Positions 1 through 64,000 of a stretch of DNA of 64,000 bases are shown piece after piece (the first letter of the stretch is position 1; the number at the start of each line of letters is the position of its first letter). The translations under genes were made by a program, and so were the position numbers. The notes below the pieces were generated by a model, which did not search any database, was not told the DNA's origin, and saw only the letters and a list, made by a program, of their open reading frames with translations. This stretch comes from Aeromicrobium flavum (GTDB lineage Bacteria > Actinomycetota > Actinomycetes > Propionibacteriales > Nocardioidaceae), in contig NZ_BJZQ01000005.1 in assembly GCF_007992115.1 (NCBI RefSeq), positions 1 through 64,000 on the forward strand, in the 5' to 3' direction.

Positions 1-1
1 C

Positions 2-733
2 CGCTTCGGCGCCGAGCTGGTGTCCGACGACGTCACCTCGGTCGACCTCACCGGCGACATCAAGACCGTGGCCCTGGCCAACGGCAACACCTACCGTGCC
101 CACGCGGTGATCCTCGCGATGGGCTCGGGCTACCGCAAGCTCGGCATCCGGGGCGAGGACGCGCTCTCGGGCCACGGCGTCAGCTGGTGTGCCACGTGCG
201 ACGGCTTCTTCTTCCGCGGCAAGGACATCGCGGTCGTCGGTGGCGGCGACTCCGCCGTCGAGGAGGCGCTGTTCCTCACGCGCTTCGCCGACAAGGTCAC
301 CTTGATCCACCGTCGCGACGAGCTGCGCGCCAGCAAGATCATGGCTGACCGCGCCTACGCCAACGACAAGCTCGAGTTCGCGTGGAACAGCGCCGTTGAC
401 CAGATCCACGGCGACGGAATCCTCGAGGGCGTCACGCTGCGCGACACCCAGACGGGTGAGACCCGCCGGCTCAACGTCAGCGGCCTGTTCATCGCGATCG
501 GCCACGACCCGCGCTCGGAGCTGCTGACCGGTCAGGTCGACCTCGACGACGAGGGCTACGTCCTCGTCCAGCCCGGCTCCACCGCCACCAACCTGCGCGG
601 CGTGTTCGCCGCGGGCGACCTCGTCGACCACACCTACCGCCAGGCCATCACGGCCGCCGGCACCGGCTGCCAGGCCGCCCTGGACGCCGAGCGCTTCCTC
701 GCCGACATCGAGGCAGGATTGGTGAACGCCTAG
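2..733 (+). CDS. trxB: Thioredoxin reductase, 5' end outside window
   Basis: NADPH-dependent flavoenzyme that reduces thioredoxin in the cytosol. About 243 residues are visible; the reading frame is open from the window edge, so roughly 70-80 N-terminal residues with the first FAD motif are missing. Seen: the redox motif CATC at about visible residues 63-66, the NADPH-binding GGGDSA and the HRR triplet that favours NADPH, and the C-terminal FAD motif in [13 protein letters not shown]. It faces an arsR gene tail to tail with only 3 bp between stops. Thioredoxin reductase genes placed in arsenic clusters are known as arsT; the neighbourhood suggests that role here, supplying reductant to arsenate reductases or keeping thiols reduced under As(III). 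A housekeeping trxB copy is the alternative. Confidence 0.93.
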
Positions 734-736
734 GCG

Positions 737-1084
737 TCAGGCGTCCAGTGCGCGGGCGAGGGTCGACATCGCGCCGGGGACGAGGGCGTAGAAGGACCAC
801 TGGCCTCGCTTGGTCCGGGTCAGCAGTCCGGCCTTGACGAGGATCCCCAGGTGATGGCTGACCGTCCCCTGGCTCAGGTCGAGCGACTCATTCAGGTCAC
901 AGACACACGCTTCACCCGACTCGGTAGCGGCGATGAGGGACAACAGCCGCAGGCGGCTGGGGTCGCCCATCGCCTTGAACCGGGCGGCGAGGCTCCTAGC
1001 CTCCGCATCGCTCAGGACGCCGCCGGTGACGGGGGAGCAGCAGCTCGTCGAGACCGGCTCGAGCACGGTGAGTTCGGTGGCCAT
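737..1084 (-). CDS. arsR: ArsR-family As(III)-responsive repressor
   Basis: Small winged-helix repressor of 115 residues. The recognition helix lies around SQGTVSHHLGILVKAGLL (residues 71-88) and the wing follows at TKRGQWSFYAL. It has a vicinal cysteine pair at residues 15-16 plus Cys60 and Cys62 in the motif ACVCDL. The Cys15/Cys16 plus a mid-protein Cys arrangement resembles the As(III) site described for the Corynebacterium glutamicum ArsR, so arsenite or antimonite is the likely inducer. It is divergent from the flavoprotein gene at 1176, and the 91-bp gap holds two palindromic operator candidates. The start is the ATG directly bordering these operators. Zinc or cadmium sensing is less likely because the CVC-type site and the ars neighbours both point to arsenic. 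Confidence 0.9.
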   Translation of the reverse strand: MATELTVLEPVSTSCCSPVTGGVLSDAEARSLAARFKAMGDPSRLRLLSLIAATESGEACVCDLNESLDLSQGTVSHHLGILVKAGLLTRTKRGQWSFYALVPGAMSTLARALDA

Positions 1085-1101
1085 GACACCACCCTAGATC
1101 G

Positions 1102-1156
1102 TTCATTGACATTCATCAATGAAGCGCTAGAGTCGAGGCATCGACAATCGTCAATG
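1102..1156. promoter_or_regulatory. Tandem ArsR-like operators in the divergent arsR/flavoprotein promoter
   Basis: Site 1 (1102-1123) is a perfect inverted repeat, TTCATTGA-N6-TCAATGAA. Site 2 (1139-1156) is CATCGA-N6-TCAATG with one mismatch. Both share the core TYGA-N6-TCAA and their centres are about 35 bp apart. They fill the gap between arsR and the flavoprotein gene, as expected for an autoregulated divergent promoter. A similar pair lies upstream of the second arsC (8476-8532). Assignment to ArsR rests on position and symmetry and is inference. Confidence 0.65.
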
Positions 1157-1175
1157 TACGCGAGGAGCGTCCCTG

Positions 1176-2513
1176 ATGTCTGAGCTTTCCGACCTACCCG
1201 TCGTCGTGATCGGTGCGGGTCCCGCCGGCCTTGCCGCCGCCGCCCACCTGCGTGGCCGTGGAGTGGACTTCATCGTCCTGGAAGCGGGAGACGCCGCAGG
1301 TGCGGCCGTCCGGGAGTGGGGCCACGTGCGGCTCTTCTCCGCGTGGTCCGAGCTGATCGACCCCGCGGCCGAGAAGGTCCTGGCCGACGCCGGCTGGACC
1401 CCGCCTGACCCGAAGCGCTACCCCACGGGGGCGGACTGGGTGGCCGGCTACCTCCAGCCCCTGGCCGATGCGCTCGGTGGCTCGGTCCGCTTCAACACGA
1501 CGGTGACGGCCGTGGCCAAGCAGTCGCGCGACCGTTTGGTGAGCTCGGGTCGCGACGAGGCCCCGTTCACCGTCCACGTCACCACGCCCCTCGGGGTCGA
1601 GCGCCTCACCGCCCGTGCGGTGATCGACGCCTCCGGCACCTGGAGCGGTCCCAACCCGCTCGGCGGGGACGGCGTCCCGGCCATCGGTGAGCACGAGGCA
1701 ACGGACCGCATCTCCTACCGGATCCCGGATCTCGGCAACGCCGCAGAGCTCGACCGCTACGCCGGAAAGCACGTCGTCGTGGCAGGGACGGGCGCTTCGG
1801 CGAAGGGCGCGTTGATCGGGCTCACCGCCCTGGCCAGGACGGCGCCCGAGACGCGCATCACCTGGCTCGTCCGGCGCGCGAGCGTGGGGGAGGCGTTCGC
1901 CGGCAGTGGCCAGGACGAGCTGCCGGCGCGGGGTGAGCTCGGTCAGCAGGCCCAGGCGGCAGTCGAATCCGGGCCCGTGACGACGATGAACGGCTTCCGG
2001 ACATCGCGCGTCTCGCGGCAGGACGACGACCGGCTGACCATCGAGTCCTTCGACGGACAGATCGTCACCGACGTGGACGAAGTGGTCGTCCTAACCGGGT
2101 TCCGCCCCGAGCTGCAGATGCTGTCGGAGCTGCGACTGGACCTCGATCCGGTGCTCCAGGCACCTCGCGACCTGGCGCCGCTGATCGACCCGAACGAGCA
2201 CTCCTGCGGCACCGTCTACCCGCACGGCGCCAAGGAGCTCGCCCAGCCCGAGAGCGGGTTCTACCTGGTCGGCATGAAGTCCTACGGTCGTGCGACGTCC
2301 TTCCTCGCGCTGACCGGCTTCGAGCAGACGCGTTCGGTCGTCGCGGCCATCGCCGGCGACCACGAAGCCGCGGAGCGCGTGGAGCTGACCCTTCCCGACA
2401 CCGGCGTCTGCGGTGGTGCCGGACTGTTCGACGACGAGAGCGCCGAGGGCGGGAGCTGCTGCGTCGCTCCCGCTGCACCTGAGCTCATTCAGCTCGGCGG
2501 TCCGACCGCCTGA
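1176..2513 (+). CDS. ars-linked FAD/NAD(P)-dependent flavoprotein with Cys-rich tail
   Basis: Flavin monooxygenase-like oxidoreductase of 445 residues. The FAD-binding motif GAGPAGLAAAAH is at about residues 13-24 and a second dinucleotide motif, GTGASAKGA, near residue 205; the fold resembles class B flavin monooxygenases such as ArsO. The C-terminal 35 residues carry cysteines in VCGGAGLFD and GGSCCVAP, unusual for such enzymes and a possible As(III) or metal-thiolate site. Start: ATG at 1176 with GAGGAG about 7 bp upstream. It is transcribed divergently from arsR under the two operators, so it is probably arsenite-inducible. The substrate is unknown; oxidation of an organic arsenical or arsenite is conceivable but unproven. 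A second, shorter flavoprotein (9804-10997) closes the ars cluster. Confidence 0.82.
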   Translation: MSELSDLPVVVIGAGPAGLAAAAHLRGRGVDFIVLEAGDAAGAAVREWGHVRLFSAWSELIDPAAEKVLADAGWTPPDPKRYPTGADWVAGYLQPLADALGGSVRFNTTVTAVAKQSRDRLVSSGRDEAPFTVHVTTPLGVERLTARAVIDASGTWSGPNPLGGDGVPAIGEHEATDRISYRIPDLGNAAELDRYAGKHVVVAGTGASAKGALIGLTALARTAPETRITWLVRRASVGEAFAGSGQDELPARGELGQQAQAAVESGPVTTMNGFRTSRVSRQDDDRLTIESFDGQIVTDVDEVVVLTGFRPELQMLSELRLDLDPVLQAPRDLAPLIDPNEHSCGTVYPHGAKELAQPESGFYLVGMKSYGRATSFLALTGFEQTRSVVAAIAGDHEAAERVELTLPDTGVCGGAGLFDDESAEGGSCCVAPAAPELIQLGGPTA

Positions 2514-2567
2514 TGAGCGGCGGGTGAAGCAGCATGTCCACCACGCTGCGTCCGATCGATGACCGGC

Positions 2568-2573
2568 TATGTT
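2568..2573 (+). promoter_or_regulatory. Candidate -10 box for a leaderless arsR2 transcript
   Basis: The hexamer TATGTT ends 6 nt before the ATG at 2580, with no Shine-Dalgarno sequence in between. This is the spacing expected if transcription starts at the start codon. The same TANNNT-N6-start layout recurs at other genes in this window. Confidence 0.45.
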
Positions 2574-2579
2574 TGATGC

Positions 2580-2924
2580 ATGGTCTCCAGAGCCCCGCGT
2601 CCCGACGGCTCGCAGCCGTCGCGGCCCGCGGCGGTCCTGCGACCTGCTCTGACGCGGCAGCAGGCCGAGGACACGGCTCAGCTGCTGAGTGTCGTCTCGA
2701 ACTCCACGCGACTTCAGCTTTTGAGCCTCGTGCATCTCAGCGAAGGTGGACGCGCGCGGGTCGTCGACCTGACCCAGGCGCTGGAGCTGCGCCAGCCGAC
2801 GATCAGTCACCACGTCAAGGTGCTGCACGAGGCCGGGATCTTGTCGCGGACCCCCGTCGGTCGGGAGGTCTGGTACAGCATCGTGCCGGACCGGTTGAGC
2901 GCCATCGCCGATCTCCTGCGCTAG
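2580..2924 (+). CDS. ArsR-family winged-helix regulator without cysteines
   Basis: Winged-helix DNA-binding protein of 114 residues. The core SNSTRLQLLSLVHL is followed by the recognition helix in LRQPTISHHVKVLHEAGIL and the wing TPVGREVWYSIVP. No cysteine is present, so it cannot use the thiolate As(III) site of the arsR product at 737-1084. It may sense something else or use other ligands. The start codon follows a TATGTT box by 6 nt, suggesting a leaderless message. The next gene, an HTH-arsenate reductase fusion, begins 16 bp after its stop, so the two are probably co-transcribed. The partner signal is unknown. Confidence 0.85.
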   Translation: MVSRAPRPDGSQPSRPAAVLRPALTRQQAEDTAQLLSVVSNSTRLQLLSLVHLSEGGRARVVDLTQALELRQPTISHHVKVLHEAGILSRTPVGREVWYSIVPDRLSAIADLLR

Positions 2925-2940
2925 TCGTCCGGCCGGCACC

Positions 2941-3855
2941 ATGACTCGCTCCCCGGTGTCCCCAGCCGCTCAGGCGCGAGCCATGGCCGACCCGATCCGT
3001 GTGCATCTCCTCGCCATGGTCATGGCGGCGCCCTCGGGCCAGATGAGGATCGACCTGCTTCAGCGCGCGCACGGTGATGGCGTCACGTCGCACGTGGACG
3101 CCATGGTCGAGGCGGGACTGCTCGAGGCCGACGAGTATTCGGTCCGACCCACCCACGACGCCCTGGTGCGTTTCGGGGCATGGGTCGCCGAGCCCTCGGG
3201 CGGTCAGCCCGAGCCCGCACCACGGGATCACGCGCGCTCGCTGGATGACATCAGCGAGGAGCTGATCGACCGGTACGACGGCATCGTTGCCGCCGAAACG
3301 GTTCGGGAGTTCGTCCAGGACAGCTACGACCTCCTCGCGTCGCGGGCCACCGTTCGGCGCTTCCTGCCGCAACTGACTGCGCGATTCGCGGCGGACCGAC
3401 TCTCAGCGTTGGCGTCGCTCTCGGGCCGGGATGGAAGGCGCCGGGCCGACATCCTCTTCGTCTGCGTCAGGAACGCAGGTCGGTCGCAGATCGCTGCCGC
3501 GCTCGCGCGGTCGATCGGGGGAGAACGTGTCCGGGTGCGCACGGCCGGATCGATGCCGGCGGCGCACCTGGACCCGGCGGTCCGCGCCGAGCTGTCCGCT
3601 CTGGGCATCGATCATCTGACTGAGTTCCCGCGACCGCTCACGCGGGAAGTGATCCAGGCGTCGGGCACCGTCGTCACGATGGGATGCGGTGACGCCTGCC
3701 CCATCGTGCCGGGGCGCAGGTACGTCGACTGGCCGGTGATGGATCCGGTCGGATGCTCACGGGACGAGGTTCGGGCGATCATCGAGGACATCCGTCGTCG
3801 AGTCGAGACACTCCTGGAGGAGCTCGGTGTGATCACGGCGCCGGGTCTGCGTTAG
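2941..3855 (+). CDS. Winged-helix / three-helix-bundle / LMW-PTPase arsenate reductase fusion
   Basis: Three-part protein of 304 residues. Residues about 10-80 form an ArsR-like winged helix (ADPIRVHLLAM, then HVDAMVEAGLLEAD). Residues about 100-160 match the three-helix dimerisation segment that precedes actinobacterial arsenate reductases. Residues 168-300 are a low-molecular-weight phosphatase-type ArsC domain with the oxyanion loop CVRNAGRS (Cys175, Arg181), the motif TMGCGDACP and the DWPV..DPVG segment with the general-acid Asp. Enzymes of this class reduce As(V) to As(III) using mycothiol and mycoredoxin in actinobacteria. The fused DNA-binding module could make it a self-sensing reductase-regulator. 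Its 3' end overlaps the convergent response-regulator gene by 4 bp, so no terminator separates them. Confidence 0.87.
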   Translation: MTRSPVSPAAQARAMADPIRVHLLAMVMAAPSGQMRIDLLQRAHGDGVTSHVDAMVEAGLLEADEYSVRPTHDALVRFGAWVAEPSGGQPEPAPRDHARSLDDISEELIDRYDGIVAAETVREFVQDSYDLLASRATVRRFLPQLTARFAADRLSALASLSGRDGRRRADILFVCVRNAGRSQIAAALARSIGGERVRVRTAGSMPAAHLDPAVRAELSALGIDHLTEFPRPLTREVIQASGTVVTMGCGDACPIVPGRRYVDWPVMDPVGCSRDEVRAIIEDIRRRVETLLEELGVITAPGLR

Positions 3856-4603
3856 GGCGGGGTGAACACTCCGGGGTTGAGGCGGTAGCCGACGCCTCTC
3901 ACCGTCTGGATGGCGTCGAGCACTCCGGCCTCGGCGAGTTTGCGGCGCACCCGTTTCACCGCGGCGACGAGCAGGTCGTCTGCGGACGTCCTGCAGTCGG
4001 ACCAGAGAGCATCGATCAGCTCGTCGCGTGTCACGGAGTAGCCGGCGCGCTCGGCGAGCATGTGGAACAGGTCGAACTCCAGAGCACTGAGGTCGAGCGG
4101 TGTGTCGCGGACATGAGCGTCGATGGATTCGGTGATGAGCGTCAGCACGCCCAGCGTGAGGCGATCTGCTCGCTGTCGCGGAAGCGGACTCTGGTCGATG
4201 ATCTGAGCGATCTCGCCGACGCGGTACGGCAGAGCGATGGCCCGAGCTCCTTCCAGCACGGCCGGCCCGATCGACGCCACATCGGTGCTGGCACAGGCCA
4301 CCAGGACCGGGACGGCCGACTCCGACCGGATCACCTTGACCACCTCGGACAGCGGCACGGGACCGGGAGCGGCATTCAGGACGACCGCGCAGACGCCCGC
4401 GGCGTTCAGGCGCGCCACCAGCCGGAGGGGGTCCGACGCAGCGAGAACCGTTAGGCCGAGAGGTCGCAGACTCGACTGGAGGTCGGCGACGGTCTGCGCA
4501 TCGGACTCGAGCAGCAGGATCGTGTCGGCTTCGGGTGGGCGCCGCAGGCGCGAGCGGCTGGCGTGCTGGTCCGCGGACCTCGGGGCCAGCACCCGCAACT
4601 CCG

Positions 4604-4607
<4 letters not shown>
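3852..4607 (-). CDS. Atypical OmpR/PhoB-like response regulator coupled to pstB
   Basis: Protein of 251 residues with an N-terminal receiver-like domain (about 28-140) and a C-terminal PhoB-type winged helix (about 150-245: [30 protein letters not shown], then [15 protein letters not shown] and TVRGVGYRL). At the end of strand 3, where the phosphoacceptor Asp is expected, the sequence reads VVLNAAP, so Asn replaces Asp; the acidic pair is also weak (LLLESD). Phosphorylation is therefore unlikely, and no histidine kinase is nearby. Its start overlaps the pstB stop by 4 bp (ATGA), placing it last in pstSCAB where actinobacteria often have phoU. It likely regulates phosphate or arsenate uptake genes; the signal is unknown. 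Confidence 0.85.
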
Positions 4608-5494
<887 letters not shown>

Positions 5495-5507
5495 GTCAGC
5501 TGGACTC

Positions 5508-6416
5508 CTACCAGTTCCGCTGGAACTTGTTGCGAATGAGAATGGCGAGGGCGTTCATGCCCAAGATCATGAGGAGCAGCAGGATGATGGCGGCCGATGC
5601 GGCCTGCTGGAGCTCTTCTTGCGGGGCGGACGCGAGGTTGTAGATCTGGACGGGCAGGGCCGCGACCTTGTCGGTGAGCCACGCGGGATCGAACCGGACC
5701 GTCGCCACGCCGATCATGATGAGTGGCGCCGCCTCGCCGATGGCGCGCGACAGGCCGAGGATCGTGCCCGTGGCGATGCCCGGGACTGCCGACGGAAGCA
5801 CCTGGCGCCAGGTGGTCTGCCACACCGTCGCCCCCAGTGCCAGCGACCCGTGCCGAATCTCCTGGGGCACGGCGCGTAGGGCCTCGCGGGTCGAGATGAT
5901 GATGACGGGCAGGATCAGCAGTGCGAGGGCGATCGCGCCGCCCAGGACGATCCCTTGGTAGGTGTATCCGAGGATCGTCATGATCGCTGCGGCGAGCATG
6001 CCGTAGATGATCGACGGCACGGCGGCCAGGTTCTGGAGGTTGACCTCCACGAACTTGTTGTACCAAGCCCTGGAGTCGGCGAACTCCTCCAGGTAGACCG
6101 CCGACGCGATCCCCAGGGGAATCGCGAGAAGCGCCGTGCTCATCATGAGCCACAAGGAGCCGAGGATGCCGGCACGGAAGCCTGTCTCGCCCTTGCGAAC
6201 CGTCGACTCGTAGTTGGTGAACAGGTTGGCGTCGAAGCGCCCGGCACCCGCGATCGCGGTGTCGACGATGAGGACGACCAGCACGGCGACACCGAAGAAC
6301 AAGGAGAACCAGAGCGCGCACAGGAAGACGAGGGATGCGACGTTGCGATCCTTGTTCCCGCCGGTGCGGAGACTTTGAGTGGTGGCGCGGGACGCGGTGA
6401 CGGCTGCGACGTTCAT
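5508..6416 (-). CDS. pstA: Phosphate ABC transporter permease
   Basis: Inner-membrane subunit of the Pst importer, 302 residues with about six membrane spans. The cytoplasmic coupling (EAA) loop reads [26 protein letters not shown] and contacts PstB; the conserved [11 protein letters not shown] follows. The ATG start and the pstC stop share one base (TGATG), so the two are translationally coupled. The about 30-residue cytoplasmic N-terminus is hydrophilic. Confidence 0.95.
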
Positions 6417-7360
6417 CAGTACACCTGCCTGTAGCGACGGACGATGACGATGCTGATCGCGTTGATGATCAGTGTCACCAGGAACAGCAGCAGGGCGACG
6501 GCGAAGAGCATGTTGTAGCTGGCCGTGCCCACGGGGTTCTCACCCTGGGCTGTCTGGGCGATGAAGGCGGTCATCGTCTGATGGCCCTCACCGACGTCGG
6601 GGGACGTGTTCTTGGCCGAGCCTCCCGCGAGTGCGACGATCATGGTCTCGCCCACGGCGCGGGACATGCCCAGCACGACCGCCGCGGCGACTCCGGAGAT
6701 GGCGGCCGGCAGCACCACCCGCAGCGACGTCTGCATCCGATTGGCGCCCATGGCCAGGGATCCCTGGCGCAGCGCCTGGGGCACCGCGCTGAGCGCATCC
6801 TCGGAGAGCGAAGCGATGGTGGGAATGATCATGACGCCGACGAGGATGCCGGCCGCGAGCGAGTTCGTGAACGACACGTCGAGGCCGAGCCACCCGTTCA
6901 AGACCGTGGGAGTCAGGAAGAAGACCGCGAAGAAGCCGTAGACCACCGACGGCACGCCGGCCAGCAGCTCGACCGTCGGCTTGAGCCAGGCGCGGGTGCG
7001 GCGCGTGGCGTACTCGGACAGGTACATCGCGGCTCCGACTCCGAGAGGGATCGCCAGCGCCAGGGCGATGACCGTGACCATGAAGGTACCGAGCAGCAGC
7101 GGGAGCACCGCGGGGCGCAGATCCTTGCTGCCCTGGTCGGTCCACGAGAAGAAATCGCCGAGCGGGACCTGGCCGAAGAAGTGGATGACCGGCTCCACCA
7201 GCGCCACGATGATGCCGAAGGTGATGGCGACCGAGAGGAGGGCGGAGGCGATCAGCAGCCCTTGGATGACGGCTTCGCCCGGACGACGCTTCGCGGTGAG
7301 GAGCGGACCGCCGGGCAGGCCCGCCCTCGCGGGCGGGCCTGCCTGGGTGAACTGAGACAT
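6416..7360 (-). CDS. pstC: Phosphate ABC transporter permease
   Basis: Partner permease of PstA, 314 residues when started at the ATG at 7360; the frame is open further upstream but that would run into pstS. Membrane spans begin at VIQGLLIASALLSVAITF. The EAA loop is RQGSLAMGANRMQTSLRVVLPAAISG, followed by LGMSRAVGETMIVAL, the PstC/PstA family signature. It begins 14 bp after the pstS stop and is coupled to pstA by a 1-bp overlap. Confidence 0.94.
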   Translation of the reverse strand: MSQFTQAGPPARAGLPGGPLLTAKRRPGEAVIQGLLIASALLSVAITFGIIVALVEPVIHFFGQVPLGDFFSWTDQGSKDLRPAVLPLLLGTFMVTVIALALAIPLGVGAAMYLSEYATRRTRAWLKPTVELLAGVPSVVYGFFAVFFLTPTVLNGWLGLDVSFTNSLAAGILVGVMIIPTIASLSEDALSAVPQALRQGSLAMGANRMQTSLRVVLPAAISGVAAAVVLGMSRAVGETMIVALAGGSAKNTSPDVGEGHQTMTAFIAQTAQGENPVGTASYNMLFAVALLLFLVTLIINAISIVIVRRYRQVY

Positions 7361-7374
7361 GTGTGGGCCGGCTG

Positions 7375-8313
7375 TCAGAGCGCTTCGACGGCGGATTGCG
7401 TCTCCGCCAGGTCTTCGTCGTTGAGAGGAATGAACTGCGCCGACTCGGCGATGTCGGTCAGGTTCTCCACGTAGAAGTCGACGTAGGTCGAGACGGCCTC
7501 GTTGTCGGCGTAGGCGCTGTTCTTGACGTAGATGAACAGTGGACGGGACAGGGGCGTGTACGAGCCGTCGCGTGCGGTCTCGGACGAAGGCTCGACACAA
7601 CCGCTGCCGTCGTCGATGGCGACCGCCTTGAGGTTGTCCGCGTTCTCCTCGAAGTAGGAGTACCCGAAGAAGCCAACGCCTCCCTTGGTGCCCGAAACGC
7701 CCTGGACCAGCACGTTGTCGTCCTCCGAGGACTCGAAGTCCTCGCGCAGCGCCTCGGACTCGTGACCGACGACGTCGGCCGCCATGTAGTCGTAGGTCCC
7801 GGAGTCGGTACCCGGGATGAAGCCTGTGACCTTCTGGTCGGGGAAGCTCGGATCCAGGTCCTTCCAGTTCGTGATCTTGGAGTCCGGGCCGAACAGCTGC
7901 ACGACCTGGTCAGTCGTGAGGCAGTCCACGCCGAGATCCGGGTGGGTGACCACCGTGAGCGCGTCGGTCGCGACGTGGAGCTCGGTGAACTCGACGCCCC
8001 CGGTCTCACAGGCCGTCTTCTCCTCGTCCTTGATGGGTCGGGACGCGTCCGAGATGTCGATGTCACCGGCGCAGAACTTCTCGAACCCGCCCCCGGTGCC
8101 CGAGAAGCCGACGGACACCTCGATGTCAGGCTGCTCCTCCGAGAGGAGTTCGGCCGCGGTGTTGCTCATCGGGTACACGGTCGAGGATCCGTCCACCGCA
8201 ACGGAACCGGACACAGCGTTCTCGTCTGCGCTGGAACCGCCACCGCAGGCGGCCAGGGTGAGCAGCAGGGCGGAAGCACTCAACGTCGCAGTGAGTGTCT
8301 TGGAGCGAAACAT
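7375..8313 (-). CDS. pstS: Phosphate-binding lipoprotein of the Pst importer
   Basis: Extracellular substrate-binding protein of 312 residues, exported and lipid-anchored: the signal peptide ends in the lipobox LAAC (Cys23). Phosphate-contact segments are visible as DGSSTVYP, SGTGGGFEKFCAGDIDISDASRP, PGTDSGTYDY and SGTKGGVGFFGYSYF. First gene of pstSCAB plus response regulator. The divergent 8314-8601 region holds a PHO-box-like direct repeat on the pstS side and ArsR-like operators on the arsC side. Whether it discriminates phosphate from arsenate cannot be read from sequence; arsenic-linked PstS proteins with strong phosphate preference are known in other bacteria. Confidence 0.95.
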   Translation of the reverse strand: MFRSKTLTATLSASALLLTLAACGGGSSADENAVSGSVAVDGSSTVYPMSNTAAELLSEEQPDIEVSVGFSGTGGGFEKFCAGDIDISDASRPIKDEEKTACETGGVEFTELHVATDALTVVTHPDLGVDCLTTDQVVQLFGPDSKITNWKDLDPSFPDQKVTGFIPGTDSGTYDYMAADVVGHESEALREDFESSEDDNVLVQGVSGTKGGVGFFGYSYFEENADNLKAVAIDDGSGCVEPSSETARDGSYTPLSRPLFIYVKNSAYADNEAVSTYVDFYVENLTDIAESAQFIPLNDEDLAETQSAVEAL

Positions 8314-8386
8314 GCACGTTTCCCATCAGTTTGGCCGCGGGAGCGGCGCGTCTTTGATCGAACAAGATAGATAGAACGCCGTCTAT

Positions 8387-8403
8387 GTGAACGGGCGATG
8401 AAC
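8387..8403 (-). promoter_or_regulatory. PHO-box-like direct repeat upstream of pstS
   Basis: On the pstS strand the sequence reads GTTCATCGCCC followed directly by GTTCAC. This is two GTTCA units 11 bp apart, the layout of PhoP-binding direct repeats in streptomycetes. It lies about 75 bp upstream of the pstS start. Only two units are visible. Confidence 0.45.
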
Positions 8404-8475
8404 GTAGCCGGACGCGCACATGAAGGTGCGAACACGGGTGGAAATAGATCGCGCCGGCCGTTCTGGTTGGCCATC

Positions 8476-8532
8476 ATTCATTGCACCGAATCGATGAATC
8501 GTCGGCTAGAGTATCCATCGACGAACTTCGAT
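8476..8532. promoter_or_regulatory. Tandem ArsR-like operators upstream of second arsC
   Basis: Site 1 (8476-8499) is ATTCATTG-N8-CGATGAAT, one mismatch from symmetry and the same geometry as the arsR site at 1102. Site 2 (8517-8532) is ATCGA-N6-TCGAT. Centre-to-centre distance is about 37 bp, close to the 35 bp of the pair at 1102-1156. This suggests one ArsR controls both promoters. Confidence 0.55.
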
Positions 8533-8601
8533 ATACGATCGCGAACTCTCGACCGATCCGATCGAGCCGTCGCTCAACCCGAGGCCCAAGGAGGCAGGAC
8601 A

Positions 8602-9219
8602 GTGGACCCATCGCACGAGTTGAACCGCGAGGCGATCTCGTCGGAGATCGCCTACGAGCACCAAGGCACGTTCACGCTCGACGAAGTCAGGGAATTCGTC
8701 GACCGCGCAGCCGAGTCGCTGCTGACCGACGCAAAGATCGCACGACACGTCCCGCTGCTCGTCAGCCGCTACGCTCGCGAGCTCTTGACGGCCTCGGCCC
8801 AGACGAAGGGACTGATCGCGAAGAAGGTTCCCGAGCTCCTGTTCGTCTGCGTGCAGAACGCCGGACGCTCACAGATCGCCGCCGCCATCGCTGCGCACCT
8901 GGCGCCAGGGAAGCTGCACGTGCGTTCGGCCGGGTCCCGGCCCACGGGCGAGATCAACCCTCTCGCGGTCCAGGTGCTCGCCGAGCGCGGCATCGAGCTG
9001 GCCGAGGCGTACCCGAAGCCCCTCTCCGACGACGTCCTGCACGCTGCGGACGTCATCGTCACCATGGGATGCGGCGACGAGTGCCCCTACTTCCCCGGCA
9101 AGCGGTACGAGGACTGGGACGTCTCGGACCCCGAGGGCGCCACGCTCGAAGAGGCACGAGACATCCGGGACGACATCCAGCGTCGTGTCACGGATCTGCT
9201 CCGCGACCTCGACGTCTGA
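8602..9219 (+). CDS. arsC: Arsenate reductase, three-helix-bundle plus LMW-PTPase type
   Basis: Reduces As(V) to As(III), 205 residues from the GTG at 8602, chosen because AAGGAGG lies 7-8 bp upstream; the frame is open further upstream but that part looks like promoter DNA. Residues about 15-65 form the three-helix dimerisation segment (FTLDEVREFVDRAAESLL). The phosphatase-like domain has the oxyanion loop CVQNAGRS (Cys83, Arg89), TMGCGDECP with two further cysteines, and DWDVSDPEG with the catalytic Asp. This matches the mycothiol/mycoredoxin-coupled arsenate reductases of actinobacteria. It is a stand-alone version of the C-terminal part of the fusion at 2941-3855 and carries its own ArsR-type operators. 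Confidence 0.93.
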   Translation: MDPSHELNREAISSEIAYEHQGTFTLDEVREFVDRAAESLLTDAKIARHVPLLVSRYARELLTASAQTKGLIAKKVPELLFVCVQNAGRSQIAAAIAAHLAPGKLHVRSAGSRPTGEINPLAVQVLAERGIELAEAYPKPLSDDVLHAADVIVTMGCGDECPYFPGKRYEDWDVSDPEGATLEEARDIRDDIQRRVTDLLRDLDV

Positions 9220-9274
9220 GAACCGCGCGGAGCCTGCCAGCGGCCGGTCTCAGGCCACGGGCCACCATGGGGGA

Positions 9275-9796
9275 GTGACTGACGGCATCGCGATCCTCGG
9301 CATGACTCCCGAGGACTGGCCACAGGTGGAGGCCATCTACGCAGCCGGCATCGACGCCGGACACGCGACCTTCGAGTCAGTGGTCCCGACCTGGGAGTCG
9401 TTCGACTCCTCACGGCTTCCCGACCACCGTCTCGTGGCAGCGCACGCCTCCGGAGCAGTGGCCGGATGGGCCGCGTGCTCGCCGGTGTCGAGCCGACCCG
9501 TGTACGCGGGTGTGGTCGAGCACTCGATCTACGTCGCGCCGCAAGCCCACGGCGGCGGGATCGGCAGTCTGCTCCTCGAAGCGCTCATCGAGTCCACGGA
9601 GGACGCGGGCATCTGGACCATCCAGTCGAGCATCTTCCCCGAGAACACGGCGAGCCTTCGCCTCCACGAACGCCACGGCTTCCGGACCATCGGCACCCGA
9701 ACCCGCGTCGCGAAGGCCATCGTCGGCCCCGCCGCGGGCAGATGGCGGGACACCGTCCTGGTCGAGCGCCGGAGTCAGGTCGCGCGCATCGACTGA
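9275..9796 (+). CDS. GNAT acetyltransferase, ArsN/phosphinothricin acetyltransferase-like
   Basis: N-acetyltransferase of 173 residues from the GTG at 9275. It begins with the family pattern DWPQVEAIYAAGIDAGHATFESVVPTWESF, and has the acetyl-CoA motif A VAPQAHGGGIGSLLLEALI and the late motif NTASLRLHERHGF. Members of this family acetylate the glutamate analogues phosphinothricin or, when found in ars clusters (ArsN1), the arsenic antibiotic arsinothricin. Its position between arsC and an ArsO-like gene favours the ArsN reading. It lies 55 bp after arsC and may be co-transcribed; only a weak GGGGA precedes the start. The true substrate is not decidable from sequence. Confidence 0.8.
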   Translation: MTDGIAILGMTPEDWPQVEAIYAAGIDAGHATFESVVPTWESFDSSRLPDHRLVAAHASGAVAGWAACSPVSSRPVYAGVVEHSIYVAPQAHGGGIGSLLLEALIESTEDAGIWTIQSSIFPENTASLRLHERHGFRTIGTRTRVAKAIVGPAAGRWRDTVLVERRSQVARID

Positions 9797-9803
9797 GCAA
9801 CGG

Positions 9804-10997
9804 TCACGCCCGCCGCCCGCGAGTCCCGGTGATGGCGGCCGCTGTCGACCGAGCCGTGGGGCCGACGCCGGCCAGAGTTGCCGAGGCCGGTCCGGTCCAG
9901 TCCCCGTACCCCACCAGGAACAGCCGCGGCTCGCCGATCGCCTGCGTCCCGGAGGCGCCTCCGACAGCGATGCGTCCACCCTCGAGGCGCAGGCCCAACG
10001 GACGTAGGTGACGAAGCTCCGGTCGAAAGCCGGTGCACCAGATGACCGCGTCACACGGTTGCTCCGTGCCATCGGCCCACGCGACGCCGTCGGTGCTGAG
10101 CCGGTCGAACATCGGACGCGCCTCTAACACGCCGCGTTCTCTGGCGTCCTTCACGCTCGCCACCATGACGATGTCCCCAAGCCCCGCCACACCGCTGTGC
10201 TCGCGCCCCTCGGCCAGCGCCTTGACGCGGGCGCTGGCCGTCTCGAACAGCACCCTTCCATCCACCTCGTCGGCCAGGAACCTGGGCGGACGGCTGGTCA
10301 CCCACGTCGTGGCAGCCACCGTGGATACCTCCGCGAGGATCTGGGCCGCGGAGTTGCCGCCGCCCACCACCACGACGTGCTGCCCGGCGAACTCGTCAGG
10401 CCTGCGATAGTCAGCCGCGTGCAGCTGCCGGCCGGCGAACGCCGCAGCGCCCGGGTAGACCGGCCAGAACGGTCGCTCCCAGGTGCCGGTGGCCGAGACC
10501 ACGGAGCGAGCAGCCACCGCGAGGTCACCGCCGACGACCCCGAGCAACCCGTGGGGGTCCTCATCAAGACGCGTCACGGACTCCACGCGGCACGGGCGCA
10601 ACACCGACAGCTCATAGCGCTCCTCGTACCGGGTCAGGTAGTCCACCACGTGGTCCCGCGGCGGAAAGCCACGGGTCGCGTCGTCCCAGGCTGGCATCAT
10701 CCAACCCGGGAGCGAGGAAAAGCCCGCCGGTGAGAACAACCGGAGCCCGTCCCACGTCCGGGGCCATGCTCCACCGGGCCGATCGGCAGCGTCGAGGATG
10801 ACGAAGTCACGCCCCGGGACCATGCCCGCACGCCGCAGGTAGAACCCCGTCGCGAGCCCGGCCTGACCGCCCCCGATCACGGCGACCTCGACCTCTCGCG
10901 CCTCCCCGCCAGCGGCCCCGGAGGGTGAGTCGTCTCGTGAGGACGGTTCCATCCGCTGACTCTCCACCGTGACCTCCGTTGCTGGTTTCGGACGCAT
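9804..10997 (-). CDS. arsO: ArsO-like flavin-binding monooxygenase
   Basis: Flavoprotein of 397 residues. FAD motif GGGQAGLATGFYLRRAG at about residues 42-58, GGAWPRTWDGLRLFSP in the FAD/substrate segment, NADPH motif GGGNSAAQILAE near 225, and the late motif CTGFRPELRHL. The layout matches ArsO proteins found in ars operons, whose reaction is still not established. It converges on the acetyltransferase gene with 7 bp between stops. The first about 35 residues are hydrophilic and a later Met (MEPSSRD) could be the real start. It resembles the 1176-2513 flavoprotein in fold but lacks its Cys-rich tail. Confidence 0.82.
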   Translation of the reverse strand: MRPKPATEVTVESQRMEPSSRDDSPSGAAGGEAREVEVAVIGGGQAGLATGFYLRRAGMVPGRDFVILDAADRPGGAWPRTWDGLRLFSPAGFSSLPGWMMPAWDDATRGFPPRDHVVDYLTRYEERYELSVLRPCRVESVTRLDEDPHGLLGVVGGDLAVAARSVVSATGTWERPFWPVYPGAAAFAGRQLHAADYRRPDEFAGQHVVVVGGGNSAAQILAEVSTVAATTWVTSRPPRFLADEVDGRVLFETASARVKALAEGREHSGVAGLGDIVMVASVKDARERGVLEARPMFDRLSTDGVAWADGTEQPCDAVIWCTGFRPELRHLRPLGLRLEGGRIAVGGASGTQAIGEPRLFLVGYGDWTGPASATLAGVGPTARSTAAAITGTRGRRA

Positions 10998-11286
10998 CGA
11001 CGCCTCGCAGGGGCAACCGGCCGTTCGCCCCTGCGATTCTGTCCCGTCTGACGTTGCCAGGTGGGACGCGCCTCCGTTCGGCGAGCGCTATGTGGCCTGA
11101 CTGGACAGTGTTCGTTGTTGGCAGACGGGCATCGTCGGACGTGACCGAACGAGCTGAGCGGCGGCGCGAACCCACCCCGGGCTGAGGGGTGCGCAGCGGT
11201 GAGCACGTCACGCCTGGCGATCGGCACCTACGGGTCGATCGTCTTGGGATGCGAACAACCCAGAGGGGTCTGGGAGGTGTCCGCCT
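10998..11286. other. Intergenic region, no gene seen
   Basis: This 289-bp gap between the ArsO-like gene and the Cys-rich small gene contains the arsO promoter side and, at its right end, a terminator hairpin (11259-11274). I see no supported reading frame and no repeat. Confidence 0.5.
11259..11274 (-). terminator. Hairpin downstream of the small Cys-rich gene
   Basis: CCCAGA-N4-TCTGGG stem-loop, followed on the reverse strand by TTGTTCGC. It sits 12 bp past the stop of the small gene at 11287 and could end the reverse-strand transcript that begins at the rhodanese or mmpL gene. Confidence 0.45.
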
Positions 11287-11451
11287 TCAGCGGCCGAGCA
11301 GGTTCCGGAGCCACCCTCCTTGGCGCTCTGACTTCGGGTGTCCGGGGCACCACTGATCGGCGGGGACCGTCGCCTTGACCTGGGCGATGTGCTGGCCGCA
11401 GCCGGCCCAGGTGGTCTTGTGGCACGTGCGGCAGGTGGTCGGTCGGCACAT
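11287..11451 (-). CDS. Small Cys-rich protein (CRTC/GC/C zinc-ribbon-like)
   Basis: 54-residue protein starting MCRPTTCRTCHKTTWAGCGQ and continuing with a QWCPGH motif. Cysteines at 2, 7, 10, 18 and 35 plus nearby histidines suggest a zinc or other metal site. I recall this start, with the C-x2-C and TTWAGCG segment, as a recurrent short conserved protein in actinobacteria without known function; that is recollection, not a search. It follows the mmpL gene by 123 bp on the same strand and is followed by a hairpin terminator, so it may be the last gene of the sulfur operon. Confidence 0.62.
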   Translation of the reverse strand: MCRPTTCRTCHKTTWAGCGQHIAQVKATVPADQWCPGHPKSERQGGWLRNLLGR

Positions 11452-11574
11452 GGAATGCTCCTTTTTCTGGTGGGTGTTCGTGTGGGGAGTGAGGGGTGCG
11501 GCCCGGAGGCTGGGGAAGCGTCGCCCCCGGGCCGCGGAGGTGCCCGGGCGGGGGGACCCCGGGCGGTCTGGGAG

Positions 11575-13770
11575 TCAGTCGTGCGCGAACGTGATGTTCG
11601 GCAGGACCTTGCGCAGCCAGGCGGGGCTGTACCAAGCGGCGTGGCCGGTCAGCCGGAGCATCACCGGCAGCAGGACCAACCGGACCAAGAAGGCGTCGAG
11701 CAGTACGGCGATGCCGAGGACGACACCCATCTCCTTGGGCGGAATGGGGCCGGACAGGGCGAAGGTGAAGAAGACGGCGACCATGACTGCCCCAGCGGCG
11801 AAGATGACACGGCCGGAGTGGGCCAGTGAGCCGACCATCGCGTCCTTGGCGTCACCGGACCGCTCGTAGTGCTCCTTGGCGGACGCGAGCAGGAAGACGG
11901 TGTAGTCCATCGCGATGGCGAAGATCATCGCGAAGAAGAAGACCGGGGCCCAGGCGTCCAGGAAACCCTGGGGCTCGAAGCCGAGGAGATCGGCGCCGTA
12001 CCCCTCCTGGAAAATGAGGCGTGCCACGCCGAACGCGGCGGCAGTCGACAACAGGCTGGCGAGTGTGCCCAGCAGCGAGATCAACGGTGCCTGGAGGGCC
12101 ACCAGCAGGAGCAGGAAGCCGAGCACCAGGACCACGCCGATGACGATGGGGGTGGACTCGTCGAGCTGGGACTTCAGGTCCAAGTTCTCCACGGCGGCGC
12201 CACCCACGAGCGCTGAATCCGGCAGGTCGGCGCGCAGGCGCTCCACGGTGTCCCCGAGTGCGGGGTCGGACGGGTCGACGGTCGGCACGGCTTGGACTAG
12301 CACGAGGTCCGATCCGTCGGCAGCGGGCATCGGCGCCATCGCCGCGGCGATGCCGTCATCGGCGGCCAGCACGGCTGTGGTCGCGTCGGCGTCGGCGCCG
12401 GCCGTGACGATTTGCAGAGTGCCGGGCGCACCCTCGCCGAACGACTCCTGGACGCGGTCGTAGCCAACACGCGCCGAGGCGTCCTCGGGCAACACCTTGA
12501 TCGACGGCATGGCGGTCTGCAGCCCGAGAATCGGCGCAGCGAGGGCGACGAGCACTACCAAGGAGGCCAGACCCCACGTGAGGGGCCGCTTCCAGAGCCG
12601 TTCACCCCATGCAGCGAACTTCGCCGAGCGGTGCTCGCCTGAGCGGGACCATGGGAGGGCGAACTTGTTGATTCGGTCATCGAGCTTGACCAGCACCAAC
12701 GGAAGGAGCGTCAACGTCGCCGCCAGGACGAAGACGACCGAGAGCATGATTCCTCCGGCCATCGAGCGGAAAGAGGGCGACGGCACCAGCATCACGGCCG
12801 AGAGCGAGATAAGCACGGTCATGCCAGAGAGCAGGACGGCCTTGCCGGCGGTGTCCATGGTCTGCGCGATGGCCCACCGCCGATCGGCCGCCGCCATTGC
12901 CGGGTCGGCCGAGCGCCGGGCCGCCCGGGCGGCCCGGTAGCGCACGACGATGAAGAGCGCGTAGTCGATGCCGAGCGCGAGGGCGAACATCATGGCGAAG
13001 TTCATCGCCCAGATCGAGACCGGAACGAGCTCGTTGATGAGCACGAGGGATCCCGCCGAGGCGACGAGGCCGGCGAGCGTGAGGATCAGGGGAAGTCCTG
13101 CGGCGACCAGCGCGCCGAAGGCGAGAACGAGGATGGCAAGGGTGACGGGCCAGGACATGAATTCCGACTTCAGCATGGCGTCAAGGTTCGCCTCGTTGAA
13201 GTCGCTCCACAGCAGGGAGGATCCGGTGGGATTGACCTCGACCGTCTCGGTTGAGAGCCCTTGGAGTTCGCCCTTGATGTCGGTGGCGACCCGCACCATC
13301 TCGTTGGTGTCCGCGCCTGCTCCGGCGAGGACGATCGCGGTCTCACCGTCCTGGGAGAGGGTGGCGCCAGGTGTCGGCGGCACGACCTCGGCGATGCGGG
13401 GCTCCTGCTCGAGGATGTTGGTGACCTTGGCGAGGACCTGCTGGCCGTCACCCTCGGTGACGGGGCCGTCGGTGGAGCGCACGACGACCTGGATGGCGGA
13501 CGAGGCGTTGCCGCCGAAGTGTTCGCGGGCCAGCTCGCGGGCTTCGACGGACTCCGACCCGTTGGCCTGCCAACCGGCGCCGGAGAGGTTGTGCTCGACC
13601 TGCGGCGCGAACGCACCGAGGCCGACGATGGTCAGCAGCCACAGGACGCTGACAAGCCTGGCGTGATCGGTGACCCACACGCCGAGGCGGCCCAAGGGGC
13701 CAGGTCGGCTGGGCGCGACGTGGTCGGGTGAGGGTGAAGCAGTCCGGGGGGAGGCCGGGGTGATGCTCAT
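11575..13770 (-). CDS. MMPL/RND family transporter
   Basis: Integral membrane transporter of 731 residues with the duplicated RND layout: a first span at about 35-55, a large extracellular loop (about 55-200), a block of spans containing ALGIDYALFIVVRYRAAR, a second loop (about 420-540) and a second block with AMDYTVFLLASAKEHYERSGD. These intramembrane Asp-Tyr motifs are the proton-relay segments of MmpL proteins. MMPL transporters export lipids or hydrophobic compounds; the substrate here is unknown. It starts 73 bp after the TauE/SafE exporter on the same strand and may belong to the CstR-controlled left arm, though that gap could also hold its own promoter. Confidence 0.9.
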   Translation of the reverse strand: MSITPASPRTASPSPDHVAPSRPGPLGRLGVWVTDHARLVSVLWLLTIVGLGAFAPQVEHNLSGAGWQANGSESVEARELAREHFGGNASSAIQVVVRSTDGPVTEGDGQQVLAKVTNILEQEPRIAEVVPPTPGATLSQDGETAIVLAGAGADTNEMVRVATDIKGELQGLSTETVEVNPTGSSLLWSDFNEANLDAMLKSEFMSWPVTLAILVLAFGALVAAGLPLILTLAGLVASAGSLVLINELVPVSIWAMNFAMMFALALGIDYALFIVVRYRAARAARRSADPAMAAADRRWAIAQTMDTAGKAVLLSGMTVLISLSAVMLVPSPSFRSMAGGIMLSVVFVLAATLTLLPLVLVKLDDRINKFALPWSRSGEHRSAKFAAWGERLWKRPLTWGLASLVVLVALAAPILGLQTAMPSIKVLPEDASARVGYDRVQESFGEGAPGTLQIVTAGADADATTAVLAADDGIAAAMAPMPAADGSDLVLVQAVPTVDPSDPALGDTVERLRADLPDSALVGGAAVENLDLKSQLDESTPIVIGVVLVLGFLLLLVALQAPLISLLGTLASLLSTAAAFGVARLIFQEGYGADLLGFEPQGFLDAWAPVFFFAMIFAIAMDYTVFLLASAKEHYERSGDAKDAMVGSLAHSGRVIFAAGAVMVAVFFTFALSGPIPPKEMGVVLGIAVLLDAFLVRLVLLPVMLRLTGHAAWYSPAWLRKVLPNITFAHD

Positions 13771-13843
13771 GAGTGTCCGTTTCTGTGATGGTGCGGTGGC
13801 CCGCGGGAAGGGAGCGAGGCGACGGCGAGCTGCCGAGCCGAGG

Positions 13844-14665
13844 TCAGAGGAGCGCGGGGAATGCCAGCGCAGCGGTGTAGAGAGATACCCCGAGAATGAG
13901 GATGGTGAACGCGCCCTGGAGGCGTGCGGTGTCCAGCCGGTCCGCGACCGAGGCGCCCACCGCTGCGGCTACACCGGACGCCACCGTGAGCGCCAGCACG
14001 AAACCCCAGTCTGGGTCCGTGCCGGTGCCGGCGCGCACCATGAGTGCCGCAGCGCTCGTGATGGTGATCACCACCAAGGACGTGCCGGCCGCGTACTTCA
14101 TCGGTAGTCCCATTGCGAGCACCAGGGCCGGGACGACGAGGAAGCCGCCGCCGACCCCGAGGAAGCCAGTCAGCAGCCCGACTGCCGTGGCCGTGAGGAA
14201 CAGCTTCAGGGCTCGAGGGCAGTTGCACGCGAAGGTCGGGCTGAACGTGACGATCGGGTCGTCCAGTCGCGGGCGGATGCCCGCGCTGTCGCCACGGCGA
14301 TTGTGGTGGAACTGGCGCCACGCCATCAGGCTGCCGATGAGCAGCAGCAGGATCGCGAAGGCGGCCAGCAGGACCTCGCCCCTCACGTGGGACGCCGCCT
14401 TGGCACCGATTGCGGCGCCCCCGATCGCGACGGTGCCGAACACGACTCCGCGGCCGAGCAGCACGTTCCCGACCCGGTGGGCGGCCGCGGCGCCGATCAG
14501 CGCGGTCACGCCCACGACCACCAAGGAGCCGGTGGTCGCTTCGGCCGGGGTCTGGTCCAGGAGGAAGACCAGCACCGGGACGGCGAGGATGGACCCGCCG
14601 CCTCCGAGCGCTCCGACCGATAGGCCGATGAGCACGCCGGCGACGACGGCGAGAGCGAGGGTCAT
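13844..14665 (-). CDS. TauE/SafE family sulfite/sulfur-anion exporter
   Basis: Membrane protein of 273 residues with about eight spans in two repeats: GVLIGLSVGALGGGGSILAVPVLVFLL at the N-terminus and its partner GLLTGFLGVGGGFLVVPALVLAMGLP after residue 150, the hallmark of TauE/SafE (DUF81). In persulfide operons such proteins export sulfite or thiosulfate-type products. The start at 14665 is one base from the stop of the MBL-rhodanese gene, implying coupling. The longer open frame upstream is only the antisense image of that gene. Substrate direction is inferred from family and context. Confidence 0.9.
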   Translation of the reverse strand: MTLALAVVAGVLIGLSVGALGGGGSILAVPVLVFLLDQTPAEATTGSLVVVGVTALIGAAAAHRVGNVLLGRGVVFGTVAIGGAAIGAKAASHVRGEVLLAAFAILLLLIGSLMAWRQFHHNRRGDSAGIRPRLDDPIVTFSPTFACNCPRALKLFLTATAVGLLTGFLGVGGGFLVVPALVLAMGLPMKYAAGTSLVVITITSAAALMVRAGTGTDPDWGFVLALTVASGVAAAVGASVADRLDTARLQGAFTILILGVSLYTAALAFPALL

Positions 14666-14666
14666 G

Positions 14667-16070
14667 TCAGGCGTTCGGTCCGCCCTGGTCGTCCGCGGGA
14701 CTGACGAGGTGCAGTCCGACCTTCTCGGCGTTGTCGAACGAGTCGTCGACTGCGACGATGCGGCGGGCGGCGGCGTCGAGGAACGACGCGGCGACCGAGG
14801 CCCGGTAACCTCCGGCGCAGTGGACCCACACCTCGCCGGCGGGCACCTCCGCGACGCGGCGCGGCAGTTCATGAATCGGGATGTTGACTGCGCCCTCGAT
14901 GCTGGACTGACGGTGCTCGTCGCTGCGACGGACGTCAAGGATGACGACCTCGCGGTGATGCAGGACGTCCGCGAGCTCGGCGAAACTGGCCGTCGGGAAG
15001 CTCCCCAACTCGCCCGTGGCCCAGGTGGTGGGGTCGCCGGTGGCGCGCGCAGCGGGTCGGTCGATGCCGATGCGGACCAGCTCGCGTTGCGCCTCCGCCA
15101 CGTCCTCGGCCGTCTCGCCGAGCAGCGTGACCGGGGTGCCCCACTCGATGAGCCATCCCAGGTAGGTCGAGAATGCACCGTCGAGACCGAAGTTGAAGGT
15201 TCCCGGCGCATGGCCGGCGGCGAACGCCGTTCGATTACGCAGGTCGACGACCCACTCGCCGGCCTCGATCCGACGACGCAACTCATCGGCGTCGGCCTCG
15301 GAGACGGGGGAGAGGTCAGGGGCGGCCGGTCCGGCGGCGTTCGCGGCGCCCATGTGGGCGTAGTAGGCCGGATAGGCGCCGAGCCCGTCGAGGAGCTCGC
15401 GGACGTAGGTCTCCTCGTCCTGGGTCAGGACGGGGTTGGACTGCTTCTCCTGGCCGATGGTGGACTCGGTGGCGTCTGACTGGGTCGCCGAGCAGAACGA
15501 TCCGAACCCGTGGGTGGGGTAGACCTCGGCCTCGTCCGGGAGCTGCTCGGCGAGTTTGTGGGCCGAGGCGTGCTGATGGCGCACCAGTGTGTCGGTGTGT
15601 TCCTCGCCCATGAGGTCAGGCCGGCCAGTCGCCCCGTAGAGCAGCGACCCTCCGGTGAAGACCGCATACGGTTCGTCGCCCTCGGGCCCGCTGGTCGCCA
15701 GGGCGTAGGAGAGGTGGGTGAAGGTGTGGCCCGGTGTCGAGATGGCGCGGACTCGCATCCGGTCACCGACCTCTACGGTCTCGCCGTCAGCGATCGGCGT
15801 GCGTTCGAAGGCCACCTCGTCCTCACCGTTGACGCGGTACTCCGCACCCGTTCGCTGGGCGAGCGCGAGACCGCCGGTGACGTAGTCGTTGTGAATGTGG
15901 GTCTCGAAGACGTGCGTCAAGCGGACGCCGTGCTCCTCGAGGAGGTGCAGCACGCGGTCGATGTCGCGCTGCGGATCCACCACGAAGGCCACCTCCCCGT
16001 CGTGGACGAGGTAGCTTCGGTCACCGAGGGACGCGGTCTCGATCGAGACGACGGTCAGGTCTTGGTTCAT
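14667..16070 (-). CDS. Persulfide dioxygenase-like MBL hydrolase with two rhodanese domains
   Basis: Cytosolic protein of 467 residues. The metallo-beta-lactamase part (about 1-230) has THIHND at 57-62, GHTFTHLSY and later ligand segments typical of ETHE1/CstB-type persulfide dioxygenases, which oxidise glutathione- or mycothiol-type persulfides to sulfite. Two rhodanese domains follow: the first (about 270-350) has no catalytic Cys, the second (about 375-460) has the active loop HCAGGYRAS. Start: ATG at 16070 preferred because GGAG lies 6 bp upstream; a TTG 12 bp earlier is possible. With the stand-alone rhodanese and TauE it forms the left arm of the CstR-like divergon. The thiol carrier in this organism would presumably be mycothiol. 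Confidence 0.88.
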   Translation of the reverse strand: MNQDLTVVSIETASLGDRSYLVHDGEVAFVVDPQRDIDRVLHLLEEHGVRLTHVFETHIHNDYVTGGLALAQRTGAEYRVNGEDEVAFERTPIADGETVEVGDRMRVRAISTPGHTFTHLSYALATSGPEGDEPYAVFTGGSLLYGATGRPDLMGEEHTDTLVRHQHASAHKLAEQLPDEAEVYPTHGFGSFCSATQSDATESTIGQEKQSNPVLTQDEETYVRELLDGLGAYPAYYAHMGAANAAGPAAPDLSPVSEADADELRRRIEAGEWVVDLRNRTAFAAGHAPGTFNFGLDGAFSTYLGWLIEWGTPVTLLGETAEDVAEAQRELVRIGIDRPAARATGDPTTWATGELGSFPTASFAELADVLHHREVVILDVRRSDEHRQSSIEGAVNIPIHELPRRVAEVPAGEVWVHCAGGYRASVAASFLDAAARRIVAVDDSFDNAEKVGLHLVSPADDQGGPNA

Positions 16071-16115
16071 CGGTATCTCCAATCGCCGTGGCGCTGTGTG
16101 GAAGTCATCAGAAGG

Positions 16116-16448
16116 TCAGTCGCGAGGAGGGACGCCGGTTTCCACCGGCCGGCCCGAACGCACCCAGGCGCTGGTGCCGCCGACGACCGAATACGCGTCG
16201 AAACCCTGCGACACCAGCAGGTCGGTCATCGCGGAACTGCGGTTGCCAGACGCACAGACGACGTAGACCGGACGGGTCGCATCGATGTCGCCGAATCGCG
16301 AGGGGAGCATTCCCATCGGAATGAGCGCGGCCCCGGGCACGTGGCCCTCCGCGTATTCCGAGGGCTGACGGACGTCGATGACGGTCGCGTGGCGCTCTGT
16401 GGCCGTCGCGAGGACATCGATGGAGATCTCGGGTGTGTCCTGGCTCAT
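16116..16448 (-). CDS. Single-domain rhodanese (sulfurtransferase)
   Basis: 110-residue rhodanese. The CDC25-like core ends with the active loop VCASGNRSS (Cys about residue 65); the conserved DVRQPSEYAEGHVPGA segment is at about 25-40. It transfers sulfane sulfur between persulfides and acceptors in the cytosol. First gene of the reverse arm; GAGAGGA lies about 8 bp upstream of the ATG. Two of the three CstR-type operators lie within 110 bp upstream. The MBL-rhodanese gene follows after 45 bp. Confidence 0.92.
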   Translation of the reverse strand: MSQDTPEISIDVLATATERHATVIDVRQPSEYAEGHVPGAALIPMGMLPSRFGDIDATRPVYVVCASGNRSSAMTDLLVSQGFDAYSVVGGTSAWVRSGRPVETGVPPRD

Positions 16449-16505
16449 CGGCGAGTTCCTCTCGGGTCAGTCCAGCACGATCGCGTCTTCTCGACTCGTA
16501 CCCGG

Positions 16506-16521
16506 ATACTGGGTGGGGTAT
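16506..16521. promoter_or_regulatory. CsoR/CstR-type operator, site a
   Basis: ATAC-TGGGTGGG-GTAT, a 16-bp inverted repeat with a G-tract centre as in CsoR-family operators. It lies 57 bp upstream of the rhodanese start and so is placed for the reverse arm. Confidence 0.6.
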
Positions 16522-16540
16522 TCGCTCTCTATCAACCATG

Positions 16541-16556
16541 ACACCCCGGGGGGTAT
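16541..16556. promoter_or_regulatory. CsoR/CstR-type operator, site b
   Basis: ACAC-CCCGGGGG-GTAT, the same 16-bp length as sites a and c with one end base changed. Its centre is 35 bp from that of site a. Confidence 0.55.
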
Positions 16557-16596
16557 TCCGCAAGCGACGTCGCTGGCGGCCAAACGCGCTGGCGGA

Positions 16597-16615
16597 ATAC
16601 GGAGGGGGGTATACT
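16597..16615 (+). promoter_or_regulatory. CsoR/CstR-type operator, site c, overlapping a -10 box
   Basis: ATAC-GGAGGGGG-GTAT (16597-16612) overlaps the -10-like hexamer TATACT (16610-16615) of the forward promoter. Binding here would block RNA polymerase at the trxA operon. No clear -35 was found. Confidence 0.6.
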
Positions 16616-16670
16616 GGTTGTGCTGGGGGAAGCCCTCTTCGAGGGCCGTCACGACAGCGAAGGAGCAAGC

Positions 16671-17014
16671 ATGGCCACCATCGATCTTGACAAGTCAAAC
16701 TTCGAAGGCACGATCACCGGCAACGAGATCGTCCTCGTAGACTTCTGGGCCGGGTGGTGCGGTCCCTGCCGGATGTTCGCTCCGGTCTACGAAAAGGCAT
16801 CGCAGAACCACCCCGACATCGTGTTCGGGAAGGTGGACACCGAGGCGGAGCAGGAGCTCGCTGCCGCGGCGAAGATCACGTCGATCCCGACGCTCATGGC
16901 TTTCAAGGGCGGGACCCTGGTGTTCGCCCAGCCGGGTGCTCTTCCTGCGACGGCGTTGGAGCAGGTCATTGCCGGAATCCGCGACCTCGACGCCGACCAG
17001 CAGCGGAGCGCCTG

Positions 17015-17015
<1 letters not shown>
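16671..17015 (+). CDS. trxA: Thioredoxin
   Basis: 114-residue thioredoxin with the active site WCGPC (Cys30, Cys33), the cis-Pro segment TSIPTLMAFKGG and the usual VDFWAGWCGPC strand. Start: ATG at 16671 with AAGGAG 5 bp upstream. In persulfide operons thioredoxin reduces protein and low-molecular persulfides, releasing sulfide. It heads the forward arm immediately downstream of operator c; its stop and the next start share one base. It may also be served by the thioredoxin reductase at the left end of the window. Confidence 0.94.
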
Positions 17016-18340
<1,325 letters not shown>

Positions 18341-18344
<4 letters not shown>

Positions 18345-19267
18345 GCAGGTCGCCATCGATGGTCTTCGAACTGCCAGCCAAGCTCGGCTCTCACGCAAAC
18401 CATCAGCACGAACCTGAGGGGTGGAGTGCGATTGCGGGCGCGCTCACCGTCTGGCTGCCGCTGCTGCTCATCGGCGCGGTTGCGGCAGGGTACGTCTGGC
18501 TCTCGATCCGCGAGAAGGCTGGTCGGGGGTGGCCGACGTCGAGGATCGCTCTCTTCCTCGTCGGGTCACTTCTGTTGCTGGTGGCACTCGGCCCCGGCCT
18601 CGACGGCTACGCGGACCGGGACTTCGGCGGACACATGGCGCAGCACCTCTTGCTGTCGATGATTGCTCCGCTTGCGTTGGTGCTTGCCGCGCCGGTGACC
18701 TTGCTGCTGCGACAGCTTCCCCACCGGCACGCGCGACGTCTCGGCAGGTTGCTCAACACGCCGGTGGTCCACTTCCTCTCACATCCGGTTGTGGGACTCA
18801 CGCTGACCAGCGGGGGGGGGCTCATCGTCCTGTACTTCACCCCGCTGTACGCACTCAGCACCACGAACGAGACGGTGCACGTCGCGGTGCACCTGCATCT
18901 CATCGCTTCGGGTTTGCTCTTCGCGTGGGCCATCGCCGGCCCCGACCCGGCCCCGCACCGGGCGTCCGTACGTTTCCGGCTCGTGGTTCTCGGTATCGCC
19001 ATCGTCATCCATTCGGCGGTCGCGCAGCTGATCTTTGCGGGCTTGTTCGTTCAGGTCCGGGAGCCGATCGATGAAATGCGGGCCGCGGGGAACCTCATGT
19101 ACTTCGGCGGAGACATCGCCGAGCTGCTGCTCGCCTTGGCGCTCCTGCTGACGTGGCGACCAGCTCCCGCCCCGGCGCCACCCGGCCTGGGGTCCAGCGC
19201 GACCTCGAAGGCGACGTCCACCGGTCGCGATCTCCATCCCGTGCTGGATACCGGTCAGGGTCGATGA
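18341..19267 (+). CDS. ctaG: CtaG-type (caa3) cytochrome oxidase assembly membrane protein
   Basis: Membrane protein of 308 residues from the GTG at 18341 (GTGA overlap with DUF2243; ATG 18359 possible). About seven spans. Family features are a His-rich first loop (HANHQHEPEGW), GHMAQHLLLSMIAPLALVLAAPVTLLLRQLP and HVAVHLHLIASGLLFAWAIAGPDP. These histidines suggest copper or heme handling; caa3_CtaG proteins are linked to copper delivery to oxidases. In this operon it precedes a bd oxidase, which has no copper, so its role may be metal supply or something not yet described. Overlaps cydA by 4 bp. Confidence 0.87.
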
Positions 19268-20694
19268 GCCTCTCGCTCCTTCAGGAAGTACTGCCGCACG
19301 CAGTCGGTTTGGAGCCGGAGGGCCTCCTCCCCGCTCGTCAGCAGATGGCGCTCTCCCTCGGCTGGCACATCATCTTGGCGTCGTTCGGTGTGGCCTTCCC
19401 GGCGATCATCTGGGCGGCGCACTGGCGAGGGGTGTACCGCGGCGACGACGTCGCCCTCAACCTGGCCAGACGGTGGGCCAAGGTCTCGGCGGTGCTGTTC
19501 GCGATCGGCGCGGTGTCCGGGACGGTCCTCAGCTTCGAGATGGGGCTGCTCTGGCCTGGACTCATGGGGCCCTACGGTGACGTCTTGGGTCTGCCGTTCG
19601 CCTTCGAGGGCCTCTCGTTCTTCGTGGAGGCCATCTTCCTCGGCATGTACCTCTATGGCTGGGGGCGTGTCCCGCCCAAGCGGCACCTGCTCATGCTGGT
19701 GCCCATGGCGATCGCGGGCGTCGTGGGCAGCTACTGCGTCATCTCGGTCAACGCCCGGATGAACATGCCGGTGGGCTTCCGCGTCGAGGATGGACAGGTC
19801 GTCGACGTGGACCCGTGGGCGGTGCTGTTCAACCCCGGCGCAATCCTGCAGTTCGCGCACATGTGGGTCGCGGCCTACATGGTCGTCGGCTTCACGGTGG
19901 CCGGGGTCTACGCCGCCGGCATGCTCCGTGGACGCCGCGACCGACATCACCGGCTCGGTTTCACCATTCCCTTCGTCTTCGCCAGCGCGGCCGCAGTGGT
20001 GCAGCCCTTCCTCGGCCACGTCCTCGGCCTGCGGATCGCCGAGGCCCAGCCGGCCAAGCTCGCTGCCTTCGAGCTCGCGACGGAGACCGAGAGTCCCTCG
20101 CCGCTGCGGCTCGGAGGCCTGCTCATCGACGGTGAGGTTCGCTACTCCCTGGACATCCCTGGCCTCGGGTCGATCATCGCGCGCAACTCCTTCACCAAAC
20201 CCGTCCAGGGGCTGGAGACCATCGCGCCCGCGGACCGGCCCCCCGTCAACATCACCCACGTCGCCTTCCAATCCATGGTCGGCATCGGCACGCTCCTGTT
20301 CGTCGCGGTGCTCGTCTACTGGTTCGTCCGCTGGCGCGGACGCGACCTGCTCGACCACCGATGGACGCTGCGGGCCGCGGTCGCAGCGGGCCCGCTCGCG
20401 GTCGTGGCCATGGAGGCAGGTTGGATCGCGACCGAGGTGGGCCGCCAACCCTGGGTCGTCTACGGGTACCTGCGCACTCCCGACGCGGCAGGGGACAACC
20501 CACAGATCTGGATCCTCCTGGTGGCCACGGCCGTCCTCTACACCGGTCTCACCGTGGGGGCGGTGGTCGTGCTGCGCTCGATGGCTCGGCGATGGCGCGC
20601 CGGCGAGGAGGACCTGCCCAGCCCGTACGGGCCTGAGTCGGCTGCAGCGGGCGGCGCCTCGCGGCCCCACGACCGTGGTCCGGAGGCGTCGTGA
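19264..20694 (+). CDS. cydA: Cytochrome bd-type quinol oxidase subunit I
   Basis: 476-residue membrane subunit carrying the hemes. Seen: N-terminal ARQQMALSLGWHIILASFGVAFP with a heme-ligand His, a second conserved block FEMGLLWPGLMGPYGDVLGLPFAFEGLSFFVEAIFLG, and the CydA hallmark GRQPW in ATEVGRQPWVVYG near residue 395. The quinol loop looks short, as in the CIO/short-Q-loop group. Bd oxidases reduce O2 with quinol and tolerate sulfide better than heme-copper oxidases, which fits control by a persulfide sensor. It overlaps ctaG and cydB by 4 bp each. Confidence 0.95.
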   Translation: MSLSLLQEVLPHAVGLEPEGLLPARQQMALSLGWHIILASFGVAFPAIIWAAHWRGVYRGDDVALNLARRWAKVSAVLFAIGAVSGTVLSFEMGLLWPGLMGPYGDVLGLPFAFEGLSFFVEAIFLGMYLYGWGRVPPKRHLLMLVPMAIAGVVGSYCVISVNARMNMPVGFRVEDGQVVDVDPWAVLFNPGAILQFAHMWVAAYMVVGFTVAGVYAAGMLRGRRDRHHRLGFTIPFVFASAAAVVQPFLGHVLGLRIAEAQPAKLAAFELATETESPSPLRLGGLLIDGEVRYSLDIPGLGSIIARNSFTKPVQGLETIAPADRPPVNITHVAFQSMVGIGTLLFVAVLVYWFVRWRGRDLLDHRWTLRAAVAAGPLAVVAMEAGWIATEVGRQPWVVYGYLRTPDAAGDNPQIWILLVATAVLYTGLTVGAVVVLRSMARRWRAGEEDLPSPYGPESAAAGGASRPHDRGPEAS

Positions 20695-21692
20695 CCCTCG
20701 AGCTCGCCGTGGCGGTTGCCCTGTTCGCCGGAGTCGTCGCCTACGCGCTGTTCGGCGGCGCTGACTTCGGATCCGGGTTCTACGACCTCACTGCCGGAAG
20801 TGCCCACCGTGGCTCCGAGCTTCGGACCCTCGTCGACCACAGCATCGGGCCGGTGTGGGAGGCCAACCACGTGTGGCTCATCTACATTCTGGTGATGTGG
20901 TGGACGGGCTTTCCCGAGTCCTTCGCCAGCGCGATGAGCACCCTGATCCTGCCGATGCTCCTGGCTCTGCTGGGGATAGTCCTGCGGGGGTCGTCGTTCG
21001 CGTTCCGCAAGTTCGCCCCGACGATCGGCCAGGCGAGGTTGTACGGCGCAATCTTCGCCGGCTCATCGCTGATCACGCCGTTCTTCCTCGGCACGGTGGC
21101 CGGGGCCATCGCCTCGGGCCGTGTGCCGGCGCAGGGACGCGGGGACCTGTGGTCGTCCTGGCTCAATCCCACGTCGCTGCTGGGCGGCGTCATCGCTGTG
21201 GGGAGCAGCGCCTTCCTCGCGGGGGTGTTCCTCACCGCCGAGGCCCACCACGCGGACCGCGGAGCGCTGACGGCCTCGCTGCGTCGACGCACCCTCGCGG
21301 TGGGAGCGGTCACCGGTGCGGTCGTCTTCGCGGCGCTGATCCCGATCCTGCACGACGCTCCCACGCTTGCCGACGGACTGACAGGGCGTGCCGCACCTCT
21401 GATCATCGCCTCAGGTCTGGCCGGAGCAACAGCCTTGGCCCTGGTGGCCGCGCGGCGCTACGGTCCGGCGCGCATCAGCGCAGTCGCTGCCGTGGCGTCG
21501 GTCATCAGCGGCTGGGGGGTGGGCCAGTACCCGTGGCTGCTCGTTGACGAGGTCCGCATCGCCGACGGTGGTGGTGCGGACGCGACCCTGGCCGGGCTGC
21601 TTGTCGTGGTCGGACTCGCCGGTGTGCTGGTTCTTCCCCCGCTGGTCTATCTCTTCCGGCTCACTCAGTCCGATGAATGGGTGCAGCATTGA
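20691..21692 (+). CDS. cydB: Cytochrome bd-type quinol oxidase subunit II
   Basis: 333-residue partner of CydA with about nine spans. The N-terminal YALFGGADFGSGFYDLTAGS and WEANHVWLIYILVMWWTGFPESFAS are CydB family signatures. The GTG start overlaps the cydA stop by 4 bp. No cydDC assembly exporter and no convincing CydX-like small subunit follow. Last gene of the trxA-cydB operon. Confidence 0.95.
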   Translation: MTLELAVAVALFAGVVAYALFGGADFGSGFYDLTAGSAHRGSELRTLVDHSIGPVWEANHVWLIYILVMWWTGFPESFASAMSTLILPMLLALLGIVLRGSSFAFRKFAPTIGQARLYGAIFAGSSLITPFFLGTVAGAIASGRVPAQGRGDLWSSWLNPTSLLGGVIAVGSSAFLAGVFLTAEAHHADRGALTASLRRRTLAVGAVTGAVVFAALIPILHDAPTLADGLTGRAAPLIIASGLAGATALALVAARRYGPARISAVAAVASVISGWGVGQYPWLLVDEVRIADGGGADATLAGLLVVVGLAGVLVLPPLVYLFRLTQSDEWVQH

Positions 21693-21694
21693 CG

Positions 21695-21713
21695 CCAACC
21701 GCCAACGGGTTGG
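21695..21713 (+). terminator. Weak hairpin after cydB
   Basis: CCAACC-N7-GGTTGG stem 3 bp after the cydB stop, without a following T-run. It may reduce read-through or stabilise the operon mRNA. Confidence 0.3.
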
Positions 21714-21722
21714 TCGGTCAGC

Positions 21723-21800
21723 ACATCGCCAACGCGAGACGACCACGTCACCTCGGAAGCGATGACCGCCCGAAGGGATCGGACTTCCAATTGGCGATGT
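21723..21800. repeat. Perfect 10-bp inverted repeat, arms 58 bp apart
   Basis: ACATCGCCAA at 21723-21732 and its reverse complement TTGGCGATGT at 21791-21800. The right arm ends at the GTAAC of the ECF-type promoter. Possibly a looping operator or chance. Confidence 0.45.
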
Positions 21801-21826
21801 AACGACTTCGGCCCACGATGCGTCTA
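21799..21826 (+). promoter_or_regulatory. ECF-sigma-type promoter (GTAAC-N17-CGTCTA)
   Basis: GTAAC at 21799-21803 and CGTCTA at 21821-21826 match the general AAC / CGTC form of ECF promoters with 17-bp spacing. It lies 29 bp upstream of the DUF2892 gene, whose downstream neighbour encodes an ECF sigma factor, so autoregulation is likely. Confidence 0.55.
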
Positions 21827-21855
21827 AGTGGTAAACCTAGTCGAAGGAGAATCTG

Positions 21856-22098
21856 ATGAGACTCAATATGGGTACCCTCGACCGTCGGCTGCGCTTGTTC
21901 ATCCTTGCACCGATCCTGGTCATCGCCGGCGTGATCGTCGGCCCGACGAGCATCCTCGCGATCGTGCTGTACGTGCTCGCTGCGGTCATGGTGGGGACCT
22001 CGCTGGCGGGCTCGTGTCCGTTGTACACGCTCTTCGGGATCCAGACCTGCCCGAAGCAGACGTTCACCACGGCCGACGAGGGGGGAGTCGCCCGCTGA
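21856..22098 (+). CDS. DUF2892 (YgaP-like) small membrane protein
   Basis: 80 residues: NMGTLDRRLRLFILAPILVIAG is the typical DUF2892 opening, with two membrane spans (about 14-32, 36-54), a loop with SCPLYTLFGIQTCPK (two cysteines) and a short tail. This fold is the membrane domain of the rhodanese YgaP and often accompanies sulfur-transfer genes. Start: ATG with GAAGGAG 7-8 bp upstream. It lies under the ECF-type promoter, and its stop overlaps the inferred CTG start of the sigma gene. Confidence 0.88.
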   Translation: MRLNMGTLDRRLRLFILAPILVIAGVIVGPTSILAIVLYVLAAVMVGTSLAGSCPLYTLFGIQTCPKQTFTTADEGGVAR

Positions 22099-22919
22099 GC
22101 CCGGCCGTCGATCCCGAGCGGCTCCGAGGCCGGCTCAGCGAAGAGATCCCGGGGCTTCTTCGGTATGCCCGGAGCATCACCCCGGACCGCGCGCTGGCCG
22201 AGGACCTCGTGCAGACCACGATGGTGCGGGCCTTGGAACGACTCGACACCTTTCGCGGCGAGTCCGGCCTGGCCACGTGGTTGCATCGGATCTTGCACAA
22301 CGCCTTCGTGGATCACGTCCGCCGCACCCGAGAGGCGCCCGCCGAGGACGTGTGGGAGATGGTGGAGGGGCGCTGGCGCGACGATGCCTACACCCTGGAT
22401 CCCGCCACCGTGGCCGCACGGGCGAGCACGGTGCAGGACCTGCGCGACGCACTCCTGCGCCTACCGATGATGTACCGCAGCGCAGTGGTGCTCCACGACA
22501 TGGAGGGTCTCACGGTGCCGCAGATCGCCCGGGTCCAAGAGATCGGGCTCTCCGCTGCCAAACAACGCCTGCACCGCGGCCGCATCATGCTCGTCAGCGC
22601 ACTCGCATCCGGAGCCGAGCGCCGAGCGGCCACGAGAGGAGTGCCGATGAACTGCTGGGACGCACGCACGCAGGTGTCCGACTACCTCGACGACGAGCTC
22701 GGCGACCGCGACCGGCAGCTCCTCGAACAACATCTGGAGCATTGCCCAACCTGCCCACCGCTCTACTCGGCCCTGGTTGCCTCCCGCGACGCGGTCACCA
22801 GGCTCCGCGACGCCGACACGGTCATCCCACGAAGTCTCGCGGACCGACTAGAGCGGCTCCGTCAAGAATCTCGCCGGCCAAAGGAAGACGCCCCACCACC
22901 GGCTCCGCGCGTCATCTGA
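22095..22919 (+). CDS. ECF sigma factor fused to a zf-HC2 anti-sigma-like domain
   Basis: About 274 residues. Sigma region 2 (LRYARSITPDRALAEDLVQTTMVRALERLDTFRGESGLATWLHRILHNAFVDHVRR) is at about 22-80 and region 4 (LLRLPMMYRSAVVLHDMEGLTVPQIARVQ, then SAAKQRLHRGR) at about 115-165. Then, without a stop, comes a zinc-binding anti-sigma segment: MNCWDARTQVSDYLDDELGDRD followed by HLEHCPTC (C-H-C-C). Start: no ATG or GTG fits close to region 2; CTG at 22095 overlaps the upstream stop (CTGA) and has GAGGGGGGAG about 7 bp upstream, so a rare CTG start is my best reading. An internal ATG with GAGAGG at the junction could also give a free anti-sigma protein. Confidence 0.8.
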   Translation: MSPAVDPERLRGRLSEEIPGLLRYARSITPDRALAEDLVQTTMVRALERLDTFRGESGLATWLHRILHNAFVDHVRRTREAPAEDVWEMVEGRWRDDAYTLDPATVAARASTVQDLRDALLRLPMMYRSAVVLHDMEGLTVPQIARVQEIGLSAAKQRLHRGRIMLVSALASGAERRAATRGVPMNCWDARTQVSDYLDDELGDRDRQLLEQHLEHCPTCPPLYSALVASRDAVTRLRDADTVIPRSLADRLERLRQESRRPKEDAPPPAPRVI

Positions 22920-23098
22920 TCAGGCGGGAACAGTTGGCGCTGCGACCGCCGGACCACAACACCCATCATGGCGCGAGGTGGGGCACGCGACGACGGCGCC
23001 GGCAGTCGCCGGAGAACCTGACAACAGCCTGGACGTGAGGAAGAAGGAGAGCTTCCTTCGCTCGCCGACCTGATCCGTGTCAATCATGCCGGACCCGG

Positions 23099-23950
23099 TC
23101 ACCGCGCTGCAGGTGTGTCGGTGCGTTTCATGCGGCGCCAGGCCACGAACGAGGAGACCGCCAGAACGACCGCGGGCAGGACCCACGCCGGGACGGACGC
23201 CGCAAGATCGCTGACGGCACGCTGGGCGTCGAACTCCATGTCCGTGGTGTCGCCGAACCCGAGGAATCCGGTGATTCCCGCGGTGCCGTCGAAGCGCAGG
23301 AAGAGCACGCCGATGACGACGAAGAGCAGCCCTGACAGCAGTGAGGTCGTGTGCAGGCGCAGGGGCCCGAGTTCAATCGTGCGACCGCGCAGCCAGCGGC
23401 GCCGGCCCAAGTCGAAGCGGTCCCACAGCGCGGCGAGCACCAGCAGTGGAGCTGCCATTCCCAGCGCGTACGCGGCAAGCAACAGGCCTCCGTGCCAGAC
23501 GGACGACTGCGTCGCGGCCATCGTGAGGATTGCGCCCAGCACGGGTCCGGAGCAGAATCCGGCCAGTCCGTAGACGGCACCGAGGGCCACGGTGCCCAGG
23601 TGGGAGGATCCGCCGTGCGCGGCCACGCGGCTCTGGAGAGCGGAGACGAACGGAATGGAGAAGCCCCGGCCCAGCAATTGCCACACCCCAAGTGCGATGA
23701 TCGTCCACCCGGCGATCGTGATGAGCACTGGCCGATGGCCGTAGAACAGCTGAGATGCAGCGCTGACCCCGAGCCCGAGCGGCACCAGAGTCAGGAGCAG
23801 GCCGAGGTAGAAGGACGCGGTTCGCCCCACCAAGGCTCCCGTGCTCCCGAACGCATAGGCGAAGAACGATGGCAGCAGTAGCGCACTGCAAGGAGACAAC
23901 AGTGCCAGGACTCCGGCCGCCAGCGCGGCCAGGAGCCCTACCTCACCCAC
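23099..23950 (-). CDS. ccdA: CcdA-like membrane thiol reductant transporter
   Basis: 283 residues from a GTG at 23950 that overlaps the DsbA-like gene by 8 bp. Six or more spans with the CcdA/DsbD pattern: LLSPCSALLLPSFFAYAFG in the first span and GLAGFCSGPVLGAIL in the fourth place the two redox cysteines within the membrane. It would pass electrons from cytosolic thioredoxin to extracytoplasmic thiol proteins, here presumably the DsbA-like partner. The C-terminal 60 residues include an extra span (WVLPAVVLAVSSFVAW). Last gene of a four-gene reverse operon. Confidence 0.87.
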   Translation of the reverse strand: MGEVGLLAALAAGVLALLSPCSALLLPSFFAYAFGSTGALVGRTASFYLGLLLTLVPLGLGVSAASQLFYGHRPVLITIAGWTIIALGVWQLLGRGFSIPFVSALQSRVAAHGGSSHLGTVALGAVYGLAGFCSGPVLGAILTMAATQSSVWHGGLLLAAYALGMAAPLLVLAALWDRFDLGRRRWLRGRTIELGPLRLHTTSLLSGLLFVVIGVLFLRFDGTAGITGFLGFGDTTDMEFDAQRAVSDLAASVPAWVLPAVVLAVSSFVAWRRMKRTDTPAAR

Positions 23951-24650
23951 GGGCGTCCTTGATCGCGGCGTCGATCGTTTCCACGAAGTCCTCGGTGGGC
24001 AAGGCACCCATCAGCACCCGATCGTTGATCAGGAACGCGGGCGTCCCCGTGACACCGATGGCCATGCCCTCGTCGCGGTCGCGTTTGATCGCTGCCGCGA
24101 CCTCGTCGGAGTCCATGTCCTTCAAGAAGCGGTCGGTGTCGAGTCCGAGGTCCTTCGCGATGCCGCTGAGGCGTTCGCGGTCCAGGCGGCCACTGTTGGG
24201 CGGTGGCTGCTCGGCGAAGAGCCGCTCATGGAACGGCCAGAAGCTGTCCTGTTCGGCCGCGGCTCGTGCTGCGCGTGCTGCTAGGTCGGACTCGTCCCCC
24301 AAGTAGGGGAAGTCTCGGAACTCGATCCGCAGCAGGCCTTGGTCGACGTACTTCTCGACGAGTTTCGGTGCGGTCTCTCGCGAGTACTTTCCGCAGAAGG
24401 GGCACTGAAACTCCGAGTACTCGATCATCACGACGGGGGCGTCGACGTCGCCCAGCGCCATGGGATCGTCGGCCTTGCGCCGCGCGAGTTCGGTGAGCTG
24501 GGAACTGCCCGCGTTCTCGGACGAGGTGACGGTGGCCGGACTCTCGTCGCCGGCTCCGCTGCCGCCACTTGCGACAGCGAGCATCAAAGCTACCGCGGCG
24601 CCGAGGGCGATGACGATCGGTAGGACCGGGATCTTACGGGTGTCGGACAT
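23943..24650 (-). CDS. DsbA-family thioredoxin-fold protein, membrane-anchored
   Basis: 235 residues: N-terminal anchor (about 8-28, VLPIVIALGAAVALMLAVASG), linker, then a DsbA-type domain with the active site CPFC (Cys83, Cys86) in EYSEFQCPFCGKYSRE and the cis-Pro loop GVTGTPAFLIND. It acts outside the membrane, forming or reducing disulfides. Coupled to CcdA (8-bp overlap) and to the upstream CPVC membrane protein (17-bp overlap), which implies a relay; with CcdA the reductive direction is plausible. Confidence 0.9.
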   Translation of the reverse strand: MSDTRKIPVLPIVIALGAAVALMLAVASGGSGAGDESPATVTSSENAGSSQLTELARRKADDPMALGDVDAPVVMIEYSEFQCPFCGKYSRETAPKLVEKYVDQGLLRIEFRDFPYLGDESDLAARAARAAAEQDSFWPFHERLFAEQPPPNSGRLDRERLSGIAKDLGLDTDRFLKDMDSDEVAAAIKRDRDEGMAIGVTGTPAFLINDRVLMGALPTEDFVETIDAAIKDARG

Positions 24651-25116
24651 GGGTACCTTCCTGGGTTCGGACGGCGCAGGCGATCTCGCCGAGAAGCCGT
24701 TGGCGCAGCGCCCAGAGCAGCAGGGCGACCGCGACGAGTTGGAGGATCGGCTGGATCGGCTCGAACCAGGTGATCGCGCCGGCGCTGCCCAGTGCGACGA
24801 GGACGAGCTTGTTGCAGACCGGGCAGCCGACAGCGAAGAATGTCAGGAATCCGCCGGCCCAACCCCCGCGTCGTGCTCTGGCCTCGTCAGCCATCCCCGC
24901 GGGGGCCGCGACGTACGTAGCAGCCAGCAGCCCGGCGAGAACGCCGGAAACCGCAAGTGACGGCCATGCCCACCACGGACTCGGGATCTCGCGACTGAAG
25001 AACGGTGTCTCCACCATGGCCGTCGGAATCGCGATGACGGCCATCACCAGGAGGGCGACCACCGCGGCCGTCAGCCAACGCCGCAGCGGCCACCGGCTAA
25101 GGGCGCGCGTCATCAT
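24634..25116 (-). CDS. Membrane protein with intramembrane CPVC motif
   Basis: 160 residues, four predicted spans (about 15-35, 48-70, 88-108, 122-140). The third span carries GCPVCNKLVLVALG, a Cys-x-x-Cys pair (98, 101) inside or at the edge of the membrane. The function is unknown to me. The ATG at 25116 overlaps the ArsR-rhodanese stop by 4 bp and the 3' end overlaps the DsbA-like gene by 17 bp. Context suggests a quinone- or thiol-linked redox partner (a DsbB/VKOR-like role) or a metal-handling protein, but it does not match those families in length or motif. Confidence 0.78.
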   Translation of the reverse strand: MMTRALSRWPLRRWLTAAVVALLVMAVIAIPTAMVETPFFSREIPSPWWAWPSLAVSGVLAGLLAATYVAAPAGMADEARARRGGWAGGFLTFFAVGCPVCNKLVLVALGSAGAITWFEPIQPILQLVAVALLLWALRQRLLGEIACAVRTQEGTHVRHP

Positions 25117-25769
25117 CGGCCGACCTCAACGGGTTGCCCGTGGCTTCGCCATTCGAGCATGCCGTCCTCGAGTCGCCGGGCCTGGACGCCCTCGCCTGAC
25201 AGGAGGCGGACAGCGTCGTGCGCCATGACGCAGAACGCGCCGCGGCAATAGGCGATGACATCCTCCGAACCCGTCAGCTCGGAAGCGCGCGCGATGACCT
25301 CGGCAAGGGGCACGCTGCGAGCACCGGGGATGTGTCCCGCAGCGAACTCCTCAGCGGGCCGCACGTCCAGGACGACTGCCTCGCCGCTCTCGAGGAGGCC
25401 GATCAGCTCTTCGCGGGTGACGATGCCCACCTCGTCGCCCGAGGGCACGCCGAGGTGGGACTCCAGGGCACGCTGAACCTGCGGCGACCGAGTGCGGGCG
25501 ACGGTTCGCATGGCGTCGTAGAGCTCGAGAACGTCGTCACCCGCGAGGCTGTAGTGGATCTTGGTGCCCTCGCGTCGCGACTGGACGAGGTTCGACAATT
25601 TGAGGACCTGCAGGTGGGCTGACACGGTGGTCAGTCCCATGTCCGCTGCTTTCGCCAAAGACTCGACCGTTCGCTCGCCCTGGGCCAGGAGGTCGATGAG
25701 TTCGAGCCGCTTCGGGCTGCCGAATGCCTTGCCGACGACTGCCAGCTCGTCGAATGCCGTTGTGTTCAC
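25113..25769 (-). CDS. ArsR-type winged helix fused to rhodanese domain
   Basis: 218 residues from the GTG at 25769 (AAGGGG about 8 bp upstream). Residues 5-95 are an ArsR helix-turn-helix (FGSPKRLELIDLLAQG, then TTVSAHLQVLKLSNLV). Residues 115-210 are a rhodanese domain with DVRPAEEFAAGHIPGA and the active loop CRGAFC (Cys175, Cys180). A DNA-binding protein with a sulfur-accepting Cys is a natural sensor of sulfane sulfur or oxidants. It leads the operon with the CPVC protein, DsbA and CcdA, which it probably controls via the inverted repeat at 25781-25803. Confidence 0.9.
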   Translation of the reverse strand: MNTTAFDELAVVGKAFGSPKRLELIDLLAQGERTVESLAKAADMGLTTVSAHLQVLKLSNLVQSRREGTKIHYSLAGDDVLELYDAMRTVARTRSPQVQRALESHLGVPSGDEVGIVTREELIGLLESGEAVVLDVRPAEEFAAGHIPGARSVPLAEVIARASELTGSEDVIAYCRGAFCVMAHDAVRLLSGEGVQARRLEDGMLEWRSHGQPVEVGR

Positions 25770-25780
25770 CTCTTCACCCC

Positions 25781-25803
25781 TTATCCAGTAATCTTTGGAA
25801 TAA
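25781..25803. promoter_or_regulatory. Inverted-repeat operator candidate upstream of ArsR-rhodanese gene
   Basis: TTATCCA-N8-TGGAATAA: an imperfect palindrome (one inserted base in one arm), 11 bp upstream of the start at 25769 in an AT-rich patch that is likely the promoter. The ArsR-rhodanese protein itself is the expected binder. Confidence 0.45.
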
Positions 25804-25946
25804 CGTATCAAGGGAACTCGACAGCAAGTGGCGCGCTCACTCGGGGTCCGGGTTCCGGTCAGGACGGGAGAACGAGTGCGAGTGCAGTTGTGTGACGATG
25901 ACGCCAGTGACTCGTCGGGATTTCGGCAGATCAGGAGGGCACGTAG

Positions 25947-27032
25947 GTGGACCAAGCGAAGGCGAGTCAGTCGAAGCTGAGTCGGCAGGACCTCCCGCTC
26001 CTGGCGGCCATGGGGGGCACGATCCTCGTCCTGCACGTCGTGGGAATCGCGCTGCTGGTGATCGCGGCGGGACAGGACGTCCGCCTCTCCAACGGCGCGT
26101 TCTTCAGCATTGGGCTCGGCGTCACGGCCTACACGCTGGGAATGCGGCATGCCTTCGATGCCGACCACATCGCGGCGATCGACAACACGACCCGCAAGTT
26201 GGTGGCGGAGGGTGGGCGCCCGCTCTCGGTGGGCTTCTGGTTCTCGCTGGGACATTCAAGCGTCGTGATGGGCCTTTGCGTGTTGCTGGCCATCGGAGTT
26301 CGGTCCCTGATCGGGCAGGTCAGCGACGACGCGTCCGAGCTGCAGCTGGTGGCAGGAGCGATTGGCGCCACGGTGGCCGGGCTGTTCCTCATCGCCATGG
26401 GGCTTATCAATCTCATCTCGCTCGCACGGATCGCGAGTCTGTTCCGCACCATGCGTGATGGGAAACTGGACGAGGCCGCACTGGAGCACGAACTCAACCG
26501 GCGCGGCCTGATCGCTCGAGTGCTCCGACCGTTGACGCGATCGGTGACGCGACCCAGGCACCTCTACCCGGTTGGCCTGCTGTTCGGACTGGGCTTCGAC
26601 ACCGCCACGGAGGTCTCCCTGCTCGCCCTCGCCGGCGGAGCCGCGCTGACCCTTCCCTGGTACGCGATCCTGTCGCTGCCGATCCTTTTCACCGCGGGCA
26701 TGTGCCTGTTCGACACCATCGACGGTGTCTTCATGAGGACGGCCTACGGGTGGGCGTTTGAGGCGCCGGTTCGCAAGGTCTACTACAACCTCGTCGTCAC
26801 GCTGCTGTCCGTCGTGGCGGCTCTGGTGATCGGAGTCATCGTCATCAGTGCGCTGGTGGCAGAGCACACCGAGATCAATGACGGGCCTGTCGCCATGCTG
26901 GCGCGGATCAACATGGACCTCGTCGGGTACGCGATGGTCGCCTTCTTCATCACGGCGTGGGCCGTGTCGACGTTGGCGTGGAGAGTGTTCCGGATCGAGG
27001 AACGATGGGTCCGCCCGCCGGCGCACGACTGA
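25947..27032 (+). CDS. NiCoT-family nickel/cobalt transporter
   Basis: 361-residue membrane protein with about eight spans. The family signature HAFDADHIAAID at residues 68-79 and the second block LLFGLGFDTATEVSLLALAG near 210-230 are both intact; the His and Asp residues of the first motif bind Ni2+ or Co2+. Start: GTG at 25947 with CAGGAGGG about 8 bp upstream. NiCoT proteins such as HoxN and NixA import the metal with high affinity. No nickel enzyme is nearby and no Ni riboswitch was seen, so its presence in a detoxification island is unexplained. It is the last gene before the tRNA remnant. Confidence 0.9.
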   Translation: MDQAKASQSKLSRQDLPLLAAMGGTILVLHVVGIALLVIAAGQDVRLSNGAFFSIGLGVTAYTLGMRHAFDADHIAAIDNTTRKLVAEGGRPLSVGFWFSLGHSSVVMGLCVLLAIGVRSLIGQVSDDASELQLVAGAIGATVAGLFLIAMGLINLISLARIASLFRTMRDGKLDEAALEHELNRRGLIARVLRPLTRSVTRPRHLYPVGLLFGLGFDTATEVSLLALAGGAALTLPWYAILSLPILFTAGMCLFDTIDGVFMRTAYGWAFEAPVRKVYYNLVVTLLSVVAALVIGVIVISALVAEHTEINDGPVAMLARINMDLVGYAMVAFFITAWAVSTLAWRVFRIEERWVRPPAHD

Positions 27033-27320
27033 TCGGTGACCTCGACAGTTGACGTAGCCGCGGATTCCCAGCTTCAGATGAGATTAGGCGGCCGACGGTC
27101 TCCGACGGGGCCGGGTTCACGTTCGCCTCCCAGGACCCGCAGGCTGGCGGCGATCGATCGGTCTGGTCGATCAGTGGCCATTTGGTGTCCGGATTGGCCC
27201 AGCGCGCCTCGCCGGTACTCGGGTATCGTCGGAAGTGACTCAAGGGGATCATCCCTACCATTGAAGGGAATTCCGCAGTTCTCGGTACCCAGCGTGTCGG
27301 CTCGTATAGAGCTCGGCTTC
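27033..27320. other. Gene-free stretch at the island edge
   Basis: 288 bp between the NiCoT gene and the tRNA remnant. No supported gene, no integrase and no complete tRNA. Frames that run through it carry no recognisable domain. Confidence 0.5.
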
Positions 27321-27356
27321 GACAGGGGGTCGCAGGTTCAAATCCTGTCAGCCCGA
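27321..27356 (+). other. 3'-end remnant of a tRNA gene (probable attachment site)
   Basis: The T-arm is intact: stem GCAGG (27332-27336), loop TTCAAAT, stem CCTGT (27344-27348), followed by the acceptor 3' strand CAGCCCG and discriminator A at 27356; CCA is not encoded. The matching 5' acceptor strand (CGGGCTG), D-arm and anticodon arm are absent upstream. The implied CGGG acceptor and the GGGGTCGCAGG variable/T-arm region suggest tRNA-Pro. A tRNA 3' end with its native terminator but without a 5' half is what remains on one side after a genetic element integrates into a tRNA gene. Confidence 0.65.
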
Positions 27357-27361
27357 CAACG

Positions 27362-27387
27362 GAAAGCCCCGGGAGACCGGGGCTTTC
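27362..27387 (+). terminator. Strong terminator after the tRNA remnant
   Basis: Perfect 11-bp stem GAAAGCCCCGG / CCGGGGCTTTC with a GAGA tetraloop, 6 bp after the tRNA 3' end. Probably the original terminator of the tRNA gene. Confidence 0.8.
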
Positions 27388-27418
27388 GTCATTTCTCGGG
27401 TGCGTCGAGGAGCGGGAT

Positions 27419-27613
27419 CTACTCGCGGGCCGGGGTGAGAGCCACGACGAGCGCACCTGTCACGAGGTAGACCAACTGCAGGACGTGGAACCCGCGGATC
27501 GAGGCGACCTCACCGACGAGCAGGTTCACTTCGGGGTCAGCCCCGACCGGGTGCCAGCCCGCGAACGCCGCCGTACCTCGCGCGGTGAGCATCCCCACCA
27601 GCGCTGTGAGCAC
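27419..27613 (-). CDS. Doubtful short hydrophobic reading frame, possible gene remnant
   Basis: 64-residue frame with a membrane-like end (RGFHVLQLVYLVTGALVVAL) that overlaps the 3' end of the AraC gene by 88 bp in another frame on the same strand. No ribosome-binding site was seen. It could be a small membrane protein or the tail of a gene broken by the integration event. I do not recognise it. Confidence 0.22.
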   Translation of the reverse strand: MLTALVGMLTARGTAAFAGWHPVGADPEVNLLVGEVASIRGFHVLQLVYLVTGALVVALTPARE

Positions 27614-28557
27614 CGACTGAGCACGGACTGCTCCGAGAAGCCCAGCGCGGAGGCGATCTGGCTCATCGCCATGGTGGTCGCCGTCAGGTAAGTGCGTGCC
27701 TTGGCTTGTCTCTGGGCGTCGAGCAGCGCGGCGAAGGACGTGCCTTCGCCAGCGAGGCGACGCTGCAGGGTGCGAGGGTGCATGGCGAGGATCGCGGCTG
27801 TCGAGTCGATGTCGACAGGTGCCGTGCCGAGCAGCTGCTCGATCGTGGACTCGACCCGCGGCGCGATGTCCCCGGGGATCGCGGTGTACCGCTGCAGGTG
27901 CTCGAGTGCGAGGTCGCGAACGACCGTGTCGGCTCGGTCGAGGGATCGGGTCAGCAAGGAGCTCGGGACGCGCAACAGGGCTCGTGGTCGGCCCGGCCTG
28001 ACCCGGGCGCCGAAGAACTCCTCGTAACGCGCCAGCGGGCTGATCGGCAGGTGCGGCAACTCGACGGAGCGCAGTCCATAGGGACCGGCGACGAACTCGC
28101 CGATGGCGCGGTGCAGGAATCCCAGTCCGGAGTCGATGCCCTGGCGGAAGGCGCCGCCACCGGCAGGCGTGGAGTACTGGATCGCGATGACGCCCGCCGC
28201 ACCGTGGGGATCGGGGACGATCTCGACGCTGAGTCCGGGCGCGTGGACGAACAGGTACCGAGACGTGCAGGCGAGGGCCTCCGCGACCGTGGGGGAGTTG
28301 CCGATGGCGACGGCCAGGGGGCCGAGCATCGAGGAGTCCTGCCTCTGGGCGACCCGTAGGCCGAGGTCGGGCAGATCGAGCTCGGCCGCGGCCAGCTCGA
28401 GCACTCGACCGAGGGCGAGCTCCTCCACGAGGATCTCGTCGCTGCGCAGCGCCTCCACGGGCAGCCGCACGCGCCGGGCGAGGTCCTCCGGATCCCCGCC
28501 GTGCTCGGAGACGAGGTCGGCGAACCCACGGATACCAGCCGAGCGGATCAGAGCCAT
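27526..28557 (-). CDS. AraC-family regulator with arabinose-binding-like N-domain
   Basis: 343 residues. The N-terminal domain (about 15-190) is of the HTH-linked arabinose_bd type (RRVRLPVEALRSDEILVEELALGRVLELAAAELDLPDLGLRVAQRQ). The C-terminal AraC helix-turn-helix pair has MHPRTLQRRLAGEGTSFAALLDAQRQAKARTYL and IASALGFSEQSVLSRCSQRWWGCSP. The ATG at 28557 is preferred over a TTG 15 bp upstream. It is divergent from a Baeyer-Villiger monooxygenase, 69 bp between starts, and most likely activates it in response to the monooxygenase substrate. Confidence 0.88.
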   Translation of the reverse strand: MALIRSAGIRGFADLVSEHGGDPEDLARRVRLPVEALRSDEILVEELALGRVLELAAAELDLPDLGLRVAQRQDSSMLGPLAVAIGNSPTVAEALACTSRYLFVHAPGLSVEIVPDPHGAAGVIAIQYSTPAGGGAFRQGIDSGLGFLHRAIGEFVAGPYGLRSVELPHLPISPLARYEEFFGARVRPGRPRALLRVPSSLLTRSLDRADTVVRDLALEHLQRYTAIPGDIAPRVESTIEQLLGTAPVDIDSTAAILAMHPRTLQRRLAGEGTSFAALLDAQRQAKARTYLTATTMAMSQIASALGFSEQSVLSRCSQRWWGCSPREVRRRSRAGTRSGLTPK

Positions 28558-28626
28558 GTCGTTCAGGGTCAAGTAGTTGTCGCCTCAGGTCAAGTCTGCG
28601 CAGCCGGGACAGGTCATGCTCGACGC

Positions 28627-30132
28627 ATGAGCACGCGAGAGCAGACCCCGTCTGACCACGTCGACGTCGTCATCGTCGGAGCGGGTCTGTCCGGTGTCGG
28701 GGCGGCCTACCGCCTCCAGACCGAGGCACCCGGCACCAGCTACACGATCCTGGAGGGTCGCACCGCCCTCGGTGGCACGTGGGACCTGTTCCGTTACCCG
28801 GGCATCCGCTCGGACTCGGACATGTACACGCTCGGGTACTCCTTCAAGCCGTGGCGGGACGGGAAGGCGCTGGCTGACGGAGCGTCGATCCTGGAGTACA
28901 TCCGCGAGACCGCGGACGAGTTCGGGATCGAGGAGCACATCCGGTACGCCAGCAAGGTCGTCGACGCCGACTTCGACACCGAGTCCGGACACTGGACCCT
29001 GACCATCGAGGACACGACCACCGGCGACCGGCGCTCGATGACGTGCGGCTTCCTCTACTCCTGCGCGGGCTACTACGACTACGACGACCCCCAGGCTCCG
29101 GAGTTCCCCGGGGCGGAGACGTTCACGGGACGAGTCGTCCATCCCCAGTTCTGGCCGACGGATCTCGACCACGACGGCAGCCGGGTGGTGGTGATCGGTT
29201 CGGGAGCGACCGCCGTGACGCTGGTGCCCGCGATGCTCGCCGGCGACGAGGCGGCCGCGCACGTCACCATGCTCCAGCGAACGCCGACCTGGATCAGCGC
29301 GGTGCCGTCCACCGACAAGCTCGCCGAGCGCCTGAAGTCCGTCCTGCCCGCGAAGGTCGCCCACCGCGCCGTTCGCGCCAAGAACATCGCCTTCTCGACC
29401 GCCGTGTACCAGTTCTGCCGTCGCTGGCCCGAGAAGGCCCGCACGGTGCTGACGGCCAACGTGGCCAAGTTCGTGGGCGAGGATCAGACCGCTGCGCACT
29501 TCACCCCGCCGTACGACCCCTGGGACCAGCGGCTGTGCGCCGTCCCCGGCGGCGACCTGTTCAGGTCCATCACGTCCGGCCGTGCCGAGGTCGTGACCGA
29601 TCACATCGAACGGTTCGTCCCCGAGGGGATCCTGCTGCGGTCGGGGCGCATCCTCGAGGCGGACATCATCGTCACTGCGACAGGCCTTCGGCTGTCGGCG
29701 TTCGGAGGGATCCGACCGAGCGTGGACGGCGAACAGGTCGTCCTTTCCGACCAGTTCGTCTGGAACGGCGCCATGATCACCGGGATCCCGAACTTCGCCA
29801 TCTGCATCGGCTACACCAACGCCTCGTGGACCCTGAGGGCCGACCTGACGCATCGCCTGGTCTGCAAGGTCATCAACTGGATGGGACGCAACGGGCACCG
29901 CGCGGTCGAGCCTGCTCCCGACGCTGAGCTGACGCCCCAGCCGCTGCTGGACCTGTCATCGGGCTATGTCCAGCGCGCCATCGACGCCTTCCCGCGCCAG
30001 GGCGACCGACGACCGTGGCAGGTCCGTCAGAACTACGTCCTCGACTCCATCACGACCCTGCGCACCGACCTCGACACGACGCTGCGACCCGTCCCGGCGC
30101 GTAGACGCGCGCCCGGCCGCGTCGCGGTCTGA
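28627..30132 (+). CDS. Baeyer-Villiger/EthA-like flavin monooxygenase
   Basis: 501 residues. FAD motif GAGLSGVGAAYRL (18-30), ALGGTWDLFRYPGIRSDSDMYTLGYSFKPW near 48-76, the BVMO fingerprint FTGRVVHPQFWP at 166-177 (F-x-G-x3-H-x3-W-P) and the NADPH motif VVIGSGATAVT at about 187-197. Inserts oxygen next to a ketone using NADPH and O2; the RSDSDMYTLGY pattern is the EthA type. The start follows CATGCT by 6 nt, so it is possibly leaderless. The divergent AraC gene suggests substrate-induced expression. Confidence 0.92.
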   Translation: MSTREQTPSDHVDVVIVGAGLSGVGAAYRLQTEAPGTSYTILEGRTALGGTWDLFRYPGIRSDSDMYTLGYSFKPWRDGKALADGASILEYIRETADEFGIEEHIRYASKVVDADFDTESGHWTLTIEDTTTGDRRSMTCGFLYSCAGYYDYDDPQAPEFPGAETFTGRVVHPQFWPTDLDHDGSRVVVIGSGATAVTLVPAMLAGDEAAAHVTMLQRTPTWISAVPSTDKLAERLKSVLPAKVAHRAVRAKNIAFSTAVYQFCRRWPEKARTVLTANVAKFVGEDQTAAHFTPPYDPWDQRLCAVPGGDLFRSITSGRAEVVTDHIERFVPEGILLRSGRILEADIIVTATGLRLSAFGGIRPSVDGEQVVLSDQFVWNGAMITGIPNFAICIGYTNASWTLRADLTHRLVCKVINWMGRNGHRAVEPAPDAELTPQPLLDLSSGYVQRAIDAFPRQGDRRPWQVRQNYVLDSITTLRTDLDTTLRPVPARRRAPGRVAV

Positions 30133-30166
30133 TCCGTCGTCGGGGAGGCGTCTTCGCCGCCCGAGG

Positions 30167-30592
30167 TCAGGCAGGGCCGGCCGCGCGGTGGATCCGCGTC
30201 CGGAACTCCGTCAGGTCCAGCCCGTACGTCGGACCGCCGGTGGCGGCGTAACGCTCGAGCCGGCCGTTGCCGCGCTCGAGCAGCCGCCCGGCGCCGATGG
30301 TGTTGCCGCGCAGGGCGTGGGTCAGCCCGACGCACAACTGCGCGAGCCCCTGCCAGAGGTCGTGCTCGGTTCCCGGAGCGTCCTTCCACCGGGCCTCGAA
30401 GACCTCGTGGGCCGAGAACGGCCGCCCGCGGTCCAACAGCTCGAGGGCGAACCGCACCGTCTCCAGGGGCGGTAACGGGTCTTCGGAGACCGGATCGACC
30501 CCCTCAGCGCCGTACGGCAGCGGTCGGCCGAGCTCGTCGCGCGGCCTGGCCTGGCGCGGCCGGCCCTCCTCGTCGCGGTCCCTGGTCACCAT
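30167..30592 (-). CDS. DUF309 domain protein
   Basis: 141 residues. Arginine-rich N-terminus (RDRDEEGRPRQARPRDELGRPLPYG) typical of actinobacterial members, then the helical DUF309 core LELLDRGRPFSAHEVFEARWK, then LWQGLAQLCVGLTHALRGN. The family signature (AHEVFE..W) suggests a metal- or small-molecule-binding helical bundle; function unknown. Start: ATG 30592, preceded on its strand by GACAGT and a 6-nt gap. It converges on the BVMO gene. Confidence 0.87.
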   Translation of the reverse strand: MVTRDRDEEGRPRQARPRDELGRPLPYGAEGVDPVSEDPLPPLETVRFALELLDRGRPFSAHEVFEARWKDAPGTEHDLWQGLAQLCVGLTHALRGNTIGAGRLLERGNGRLERYAATGGPTYGLDLTEFRTRIHRAAGPA

Positions 30593-30702
30593 GGGGCCAC
30601 TGTCCCGCCCCTCGCGCGCCGAGACAAACCCGGGGCCGGATGTCGGCTGGAGGTCGTCGCGGTTCACCGTCACTCGGCTGGCGGGGCCGGGGTGAGGCCA
30701 CC

Positions 30703-32661
30703 ATGCTGGAACGCGTGACGACTTCCTCCGAGCTGGCGGAGCTGGCCGCCGCCCACCACGTCGCGACGCGGTACCGCGGGTCCGATCGCGAGATGGTCGA
30801 GGTGGCCCCCGAGGTCGTCGTCGCGGTTTTGGCCCAGCTCGGCGTGGACGCGAGCAGCCCGGAATCGATCCAGCGCGAGCTCGACGCGGTGCGACGAGAG
30901 CAGGCGCGGACCTCCCTGCCGCCGACGATCGTCCTGACCGCCGGCACGACGCGTGAGCTGGAGGTGGCGGCGACGCTGGTGCTCGAGGACGGCACGTCGT
31001 CGCAGGTCGACCGACTCGCCGACGACCTTCCCCTGGGGTGGCACCGGCTGGTCACCGACACCCAGGAGGTGACGGTGATCGTCGCTCCGGGCCGCATGCC
31101 CGAGGTCCCGCGCACGTGGGGCTGGATGCTCCAGCTGTACGCGCTGCACTCGCGCGGGTCCTGGGGGATGGGGGACTACGTCGACCTGGCCGAGATGGCG
31201 CGACGCGCCGGGACGGAGCAGGGTGCGGGCGTCCTTCTCGTGAACCCGGTCCAGGCGTTCATGCCCACGCGACCCCTGGAGCGCTCTCCCTACTCGCCGT
31301 CCAGCCGCCGGTACGCCAACCCGCTCTACCTCCGGGTCTCCGAGACGGCGGCGTTCCGGGCGGCCGACGACGAGACTCGGGCGGCGGTGCTGGCGCTGGC
31401 GCCCGACCACGACACCGGGCTGATCGACTACGACGAGGTCTGGGCCGCCAAGCTGGCCGCCTGCGAGATGTTGTGGGCGACGGGGATCGACACCCAGGCC
31501 GACATCGACCCTGACCTGCTGATGTTCGCCACCTTCTCCGCCCTCGCGGAGGTGCACGGTGCCGACTGGCGCGAGTGGCCGGAGGAGCTGCGGAACCCGA
31601 TCGGCGGGGCCGTGGCCGAGGCGGAGCGCTCCCTCGCGGATCGCGTCGCCTTCCACGCGTGGCTGCAGCGACTGTGCCGGGAGCAGCTCGACGAGGCCCG
31701 GTCGGCGGCCCGGGACGCCGGGATGGCCGTCGGCATCGTGCACGACCTGCCCGTCGGCGTGCACCCGGGCGGCGCGGACGCCTGGGCGCTGCAGGAGTCC
31801 TTCGCCTCGGACGTCCGCGTGGGGTGTCCCGCCGACGCGTTCAATCCGCTCGGCCAGGACTGGGGACTGCCTCCGTGGCGGCCGGACAAGCTCGCCGAGT
31901 CGGGCTACGCACCCTTCCGCGACGTGATCCGCAGCGTCCTGCGCCACGCGGACGGCATCCGCGTCGATCACATCGCCGGACTGTGGCGCCTGTGGTGGAT
32001 CCCGCCGGGCGAGCCGGCACACCGTGGCACCTACGTCCACTACGACGCTGACGTCATGCTCGGGATCCTGGCCCTCGAGGCCTACCGGGCCGGGGCAGTG
32101 GTGGTGGGGGAGGATCTCGGCACCGTCGAGGACGAGGTGACCGAGACGATGCACGAGCGCGGGATGCTCAGCTCGGCCGTGCTGTGGTTCGAGCGCGACT
32201 GGGAGGCGCCGGGCCAGCCGCACGTGCCGCCCGAACAGTGGGAGCCCGAGACGATGGCCAGCATCAGCACCCACGACCTGCCGACGGTCGCCGGCTGGCT
32301 GCAGGACGAGCGCGTCCGCATCCAGGCCGATCTCGGCCTGCTCGCCGGGACGGCCGAGGAGGCCTACGCCGAGGCCGAGTCCGACCGTGAAGCGATGCTC
32401 GACCTGCTGCGGGCCGAAGGAGTCCCGGACGACGATCTCGTCGTCGCGCTGCACGCGGTGATCGCCCGCGCCTCGTCCCGGCTGGTCCTCAGCTCGCCGG
32501 CCGACGCGTCCGGCCAGGTGCAGCAGCCGAACCTCCCGGGTACGGTCGACGAGTACCCCAACTGGAGGATCCGTCTGCCGATGGACCTCGACCAGTTCTT
32601 CGCCGACGACCGGGTACGTGCCTGCACCACCCCCTTGCAGGCCTCGCGCCCGTCCACGTGA
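30703..32661 (+). CDS. malQ: 4-alpha-glucanotransferase (amylomaltase, GH77)
   Basis: 652 residues. Transfers glucan segments between maltodextrins in the cytosol. N-terminal extension (about 1-120) as in actinobacterial MalQ, then the GH77 barrel: WMLQLYALHSRGSWGMGDY, GCPADAFNPLGQDWGLPPWRPD, nucleophile Asp in DGIRVDHIAGLWRLWW, acid/base Glu in VVVGEDLGTVEDEV, third Asp in STHDLPTVAGW. Start: ATG 30703 with GGTGAGG 5-6 bp upstream. Opens the 16-kb glucan cluster and overlaps glgX by 4 bp (GTGA). Confidence 0.95.
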   Translation: MLERVTTSSELAELAAAHHVATRYRGSDREMVEVAPEVVVAVLAQLGVDASSPESIQRELDAVRREQARTSLPPTIVLTAGTTRELEVAATLVLEDGTSSQVDRLADDLPLGWHRLVTDTQEVTVIVAPGRMPEVPRTWGWMLQLYALHSRGSWGMGDYVDLAEMARRAGTEQGAGVLLVNPVQAFMPTRPLERSPYSPSSRRYANPLYLRVSETAAFRAADDETRAAVLALAPDHDTGLIDYDEVWAAKLAACEMLWATGIDTQADIDPDLLMFATFSALAEVHGADWREWPEELRNPIGGAVAEAERSLADRVAFHAWLQRLCREQLDEARSAARDAGMAVGIVHDLPVGVHPGGADAWALQESFASDVRVGCPADAFNPLGQDWGLPPWRPDKLAESGYAPFRDVIRSVLRHADGIRVDHIAGLWRLWWIPPGEPAHRGTYVHYDADVMLGILALEAYRAGAVVVGEDLGTVEDEVTETMHERGMLSSAVLWFERDWEAPGQPHVPPEQWEPETMASISTHDLPTVAGWLQDERVRIQADLGLLAGTAEEAYAEAESDREAMLDLLRAEGVPDDDLVVALHAVIARASSRLVLSSPADASGQVQQPNLPGTVDEYPNWRIRLPMDLDQFFADDRVRACTTPLQASRPST

Positions 32662-34796
32662 ACGACACCCCCTCATCACAAGGAGAGCTCGTGCAACCCT
32701 GGCCCGGATCGTCCTATCCGCTCGGCGCCACCTTCGACGGGACCGGCACCAACTTCGCCGTCTTCTCCGAGGCGGCCGAGTTCGTGGAGCTCTGCCTGTT
32801 CGACGAGGCGGGCACCGAGACGCGGGTCCGCCTGGAGGAGGTCGACGGCTTCGTCCACCACGGGTTCCTGCTCGGGGTCGCTCCCGGCCAGCGCTACGGC
32901 TTCCGCGTGCACGGCCCGTACGAGCCGGAGAACGGGTCCCGCTGCAATCCCGCCAAGCTGCTGATCGACCCGTACGCCAAGGCGACCTCCGGCTCGGTCG
33001 ACTGGGACCCGTCGCTGTTCGCGTACGACCTCGACAACCCGGACGAGGTCAACGACGAGGACTCGGCCGGTCACGTCCCGTACTCGGTGGTCATCAACCC
33101 CTACTTCGACTGGGGCGACGACCGGCGGCCGCGCACGCCGTACAACGAGTCGGTGATCTACGAGGCCCACGTCAAGGGCCTGACGATGACCCATCCCGAG
33201 GTGCCGGACGCGCTGCGGGGCACGTACGCGGGCATCGCCCACCCGGCCATCGTCAAGCACCTGAAGTCGATCGGCGTGACCGCGATCGAGCTGCTGCCCG
33301 TGCACCAGTTCCTGACCGACCACTACCTGGCCGAGAAGGGCCTCACCAACTACTGGGGCTACAACACGATCGGCTTCTTCGCCCCGCACGCGGAGTACGC
33401 CGCCCACCCGGGACGCCAGGTGGAGGAGTTCAAGGGCATGGTGCGTGCGTTGCACCAGGCGGACATGGAGGTCATCCTCGACGTCGTCTACAACCACACG
33501 GCGGAGGGCAACCACCTCGGGCCGACGCTGTCGATGCGCGGCATCGACAACTGTGCGTACTACCGGCTCGTCGAGGACGACGAGCAGCACTACATGGACT
33601 ACACCGGCACCGGCAACTCGCTCAACGTGCGTCACCCGCACACGCTGCAGCTCATCATGGACTCGCTGCGCTACTGGGTGACCGAGATGCACGTGGACGG
33701 CTTCCGCTTCGACCTCGCCGCGACCCTCGCCCGGGAGTTCTACGACGTCGACAAGCTCGCGACCTTCTTCGAGCTCGTCCAGCAGGACCCGGTCGTCAGC
33801 CAGGTCAAGCTCATCGCCGAGCCGTGGGACGTCGGTCCCGGCGGGTACCAGGTCGGCAACTTCCCTCCGCTGTGGACGGAGTGGAACGGCCTCTACCGGG
33901 ACACCGTCCGCGACTTCTGGCGTGGAGAGCCCGCGACGCTGGGCGAGTTCGCCTCGCGCATCGCCGGGTCGTCCGACCTCTACCAGGACAACGGACGACG
34001 GCCGTACGCCTCGATCAACTTCGTCACGGCGCACGACGGGTTCACGCTCAACGACCTCGTGACCTACAACGACAAGCACAACGACGCGAACGGCGAGGAC
34101 GGCCGCGACGGCGCGGACGACAACCGCTCGTGGAACTGCGGAGTCGAGGGGCCGACCGACGATCCCGAGGTGCTCGAGCTGCGCCGCCGCCAACGCCGCA
34201 ACCTCATGGCCACCCTGCTGCTGTCCCAGGGCGTGCCGATGATCCTCCACGGCGACGAGCTCGGCCGGTCCCAGTACGGCAACAACAACGTCTACTGCCA
34301 GGACAACGAGGTCAGCTGGGTCGACTGGGACTCCCGCGCGGAGGAGCGCGCGCTGCTGGAGTTCACCGCCGCCCTGACGGCGTTCCGGAAGCGGCATCCG
34401 GTGTTCCGTCGCCGCCGCTTCTTCGAGGGCAAGCCGGTCCGCAAGACCGACGGCCTGCGGGACATCGCCTGGTTCACCCCGGCGGGCGACGAGATGGAGG
34501 AGAAGCACTGGGACGACGACCTGGGCAAGTCGATCGCCGTGTTCCTCAACGGCAACGCGATCGCCGACCGCGACGCCCGAGGCGTGCGCGTCAGGGGCAA
34601 CTCGTTCCTGCTGGCGTTCAACGCCCACAGCGAGCCGGTGGACTTCATCCTCCCCGGCGACGACTACGGCAGCGACTGGCGCGTCGTCGTCGACAGCTCG
34701 ACCGGTGCCGTCGAGCAGCCGGGCGCGGAGACGTTCGGCGCCGGTGCGACCCTCACGGTTCCCGACCGCTCACTCGTCGTGCTGGAGCGAGTCTGA
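32658..34796 (+). CDS. glgX: Glycogen debranching enzyme (GH13, GlgX type)
   Basis: 712 residues. Cleaves alpha-1,6 branches of phosphorylase-limit glycogen to feed MalQ and TreY. N-terminal CBM48 (YPLGATFDGTGTNFAVFSEAAEFVELCLFDE), VDGFRFDLAATLARE with the nucleophile Asp, KLIAEPWDVGPGGYQVGNFPP with the acid/base Glu, NFVTAHDGFTLNDLVTYNDKHN. The sequence after the His-Asp motif follows the GlgX/TreX subgroup. GTG start overlaps malQ; treY begins 2 bp after its stop. A large open antisense frame across it is a GC shadow. Confidence 0.95.
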   Translation: MNDTPSSQGELVQPWPGSSYPLGATFDGTGTNFAVFSEAAEFVELCLFDEAGTETRVRLEEVDGFVHHGFLLGVAPGQRYGFRVHGPYEPENGSRCNPAKLLIDPYAKATSGSVDWDPSLFAYDLDNPDEVNDEDSAGHVPYSVVINPYFDWGDDRRPRTPYNESVIYEAHVKGLTMTHPEVPDALRGTYAGIAHPAIVKHLKSIGVTAIELLPVHQFLTDHYLAEKGLTNYWGYNTIGFFAPHAEYAAHPGRQVEEFKGMVRALHQADMEVILDVVYNHTAEGNHLGPTLSMRGIDNCAYYRLVEDDEQHYMDYTGTGNSLNVRHPHTLQLIMDSLRYWVTEMHVDGFRFDLAATLAREFYDVDKLATFFELVQQDPVVSQVKLIAEPWDVGPGGYQVGNFPPLWTEWNGLYRDTVRDFWRGEPATLGEFASRIAGSSDLYQDNGRRPYASINFVTAHDGFTLNDLVTYNDKHNDANGEDGRDGADDNRSWNCGVEGPTDDPEVLELRRRQRRNLMATLLLSQGVPMILHGDELGRSQYGNNNVYCQDNEVSWVDWDSRAEERALLEFTAALTAFRKRHPVFRRRRFFEGKPVRKTDGLRDIAWFTPAGDEMEEKHWDDDLGKSIAVFLNGNAIADRDARGVRVRGNSFLLAFNAHSEPVDFILPGDDYGSDWRVVVDSSTGAVEQPGAETFGAGATLTVPDRSLVVLERV

Positions 34797-34798
34797 CC

Positions 34799-37078
34799 AT
34801 GACCGCTCCGTCCTCGACGTACCGCCTGCAGCTGCACCCGGGCTTCACGCTGGACGATGCCCTGGCGGTCGTTCCGTACCTGCACGACCTCGGCGTCGGC
34901 GCGCTGTACCTGTCGCCGGTCATGGAGGCGACGCCCGGCTCCACCCACGGCTACGACGTCACCGACCCGACGCGGGTGCGAGCCGAGCTCGGCGGTCCGG
35001 ACGCCCTGCGCCGGCTCGGCGAGGCGGCGCGCGAGCGCGGCATGGGTCTGGTCGTGGACGTCGTCCCGAACCACATGAGTGTCGAGGTGCCCAGCGCGAA
35101 CCCGTGGTTCTGGGACGTCCTGACGTACGGCCGCGAGTCGTCGTTCGCGCACTACTTCGACGTCGACTGGTCGCGTCCGCGGCTGCTCCTGCCGGTGCTC
35201 GGCGACGACGCCGACGTGGCCGAGCTGCGGCTCGAGGGCGGGCAGCTGGCCTACTACGACCACCGCTTCCCGGTGGCGCCCGGCACCGAGGGCGGTAGCG
35301 CCCAGGACGTCCACGACCGCCAGCACTACGAGCTGGTCGGCTGGCGCCGCGGCAACACCGAGCTCGGGTACCGGCGGTTCTTCGACATCACCTCGCTGGC
35401 CGCGGTCCGGGTCGAGCTCGAGGACGTGTTCGACGCCGTCCACGGCGAGATCCTGCGGTGGGTCGAGGAGGGCCTGGTCACGGGGTTGCGCATCGACCAC
35501 CCCGACGGCCTGGCCGACCCGACGGCGTACGCCCGGCGGCTGCGCGAGCGGGCGCCGGGCGCGTGGATCGTGGTCGAGAAGATCCTTCACCCCGGTGAGC
35601 ACCTGCCGGCGTCCTGGCCGGTCGACGGCACCACCGGCTATGACGCCCTCAACGAGGTGGCCGGGGCGTTCTTCGACCAGGCCGGGCGCGACGCCCTCGC
35701 CGGGGCGGGGGAGCGGCTCGGTGTGCCGGCCGACTTCGAGGCGGTGCAGACGGACGCGCGTCGCATGGTCACCGACACGATCCTCGTTGCCGAGGTGCGA
35801 CGCATCGCCGCGCTCGTTGTGGGGGTCGACCCCGAGGCGGCGCGCCAGGCGGTCGCCGAGACGTTCGTGGCCCACCGCGTCTACCGCTCCTACCTGCCCG
35901 AGGGCGCCGACGACTGGGCGGCCGCGATCGGCACGGCCCGTGAACGACGGCCCGACCTCGCCGAGGCCCTGGACTCGCTCGACGCCCAGGTCGTCGACGA
36001 CCCGCACGGCGAGCTCGCCATCCGCGTCCAGCAGACGTCCGGCATGGTCGTCGCGAAGGGCACCGAGGACACGACGTTCTACCGCGCGACGACGTTCGCT
36101 GCGGCCAACGAGGTCGGCGGTACCGGCGGCTGGTGGGCCCACGACCGCGAGGGCTGGGAGCACGCGGCGGCCCGCCGCGCCCAGCACGAGCCCGCCGCCA
36201 TGACGGCGCTGACGACGCACGACACCAAGCGGTCCGAGGACACGCGGGCACGCATGAACGCGCTCTCCCAGCTGGGCGACACGTGGCGCGACGCCGTCGT
36301 CGACTGGTCCGGTCGGGCAGGCCTCGACGAGCCGTCGCTGGACGCCCTGGCCTGGCAGACGCTCGTCGCGGCCTGGCCGGCGTCCGACGAGAGGCTGGCC
36401 GACTACCTGCTCAAGGCCGCCCGCGAAGGAAAGGTGCGCACGACCTGGACCGAGACCGACGAGGCGTTCGAGGAGCAGGTGCGCGCGTGGCCCGCTCGCG
36501 TCCGCGAGGACGAGCAGCTGTCGAGCGAGGTCGAGGGGTTCGTCGACCGGCTGCGTCCGCTCGGCTGGTCGGACTCGCTCGGCCAGAAGCTGCTGCAGCT
36601 GGCCGGGCCGGGGGTGCCGGACGTCTACCAGGGCACCGAGCTGTGGGACCTCTCGCTCGTCGACCCCGACAACAGGCGCCCGGTCGGCTATGCCGCCCGG
36701 CGCGACCTCCTCGGGCGCATCGACGGAGGCTGGCAGCCCGACATCGACGACGAGGGAGCGGCCAAGCTGCTGCTCACCGCGCGCGTCCTGCGCCTGCGCC
36801 GCGACCGGCCGGACCTGTTCGAGGGCTTCGAGCACGTCCCGGCGACGGGCGCGGCGGCAGGCCACGCGCTGGCCTTCCTGCGGCACCCGGACCTGGTCGC
36901 CGTCGCGACGGTGCGCAGTGGCGCGCTGGCCGCGTCCGGAGGCTGGCAGGACGCCGCACTCGAGCTCGGTGCCGGTACCTGGACCGACGTCCTGACCGGC
37001 CGCGAGCACTCCGGACCGCAGGTGCCGCTGGACGACCTGACGGCCGTGTACCCCGTTGCCCTGGTGACTCGCACGTGA
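34799..37078 (+). CDS. treY: Malto-oligosyltrehalose synthase
   Basis: 759 residues. Converts the reducing-end linkage of maltodextrin to the trehalose bond, the first step of the TreYZ route. GH13 features: STYRLQLHPGFTLDDALAVVPYLHDLGVGALYLSP, VVDVVPNHMSV, GLRIDHPDGLADP with the nucleophile, AWIVVEKILHPGE with the acid/base, and LTTHDTKRSEDTRARM. The frame is open upstream through all of glgX, but the family N-terminus fixes the start at ATG 34799. Confidence 0.95.
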   Translation: MTAPSSTYRLQLHPGFTLDDALAVVPYLHDLGVGALYLSPVMEATPGSTHGYDVTDPTRVRAELGGPDALRRLGEAARERGMGLVVDVVPNHMSVEVPSANPWFWDVLTYGRESSFAHYFDVDWSRPRLLLPVLGDDADVAELRLEGGQLAYYDHRFPVAPGTEGGSAQDVHDRQHYELVGWRRGNTELGYRRFFDITSLAAVRVELEDVFDAVHGEILRWVEEGLVTGLRIDHPDGLADPTAYARRLRERAPGAWIVVEKILHPGEHLPASWPVDGTTGYDALNEVAGAFFDQAGRDALAGAGERLGVPADFEAVQTDARRMVTDTILVAEVRRIAALVVGVDPEAARQAVAETFVAHRVYRSYLPEGADDWAAAIGTARERRPDLAEALDSLDAQVVDDPHGELAIRVQQTSGMVVAKGTEDTTFYRATTFAAANEVGGTGGWWAHDREGWEHAAARRAQHEPAAMTALTTHDTKRSEDTRARMNALSQLGDTWRDAVVDWSGRAGLDEPSLDALAWQTLVAAWPASDERLADYLLKAAREGKVRTTWTETDEAFEEQVRAWPARVREDEQLSSEVEGFVDRLRPLGWSDSLGQKLLQLAGPGVPDVYQGTELWDLSLVDPDNRRPVGYAARRDLLGRIDGGWQPDIDDEGAAKLLLTARVLRLRRDRPDLFEGFEHVPATGAAAGHALAFLRHPDLVAVATVRSGALAASGGWQDAALELGAGTWTDVLTGREHSGPQVPLDDLTAVYPVALVTRT

Positions 37079-37151
37079 CTCATCCGGCCCGTCCGGCGTG
37101 GGTCCTCACCAGCCGCGCCGTCGTCACCGCGCCGTCGTCGCCGCCCGCACC

Positions 37152-37157
37152 TAGCCT
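37152..37157 (+). promoter_or_regulatory. Candidate -10 box, leaderless aldo/keto reductase
   Basis: TAGCCT ends 6 nt before the ATG at 37164, and no Shine-Dalgarno sequence is seen. It would allow separate transcription inside the glucan cluster. Confidence 0.4.
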
Positions 37158-37163
37158 TGACGC

Positions 37164-38168
37164 ATGGAGTTCCGGTACCTGGGCCGCAGCGGCCTGAAGA
37201 TCAGCGAGATCATCTACGGCAACTGGCTGACCCACGGGTCGCAGGTGGAGAACGACGCGGCGTTCGCCTGCGTGCGGGCCGCCCTCGACGCAGGCATCAC
37301 CAGCTTCGACACCGCCGACGTCTACGCCAACGGCGCCGCCGAGACGGTGCTCGGCGAAGCGCTGAAGGGCGAGCGCCGCGAGTCGCTGGAGATCTTCACG
37401 AAGGTCTACTGGCCGGTCGGCCCGAAGGGCAAGAACGACGTCGGGCTCTCGCGCAAGCACATCCACGAGGGCATCGACGCGAGCCTGCGCCGCCTCGGCA
37501 CCGACTACGTCGACCTCTACCAGGCGCACCGCTACGACCACGAGACGCCGCTCGAGGAGACGATGCAGGCGTTCGCCGACGTCGTCCGTGCCGGCAAGGC
37601 GCTCTACATCGGCGTCAGCGAGTGGGACGCCGAGCAGTTGCGCGCCGGTCACGCGCTCGCCCAGGACCTCGGCTTCCAGCTCATCTCCAACCAGCCGCAG
37701 TACTCCATACTGTGGCGCGTCGTCGAGGGTGAGGTCGTGCCGGCCTCCCGCGAGCTCGGCGTCTCCCAGATCGTCTGGTCGCCGATCGCCCAGGGCGTCC
37801 TCACCGGCAAGTACCAGCCCGGCCAGGCCCCGCCCGAGGGCTCGCGCGCCACGGACGAGAAGGGCGGCGCGCAGATGATCTCGCGCTTCATGCGCGACGA
37901 GGTGCTCGAGGCCGTGCAGCGGCTGAAGCCGATCGCCGACGACCTCGGCGTCGAGCTGGCCCAGCTGGCCGTCGCCTGGGTGCTGGCCAACGACAACGTC
38001 GCCGGCGCCATCGTCGGTGCCTCGCGTCCGGAGCAGGTCACGGCGAACGCCGCGGCCGCCGGACTGCGGCTCGATGCCGGCGTGCTCGAGGCGGTCGACG
38101 AGGTGCTCGGCGACCTGCCCGAGACCGACCCGGCCAAGACCGTGTCGCCCGAGACCCGCCCGGCATGA
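37164..38168 (+). CDS. Aldo/keto reductase (K+-channel beta-subunit-like)
   Basis: 334-residue NADPH-dependent oxidoreductase of the AKR superfamily. Tetrad visible: Asp and Tyr in FDTADVYANG, Lys in IFTKVYWPVG, His in YQAHRYD. The NADPH-binding end is SPIAQGVLTGKY plus AIVGASRPEQV. Sits between treY and treZ and overlaps treZ by 4 bp. The substrate is unknown; a sugar or osmolyte-related aldehyde is a guess from context. A TAGCCT box upstream suggests its own promoter. Confidence 0.9.
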   Translation: MEFRYLGRSGLKISEIIYGNWLTHGSQVENDAAFACVRAALDAGITSFDTADVYANGAAETVLGEALKGERRESLEIFTKVYWPVGPKGKNDVGLSRKHIHEGIDASLRRLGTDYVDLYQAHRYDHETPLEETMQAFADVVRAGKALYIGVSEWDAEQLRAGHALAQDLGFQLISNQPQYSILWRVVEGEVVPASRELGVSQIVWSPIAQGVLTGKYQPGQAPPEGSRATDEKGGAQMISRFMRDEVLEAVQRLKPIADDLGVELAQLAVAWVLANDNVAGAIVGASRPEQVTANAAAAGLRLDAGVLEAVDEVLGDLPETDPAKTVSPETRPA

Positions 38169-39850
38169 CGTACGCGGTCTGGGCGCCGAAGCTCGAGCGC
38201 GTCCGGGTGCAGGTCGACGGCGACGTCCACGAGATGCGTCGCGACGCGTCCGGCTGGTGGCACGCCGACGTCGAGGCGCCTGCCGGAACCGACTACGCGT
38301 TCCTGCTCGGGGACGACGACACGTCGTTGCCCGACCCCCGTTCGACCTGGCAGCCGCACGGCGTGCACGGCGCCTCCCGCGTCTACGACCACGCTGCCTT
38401 CACATGGACCGACCAGGACTGGCCGGGCCGCTCACTCGCGGGCTCGGTGGTCTACGAGCTGCACATCGGCACCTTCACCGCGGGCCGGACGTTCGACGCG
38501 GCGATCGAGCGGCTCGATCACCTCGTCGACCTGGGCATCGACCTCGTCGAGGTGATGCCGGTGAACTCGTTCGACGGCACCGCCGGCTGGGGGTACGACG
38601 GCGTGCTGTGGGGCGCGGTGCACGAGCCCTACGGCGGACCGGACGGCTTCAAGCGATTCGTCGACGCATGTCACGCGCGGGGCCTCGGGGTCGTGCTCGA
38701 CGTCGTCTACAACCACCTCGGGCCGTCGGGCGCCTACCTCGACCGGTTCGGTCCCTACTTCGCCGGCGAGAACGACTGGGGGCCGGGACTCAACCTCGAC
38801 GGGCCGCAGTCCGACGAGGTGCGCCGCTACGTGCTCGACAACGCGATGGCGTGGTTCGAGCACTTCCACGTCGACGCGCTGCGGCTCGACGCCGTCCACG
38901 CCTTGGCCGACACGCGAGCACTGCCGCTCCTCGAGGAGCTGTCCGCCGAGACCGAGCGGACGGCGGACGCCCTGGGTCGGCCGCTCACGCTCATCGCGGA
39001 GTCGGACCTCAACGACCCCCGGACCGTGCGCCCGCGCGCGAGTCACGGCCTGGGCATGGACGCCCAGTGGTCCGACGACCTGCACCACGCACTCCACGTC
39101 CGGCTGACCGGCGAGACCCACGGGTACTACGCCGACTTCGCCGCGCCGGACGCGTTGGCCAAGACCTTGCGCGGGGCGTTCTTCCACGACGGGACCTGGT
39201 CGTCGTTCCGCGGACGGACGCACGGCAGGCCGGTCGACGTCGAGGAGCTTCCCGGCACGGCGTTCCTGGCCTACCTCCAGAACCACGACCAGATCGGGAA
39301 CCGCGCCACGGGCGACCGCATCTCGGCCTCCGTCCCTCCGGCGCTGCAGGCCTGCGCCGCCGCGATCGTGCTGCTCGGCCCCTACACGCCGATGGTCTTC
39401 ATGGGCGAGGAATGGGCGGCGTCGACCCCGTGGCAGTTCTTCGCGTCGTTCCCCGATCCCGAGCTGGCCGAGGCGGTCCGCACGGGGCGACGCCGCGAGT
39501 TCGGCCGGCACGGCTGGGGAGAGTCCGAGGTGCCCGACCCGATGGACCCGGCCACGGTCGAGCGCTCGACGCTCGACTGGAGCGAGCTCGCCGAGGCCGC
39601 GCACCGCGAGATGCTCGACGTCTACCGCGCGCTCATCGCCTTGCGACGGCGGCATCCGGAGCTCTCCGACCCTTCCTTGAGCGACCTGGAGGTCGAGTCG
39701 GCCGCCGACGGCTCCTGGCTGGTGATGCACCGAGGCCGCTTCCGCGTGGCCTGCCGATTCGGCGACGAGGCGCCCCCGGTCCACGGCGAGGTGCTCTTCG
39801 CCCTCGAACGAGTGGCCGTCAGCACGACCGAGCCGTCCGCCGTCCGGTGA
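38165..39850 (+). CDS. treZ: Malto-oligosyltrehalose trehalohydrolase
   Basis: 561 residues. Releases trehalose from the TreY product. Short CBM48-like N-domain (YAVWAPKLERVRVQVDGDVHEM), then GH13_10 motifs: GIDLVEVMPVNSFDGTAGWGYDGVLWGAVHEPYGGPDGFKRFVDACH, LDVVYNHLGPSGAYL, FHVDALRLDAVHAL with the nucleophile, LTLIAESDLNDPR with the acid/base, LQNHDQIGNRATGDR. Coupled to the aldo/keto reductase by a 4-bp overlap. A 99-bp gap separates it from glgE. Confidence 0.95.
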   Translation: MTYAVWAPKLERVRVQVDGDVHEMRRDASGWWHADVEAPAGTDYAFLLGDDDTSLPDPRSTWQPHGVHGASRVYDHAAFTWTDQDWPGRSLAGSVVYELHIGTFTAGRTFDAAIERLDHLVDLGIDLVEVMPVNSFDGTAGWGYDGVLWGAVHEPYGGPDGFKRFVDACHARGLGVVLDVVYNHLGPSGAYLDRFGPYFAGENDWGPGLNLDGPQSDEVRRYVLDNAMAWFEHFHVDALRLDAVHALADTRALPLLEELSAETERTADALGRPLTLIAESDLNDPRTVRPRASHGLGMDAQWSDDLHHALHVRLTGETHGYYADFAAPDALAKTLRGAFFHDGTWSSFRGRTHGRPVDVEELPGTAFLAYLQNHDQIGNRATGDRISASVPPALQACAAAIVLLGPYTPMVFMGEEWAASTPWQFFASFPDPELAEAVRTGRRREFGRHGWGESEVPDPMDPATVERSTLDWSELAEAAHREMLDVYRALIALRRRHPELSDPSLSDLEVESAADGSWLVMHRGRFRVACRFGDEAPPVHGEVLFALERVAVSTTEPSAVR

Positions 39851-39949
39851 CGGCACGGCCCCTGCCGAGCCTGCATGTTGCGGGTGGGCAAGGGGTGCAC
39901 CACGGTGGGTAGGGAGCACCGACACGATCGACCGACGGGAGTCCACTGC

Positions 39950-41926
39950 ATGACAGGCCGAATGGGCATCGACGACGTCCGACCCGTCTCCGGCGACGGC
40001 ACCTACCCGTCGAAGGCGGTCGTGGGCGAGCACGTGCCGGTCACCGCGACCGTGTGGCGTGAGGGCCACGACGCCGTCGGGTGCGACGTGGTCTGGCGCG
40101 GGCCGGGGGAGCGGCGCGACCGCCGGGTCCGGATGGCTGAGCAGGGCGAGGGACTCGACAGCTTCGGCGCGGTGATCGTCCCGGACGCCGTCGGGCGCTG
40201 GACGTTCCGCGTCGACGCGTGGGGCGATCCGTGGGCGACGGTCCTCCACGCGATCGAGGTGAAGCTCGCCGCCGGCCAGACGGCCGACGAGCTCGCCAAC
40301 GACCTCGAGCTCGCAGCCCGCCTGCTGGACGAGGTGGCCGCCCGCAAGGAGCTCAGGACGGACCAGCCGGCGCTGGCCGGAGCCGCCACCGCGCTGCGTG
40401 CCGCGGACCTCCCGCTCGGCGCCCGCACCGGGCCGGCCCTGGCCCCCGAGATCCGGCAGCTCATGCATGACTTCCCGGTCCGCGAGGCGCTCACCACCGG
40501 TCCGACGCGCACGATCTGGGTCGATCGGACCCGTGCGGCGTTCGGGTCCTGGTACGAGTTCTTCCCCCGCTCGACCGGAGGCGTCGACGAGAAGGGCGCG
40601 CCCGTCCACGGCACGTTCGCCACGGCGACCGCCGAGCTCGACCGGGTCGCCGCGATGGGCTTCGACGTGGTCTACCTCCCGCCGATCCATCCGATCGGCC
40701 GGGTCAACCGCAAGGGACCCAACAACACGCTGACGCCGGGCGAGCACGACCCCGGCTCGCCGTGGGCGATCGGTGCGCGCGAGGGCGGACACGACGCGTT
40801 CCACCCCGAGCTCGGTGGCGAGGCGGACTTCGCCGCCCTCGTGGCGAGGGCGCAGGCGCTGGGCCTGGAGATCGCCCTGGACCTGGCGCTGCAGGTCGCA
40901 CCCGACCACCCGTGGGTCGAGGCCCATCCGGAGTTCTTCACGACGCTGCCCGACGGCACGATCGCCTACGCCGAGAACCCGCCCAAGAAGTACCAGGACA
41001 TCTACCCGCTCAACTTCGACAACGACCCCGAGACGATCTACGCCGAGATGCTGCGCGTGACGCTGCACTGGGTCGAGCGCGGGGTGCGGATCTTCCGGGT
41101 GGACAACCCGCACACGAAGCCGCCGAACTTCTGGGCCTGGCTCATCGACGCGGTCAAGAGCGAGCATCCCGACGTGCTGTTCCTGTCCGAGGCCTTCACG
41201 CGTCCGGCGCGCCTCTGGGGACTCGCGCGGCTCGGCTTCACCCAGAGCTACACCTACTTCACCTGGCGCACGACGAAGCAGGAGCTCATCGAGTTCGGCG
41301 AGGACCACCGCGACCGGTGGGACGAGGGCCGCCCGAACCTGTTCGTCAACACTCCGGACATCCTTCCCGCGCACCTGCAGGTCGGCGGCCCGGGCATGTT
41401 CGCCCTGAGGGCGGCGCTGGCCGCGACGCTGGCCCCGACGTGGGGTGTCTACTCCGGCTACGAGCTCTTCGAGCACGAGCCGCTCGGGCCCGGCAAGGAG
41501 GAGTACCTGGACTCGGAGAAGTTCCAGCTGCGCCCCCGCGACTACGCGGGCGCCCTCGCGGAGGGCCGCTCCCTGGAGCCGTGGCTCACCCGGCTCAACG
41601 AGATCCGTCGCGCCCATCCGGCGCTGCAGCAGATGCGCACGCTGCGCTTCCACGAGGTCGACCACGAGGCACTGATCGCCTACTCCAAGCAGGACCCGGC
41701 GTCCGGCGACACGGTCGTCGTCGTGGTCTCCCTCGACCCGCACGAGGCGCGCGAGGGCACGCTGTGGCTCGACCTGCCGAGCCTGGGCTTCGCGGCCGGC
41801 GATCATCTGGTCGCGCACGACGCGGTCACCGGCGAGTCCTACGACTGGACCGACTCCAACTACGTTCGCCTCGACCCTGCCCGGGCGTGCGCGCACATCA
41901 TCAGCCTGCACCGCTCGGAAGGATGA
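39950..41926 (+). CDS. glgE: Alpha-1,4-glucan:maltose-1-phosphate maltosyltransferase
   Basis: 658 residues. Adds maltose units from maltose-1-phosphate to glucan. N-terminal [25 protein letters not shown] is the GlgE opening and fixes the start at ATG 39950 (GACGGGAG upstream). Nucleophile Asp in [16 protein letters not shown], acid/base Glu in [11 protein letters not shown], later [17 protein letters not shown]. Part of TreS-Mak-GlgE-GlgB; treS starts 1 bp after its stop. The gap before it may contain a promoter for this half of the cluster. Confidence 0.96.
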
Positions 41927-41927
41927 C

Positions 41928-43759
<1,832 letters not shown>

Positions 43760-43763
<4 letters not shown>

Positions 43764-45163
43764 GCGAGCACATCGAGCCGTCGGGCATCCCCCACGACGA
43801 GCTGGCGGCCCAGGTGGCGGCCGCCCTGCCGCAGTGGCTGCCGTCGCAGCGGTGGTTCGGCGGCAAGGACCGCGAGATCGACTCGGTCAGCGCGGTGTCG
43901 TGGACCACGCTGCTCGACGGCGACCCGCTGCTGCTGCACCTGGTCGTCCGGGTCGAGCAGGGCGACCGTCGTGAGCTCTACCAGCTCCTGATCGGCAGCC
44001 GGCAGTCCCAGCTGCCGGACGTGGCCGCGGCCGCGTCCATCGGGCTCGAGGACGGACGGACCTGCTACGAGGCCAGCGGCGATGCCGACCTCACCGCCTG
44101 CCTGCTGGACTTCATCGCCGAGGGCAAGCGTATCGGCTCGATGACCTTCGAGCACGAGCCCGGCGCCGACCTGACGACCGGCCTGCGCGGGCACCCCATC
44201 ACGTCCGAGCAGAGCAACACGTCGTTGGTCTACGGTCACCACCACATCCTCAAGCTGTTCCGCAAGCTCGGTTCCGGCGTCAACAAGGACCTGGTCCTCC
44301 ATCGCGCCCTCCACGAGCTCGGCTCGCAGCAGATCGCGGAGCCGCTGGGATCGATCAGCGCCGAGGTCGACGGCGAGGACGTCACCATCGGCATGCTGCA
44401 GCGCTTCCTGCCGGACGCGGCGGACGGCTGGGTCATGGCGACGACCAGCGTGCGCGACTTCATGGCGGACACGGCCGGACTCCCGCCCGAGGAGCTCGGC
44501 GGCGACTTCGCCGGCGAGGCCTATCGACTGGGCAAGGCGGTCGCCACGGTGCACGCCGACCTGGCGCGTGCCCTGGGTACCGAGCAGGCCGGCGCCGACG
44601 ACGTGCGGCGAGCGGTGGACTCCATGCTCGCTCGGCTCGAGCGCGTGTCCGCGCAGGTGCCGGCGCTCGCGCGGCACGCCGATGCCGTGCGTCCGGTGCT
44701 CGAGCGGGTCGCCGACGTCGCGGTTCCGGTCTCGACGCAGTCCGTCCACGGCGACCTCCACCTCGGTCAGGTCCTGCGCACCGTCAACGGCTGGCTGTTG
44801 CTGGACTTCGAGGGTGAGCCGGCGGCGAGCGTCGCCGAGCGCGCGGCGCTGGCCTCTCCGCTGCGCGACGTCGCCAGCATGCTGCGCTCGTTCGACTACG
44901 CCGCGCAGCAGCTGCTCGTCGGCCAGCCCGACGACCCGGAGACGACCGCGAGGGCGATGAGCTGGGCCCGGCGGAACCGGGCGGCGTTCTGTGACGGGTA
45001 CGGCAAGGTCGCCGGCCAGGACCCGCGGGACGACGCCGCGCTGCTCCGTGCCCTCGAGCTCGACAAGGCGGTCTACGAGGTCGCCTACGAGCACGCCAAC
45101 CGTCCCGACTGGCTGACCGTGCCGATGGCATCGATCGAACGGATCCTGAGCGAAGGTGAGTGA
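43760..45163 (+). CDS. mak: Maltokinase
   Basis: 467 residues. Phosphorylates maltose to maltose-1-phosphate with ATP. Aminoglycoside-kinase-like fold: N-lobe start [19 protein letters not shown], catalytic [10 protein letters not shown], metal-binding [12 protein letters not shown] near residues 335-360. Length fits the stand-alone Pep2/Mak enzymes; in some actinobacteria it is fused to TreS, but here the genes only overlap by 4 bp. GGAG lies 7 bp upstream of the ATG. Confidence 0.95.
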
Positions 45164-45167
45164 CCGC

Positions 45168-47102
45168 GTGAGTGACACCTATCCCTGGCCGCCGTCCGTG
45201 GGCGAGCTGGACCTGCACCTGATCGGCGAGGGCCGGCACGAGCGGCTGTGGGAGGTGCTCGGCGCGCACGTGCGCACGGTCGAGGGTCCGGACGGCCCGG
45301 TCGCGGGCACGACCTTCGCGGTCTGGGCGCCCCACGCCCGTACGGTGCAGGTCGTGGGCGACTTCAACGGCTGGGGTGGCGGCGACCATGCGATGCGATC
45401 GCTCGGAGCACCCGGCGTGTGGGACCTCTTCGTCCCGGACGTCGGTGCGGGCACCCGCTACAAGTTCCGGATCCAGGACCGGGGCGGGCACTGGCACGAG
45501 AAGGCCGACCCGCTGGCGTTCGGCACCGAGGTCCCGCCGGCCACCGCCTCGGTGGTCGTCGAGCCGGGGCACGCCTGGGCGGACGACGCCTGGGTCAGCC
45601 GGCGCGACGAGACCGTGTGGCTCGATGCGCCGATGAGCATCTACGAGGTGCACCTGGGCTCGTGGCGCCCCGGGCTCGACTATCGCGAGCTGGCCGAAGC
45701 GCTGGCGGACTACCTGGACGAGACCGGATTCACGCACGTCGAGCTGATGCCCGTCGCCGAGCACCCGTTCGGCGGATCGTGGGGCTACCAGGTCACGTCG
45801 TACTACGCGCCCACCTCGCGCTTCGGGTCCCCGGACGACTTCCGGTGGTTCGTCGACCGGCTGCACCAGCGGGGCTTCGGCGTGATCGTCGACTGGGTGC
45901 CGGCGCACTTCCCGCGCGACGAGTGGGCGCTGGCCCGCTTCGACGGCACCCCCCTCTACGAGCACCCGGACCCCCACCGCGGCGAGCAGCCCGACTGGGG
46001 CACCTACGTCTTCGACTTCGGCCGACCCGAGGTGCGGAACTTCCTGGTCGCCAACGCGCTCTTCTGGCTGGAGGAGTTCCACCTCGACGGGCTCCGCGTG
46101 GACGCGGTGGCGTCGATGCTCTACCTCGACTACTCGCGCAACGAGGGGGAGTGGGTCCCCAACCAGCACGGCGGCCGCGAGAACCTCGAGGCGGTGCAGC
46201 TCCTGCAGGAGCTCAACGCCACCGTCTACAAGCACCACCCCGGCGTCGTCATGGTGGCCGAGGAGTCGACGGCGTGGCCCGGCGTCAGCAGCCCGACCAG
46301 CAGCGGCGGCTTGGGCTTCGGCTTCAAGTGGAACATGGGCTGGATGCACGACACCCTGTCCTACCTCGGCCACGAGCCGATCCACCGCTCGTACCACCAC
46401 GGCGAGCTGACGTTCTCGATCGACTACGCCTGGAGCGAGCACTTCATCCTGCCGCTGTCGCACGACGAGGTCGTGCACGGCAAGGGATCGCTGTGGGGGC
46501 GGATGCCGGGCGACGACTGGAACAAGGCCGCCGGTGTCCGCGGACTGCTGGCGTTCATGTGGGCGCACCCGGGCAAGCAGATGCTCTTCATGGGCGGCGA
46601 GTTCGGCCAGGCGAGCGAGTGGGCGGAGTCGGGCTCGCTCGACTGGGCTGCGCTCGACGAGCGGCTGCACGCGGGCATCCTGCGCCTCGTGGGCGACCTC
46701 AACCGGCACTACCGGGCGGATCCCGCGCTCTGGTCGGCGGACAGCCGTCCCGAGGGGTTCCGTTGGATCGATGCCAGCGACACGAGCGGGAACGTCGTCT
46801 GCTTCCTGCGCCTCGGTGCGGACGGATCGCAGCTGGCGTGCGTCGCCAACTTCTCGGGCGAGCCGCACCACGACTACCGGGTCGGACTGCCGGAGGCAGG
46901 CACCTGGAACGAGGTGCTCAACACCGACGCCGAGATCTATGGGGGCTCCGGAGTCGGGAACCTCGGATCGGTGGAGGCCCTCGACGAGGCGTGGCACGGC
47001 CTGCCGGCGTCGGCCGTGCTCCAGCTGCCGCCCGGCGGTGTCCTGTGGTTGCAGCCGGCGCGGCGTCCGGTCGGGGGACGGCGGGCTCGCAGCGGGGCGT
47101 GA
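45168..47102 (+). CDS. glgB: 1,4-alpha-glucan branching enzyme
   Basis: 644 residues from the GTG at 45168, chosen because AAGGTGAG lies 7 bp upstream; a GTG at 45156 would overlap mak by 8 bp. CBM48 ([33 protein letters not shown]), then GH13_9 motifs: [50 protein letters not shown] with the nucleophile, [12 protein letters not shown] with the acid/base, [15 protein letters not shown]. Introduces alpha-1,6 branches into the GlgE product. Last enzyme of the glucan set. Confidence 0.95.
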
Positions 47103-47138
47103 CGCGGGACGGACGGGTTCGCGAGGGAGGTGAGGGTC

Positions 47139-48737
47139 ATGCCGGCACGGCAGCCGCTCCCGCGCGAGTTGCAGATCCGCGACGCACCTCGTCGGCCCGA
47201 GCCCGATCCGACGCTGGGGATCTCCGTGCCCACGGCCGCTGCCTCCGGGCCGGCGCGACACCGGCTGGTCACGGTCGGGGACTCCCTCACCCAGGGGTTC
47301 ATGAGCGGCGCGATCCACCGCACCGATCTGAGCTGGCCGGCGATCGTGGCGTTCGAGCTCGGGCTGAGCGCCCGGGACTTCACCTATCCGATGTACGAGT
47401 GGCCGACGGGTCCGGGCGGCCTGCCGGTCGACCTCGAGCGCCTGGCGCGCGAGGTCGAGCGACGGTTCGGCAGCAGGATCGACCTCCTCGAGACCGTCCG
47501 GGCGGCTCCGTGGCTGCGCAGTCACATGGACGCCATCGAGGACTACTGGGAGCGCGGACACGGTTCGAGGAGGCCCGAGGACGGTCGGCCGTTCCACAAC
47601 ACCGCGGTCTACGGCTGGGACGTCCTGGACCCGCTCGTGACGACGCAGGCCCGGGTGGAGGAGCGGCTCGCGACCAGGCCCGGCGACGACTTCCTCGACC
47701 AGCTCGTCGAGCACCATCCCGCGCGCGCCGCCCGGCCGGTCCTGCACCGCGCCGCCGGAGGGGACTCGGACCGCACCGTGCTCGACTCCGTCGCGGAGCT
47801 GGCCGCCGACGGGGGGATCGAGACGCTCGTGGTGGTCCTGGGGTCCAACAACGCCCTCGGGTCGGTGATCTCGCTCGAGATCGCGTGGACACCGGCCTCC
47901 TACGCGACGATGACGCTCGCGCAGCGACGTGATGCCCGCGGCGGCAGCAGCCTGTGGCGACCGAGTGCCTTCCGGGCGGACTGGGCCGACCTGGTCGCGA
48001 GGCTGCGGACGATCCCGGCGCAGCACGTCGTCGTCGCCACGGTCCCGTCGGTCACGATCGCGCCGATCGCGCGGGGGACGCACGAGAAGGTGCGTCCCGA
48101 CTCGCGCTACTTCCCGTTCTACACGCGCCCCTGGATCACCGACGAGGACTTCGACCCTCGGTACGACCCGCACCTGCGCGAGGACGACGTCCGCGCCATC
48201 GACTCGGCGATCGACTCCTACAACGAGACGATCATCGACTCGGTGCGCGCGGCCCGTGAGGCCGGACTGGACTGGCTCCTGTTCGACCTCGGTGGGCTGC
48301 TCGACCGGCTCGCCGAGCGCCGGTACGTCGACAGCCCGTGGGCGCGACCGGCGTGGTGGGACCAGTACGAGCTGCCGGCCGCGCTGCGGCGGCTGGACCC
48401 CGTGCCGACCACGCGGTTCTTCCGGGCGGGACCCGACGGGCGCACCGAGGGCGGGCTGTTCTCGCTGGACGGCGTCCACCCGACGACGATCGGCTACGGG
48501 ATCCTGGCCCAGGAGGTCATCCGGGTGCTGCGCCTGGCCGGCGTGGCGTTCGCCGACCGCCACGGCGACCCGCGGGCCGACCCGGTCGAGGTCGACTTCG
48601 AGCGCCTCCTGCGCGCCGACACCCTGGTCTCGGACCCGCCTGCGTCGATCACGAGCTCCCTCGGCCTGCTCGGCTGGCTCGACGACAGCCTCGACTGGGT
48701 GACCAGATTCCTGCCCTCCGTCGGACCGCGACGCTGA
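47139..48737 (+). CDS. SGNH/GDSL-type hydrolase
   Basis: 532 residues from ATG 47139 (GGGAGGTGAG 6 bp upstream). Block I VTVGDSLTQGF has the nucleophile Ser, a GSNN motif appears in VVLGSNNALGS, and block V is DGVHPTTIGYGI with the catalytic Asp and His. No signal peptide, so probably cytosolic. It is much longer than a minimal SGNH enzyme (about 200 residues), with extra helical segments. It follows glgB by 36 bp and may deacylate a carbohydrate or lipid; the substrate is unknown. Confidence 0.82.
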   Translation: MPARQPLPRELQIRDAPRRPEPDPTLGISVPTAAASGPARHRLVTVGDSLTQGFMSGAIHRTDLSWPAIVAFELGLSARDFTYPMYEWPTGPGGLPVDLERLAREVERRFGSRIDLLETVRAAPWLRSHMDAIEDYWERGHGSRRPEDGRPFHNTAVYGWDVLDPLVTTQARVEERLATRPGDDFLDQLVEHHPARAARPVLHRAAGGDSDRTVLDSVAELAADGGIETLVVVLGSNNALGSVISLEIAWTPASYATMTLAQRRDARGGSSLWRPSAFRADWADLVARLRTIPAQHVVVATVPSVTIAPIARGTHEKVRPDSRYFPFYTRPWITDEDFDPRYDPHLREDDVRAIDSAIDSYNETIIDSVRAAREAGLDWLLFDLGGLLDRLAERRYVDSPWARPAWWDQYELPAALRRLDPVPTTRFFRAGPDGRTEGGLFSLDGVHPTTIGYGILAQEVIRVLRLAGVAFADRHGDPRADPVEVDFERLLRADTLVSDPPASITSSLGLLGWLDDSLDWVTRFLPSVGPRR

Positions 48738-48743
48738 GCTGCC

Positions 48744-49424
48744 ATGAGGCGTCGTCCCGACCTTCCCTTCGCCGACCGGGTCGACGCCGGCCGCCGGCTG
48801 GGGCGACTCCTGCGGCATCTCGGCGGCACGGACGTCGTCGTCCTGGGCCTGCCGCGCGGGGGAGTGCCCGTCGCGTTCGAGGTGGCCGGAGCACTCGGCG
48901 CGCCCCTGGACGTCATCGTCGTGCGCAAGCTGGGCTTCCCGTTCCAGCCGGAGCTGGCCATGGGGGCGATCGGCGAGGCCGGCTGCGAGGTGCTCGACCT
49001 CGACTCGATCGCCCGAGAGGGGGTGTCCGCCGACGAGGTCCGGGCCGTCGAGCGACGGGAGCGGGGCGAGCTGGAGGCGCGCGTCCGGAGGCTTCGGGGC
49101 GCACGCGAGCGACTCGACCTCACCGGGCTGACCGCGGTGATCGTCGACGACGGGATCGCCACCGGGGCGACCGCCCGGGTCGCGTGCCAGGTGGCGCGTC
49201 TGCAGGGCGCAGCCCGCGTCGTCGTGGCCACTCCGGTCGCGCCGTCGTCAGCCGCCGACGCGCTCGACGCCGCCGACGAGGTCGCCGTGCTCGAGAGTCC
49301 GGAGCCGTTCGTGGCCGTCGGTCGCTGGTACCGCGACTTCACCCCGGTCAGCGACGAGGAGGTCTCCGCACTGCTGGCGAAGACCTCCCGTCGCGCGCCG
49401 ACCCGGGGTCACCCCGACGACTGA
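48744..49424 (+). CDS. Phosphoribosyltransferase-like protein
   Basis: 226 residues. PRTase fold with the PRPP loop AVIVDDGIATGATAR, an early GLPRGGVPVAFEVA segment and VVRKLGFPFQPELAMGAIGE, as in the stand-alone phosphoribosyltransferases often found near stress genes. It has an about 40-residue helical Arg/Glu-rich insert (VRAVERRERGELEARVRRLRGARERL). It follows the SGNH gene by 6 bp, so co-transcription is likely. Substrate unknown. Confidence 0.85.
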   Translation: MRRRPDLPFADRVDAGRRLGRLLRHLGGTDVVVLGLPRGGVPVAFEVAGALGAPLDVIVVRKLGFPFQPELAMGAIGEAGCEVLDLDSIAREGVSADEVRAVERRERGELEARVRRLRGARERLDLTGLTAVIVDDGIATGATARVACQVARLQGAARVVVATPVAPSSAADALDAADEVAVLESPEPFVAVGRWYRDFTPVSDEEVSALLAKTSRRAPTRGHPDD

Positions 49425-49437
49425 GCGAGGAGCAGGG

Positions 49438-50250
49438 TCACTTGACCTCGGAGCGCAGCAGCGCCCGCGTCCCGATCAGCAGCGGCACGGCCAGCCAGAA
49501 CACCGCCGCGACGCCGAGCTGGGCCCACATCTCGCCGGTCAGGTTCTCGTCGAAGAGCCGCATCGTGGCCCAGTTGAGGTCGAACCACGGGCCGTTCTCC
49601 GCCCACCAGTCCTGCGTGCCCGCCAACGCACTGGAGGCTCCCGGCAGGACGAGCGCGTAGACGAAGTACGCGACGATCGCGCCGGGTGAGCTGCGCAGGG
49701 CGATGCCGAGCATGAGGCCCATCAGCATCCCGATCTCGTTGGCCAGGATGATCTGGGCGAACTCACGGACGCCGATGTCCCACGAGGGGTCGACGCCGGC
49801 GATCGAGGTGCCGACGAGGTTGCCCACGACCCCGACGGCCCCGGCGACCAGCATCGAGACGGCGCCGATGAGGACCGTGATCACGGCCTTCGCGGCCAGC
49901 ACTCGGCCACGGTGGGGCACCAGCGTGAAGGTGGTCAGCGCCGTGCGCTGGCTCCACTCGCTGGAGACGGCGAGGATGGCGATCATCGGCAGGATGACCG
50001 ACATCGGGGCGCCGACCGCACTCGCGAAGTGCTCGTAGGTGAGGTCGTCGGCGTCGACGAAGATCACCGTCGCCACGGAGGCGATGACCGACAGCAGGAC
50101 CACGCTGGCCATCAGCCAGAAGCCCGAGCGGGTGTCGAACATCTTGCGCAGCTCGACCCGCAGGATCCGCGTGAACGGGATCGGGTCGGGCACGGGACGG
50201 GACTCCCGCGGGACGGTCCCGCTGGTGCCGGGGACGATGGTGGTGCTCAT
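49438..50250 (-). CDS. ABC-2 type transporter permease
   Basis: 270 residues with six predicted spans; the cytoplasmic N-terminus RILRVELRKMFDTRSGFWLM is the typical entry of ABC-2 permeases. Overlaps the ATPase gene by 4 bp. The pair resembles bacitracin or antibiotic exporters with a single permease. Cargo unknown. Confidence 0.88.
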   Translation of the reverse strand: MSTTIVPGTSGTVPRESRPVPDPIPFTRILRVELRKMFDTRSGFWLMASVVLLSVIASVATVIFVDADDLTYEHFASAVGAPMSVILPMIAILAVSSEWSQRTALTTFTLVPHRGRVLAAKAVITVLIGAVSMLVAGAVGVVGNLVGTSIAGVDPSWDIGVREFAQIILANEIGMLMGLMLGIALRSSPGAIVAYFVYALVLPGASSALAGTQDWWAENGPWFDLNWATMRLFDENLTGEMWAQLGVAAVFWLAVPLLIGTRALLRSEVK

Positions 50251-51167
50251 GCTGCTGCTCCTTCAGTGACGTGCTGGACGCTCTCGCGCTGGGTGTCGGC
50301 GGTGAGGGACAGGAACATCTCCTCCAGGCGCGCGCCGTCCGCCGCACGCAGCTCCAGCAGCGGGATCCCGGCCGCGAACGCGGCGGTTCCGACGCTGGTC
50401 AGGTCGGCGTCGGCGAGCACGGCGCCGTCGGCGGTGGGACGGGCGATGAGGCCGGCGGCCTGCAGCGCCACCGCGAGGGCGGCCCCGTCCGCGGCGCGGA
50501 CGAGGGTGCCGGCGCTGGCCAGCAGCTCCTGCTTCGTCCCCTGGGCGACGATCCGGCCGTTGCCGATGACCACGAGGTCGTCGGCGATGACCTCGATCTC
50601 GTGGAGCAGGTGCGACGACAGCAGCACCGTGCCGCCATCGTCCGCGAAGCCCCGCAGCAGGTCGCGCATCCAGCGGATGCCGGCCGGGTCGAGCCCGTTC
50701 GCGGGCTCGTCCAGGATCAGCACCTGGGGGTCGCCCAGCAGCGCGGTGGCGATGCCGAGGCGCTGGCGCATGCCCAGCGAGTAGTTGCGGACCCGGCGGC
50801 CTGCCTCGGCCGGCGTGAGGCTGACGCGCTGGAGCATCTCGTCGACGCGCGAGCGGGGCAGGCCCATCGTGAGGGCCGCAATGGTCAGGATCTCGCGCCC
50901 GGTGCGTCCGGCGTGCTGCGCCGAGGCATCGAGCAGGACACCGACCTCACGCCCGGGGTCGGGCAGGTCCTGGAAGCGGCGTCCGAGCACGTGGACGTCG
51001 CCGCGGGTGGGAGGAGTGAGTCCGACCATGACACGCATGGTGGTGGACTTGCCGGCACCGTTCGGCCCGAGAAAGCCGGTGACGCGGCCGGGGGCCGCGC
51101 TGAAGGAGACGTCGTCCACGGCGGCTTGTCCGCCATAGGACTTGGACAGGGATTCGACGGTGATCAT
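50247..51167 (-). CDS. ABC transporter ATP-binding protein (BcrA-like)
   Basis: 306 residues. Walker A GPNGAGKST at about 34-42, a degenerate signature YSLGMRQRLGIA, Walker B VLILDEPANGLDP, switch His in LSSHLLHEIE. The C-terminal 90 residues form the accessory domain of the drug-export (CcmA/BcrA) group. First gene of the two-gene exporter; divergent from the epimerase at 51310. Confidence 0.92.
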   Translation of the reverse strand: MITVESLSKSYGGQAAVDDVSFSAAPGRVTGFLGPNGAGKSTTMRVMVGLTPPTRGDVHVLGRRFQDLPDPGREVGVLLDASAQHAGRTGREILTIAALTMGLPRSRVDEMLQRVSLTPAEAGRRVRNYSLGMRQRLGIATALLGDPQVLILDEPANGLDPAGIRWMRDLLRGFADDGGTVLLSSHLLHEIEVIADDLVVIGNGRIVAQGTKQELLASAGTLVRAADGAALAVALQAAGLIARPTADGAVLADADLTSVGTAAFAAGIPLLELRAADGARLEEMFLSLTADTQRESVQHVTEGAAA

Positions 51168-51297
51168 GCTCCGTAGCGTCGCGGGAACGCCCCGCCGAGC
51201 ACATCGGGCGCGACCCCGAACGTCGCCCTGACGCCACCCTGAATCGGCTCAGGGTGCGAGTCCCGGGATCCTCAGGGCAGCCGGGCCGATCTGCCGC

Positions 51298-51303
51298 TAG
51301 CGT
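51298..51303 (+). promoter_or_regulatory. Candidate -10 box, leaderless epimerase
   Basis: TAGCGT ends 6 nt before the ATG at 51310. Confidence 0.4.
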
Positions 51304-51309
51304 GCGGGC

Positions 51310-52281
51310 ATGACCGAACGAGTGCGCGCTGTCGTCGCCGGCTGGAACGGGTTCATCGGGCACCGGCTGGTGGAGGACCTCACCGCTCGCGGGTACGAGG
51401 TCGCGCGCGTCGGTCGCACCGGGCCGGACGCGAGCTGGTCCGACCCCTCGTCGCTCGCGCGCGTCGTCGATGGCGCCGATCTGCTCGTCAACCTCGCGGG
51501 CAAGAGCGTCGGCTGCCGGTACACCGACCGGAACCGCGACGAGATCCTGCGCTCCCGCGTCGAGACCACGCGCCAGCTGCGTGAGGCCGTCGCGGCCGCG
51601 CAGCAACCCCCGCGGCTGTGGCTCAACGCCAGCACCGCCACGATCTACCGCTACGCGATGGACCGTCCGCAGACCGAGTCCGACGGCGAGATCGGCAGCG
51701 GGTTCTCGGTCGACGTGGCACGCAGCTGGGAGCGGGAGCTCTTCGCCGGCGACCTGCCCGGGACGCGACGGGTGGCGCTGCGGATGGCCATCGTGCTCGG
51801 GGGGCCGGCCTCGGACCTGCTCGCCCGGGTGGCGAGGCTCGGCCTCGGCGGCGCGCAGTACGACGGACACTGGTTCCAGCACCGGCGCTACCGCGGGATC
51901 GGTGATGACCCGACCGGGGGACCCGTCCCGATGCACCGATCGCGCGGGCGGCAGAAGTTCTCGTGGATCCACATCGACGACGTGCTGGCCTCCCTGCGCT
52001 TCATCGAGGAGCACGACGAGATCGAGGGGCCGGTCAACCTGTCCGCGCCGAACCCGAGCGACAACCGCACGCTGATGGCCGACCTGCGCCACGTCGTCGG
52101 GATGCCGATCGGGCTCCCGGCAACGCGGTGGATGCTCGAGCCGGCGATGTGGGTGATGCGCAACGAGTCCGAGCTGCTGCTCAAGAGCCGCTGGGTGCTG
52201 CCCGAGCGGCTGGAGACGGCCGGCTACGAGTTCCGCTGGCCCGACCTGCGTCCCGCGCTGCAGGACACCGTCGGAACGTAG
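51310..52281 (+). CDS. TIGR01777-type NAD-dependent epimerase (DUF1731)
   Basis: 323 residues. N-terminal Rossmann fold starting VVAGWNGFIGHRLVEDLTARGYEV and LVNLAGKSVGCRYTDRNRDEILRSRVETT, the pattern of the YfcH/SDR39U1 family; C-terminal DUF1731 (LPATRWMLEPAMWVMRNESELLLKSRWVLPERLETAGYEFRWPDL). The Gly-rich loop reads AGWNGFIG rather than the usual TGxTGFIG. Substrate of the family is unknown. A TAGCGT box with a 6-nt gap suggests a leaderless message. Confidence 0.88.
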   Translation: MTERVRAVVAGWNGFIGHRLVEDLTARGYEVARVGRTGPDASWSDPSSLARVVDGADLLVNLAGKSVGCRYTDRNRDEILRSRVETTRQLREAVAAAQQPPRLWLNASTATIYRYAMDRPQTESDGEIGSGFSVDVARSWERELFAGDLPGTRRVALRMAIVLGGPASDLLARVARLGLGGAQYDGHWFQHRRYRGIGDDPTGGPVPMHRSRGRQKFSWIHIDDVLASLRFIEEHDEIEGPVNLSAPNPSDNRTLMADLRHVVGMPIGLPATRWMLEPAMWVMRNESELLLKSRWVLPERLETAGYEFRWPDLRPALQDTVGT

Positions 52282-52284
52282 GGT
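52279..52284 (+). promoter_or_regulatory. Candidate -10 box, leaderless BtuF-like gene
   Basis: TAGGGT, overlapping the upstream stop codon, ends 6 nt before the GTG at 52291. Confidence 0.4.
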
Positions 52285-52290
52285 CGTCGC

Positions 52291-53184
52291 GTGCGCATCG
52301 TCTCCCTGCTCCCGTCCACCACCGAGATCCTCTTCGGCCTCGGCGCCGGCGAGGAGGTCGTCGGCGTCACCTTCGAGTGCGACTTCCCCGACGAGGCGCG
52401 CTCGCGCACGATCGTGTCGTCCTCCGCGATGCCGGAGGGTCTCAGCCCGCGTGAGATCGACGACTTCGTCGCGGCCGCGGCCGCTCGGGGCGAGGACCTG
52501 TACCGCCTCGAGGGTGACGCGCTCGTCGGTCTCGACGCCGAGCTCGTCGTCACCCAGGACCTGTGCGCGGTCTGCGCGATCGATGTCGGCACCGTCGACG
52601 CGGCCCTCAGCCACCTCGGCTGCGCCGCCGAGGTGCACTCCTACGACCCGTACTCGATCGGCGAGATCTTCGACGGGATCGTCGCGCTGGGGGAGCGGGT
52701 CGGGCGCGCCCCGGAGGCCACGGCCTGGGTCGCGTCCCTGACGCAGCGTCTGGACGTCGTGGCGGAACTGGTCGGCGGACTGCCCGCGCCCCGCGTCCTG
52801 CTCCTGGAGTGGACCGACCCGCCCTTCGCGCCGGGGCACTGGATCCCCGAGATGGTCGAGCGCGCAGGTGGGATCCCGGTCCTGGGGCGCGCCGGCCAGG
52901 ACTCCGTGCGCGTCACGTGGGAGCAGGTCGACGAGGCCGCCCCCGACGTCGTGGTCGTCGCGCCCTGCGGCTTCGACCTCGACGGAGCCGCGTCGCAGGC
53001 CGAGCTCATCGCCGACCGGTTCCCCGGCCTGCCGGTCTGGGCGGTGGACGCCGACGCGATGTTCGCCCGGCCCGGGCCTCGCGTCGTGGACGGCGTCGAG
53101 GCGCTCGCGGCCGCCTTCCACCCGTCGCTCGGCCTCACCACGGACGGCGCTCGGCGGGTCAGTCCGTCGCGTCGCGGTAGTTGA
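52291..53184 (+). CDS. BtuF-like cobalamin-binding protein without signal peptide
   Basis: 297 residues. The fold of periplasmic cobalamin/siderophore-binding proteins: RIVSLLPSTTEILFGLGAGEEVVGVTFECDFP at the start, LDAELVVTQDLCAVCAID and the C-lobe WEQVDEAAPDVVVVAPCGFDL. There is no signal peptide or lipobox, so it stays in the cytosol. This signal-less subgroup is known in many bacteria but its task is unclear. Its 3' end overlaps the convergent PGPGW gene by 26 bp. Confidence 0.85.
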   Translation: MRIVSLLPSTTEILFGLGAGEEVVGVTFECDFPDEARSRTIVSSSAMPEGLSPREIDDFVAAAAARGEDLYRLEGDALVGLDAELVVTQDLCAVCAIDVGTVDAALSHLGCAAEVHSYDPYSIGEIFDGIVALGERVGRAPEATAWVASLTQRLDVVAELVGGLPAPRVLLLEWTDPPFAPGHWIPEMVERAGGIPVLGRAGQDSVRVTWEQVDEAAPDVVVVAPCGFDLDGAASQAELIADRFPGLPVWAVDADAMFARPGPRVVDGVEALAAAFHPSLGLTTDGARRVSPSRRGS

Positions 53185-53593
53185 TCCACGAGTAGACGAT
53201 CATCGCCCCGGCGGCCAGGCCCGACCCGATCAGCGTGACTCCGGTGCCCCAACCGCCGGGCAGCCACCACCGGTCGGCGAGCGGCCACCAGCCGGGCGAG
53301 GCCGGATGCAGGCCCCAGACGACCCCTGCCGCCACGAGAGCGAAGGCCAGCAGGACCGAGAGCACGATCCGCGGCGTCGACTGGACGCTCTCGGCCGCCG
53401 TGCGGAGTGCGGCCTTCTTGACCGGCTCGAGCCGGCGCTCGGCCCAGTCGTACTGCGTCGCCAGCAGCGCCATGCCGGCGAAGAGGGCCAGCAGCCCCGG
53501 ACCGGGCAGGACGAGGGCGGCAATGCCGGCGACCACGAGGACCCAGCCCGCGACCTGGATGGCGATGCTCTTCGCAGCCCGAGAACCTTGCAC
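53159..53593 (-). CDS. PGPGW (TIGR02611-like) membrane protein
   Basis: 144 residues from the GTG at 53593; GTG 53602 is possible. TAGCGT lies 7 nt upstream of 53593, suggesting a leaderless start. Family signature GIAALVLPGPGLLALFAGMALLATQYDWAERRLEPVKK, then two more spans (VLSVLLAFALVAAGVVWGL and TGVTLIGSGLAAGAMIVYSW). Function unknown. Confidence 0.8.
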   Translation of the reverse strand: MQGSRAAKSIAIQVAGWVLVVAGIAALVLPGPGLLALFAGMALLATQYDWAERRLEPVKKAALRTAAESVQSTPRIVLSVLLAFALVAAGVVWGLHPASPGWWPLADRWWLPGGWGTGVTLIGSGLAAGAMIVYSWINYRDATD

Positions 53594-53671
53594 GTGCGCC
53601 ACGCTACGCCGTCCCGCCGGGATCGGCTGGACGCCAGGAATGGAACGCAGCACGCGGCCGTTGCAATCAAC

Positions 53672-54655
53672 GTGTCGGTACCTCTGAGCATCCTCGACCT
53701 CGTCTCCATCCCCGAGGGAGCGACGGCCCGCGACGGCATCGCCGCCTCGATGGAGTCCGCCCGTCTCGCCGACCGGCTCGGCTTCCACCGGCTCTGGTTC
53801 GCCGAGCACCACAACACCCCGAACCTCGCGTCGAGCGCCACCGCGCTGCTGATCTCGCAGGCCGCCTCCGTCACCGAGCGGATCCGCGTCGGCGCCGGCG
53901 GCGTGATGCTGCCCAACCACGCGCCGCTCATGGTCGCCGAGCAGTACGGCACCCTGGCCAACCTCCACGGCGACCGCATCGATCTCGGACTCGGGCGAGC
54001 GCCGGGCACGGACATGATGACCGCCCAGGCGCTGAGCCGGACCTCGGCCGAGCCGCAGGCGTTCGCCCGCAGCATCTTCGACCTGCAGGGCTGGTTCGGC
54101 GACTCCGGCACGGCGCACAGCAGCCCGATCCTGTCGTCGGCGTCGGCGGGGACGAACGTCCCGATCTGGGTGCTCGGCTCGACGGTCAGCGGTGCGTCCA
54201 TCGCGGGTCAGCTGGGGCTGCCGTTCTCGCTCGCCTCGCACTTCGCCCCCGACCAGATCGACGACGCGATCCGGGTCTACCGCGAGACCTTCACGGTCGA
54301 TTCGCCCACCGCGCGCATCGAGGAGCCCTACGTGATGGCGGGGGTCAACGTGATGGTGGCCGACACCGATGAGGAGGCCGCGCGCGAGTTCACCGTGATC
54401 GAGCAGATGTTCCTCGACATCCAGAGCGGTCAGCGACGTCGGATCCAGCCTCCCGTCGACCCGGCCACCCTGCCGGGGAGCGGCAGCAACCCCATGCTGC
54501 GGATCAAGGCCGTCGGCTCGCCCGACACCGCGAAGGCCCAGCTGGAGCGGTTCGTCGAGCGCACCGGCGTCGACGAGCTCATCATCGCCACCTACGCCTT
54601 CGACCCGGCCGTCCGTGACCGCTCGATGGAACTGTTGGCGAAGGCCTGGTTCTGA
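53672..54655 (+). CDS. LLM-class flavin-dependent oxidoreductase
   Basis: 327 residues from the GTG at 53672 (VSVPLSILDLVSIPEGAT), the standard opening of the luciferase-like group 1 family. FADRLGFHRLWFAEHHN-like segment, RIRVGAGGVMLPNHAPLMVAEQYGTLANLHGDRIDLGLGRAPGTD, and PIWVLGSTVSGASIAGQLGLPF are diagnostic. Oxidises an unknown substrate with FMN or F420. The frame is open about 800 bp upstream but without family similarity. Confidence 0.9.
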   Translation: MSVPLSILDLVSIPEGATARDGIAASMESARLADRLGFHRLWFAEHHNTPNLASSATALLISQAASVTERIRVGAGGVMLPNHAPLMVAEQYGTLANLHGDRIDLGLGRAPGTDMMTAQALSRTSAEPQAFARSIFDLQGWFGDSGTAHSSPILSSASAGTNVPIWVLGSTVSGASIAGQLGLPFSLASHFAPDQIDDAIRVYRETFTVDSPTARIEEPYVMAGVNVMVADTDEEAAREFTVIEQMFLDIQSGQRRRIQPPVDPATLPGSGSNPMLRIKAVGSPDTAKAQLERFVERTGVDELIIATYAFDPAVRDRSMELLAKAWF

Positions 54656-54671
54656 GACTCGCCCGTTCCAC

Positions 54672-54677
54672 TACCGT
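54672..54677 (+). promoter_or_regulatory. Candidate -10 box, leaderless DUF4260 gene
   Basis: TACCGT ends 6 nt before the ATG at 54684. Confidence 0.4.
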
Positions 54678-54683
54678 CGGCGC

Positions 54684-55073
54684 ATGACCTCTCAGCGAAC
54701 CCCGGCCGTGGCGGGGATGCCGCTGGCGATCCTGCGCACCGAGGGCATCGTCCTGTTCGCCGCGTCCCTCGCGGGCTACTTCGTCGGCCTCGACGAGCCG
54801 TGGTGGATCGTCCCGCTGCTGCTGTTCGTGCCCGACGTGTTCATGGCCGGCTACGCGTCGTCGTCGCGCGTCGGCGCGATCGTCTACAACCTCGGTCATG
54901 CCTACCCGCTGCCGGCGCTGCTCGGCGCGTGGGCGCTCTGGGCCGACCAGCCGCTGGCCCAGGGCGTGGCGCTGGTGTGGTTCGCGCACATCGGCATGGA
55001 CCGGGCGCTCGGCTACGGACTCAAGTACGAGACGGACTTCAAGGACACCCATCTCGGACGGATCGGCCACTGA
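54684..55073 (+). CDS. DUF4260 membrane protein
   Basis: 129 residues with three or four spans. Family pattern: LRTEGIVLFAASLAGYFVG, WWIVPLLLFVPDVFMAGYASSSRVGAIVYNLGHAYPLPALLG, and WFAHIGMDRALGYGLKYETDFKDTHLGRIG. The His/Asp-containing GMDRALGYGLK end is conserved in the family; function unknown. Probably leaderless. Confidence 0.87.
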   Translation: MTSQRTPAVAGMPLAILRTEGIVLFAASLAGYFVGLDEPWWIVPLLLFVPDVFMAGYASSSRVGAIVYNLGHAYPLPALLGAWALWADQPLAQGVALVWFAHIGMDRALGYGLKYETDFKDTHLGRIGH

Positions 55074-55099
55074 GCGCTCGTACCGGGGACACTGGACCG

Positions 55100-55684
55100 G
55101 TGAACCCGCGCCAGCCCCGCGTCGTGGCCGTCAGCCGTGACGAGCAGAACCGTTTCAGCAAGATCCCGGTGGCGTCGATCACGCTCGTCGCCGGGCACGG
55201 CATCGAGGGCGACGCGCACGCGGGCGAGATGGTCAGGCACCGGTACGGGCCGCACCGCGGCAAGACGCTGCCCAACCTGCGCCAGGTGCACCTGCTCGCG
55301 TCCGAGCTCTTCGACGAGGCGGCCGCCGCCGGGTTCGACGGCCTCGGTCCGGGCGACCTCGGCGAGAACGTGCTCACGGCCGGCATCGACCTGCTGACGC
55401 TGCCGGAGGGCACCCTCCTCGACCTCGGAGGCCCCGTCGTGCGGCTCACCGGACTGCGCAACCCCTGCGTGAAGATCAACCGGTTCCGCGCCGGACTGAT
55501 GAAGGTCGTCCTGTCGAAGGCCGACGGCACGCCGGCGGAGAAGCCGGTGCCGCTCAGCCGGTCCACGGTCGTGCGCCGGGCCGGTGTCATGTCTGTCGTG
55601 GTCGCCGGCGGCGACGTCGTTCCGCGCGCCCCGATCACCGTCACCCTCCCGGCCGCGCCGCACGCCTCGCTGGTGCCGGTCTAG
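55100..55684 (+). CDS. MOSC domain protein
   Basis: 194 residues from the GTG at 55100. GHGIEGDAHAGEMVRHRYGPHRG, LRQVHLLASELFDE, DLGENVLTAGIDLLTLPEGTLLDLGG and the conserved Cys in LTGLRNPCVKINRF define the MOSC fold, which handles molybdenum-cofactor sulfur in larger proteins and N-hydroxylated compounds in some small ones. GACACT lies 6 nt upstream of the start (a weak -10). Tail-to-tail 4-bp overlap with the PPOX gene. Confidence 0.9.
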   Translation: MNPRQPRVVAVSRDEQNRFSKIPVASITLVAGHGIEGDAHAGEMVRHRYGPHRGKTLPNLRQVHLLASELFDEAAAAGFDGLGPGDLGENVLTAGIDLLTLPEGTLLDLGGPVVRLTGLRNPCVKINRFRAGLMKVVLSKADGTPAEKPVPLSRSTVVRRAGVMSVVVAGGDVVPRAPITVTLPAAPHASLVPV

Positions 55685-56148
55685 TCCTGGGCGAGACGCG
55701 CCGGGAACCCACCGGTCGCGACCGGGCCCCACGACGTCGGCGCGATCCGGATGATGCTCTTGCCCTGGTCGAGCATCGCCTGCCGGTACTCGTCCCAGTC
55801 GGGATGCTCGCCGGAGATGTTGCGGAAGTACTCGACGAACGCGTCGAGCGCCTCGGGCACGTCCAGCACCTCGGCCGTCCCGTCGACCTGGACCCACGCG
55901 TCGTTCCACTCGTCGGAGAGCACGACCACGCTGACCTGCGGGTCGCGCCGGGCGTTCCGCGTCTTCGCGCGCTCCGGGTAGGTCGAGATCACGAGGCGAC
56001 CGGAGTCGTCGACGCCGCCGGTGACGGGGGAGGCCTGCGGCCTGCCGTCCGCACGGCGCGTGATGAGGATGAAGCGGTGGCGTGGCCGGACGAACGCCAG
56101 CAGGTCGTCGAGGTCGACGCGGGTGTTCGTGGCGATGGAACGTGGCAT
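55681..56148 (-). CDS. PPOX/F420-type flavin-split-barrel protein
   Basis: 155 residues. Pyridoxamine-phosphate-oxidase-like split barrel: RHRFILITRRADGRPQASPVTGGVDDSGRLVISTYPERAKTRNARRDPQVSVVVL, then WVQVDGTAEVLDVPEALDAFVEYFRN. Actinobacterial members of this size often bind F420 or FMN. TAGCGT lies 7 nt before the ATG, so it is likely leaderless. Substrate unknown. Confidence 0.88.
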   Translation of the reverse strand: MPRSIATNTRVDLDDLLAFVRPRHRFILITRRADGRPQASPVTGGVDDSGRLVISTYPERAKTRNARRDPQVSVVVLSDEWNDAWVQVDGTAEVLDVPEALDAFVEYFRNISGEHPDWDEYRQAMLDQGKSIIRIAPTSWGPVATGGFPARLAQD

Positions 56149-56182
56149 GGGCGCCACGCTACGCCCGCGAGAGGATGAGGGC

Positions 56183-56584
56183 GTGCCCGACGATCTCGTC
56201 CTCGCCGCCGGTGCCGTGATCACCGACGACCGCGGCCGCCTGCTGCTGGTCCTGCGTGGCCGCGAGCCCGGACGCGGACTGTGGTCGGTGCCCGGCGGCA
56301 AGGTCGAGCCGGGGGAGTCACTCGAGGACGCCACCGTGCGCGAGGTCCTCGAGGAGACCGGGCTCGCGATCACGGTGGGCCGTGAGCTCTGGACCGTCCG
56401 CGTGCCCACCGGCGACGGGCGTGAGTACGAGATCCACGACTTCGCCGCCACCGTCGTCGGTGGCGTGCTGCAGGCCGGCGACGACGCCTCCGAGGCAGCA
56501 TGGTTCGCGCCGGAGGACCTCGACGGCCTCCCGCTCGTGGATTCGCTGCTCGACCTGCTGCGCACGACGGGACTAGGGTCGTGA
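56183..56584 (+). CDS. NUDIX hydrolase
   Basis: 133 residues from the GTG at 56183. Complete Nudix box (GGKVEPGESLEDATVREVLEETGL, residues about 38-60) with the metal-binding Glu residues present. Hydrolyses a nucleoside diphosphate derivative, perhaps an oxidised nucleotide. GAGGAT 6 nt upstream is a poor -10; no clear RBS. Confidence 0.9.
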   Translation: MPDDLVLAAGAVITDDRGRLLLVLRGREPGRGLWSVPGGKVEPGESLEDATVREVLEETGLAITVGRELWTVRVPTGDGREYEIHDFAATVVGGVLQAGDDASEAAWFAPEDLDGLPLVDSLLDLLRTTGLGS

Positions 56585-56613
56585 ACCGATCTCGGTGACC
56601 CGAAGGAGTGTCC

Positions 56614-57258
56614 ATGGAACCGATCGTCCGCGTCCAGAACTTCATGGTCTCCAGCGACGGCTTCGGCAGTGGCGAGGGACAGAGCCTCGAGCGCCCCTTC
56701 GGCCACGCCGACCCCGCGGTCCTGGCCGGCTGGGCCGGGGCGACGGCCCACTGGCCCAACCGCACCGAACCCGGCGGCACGTACGGCCTCGACGACTACT
56801 TCACCCGCGACTTCAGCAACAACATCGGTGCCGAGATCATGGGCCGCAACAAGTTCGGGCCGCAGCGGGGCCCGTGGGAGGATCACGACTGGCAGGGCTG
56901 GTGGGGCGACGAGCCGCCGTTCCACACGCCGGTGTTCGTCCTCACCCACCACGAGCGCCCGTCGTTCTCGCTCGGTGAGACCACCTTCCACTTCGTCGAC
57001 GCGTCGCCGGTGGAGGCGCTGTCGCAGGCCCTGCGGGCCGCGGGCGGCAAGGACGTCCGCATCGGCGGTGGGGTGCAGACCGTGCGCGAGTTCCTCGACG
57101 CCGACCTCATCGACACGATGCACTGCGCCGTGGTCGACGTCGAGATCGGCCGCGGCGAGCGGCTGTGGAACAGCCCCGACGACCTGCTCGACCGGTTCCA
57201 CCTCGAGAAGATCCCCAGCCCCAGCGGCGTGGTGCACCACCTCTTCTGGCGACGCTGA
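56614..57258 (+). CDS. RibD-C/dihydrofolate-reductase-like protein
   Basis: 214 residues from ATG 56614 (GAAGGAG 5-6 bp upstream; GTG 56608 also possible). RibD C-terminal fold: VQNFMVSSDGFGSGEGQSLE, EIMGRNKFGPQRGPW, PVFVLTHHERPSF and the NADPH loop DVRIGGGVQTVREFLDADLIDTMHCAVV. Actinobacterial YwjB/YyaP-like reductases of unknown substrate. Confidence 0.88.
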   Translation: MEPIVRVQNFMVSSDGFGSGEGQSLERPFGHADPAVLAGWAGATAHWPNRTEPGGTYGLDDYFTRDFSNNIGAEIMGRNKFGPQRGPWEDHDWQGWWGDEPPFHTPVFVLTHHERPSFSLGETTFHFVDASPVEALSQALRAAGGKDVRIGGGVQTVREFLDADLIDTMHCAVVDVEIGRGERLWNSPDDLLDRFHLEKIPSPSGVVHHLFWRR

Positions 57259-57275
57259 GCCGATCCGCCCCTCAG

Positions 57276-57337
57276 CACTTTTTGGAACGGGATCCACCTC
57301 GAATCCTCGACGCGAGGTGGATCCAGTTCCAAAAGTG
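57276..57337. repeat. Large near-perfect inverted repeat (about 25-bp arms)
   Basis: The left arm 57276-57301 (CACTTTTTGGAACGG then GATCCACCTCG) pairs with the right arm 57313-57337, with one base mismatch and one bulged A/T; the loop is 11 nt and the left arm starts 17 bp past a stop codon. The stem could act as a terminator, although it ends in AAAAGTG rather than a T-run on the forward strand. Symmetry of this length suggests a dispersed intergenic element or a bidirectional terminator. Confidence 0.75.
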
Positions 57338-57420
57338 GCGATCCGCCGCGACTCGGGGGCTGCCGGTATCCCGCGGACCGCCCCCGGCTCATGGTGAGGT
57401 GAGCACAGGAGGCGGGTCCG

Positions 57421-58413
57421 ATGGCCGTCGAGTACTACGTCGCGTGGTGGAACCTGGAGAACCTGTTCGACGAGGAGAACGCGCCGCCCGAGCGACGCAC
57501 CGACAAGGTCCGGCGCGCGCTGGGAGACGACCTGGTCGGATGGACGCCCGCCCTGCGCGACCGCAAGGTCGACCAGCTGGCCTCGGTGATCGCACAGATG
57601 AACCGGGGAGCGGGGCCCGATCTGCTGGGCGTCTGCGAGGTCGAGAACCGCTTCGTGCTCGAGCTGCTCGTCGCCGAGCTGGCGCAGCGGCTGGGCGGCC
57701 GCTCCTACGGGATCGCCCACGCCGACACCGACGACGCACGCGGCATCGACGTCGCGTTCCTCTACGACACCGACCGGTTCGAGGTGCCTCCCGGCGAGAC
57801 GTTCTTCCACGTCGTCATGCGCCGCAACGCCACCCGCGAGCTGGTCCAGGTGAACTTCCGCACGCGGCACGGCGGCAGGACGTGGGCGGTCTTCGGCAAC
57901 CACTGGCCCTCCCGCAGCGGCGGCCAGTTCGAGTCGGCGGGCTACCGGCACATCGCCGGCGAGACACTCGCCTACTTCCACGAGCGGGTGCTGGAGGTGC
58001 ACGGTCCCGAGACGCCCGTGCTGGTGATGGGCGACTTCAACGACGAGCCGTTCGACGTGTCCCTCGTGACGCACGCGCTGAGCACCCGCCAGCGCAACCG
58101 CGTCCTGAACGCCGAGATCCCGTTGCTGTGGAACCTGTCGTGGCCGCTGATCGGCGGCCGCGGCGGCCAGCCGGACGGCACCTTCTACTTCCAGAACCAG
58201 CCGAACCTGCTCGACCAGTTCCTCGTGAACCGCGCGATGGCCGATGCGCCTCTGCGCGCCGACGAGACGTCCGTCGAGATCCTGCGGTTCCCGGGCACGT
58301 CCGACGACGGCGACTATCCGCGCCCCGTCCCGTTCGGCGGCATGGGGCACGCAATCGACGAGGACGGGTTCTCCGACCACTTCCCCCTCGGGATGCGGGT
58401 GACCGAGGCGTAG
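57421..58413 (+). CDS. Endonuclease/exonuclease/phosphatase-family protein
   Basis: 330 residues; ATG with AGGAGG about 7 bp upstream. EEP metal-phosphatase motifs in order: WNLENLFDEEN, DLLGVCEVEN (metal Glu), FGNHWPSRSGG, LVMGDFNDEPFD, and the terminal SDHFPLG His. Begins directly at the catalytic fold, without a signal peptide. Cleaves phosphodiesters of DNA, lipids or nucleotides; substrate unknown. Confidence 0.9.
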   Translation: MAVEYYVAWWNLENLFDEENAPPERRTDKVRRALGDDLVGWTPALRDRKVDQLASVIAQMNRGAGPDLLGVCEVENRFVLELLVAELAQRLGGRSYGIAHADTDDARGIDVAFLYDTDRFEVPPGETFFHVVMRRNATRELVQVNFRTRHGGRTWAVFGNHWPSRSGGQFESAGYRHIAGETLAYFHERVLEVHGPETPVLVMGDFNDEPFDVSLVTHALSTRQRNRVLNAEIPLLWNLSWPLIGGRGGQPDGTFYFQNQPNLLDQFLVNRAMADAPLRADETSVEILRFPGTSDDGDYPRPVPFGGMGHAIDEDGFSDHFPLGMRVTEA

Positions 58414-58416
58414 CGT
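58411..58416 (+). promoter_or_regulatory. Candidate -10 box, leaderless VOC gene
   Basis: TAGCGT, overlapping the upstream stop, ends 6 nt before the ATG at 58423. Confidence 0.4.
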
Positions 58417-58422
58417 GGACGC

Positions 58423-58785
58423 ATGGCCGACCTCGCCACGCCCAACCTCCCGTCCCGCGACTTCTCGCACACGGCCGACTTCTATGCGCGCCTGGGCTTC
58501 ACGCCCTCGTACCGCGACGACGGATGGATGATCCTGGTGCGGGGCGACCTCCAGCTGGAGTTCTTCCCCGACCCCGACCTGGATCCCGCCCGGAGCTCGT
58601 TCGGGTCCTGCCTGCGACTGGACGACGTCGACGCCTTCCACCGCGTCTGCGTGGAGGCGGGCGTGCAGGACTGCACGACGGGGTTCCCGCGCCTGCACCC
58701 ACCGGTCCGTGAGGCCTCGGGACTGAGGATCGGCGCCCTCCTCGACCCCGACGGGAATCTGCTGCGCCTCGTCGAGAACGCGTAG
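58423..58785 (+). CDS. VOC/bleomycin-resistance-like protein
   Basis: 120 residues: NLPSRDFSHTADFYARLGFTPSYRDDGWMILVRGDLQLEFFPDPDLDP and LLDPDGNLLRLVEN are typical of BLMA/BlmT-type glyoxalase-fold binders. Likely binds a glycopeptide-like drug or other small molecule. Leaderless start inferred. Confidence 0.88.
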   Translation: MADLATPNLPSRDFSHTADFYARLGFTPSYRDDGWMILVRGDLQLEFFPDPDLDPARSSFGSCLRLDDVDAFHRVCVEAGVQDCTTGFPRLHPPVREASGLRIGALLDPDGNLLRLVENA

Positions 58786-58855
58786 ACCCCGCGTGGCGTA
58801 ACGTGCACGCACAGACGACGCGGCCCCCGTGTCGATCCGGTGCAAGAGGCGGAGG

Positions 58856-59575
58856 ATGACGACCGAATCGCAGTCCGAACAGCCCGTGCGTGCTCAGGTT
58901 CCGCCGGCGCTCGACCTGGCCCAGATCGTGCTCGAGCTGCACGAGACGCACGACAGCGAGCACACCATCGAGCGCGTCGCGTCGTACGCGGTCACCGCCG
59001 TCGCCTGTGACGACGCCGGCGTGATGATCTCCCTGGGCCGCAACCGGGTGGAGACGGCGGGTGCGACCGGCGAGAAGGTCCACCGGGCGCACGAGCTGCA
59101 GATCGAGTTCGACGAGGGGCCGTGCCTGGACGTGCTCGAGCACCCGGACCGGATCCATCGGGTCTCCGACACCACGACGGACCCGCGCTGGCCACGCTGG
59201 GGAGCTGCGGTCGCCGGGCTGGGGTACCGCAGCGTCGTCAGCGTGCCGCTGGCGAAGAAGGGTCACGGGTACGGGTCGCTGAACGCCTACGCCGAGCGGG
59301 CGCAGGCGTTCGACGCCGACGACGTGGCCGTCATGACGATCCTCGCCCGCCACGCCTCGGCGGCGCTGACCGTCACCCACGACCTCGAGGGGCTGCGCAA
59401 GGCGGTCGACGCGCGCAAGCTCATCGGGATCGCGATGGGGATGATCATGGAGCGCTACGACATCGACGCCGACCGCGCGTTCCACGTCCTGCGCCGGCTC
59501 TCGCAGGCCGAGAACGTCAAGCTGCGCGAGGTGGCGCGCCAGGTGGTCGAGCGTCGGGGCCTGCCGGCGGAGTGA
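58856..59575 (+). CDS. GAF-ANTAR regulator
   Basis: 239 residues from ATG 58856 (AAGAGG 6 bp upstream). The GAF domain (about 20-165: DSEHTIERVASYAVTAVACDDAGVMISL, GLGYRSVVSVPLAKKGHGYGSLNAYAER) senses a ligand or redox state. The C-terminal ANTAR domain (about 175-235: ARKLIGIAMGMIMERYDIDADRAFHVLRRLSQ) binds RNA hairpins to prevent termination. Common in actinobacteria; target RNA unknown. Confidence 0.92.
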   Translation: MTTESQSEQPVRAQVPPALDLAQIVLELHETHDSEHTIERVASYAVTAVACDDAGVMISLGRNRVETAGATGEKVHRAHELQIEFDEGPCLDVLEHPDRIHRVSDTTTDPRWPRWGAAVAGLGYRSVVSVPLAKKGHGYGSLNAYAERAQAFDADDVAVMTILARHASAALTVTHDLEGLRKAVDARKLIGIAMGMIMERYDIDADRAFHVLRRLSQAENVKLREVARQVVERRGLPAE

Positions 59576-59588
59576 CTCTGCGGGCTGG

Positions 59589-61166
59589 CTACCCCTTCCC
59601 CTTGCCCTTGCCCTTGCCCTTCGGCTTGCCGCTGTTGTTGCCCTTGCCCTGGTTGGGGTTGCTCTTGGTGCCGCCCCCGGAGCTCTTCGAGGTGCCACCG
59701 GAGCCGGCCCCCGAGCCGGAGGTCGAACCGGCGGAGCCGCCGGCCGTCGCGGGGGCCGGGGGAGCCACCGCGACCGACAACGTGAGGGTGGCCCCGTCCG
59801 GCAGCCGCCCGGACTTGTCGAGGGCGACGACCTCGCCGGTGTCGCCGGTGCGCGTCACGTCCTTGCGGCGGACCACGAACCCACGCTTCTCCAGGGCGGC
59901 CGCCGCCTTCGCGTAGGGCGTGCCGATCACCGAGCCGGCCGAGACCCGCACCTTGCCCGAGACCACCGAGAGCTCGACCGGCTCGTCGTCGGCGCTCTCG
60001 CTCCCGGCCGCCGGCGTCTGCTCGACGACCTCGCCCCGGGTCTGGTTGGGGACGTCCACGATCTTGGTGCGCGGCGTGAAGCCGGCGTCCCGGATCTCGG
60101 CGGTCGCGTCGTCGACGCTCATCCCGACGACGTCCGGCACGACCGGCGGACCGCCGAACAGCAGCTCGCGGGCTCCGAGAAGGGCCAACAGGGCCAGGAC
60201 CGCTGCGACGGCCGCGTAGACGCCCACCGGTCGGCGCCGCCGCGGCGGGTCCGACGGGGGCACGGGCGTGACGGTGGTGCGGGGCGCGGCCGAGGCGGTC
60301 CGCGGTGCAGGCACCGGCATCTCGAAGGTCTCCGGCAGGTCGATCGACCCGGCGGCGCCGATGGCCGCCGCCGCTCGGGCCACGTCGGCCGCCGTGGCGG
60401 GCCGGTCCTTCGGATCCTTCGCGGTCATGCCCTCGATGAGCCGCTGGACGTCGGCCGGAACGCCCTCGTCGAAGGGCGGCAGGTCGTCGTGGAGGTGCGC
60501 CATCGCGGTGGCGATGTGCGTCTCGCGCCGGAACGGTGACGTGCCGCTGAGGCAGTGGAAGGCCACGACGCCCAACGAGTACAGGTCGGACTGCGGCGTC
60601 GCCGAGCGTCCGCGGACCTGCTCGGGACTGATGTAGTCGGTCGTCCCGACGAGGGAGCCGGTGTCGGTCAGCGGCTCACTGGTGTCGGCCTGCGCGATGC
60701 CGAAGTCGACCAGCACGGTGCGGCCGGCCGGGGTGAGCATGATGTTCGCGGGCTTGAGGTCGCGGTGGACGATGCCCGCGTCGTGGGCGGCCTGCAGCCC
60801 CTCGGCCACCTGCTGCACGACGGACATGACCTGGTCCGCCGGCATCGGACCGCGATCCTTGAGCAGCTCCGAGAGCGACCGGCCCTCGACGTACTGCATG
60901 ACGATGTACGACGAGCCGTCCGCGGCGGGGTCGGCCTCCTCGTAGTCGAAGACCTGCGCGACGCCGGGATGGTGGATCGACGCGGCCAGGTGGGCCTCGC
61001 TGCGCATGCGCGCGCGGGCCACCTCGTCGGCGCCCTGATCCGCCCGCATCACCTTGACGGCCACGGTCCGGCCGAGGCGCGTGTCGATGGCGCGATGCAC
61101 GGCTCCCATCCCGCCGGAGCCGATCACCTCGTCCAGCTCGTAGCGCTGGTTCAGTTGCACGGCCAT
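59589..61166 (-). CDS. PASTA-type Ser/Thr protein kinase
   Basis: 525 residues. Kinase domain 9-270: Gly-rich GSGGMGAV, Lys38, HRDLKPAN at 134-141, DFG at 154-156, and the TDYISPEQ activation end. Linker, membrane span (about 320-345), two PASTA repeats (about 345-410, 410-472), then a low-complexity tail of Gly/Ser and Lys-Gly. Only two PASTA repeats are present, versus four in PknB. The start follows TAGGGT by 6 nt (61173-61178), suggesting a leaderless message. The tail ends in a GKGKGKGKGKG run coded by hexanucleotide repeats. Confidence 0.93.
   Translation of the reverse strand: MAVQLNQRYELDEVIGSGGMGAVHRAIDTRLGRTVAVKVMRADQGADEVARARMRSEAHLAASIHHPGVAQVFDYEEADPAADGSSYIVMQYVEGRSLSELLKDRGPMPADQVMSVVQQVAEGLQAAHDAGIVHRDLKPANIMLTPAGRTVLVDFGIAQADTSEPLTDTGSLVGTTDYISPEQVRGRSATPQSDLYSLGVVAFHCLSGTSPFRRETHIATAMAHLHDDLPPFDEGVPADVQRLIEGMTAKDPKDRPATAADVARAAAAIGAAGSIDLPETFEMPVPAPRTASAAPRTTVTPVPPSDPPRRRRPVGVYAAVAAVLALLALLGARELLFGGPPVVPDVVGMSVDDATAEIRDAGFTPRTKIVDVPNQTRGEVVEQTPAAGSESADDEPVELSVVSGKVRVSAGSVIGTPYAKAAAALEKRGFVVRRKDVTRTGDTGEVVALDKSGRLPDGATLTLSVAVAPPAPATAGGSAGSTSGSGAGSGGTSKSSGGGTKSNPNQGKGNNSGKPKGKGKGKGKG
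59593..59622. repeat. Hexanucleotide simple repeat (CCCTTG/C) x5 at the kinase 3' end
   Basis: Five 6-bp units CCCTT[G/C] code for the alternating Lys-Gly C-terminus. Slippage would add or remove whole Lys-Gly pairs without a frameshift. Confidence 0.75.
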
Positions 61167-61172
61167 GCCGCA

Positions 61173-61178
61173 ACCCTA
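61173..61178 (-). promoter_or_regulatory. Candidate -10 box, leaderless kinase
   Basis: On the reverse strand TAGGGT ends 6 nt before the ATG at 61166. Confidence 0.4.
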
Positions 61179-61287
61179 AGTCGCGGGTGGGGGCGGTGCA
61201 TGACGATGGGGGTGGGTCCGCCGTGGCCCGTCGTTAGGATGAGGGGTCGTCCCACCCGTCACTTCCCGCGCACGAACGGACTCCTTC

Positions 61288-62799
61288 ATGTCGTTGCCCG
61301 CGCCCTCGCGCGTCCCCGAGTCCGACCAGGTCCACTCGGTCCGCGCGGCGCTGCGGTCGCCGCGCCTCCTGCGCACCGAGGTGCTCGCCGGGCTCGTCGT
61401 GGCCCTGGCCCTGATCCCCGAGGCGATCTCGTTCTCGATCATCGCCGGCGTCGACCCCCAGGTGGGCCTCTTCGCCTCGTTCACGATGGCGGTGACCGTG
61501 GCCATCCTGGGCGGCCGACCGGCGATGATCTCGGCGGCCACCGGTGCCGTGGCCCTCGTCGTCGCACCCGTCATGCGCGACCACGGCTTCGACCACCTGG
61601 TCGCCACCGTCCTGCTCGGCGGGCTGATCCAGATCGTGCTCGCGGTCGCCGGCGTCGCGAGGCTCATGCGCTTCATCCCGCGCTCGGTCATGATCGGCTT
61701 CGTCAACTCGCTGGCACTCCTGATCCTCGTGGCGCAGGTCCCGCACCTCGTCGACGTCCCGTGGCTCGTCTACCCGATGATCGTCGGCGGTCTGCTCGTC
61801 ATCGTCCTGCTGCCGAGGATCACGACCGTGGTCCCGGCCCCACTGGTCGCGATCGTCATCCTCACCGCGATCACCGTGGTCGCCGCGCTCCAGGTGCCCG
61901 ACGTCGGCGACGAGGGCGAGCTGCCCAGCAGCCTGCCCTCCCTGTTCACGCCCGACGTCCCGCTGACGCTCGAGACGCTGCGGATCATCGCGCCGTATGC
62001 GCTGGGCATGGCGCTGGTCGGGATCATGGAGTCGCTCATGACCGCCAAGCTGGTCGACGACATCACCGACACCCACTCGGACAAGACCCGCGAGACGTGG
62101 GGCCAGGGCGTCGCGAACGTGGTCACGGGGCTCTTCGGCGGCATGGGCGGCTGCGCGATGATCGGCCAGACCATGATCAACGTGAAGGTCTCAGGTGCCC
62201 GCACGCGGATCTCGACCTTCCTGGCCGGCGTCTTCCTGCTGATCCTGGTCGTCGGCTTCGGCGACGTGGTCGCCACGATCCCCATGGCCGCGCTGGTCGC
62301 CGTCATGATCATGGTCGCGGTCGGCACCTTCGACTGGCACAGCGTCCGCCCGTCGACCCTGCGCCGGATGCCCCGCAGCGAGACCCTCGTGATGCTCACG
62401 ACCGTCGCGGTCGTCGTGGCCACCGAGAATCTCGCCATCGGTGTCGTCGTCGGCGTGGTGGTCGCCTCGGTGATGTTCGCGCGACGGGTCGCCCACTTCA
62501 CCCAGGTGATCGACGTGGCCCATCCCGACGAGCGCACCCGCGTGTACAAGGTCGTGGGCGAACTGTTCTTCGCCTCGAGCAACGACCTCGTCTACCAGTT
62601 CGACTACGCCGGCGACCCGGAGAACATCGTCATCGACCTGTCCGACTCGCACGTCTGGGACGCGTCCAGCGTCGCCGCGCTCGACGCGATCGAGACGAAG
62701 TACGCCGCCAAGGGCAAGACCGTCACGATCGAGGGGCTCAACCGGGCGAGTCAGGACCGGCACGAGCGCCTCGCCGGCCGACTGGACGGCGCGCCCTAG
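61288..62799 (+). CDS. SulP-family anion transporter with STAS domain
   Basis: 503 residues with 10-12 spans. SulP entry ALRSPRLLRTEVLAGLVVALALIPEAISFSIIAGVDPQVGLFASF, then RFIPRSVMIGFVNSLALLILVAQV; the C-terminal STAS domain (about 405-500) is YKVVGELFFASSNDLVYQFDYAGDPENIVIDLSDSHVWDASSVAALDAI. Transports sulfate, bicarbonate or a dicarboxylate; substrate undecided. It is about 120 bp from the divergent kinase gene. Confidence 0.92.
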   Translation: MSLPAPSRVPESDQVHSVRAALRSPRLLRTEVLAGLVVALALIPEAISFSIIAGVDPQVGLFASFTMAVTVAILGGRPAMISAATGAVALVVAPVMRDHGFDHLVATVLLGGLIQIVLAVAGVARLMRFIPRSVMIGFVNSLALLILVAQVPHLVDVPWLVYPMIVGGLLVIVLLPRITTVVPAPLVAIVILTAITVVAALQVPDVGDEGELPSSLPSLFTPDVPLTLETLRIIAPYALGMALVGIMESLMTAKLVDDITDTHSDKTRETWGQGVANVVTGLFGGMGGCAMIGQTMINVKVSGARTRISTFLAGVFLLILVVGFGDVVATIPMAALVAVMIMVAVGTFDWHSVRPSTLRRMPRSETLVMLTTVAVVVATENLAIGVVVGVVVASVMFARRVAHFTQVIDVAHPDERTRVYKVVGELFFASSNDLVYQFDYAGDPENIVIDLSDSHVWDASSVAALDAIETKYAAKGKTVTIEGLNRASQDRHERLAGRLDGAP

Positions 62800-62809
62800 A
62801 GTCGTGGTC

Positions 62810-63619
62810 GTGACCCTCGATCTGCCCGCCGTCGGCTTCGGCACCTACCAGCTCAACGGCCTGGTGGCCGTCGAGGCCATCGGCTCGGCGCTGGACGCCG
62901 GCTACCGCCTCCTCGACTCGGCGATGAACTACGAGAACGAAGGCGCCGTCGGCGCGGCCGTCCGGCGCTCCGGCGTGCCCCGCGACGAGGTCATCGTCAC
63001 CTCCAAGCTGCCCGGTCGGCACCACGCGTACGCGCAGGCGGTCACCTCCGTCGAGGAGAGCGTCCTGCGTACGGCCCTGGACCACCTGGACCTGCACCTG
63101 ATCCACTGGCCGAACCCGTCCCACGACCTGTACGTCGAGGCGTGGCAGGCGCTGATCGACGCCCGCGAGCGCGGGCTGGTGCGCGAGATCGGGGTGTGCA
63201 ACTTCCTGCCCGAGCACCTCGACCGGCTCGAGCGCGAGACCGGGGTGGTCCCGGCCGTCAACCAGATCGAGCTGCACCCGTACTTCCCGCAGGTCGAGGC
63301 GCTCGAGGACCACCGCAGGCGGGGGATCGCCGTCGAGGCATGGAGCCCGCTGGGCCGCAAGAGCGACCTGCTCGTCAACCCGGTCGTCACCGAGATCGCC
63401 GCGCAGCACGACGTGACGCCCGCCGAGGCGGTCCTCGCGTGGCATGCCGCGATCGGCACGGTGCCGCTGCCCAAGTCCGCCGATCCCGGGCGGCAGCGCC
63501 TGAACCTGGCCGCCGTGGCGATCGCGCTCGACCCGGCGGAGGTCGATCGGCTCACGGCACTGGGACGTCCCGACGGCCGCCTCTTCGGCGGTGACCCCGC
63601 CGTCTGGATCGAGGACTGA
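62810..63619 (+). CDS. Aldo/keto reductase (2,5-diketo-gluconate-reductase type)
   Basis: 269 residues from GTG 62810; GTG 62804 also in frame. TAGAGT with a 7-nt gap favours 62810 as a leaderless start. AKR tetrad: Asp and Tyr in RLLDSAMNYENEGAVG, Lys in VTSKLPGRHH, His in LIHWPNPSHD; the NADPH end is TVPLPKSADPGRQRLNLA. Short AKR of the DkgB/GCY1 type. Substrate unknown. Confidence 0.92.
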   Translation: MTLDLPAVGFGTYQLNGLVAVEAIGSALDAGYRLLDSAMNYENEGAVGAAVRRSGVPRDEVIVTSKLPGRHHAYAQAVTSVEESVLRTALDHLDLHLIHWPNPSHDLYVEAWQALIDARERGLVREIGVCNFLPEHLDRLERETGVVPAVNQIELHPYFPQVEALEDHRRRGIAVEAWSPLGRKSDLLVNPVVTEIAAQHDVTPAEAVLAWHAAIGTVPLPKSADPGRQRLNLAAVAIALDPAEVDRLTALGRPDGRLFGGDPAVWIED

Positions 63620-63630
63620 GCCACGGATCG

Positions 63631-64000
63631 ATGACCCCGACCCGCACCGTCCTGCTGGTCCTGCTCGCCGCGACCGCCCTGCGCCTGCCGTTCCTCGGCG
63701 TCCTGCCGAGCCCGGACGAGGCGGGACTGCTGATCATCGGCGAGCAGTGGACGCCGGGGGACTCCCTCTACGGCGACTACTGGGTCGACCGGCCGCCCCT
63801 GCTGGTCGCCCTGACGGCTCTCGCGGCGCACGCCGGGGGAGTGGTGGCCCTGCGCCTCATCGGTCTGCTCGCCGTCGTGGTCACGGTCGTCGCGTGCTCC
63901 GCCGCGGCCGGACGGGTGGCCGGCGACCGGGCCGCACGCTGGGCCGCGGCCGCGGCCGCCGTCCTGACCGTCAGCCCGTGGTTGGGTGCCGACCGCGTGA
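63631..64000 (+). CDS. GT39-like membrane glycosyltransferase, 3' end outside window
   Basis: 123 residues visible and no stop before the window end. Signal-anchor-like first span (TVLLVLLAATALRLPFLG), then SPDEAGLLIIGEQWTPGDSLYGDYWVDRPPLLVAL with the acidic DE pair and DRPP segment of GT39/ArnT-type lipid-sugar glycosyltransferases, then further spans. Starts at ATG 63631, 11 bp after the aldo/keto reductase stop. Exact family uncertain because only the N-terminal quarter is seen. Confidence 0.72.
   Translation, partial: MTPTRTVLLVLLAATALRLPFLGVLPSPDEAGLLIIGEQWTPGDSLYGDYWVDRPPLLVALTALAAHAGGVVALRLIGLLAVVVTVVACSAAAGRVAGDRAARWAAAAAAVLTVSPWLGADRV

Follow-up and report, generated by a model that had tools for sequence, protein, structure and literature searches.

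A tRNA-Pro(GGG) 3'-end fragment as the probable right attachment site of a tandem genomic-island array

The tRNA-Pro fragment and its terminator

How did the 3' end of a tRNA gene, equipped with a terminator and lacking its 5' half, come to stand beside a set of metal-resistance genes? The window (64,000 nucleotides) corresponds to positions 1-64000 of contig C5 in the 3.09-Mb draft genome G000, which consists of 31 contigs. The forward-strand segment 27323-27357 (CAGGGGGTCGCAGGTTCAAATCCTGTCAGCCCGAC) is identical in all 35 positions to the 3' end (C1:542242-542276) of an intact tRNA-Pro(GGG) gene (C1:542202-542276) on another contig, C1, and spans the anticodon-stem 3' strand, the variable loop, the T-arm and the acceptor 3' strand. 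A search of G000 returned this intact gene as the sole exact copy of the 35 nt besides the window itself; an exact match of this length is not due to chance. We interpret 27323-27357, with high confidence, as the attR (right attachment site) of a tandem genomic-island array integrated at the 3' end of tRNA-Pro(GGG).

ARAGORN called no tRNA in the window, an Rfam scan of the window for structured RNAs found no family at threshold, and a permissive scan scored 15.8 bits for a tRNA at 27298-27356 (cut-off 29). The weak full-length score and the absence of a tRNA call are consistent with a 3' fragment only. The fragment is followed on the forward strand by the native flank of the interrupted gene (27358-27395), with a terminator-like hairpin of 11 pairs and a T-rich tail at 27362-27387. 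The whole of 27323-27395 is identical (73/73 nt) to the tRNA end and terminator of a complete tRNA-Pro(GGG) in G017, a genome of the same genus. The initial annotation described a tRNA 3' remnant with its own terminator and without a 5' half, which agrees with the 35/35 match, the 11-pair hairpin and the missing tRNA call, and it anticipated a second tRNA-Pro copy to the left, which exists at C1:542202 with the identical 35-nt end. The fragment had been marked at 27321-27387; its start has to be moved by two bases, as 27321-27322 read GA in place of the GT of the tRNA and identity begins only at 27323.

The empty site and the extent of the insertion

In G017 the terminator directly follows the 3' end of the complete tRNA-Pro(GGG), i.e. 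the locus is empty, and the composite of C1:542176-542276 and window 27358-27395 matches G017 without interruption (135/139). The locus is nearly empty in G006: its left flank is collinear with C1 (C1:541163-542387, 87%) through the tRNA and the first 110 bases of the island, the tRNA tail and terminator come about 1.5 kb further on, and the window genes from 47125 onward (84%) come in order after the terminator. The sequences that flank the tRNA on its left in C1 and the mark on its right in the window were thus once adjacent, and all that lies between them is inserted. The comparison with relatives devoid of the island, called for by the initial annotation, therefore upheld an insertion. Window 27396-47100 was not found at the tRNA-Pro place in the compared parts of G006 and G017, hence the native side of the locus is variable too.

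A fragment with only the 5' part of tRNA-Pro is also present in G017 (C1:1512749-1512800), with a complete tRNA-Pro further on. The same holds for G031 (C74:263-224 with C2:38-112 and C2:4703-4746), where the native tRNA-Pro gene seems to be divided into two parts, separated by a complete tRNA that is carried by an element.

The inserted DNA runs over two contigs. C1 terminates 40 codons into trxB, after ArsR-like, ACR3-like and ArsC-like genes (named from sequence and gene order, not from a profile), and the window begins inside trxB, followed by an ArsR-family gene. In G031, the C1 end (C2:148521-150675, 94%) and the window start (C2:150774-153289, 96%) stand side by side, and the 98 nt between the two matches lie inside one complete trxB frame. 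A housekeeping trxB, located at the ends of contigs C18 and C27 and 97% alike at the protein and 89% at the DNA level, accounts for the assembly break in this gene, and also offers a wrong join partner; the ars surroundings of both contig ends and the gene order in G031 argue for the join of C1 to the window. From the split trxB and the G031 order we infer this join, which is not read across in the draft genome. Of the insert, 51.6 kb then lie on C1 and 27.3 kb in the window, which together with the missing ~0.1 kb gives approximately 79 kb; the tRNA 3' end stands as a direct repeat at both ends (C1:542242-542276 and window 27323-27357), and the tRNA is intact at C1.

According to the proposed mechanism, a tyrosine integrase would have carried out recombination between the tRNA 3' end and an excised island in circular form, at the 35-nt core common to both. 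The tRNA gene would thereby be kept whole at the left end (C1:542202), and the original 3' end with its terminator would have been moved to the right, to window 27323-27395.

Units, junctions and cargo of the array

Besides the intact tRNA at the left, three junction traces were found (C1:566183, window ~11150 and window 27323), and only the outer two core copies of the array are perfect. At the right edge (27131-27357), the right end of an element family meets a perfect core, followed by native DNA. This conserved right end (27131-27322, forward strand) has copies of 76-87% identity that abut other core copies (C1:566033-566182; G031 C2:147701-147891, C2:155784-155931 and C66:20644); the copy at C1:331989 abuts a core copy in part. 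At C1:566033-566213 a degraded core (C1:566183) comes after the right end, and the same degraded junction is found in G031 at C66:20790. Complete junctions, consisting of right end, core and left end, are present in G031 at C2:147891 and C2:155932.

Inside the window, the junction has collapsed to a relic of some 250 bp and is no clean att site. A truncated right end (11000-11146, forward strand), 84.6% identical to G031 C2:155702-155850, a stretch immediately to the left of a complete junction (right end, core, left end), is fused at ~11150 to a left-end relic (11150-11245, forward strand; STSRLAIGTYGSIV) with the last xis codons and the first codons of a tRNA-Pro-type integrase (90.7% to C1:542638-542734); the att core and about 0.4 kb that would separate the two ends are missing. 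These traces delimit at least three units: the first, left-most at C1:542277-566213, the middle one from C1:566214 to window ~11150, and the third, right-most at 11165-27322, bounded by the relic and attR. The right part of the middle unit (1-11146) is partly collinear with G031 (1-2518 and 8586-11146 with C2:150774-155850, 95%), and is interrupted by a 6.07-kb segment (2519-8585) absent from the otherwise collinear G031 island, in which the flanks meet at the same base (C2:153289). The segment carries ABC phosphate-type transporter genes and a low-molecular-weight (LMW) phosphatase (Pfam); it sits within the ars unit and shows no obvious target duplication.

Could all of this be one large island, brought in by a single integration at tRNA-Pro, whose inner repeats belong to the island itself and are not old attachment sites? 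The imperfect inner junctions would fit such a reading, the one at C1:566183 being degraded and that at window ~11150 being devoid of a core. In G031, however, the same element family forms intact right-end/core/left-end junctions, of which one is at the place equivalent to the collapsed window junction; G031 also shares the degraded C1:566183 junction (C66:20790), and its 8-kb ars unit between C2:147891 and 155932 nearly stands alone between two cores. We regard a single integration as very improbable. The initial annotation had proposed a single genomic island with its right boundary at the mark: the boundary stands, and the single island gives way to an array of at least three units.

A different objection takes 27298-27387 for a duplicated gene of a small functional RNA, made up of a tRNA-like part and a terminator, and not for an integration scar. 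The second copy at C1:331989-332106 (90%), which includes the end, the core and the terminator, and the sequence being drawable as a tRNA-like fold (weak matches) are in its favour. Against it, no Rfam family reached threshold, and the two halves assort independently: the part left of the core also occurs at tandem junctions where other sequence comes after the core, and the part right of it also occurs at empty sites. This leaves the RNA-gene reading with hardly any probability, and attR of a tandem array as the preferred interpretation of the mark.

The C1:331989-332106 locus (L068) itself, a 90% copy of window 27278-27395 that comprises right end, core and native terminator, lies in an unrelated region and has no intact tRNA in its vicinity. 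On the same contig are an integrase (337629-338195) and a second ars-like segment (339877-341905, 86% to C1:591732-593776).

The cargo of the array consists of copper, mercury, cadmium, zinc and arsenic genes together with sulfur/redox genes. According to Pfam, the C1 part encodes metal-type P-ATPases with HMA domains, a CsoR-type repressor, CueP, a cadmium transporter, a further P-ATPase, a cation efflux protein, ResB, cytochrome c assembly proteins and a pyridine nucleotide-disulphide oxidoreductase that is mercuric-reductase-like by context. Window 1-11146 contributes the 3' part of trxB, an ArsR regulator, a flavoprotein, pst-like ABC transporter genes and LMW phosphatase/ArsC-like proteins; 11165-27322 contributes MMPL and TauE/SafE transporters, MBL-rhodanese, rhodanese, thioredoxin, a CsoR-type repressor, cytochrome bd, CtaG, DsbA/DsbD-like proteins, ArsR-rhodanese and a NicO nickel transporter. 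The ResB/cytochrome c assembly module occurs in two diverged copies (about 70%) within the array (C1:558190-565831 and 579021-588903).

The array has a lower GC content (65-68%) than its flanks (70-72%); the predicted rise at the mark was recovered in the window (67.7% to the left, 71.3% to the right; Mann-Whitney p = 1.2e-7). Large island segments (up to 21.6 kb) share 94-98.6% identity with G031, with lower values for shorter matches, whereas three core comparisons between G000 and G031 gave 69-82% identity. This difference speaks for a recent transfer, and a recent exchange between species is the simplest reading. Plasmid copies of the cargo, among the matches listed, were at gene level only (72-82%), and none of them covers most of the query.

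Integrases and relation to known elements

A xis-like gene, coding for a 72-amino-acid HTH_17 (excisionase-like) protein, and the start of an integrase gene lie within 0.5 kb of the intact tRNA-Pro (C1:542456-543185). The integrase keeps its first ~120 codons, after which the frame is lost, and the array yielded no complete integrase specific to tRNA-Pro. Relatives of the fragment are present in 10 of the 48 other genomes of the genus; in G025 a homologous integrase fragment lies 0.4 kb 3' of tRNA-Pro(GGG), and in G016 a relative lies 0.45 kb 3' of a sequence reading as tRNA-Met (anticodon read by eye). G027 has an intact homologue of the tRNA-Pro-side integrase, with a reading frame of 401 amino acids. 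The initial annotation saw no integrase in the window and expected it at the other end. The other end does carry the xis-like gene and the integrase start, albeit truncated; the window is not free of integrase sequence, as the relic at ~11150-11245 reveals.

The sole intact integrase of the array (C1:567040-568386) was considered as the enzyme of the tRNA-Pro island and set aside. The best-matching relatives from named genomes, Nocardioides and Aeromicrobium among them, are 60-79% identical to it. In 10 of the 13 best (L089-L101), a tRNA-Leu precedes the match by about 50-105 nt, and the gene itself directly follows a tRNA-Leu 3' end that lacks the 5' half; no phage relatives at or above 60% identity were found. 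This integrase was probably captured with a tRNA-Leu element.

The integrations at tRNA-Pro would have used the tRNA-Pro-side integrase family. Repeated integration at one core, or exchange between islands with common ends, may have produced the at least three stacked units, and later decay of the inner junctions and of the tRNA-Pro-side integrase would have fixed much of the array. We infer this order of events, and that the array would no longer excise as a unit by its own integrase. More tentatively, and with somewhat less than even confidence, we suggest that the tRNA-Pro locus of the genus may be a shared docking bay: metal-resistance units with common ends would be stacked there repeatedly, exchanged from species to species and then locked in place as cores and integrases decay, and units of a tRNA-Leu system would have been captured there as well.

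The mechanism is a familiar one and the array a well-supported example of it, tandem accretion at a tRNA gene being already known. Composite islands that arise by tandem accretion and are stabilised by truncated att sites or integrases have been described (PMC8978831). The array resembles the ICESt1/CIME302-type composite islands and CIMEs of that work in its units stacked at one tRNA with att cores between them, in some units lacking a working integrase, and in the stabilising truncation of att sites and integrases. It differs from them in its host (a high-GC actinobacterium), in its cargo (metal and sulfur/redox resistance) and in its sole intact integrase, which comes from a tRNA-Leu-associated family. 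In Actinobacteria, integration into tRNA 3' ends and tandem copies have been described (PMC3218068), and the array shares with the tyrosine-integrase elements of this group, including AICEs (in tandem in tRNA-Lys and tRNA-Arg; PMC3218068), the tRNA 3'-end direct repeat at both ends and the tandem copies; at its tRNA-side end, where those elements have xis/int, it carries the xis-like gene and the truncated integrase.

For the locus itself, the right edge of the acquired metal-resistance region is fixed to the base, and the mark sets the acquired genes apart from native metabolism. Intact, degraded and collapsed junctions at one locus across neighbouring species form a graded series for the formation and fixation of tandem islands.

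An AICE was taken to require a module of Int, Rep and an FtsK/TraB-type Tra. Unlike AICEs, the array has no such translocase: a PF01580 search of C1:542277-593887 and window 1-27323 gave no match, which places the array outside this definition. Elsewhere on the same contig, about 24 kb to the left of tRNA-Pro, an FtsK-type translocase and a tyrosine integrase lie within 5 kb of each other (C1:513600-518622) and may belong to an AICE-like element.
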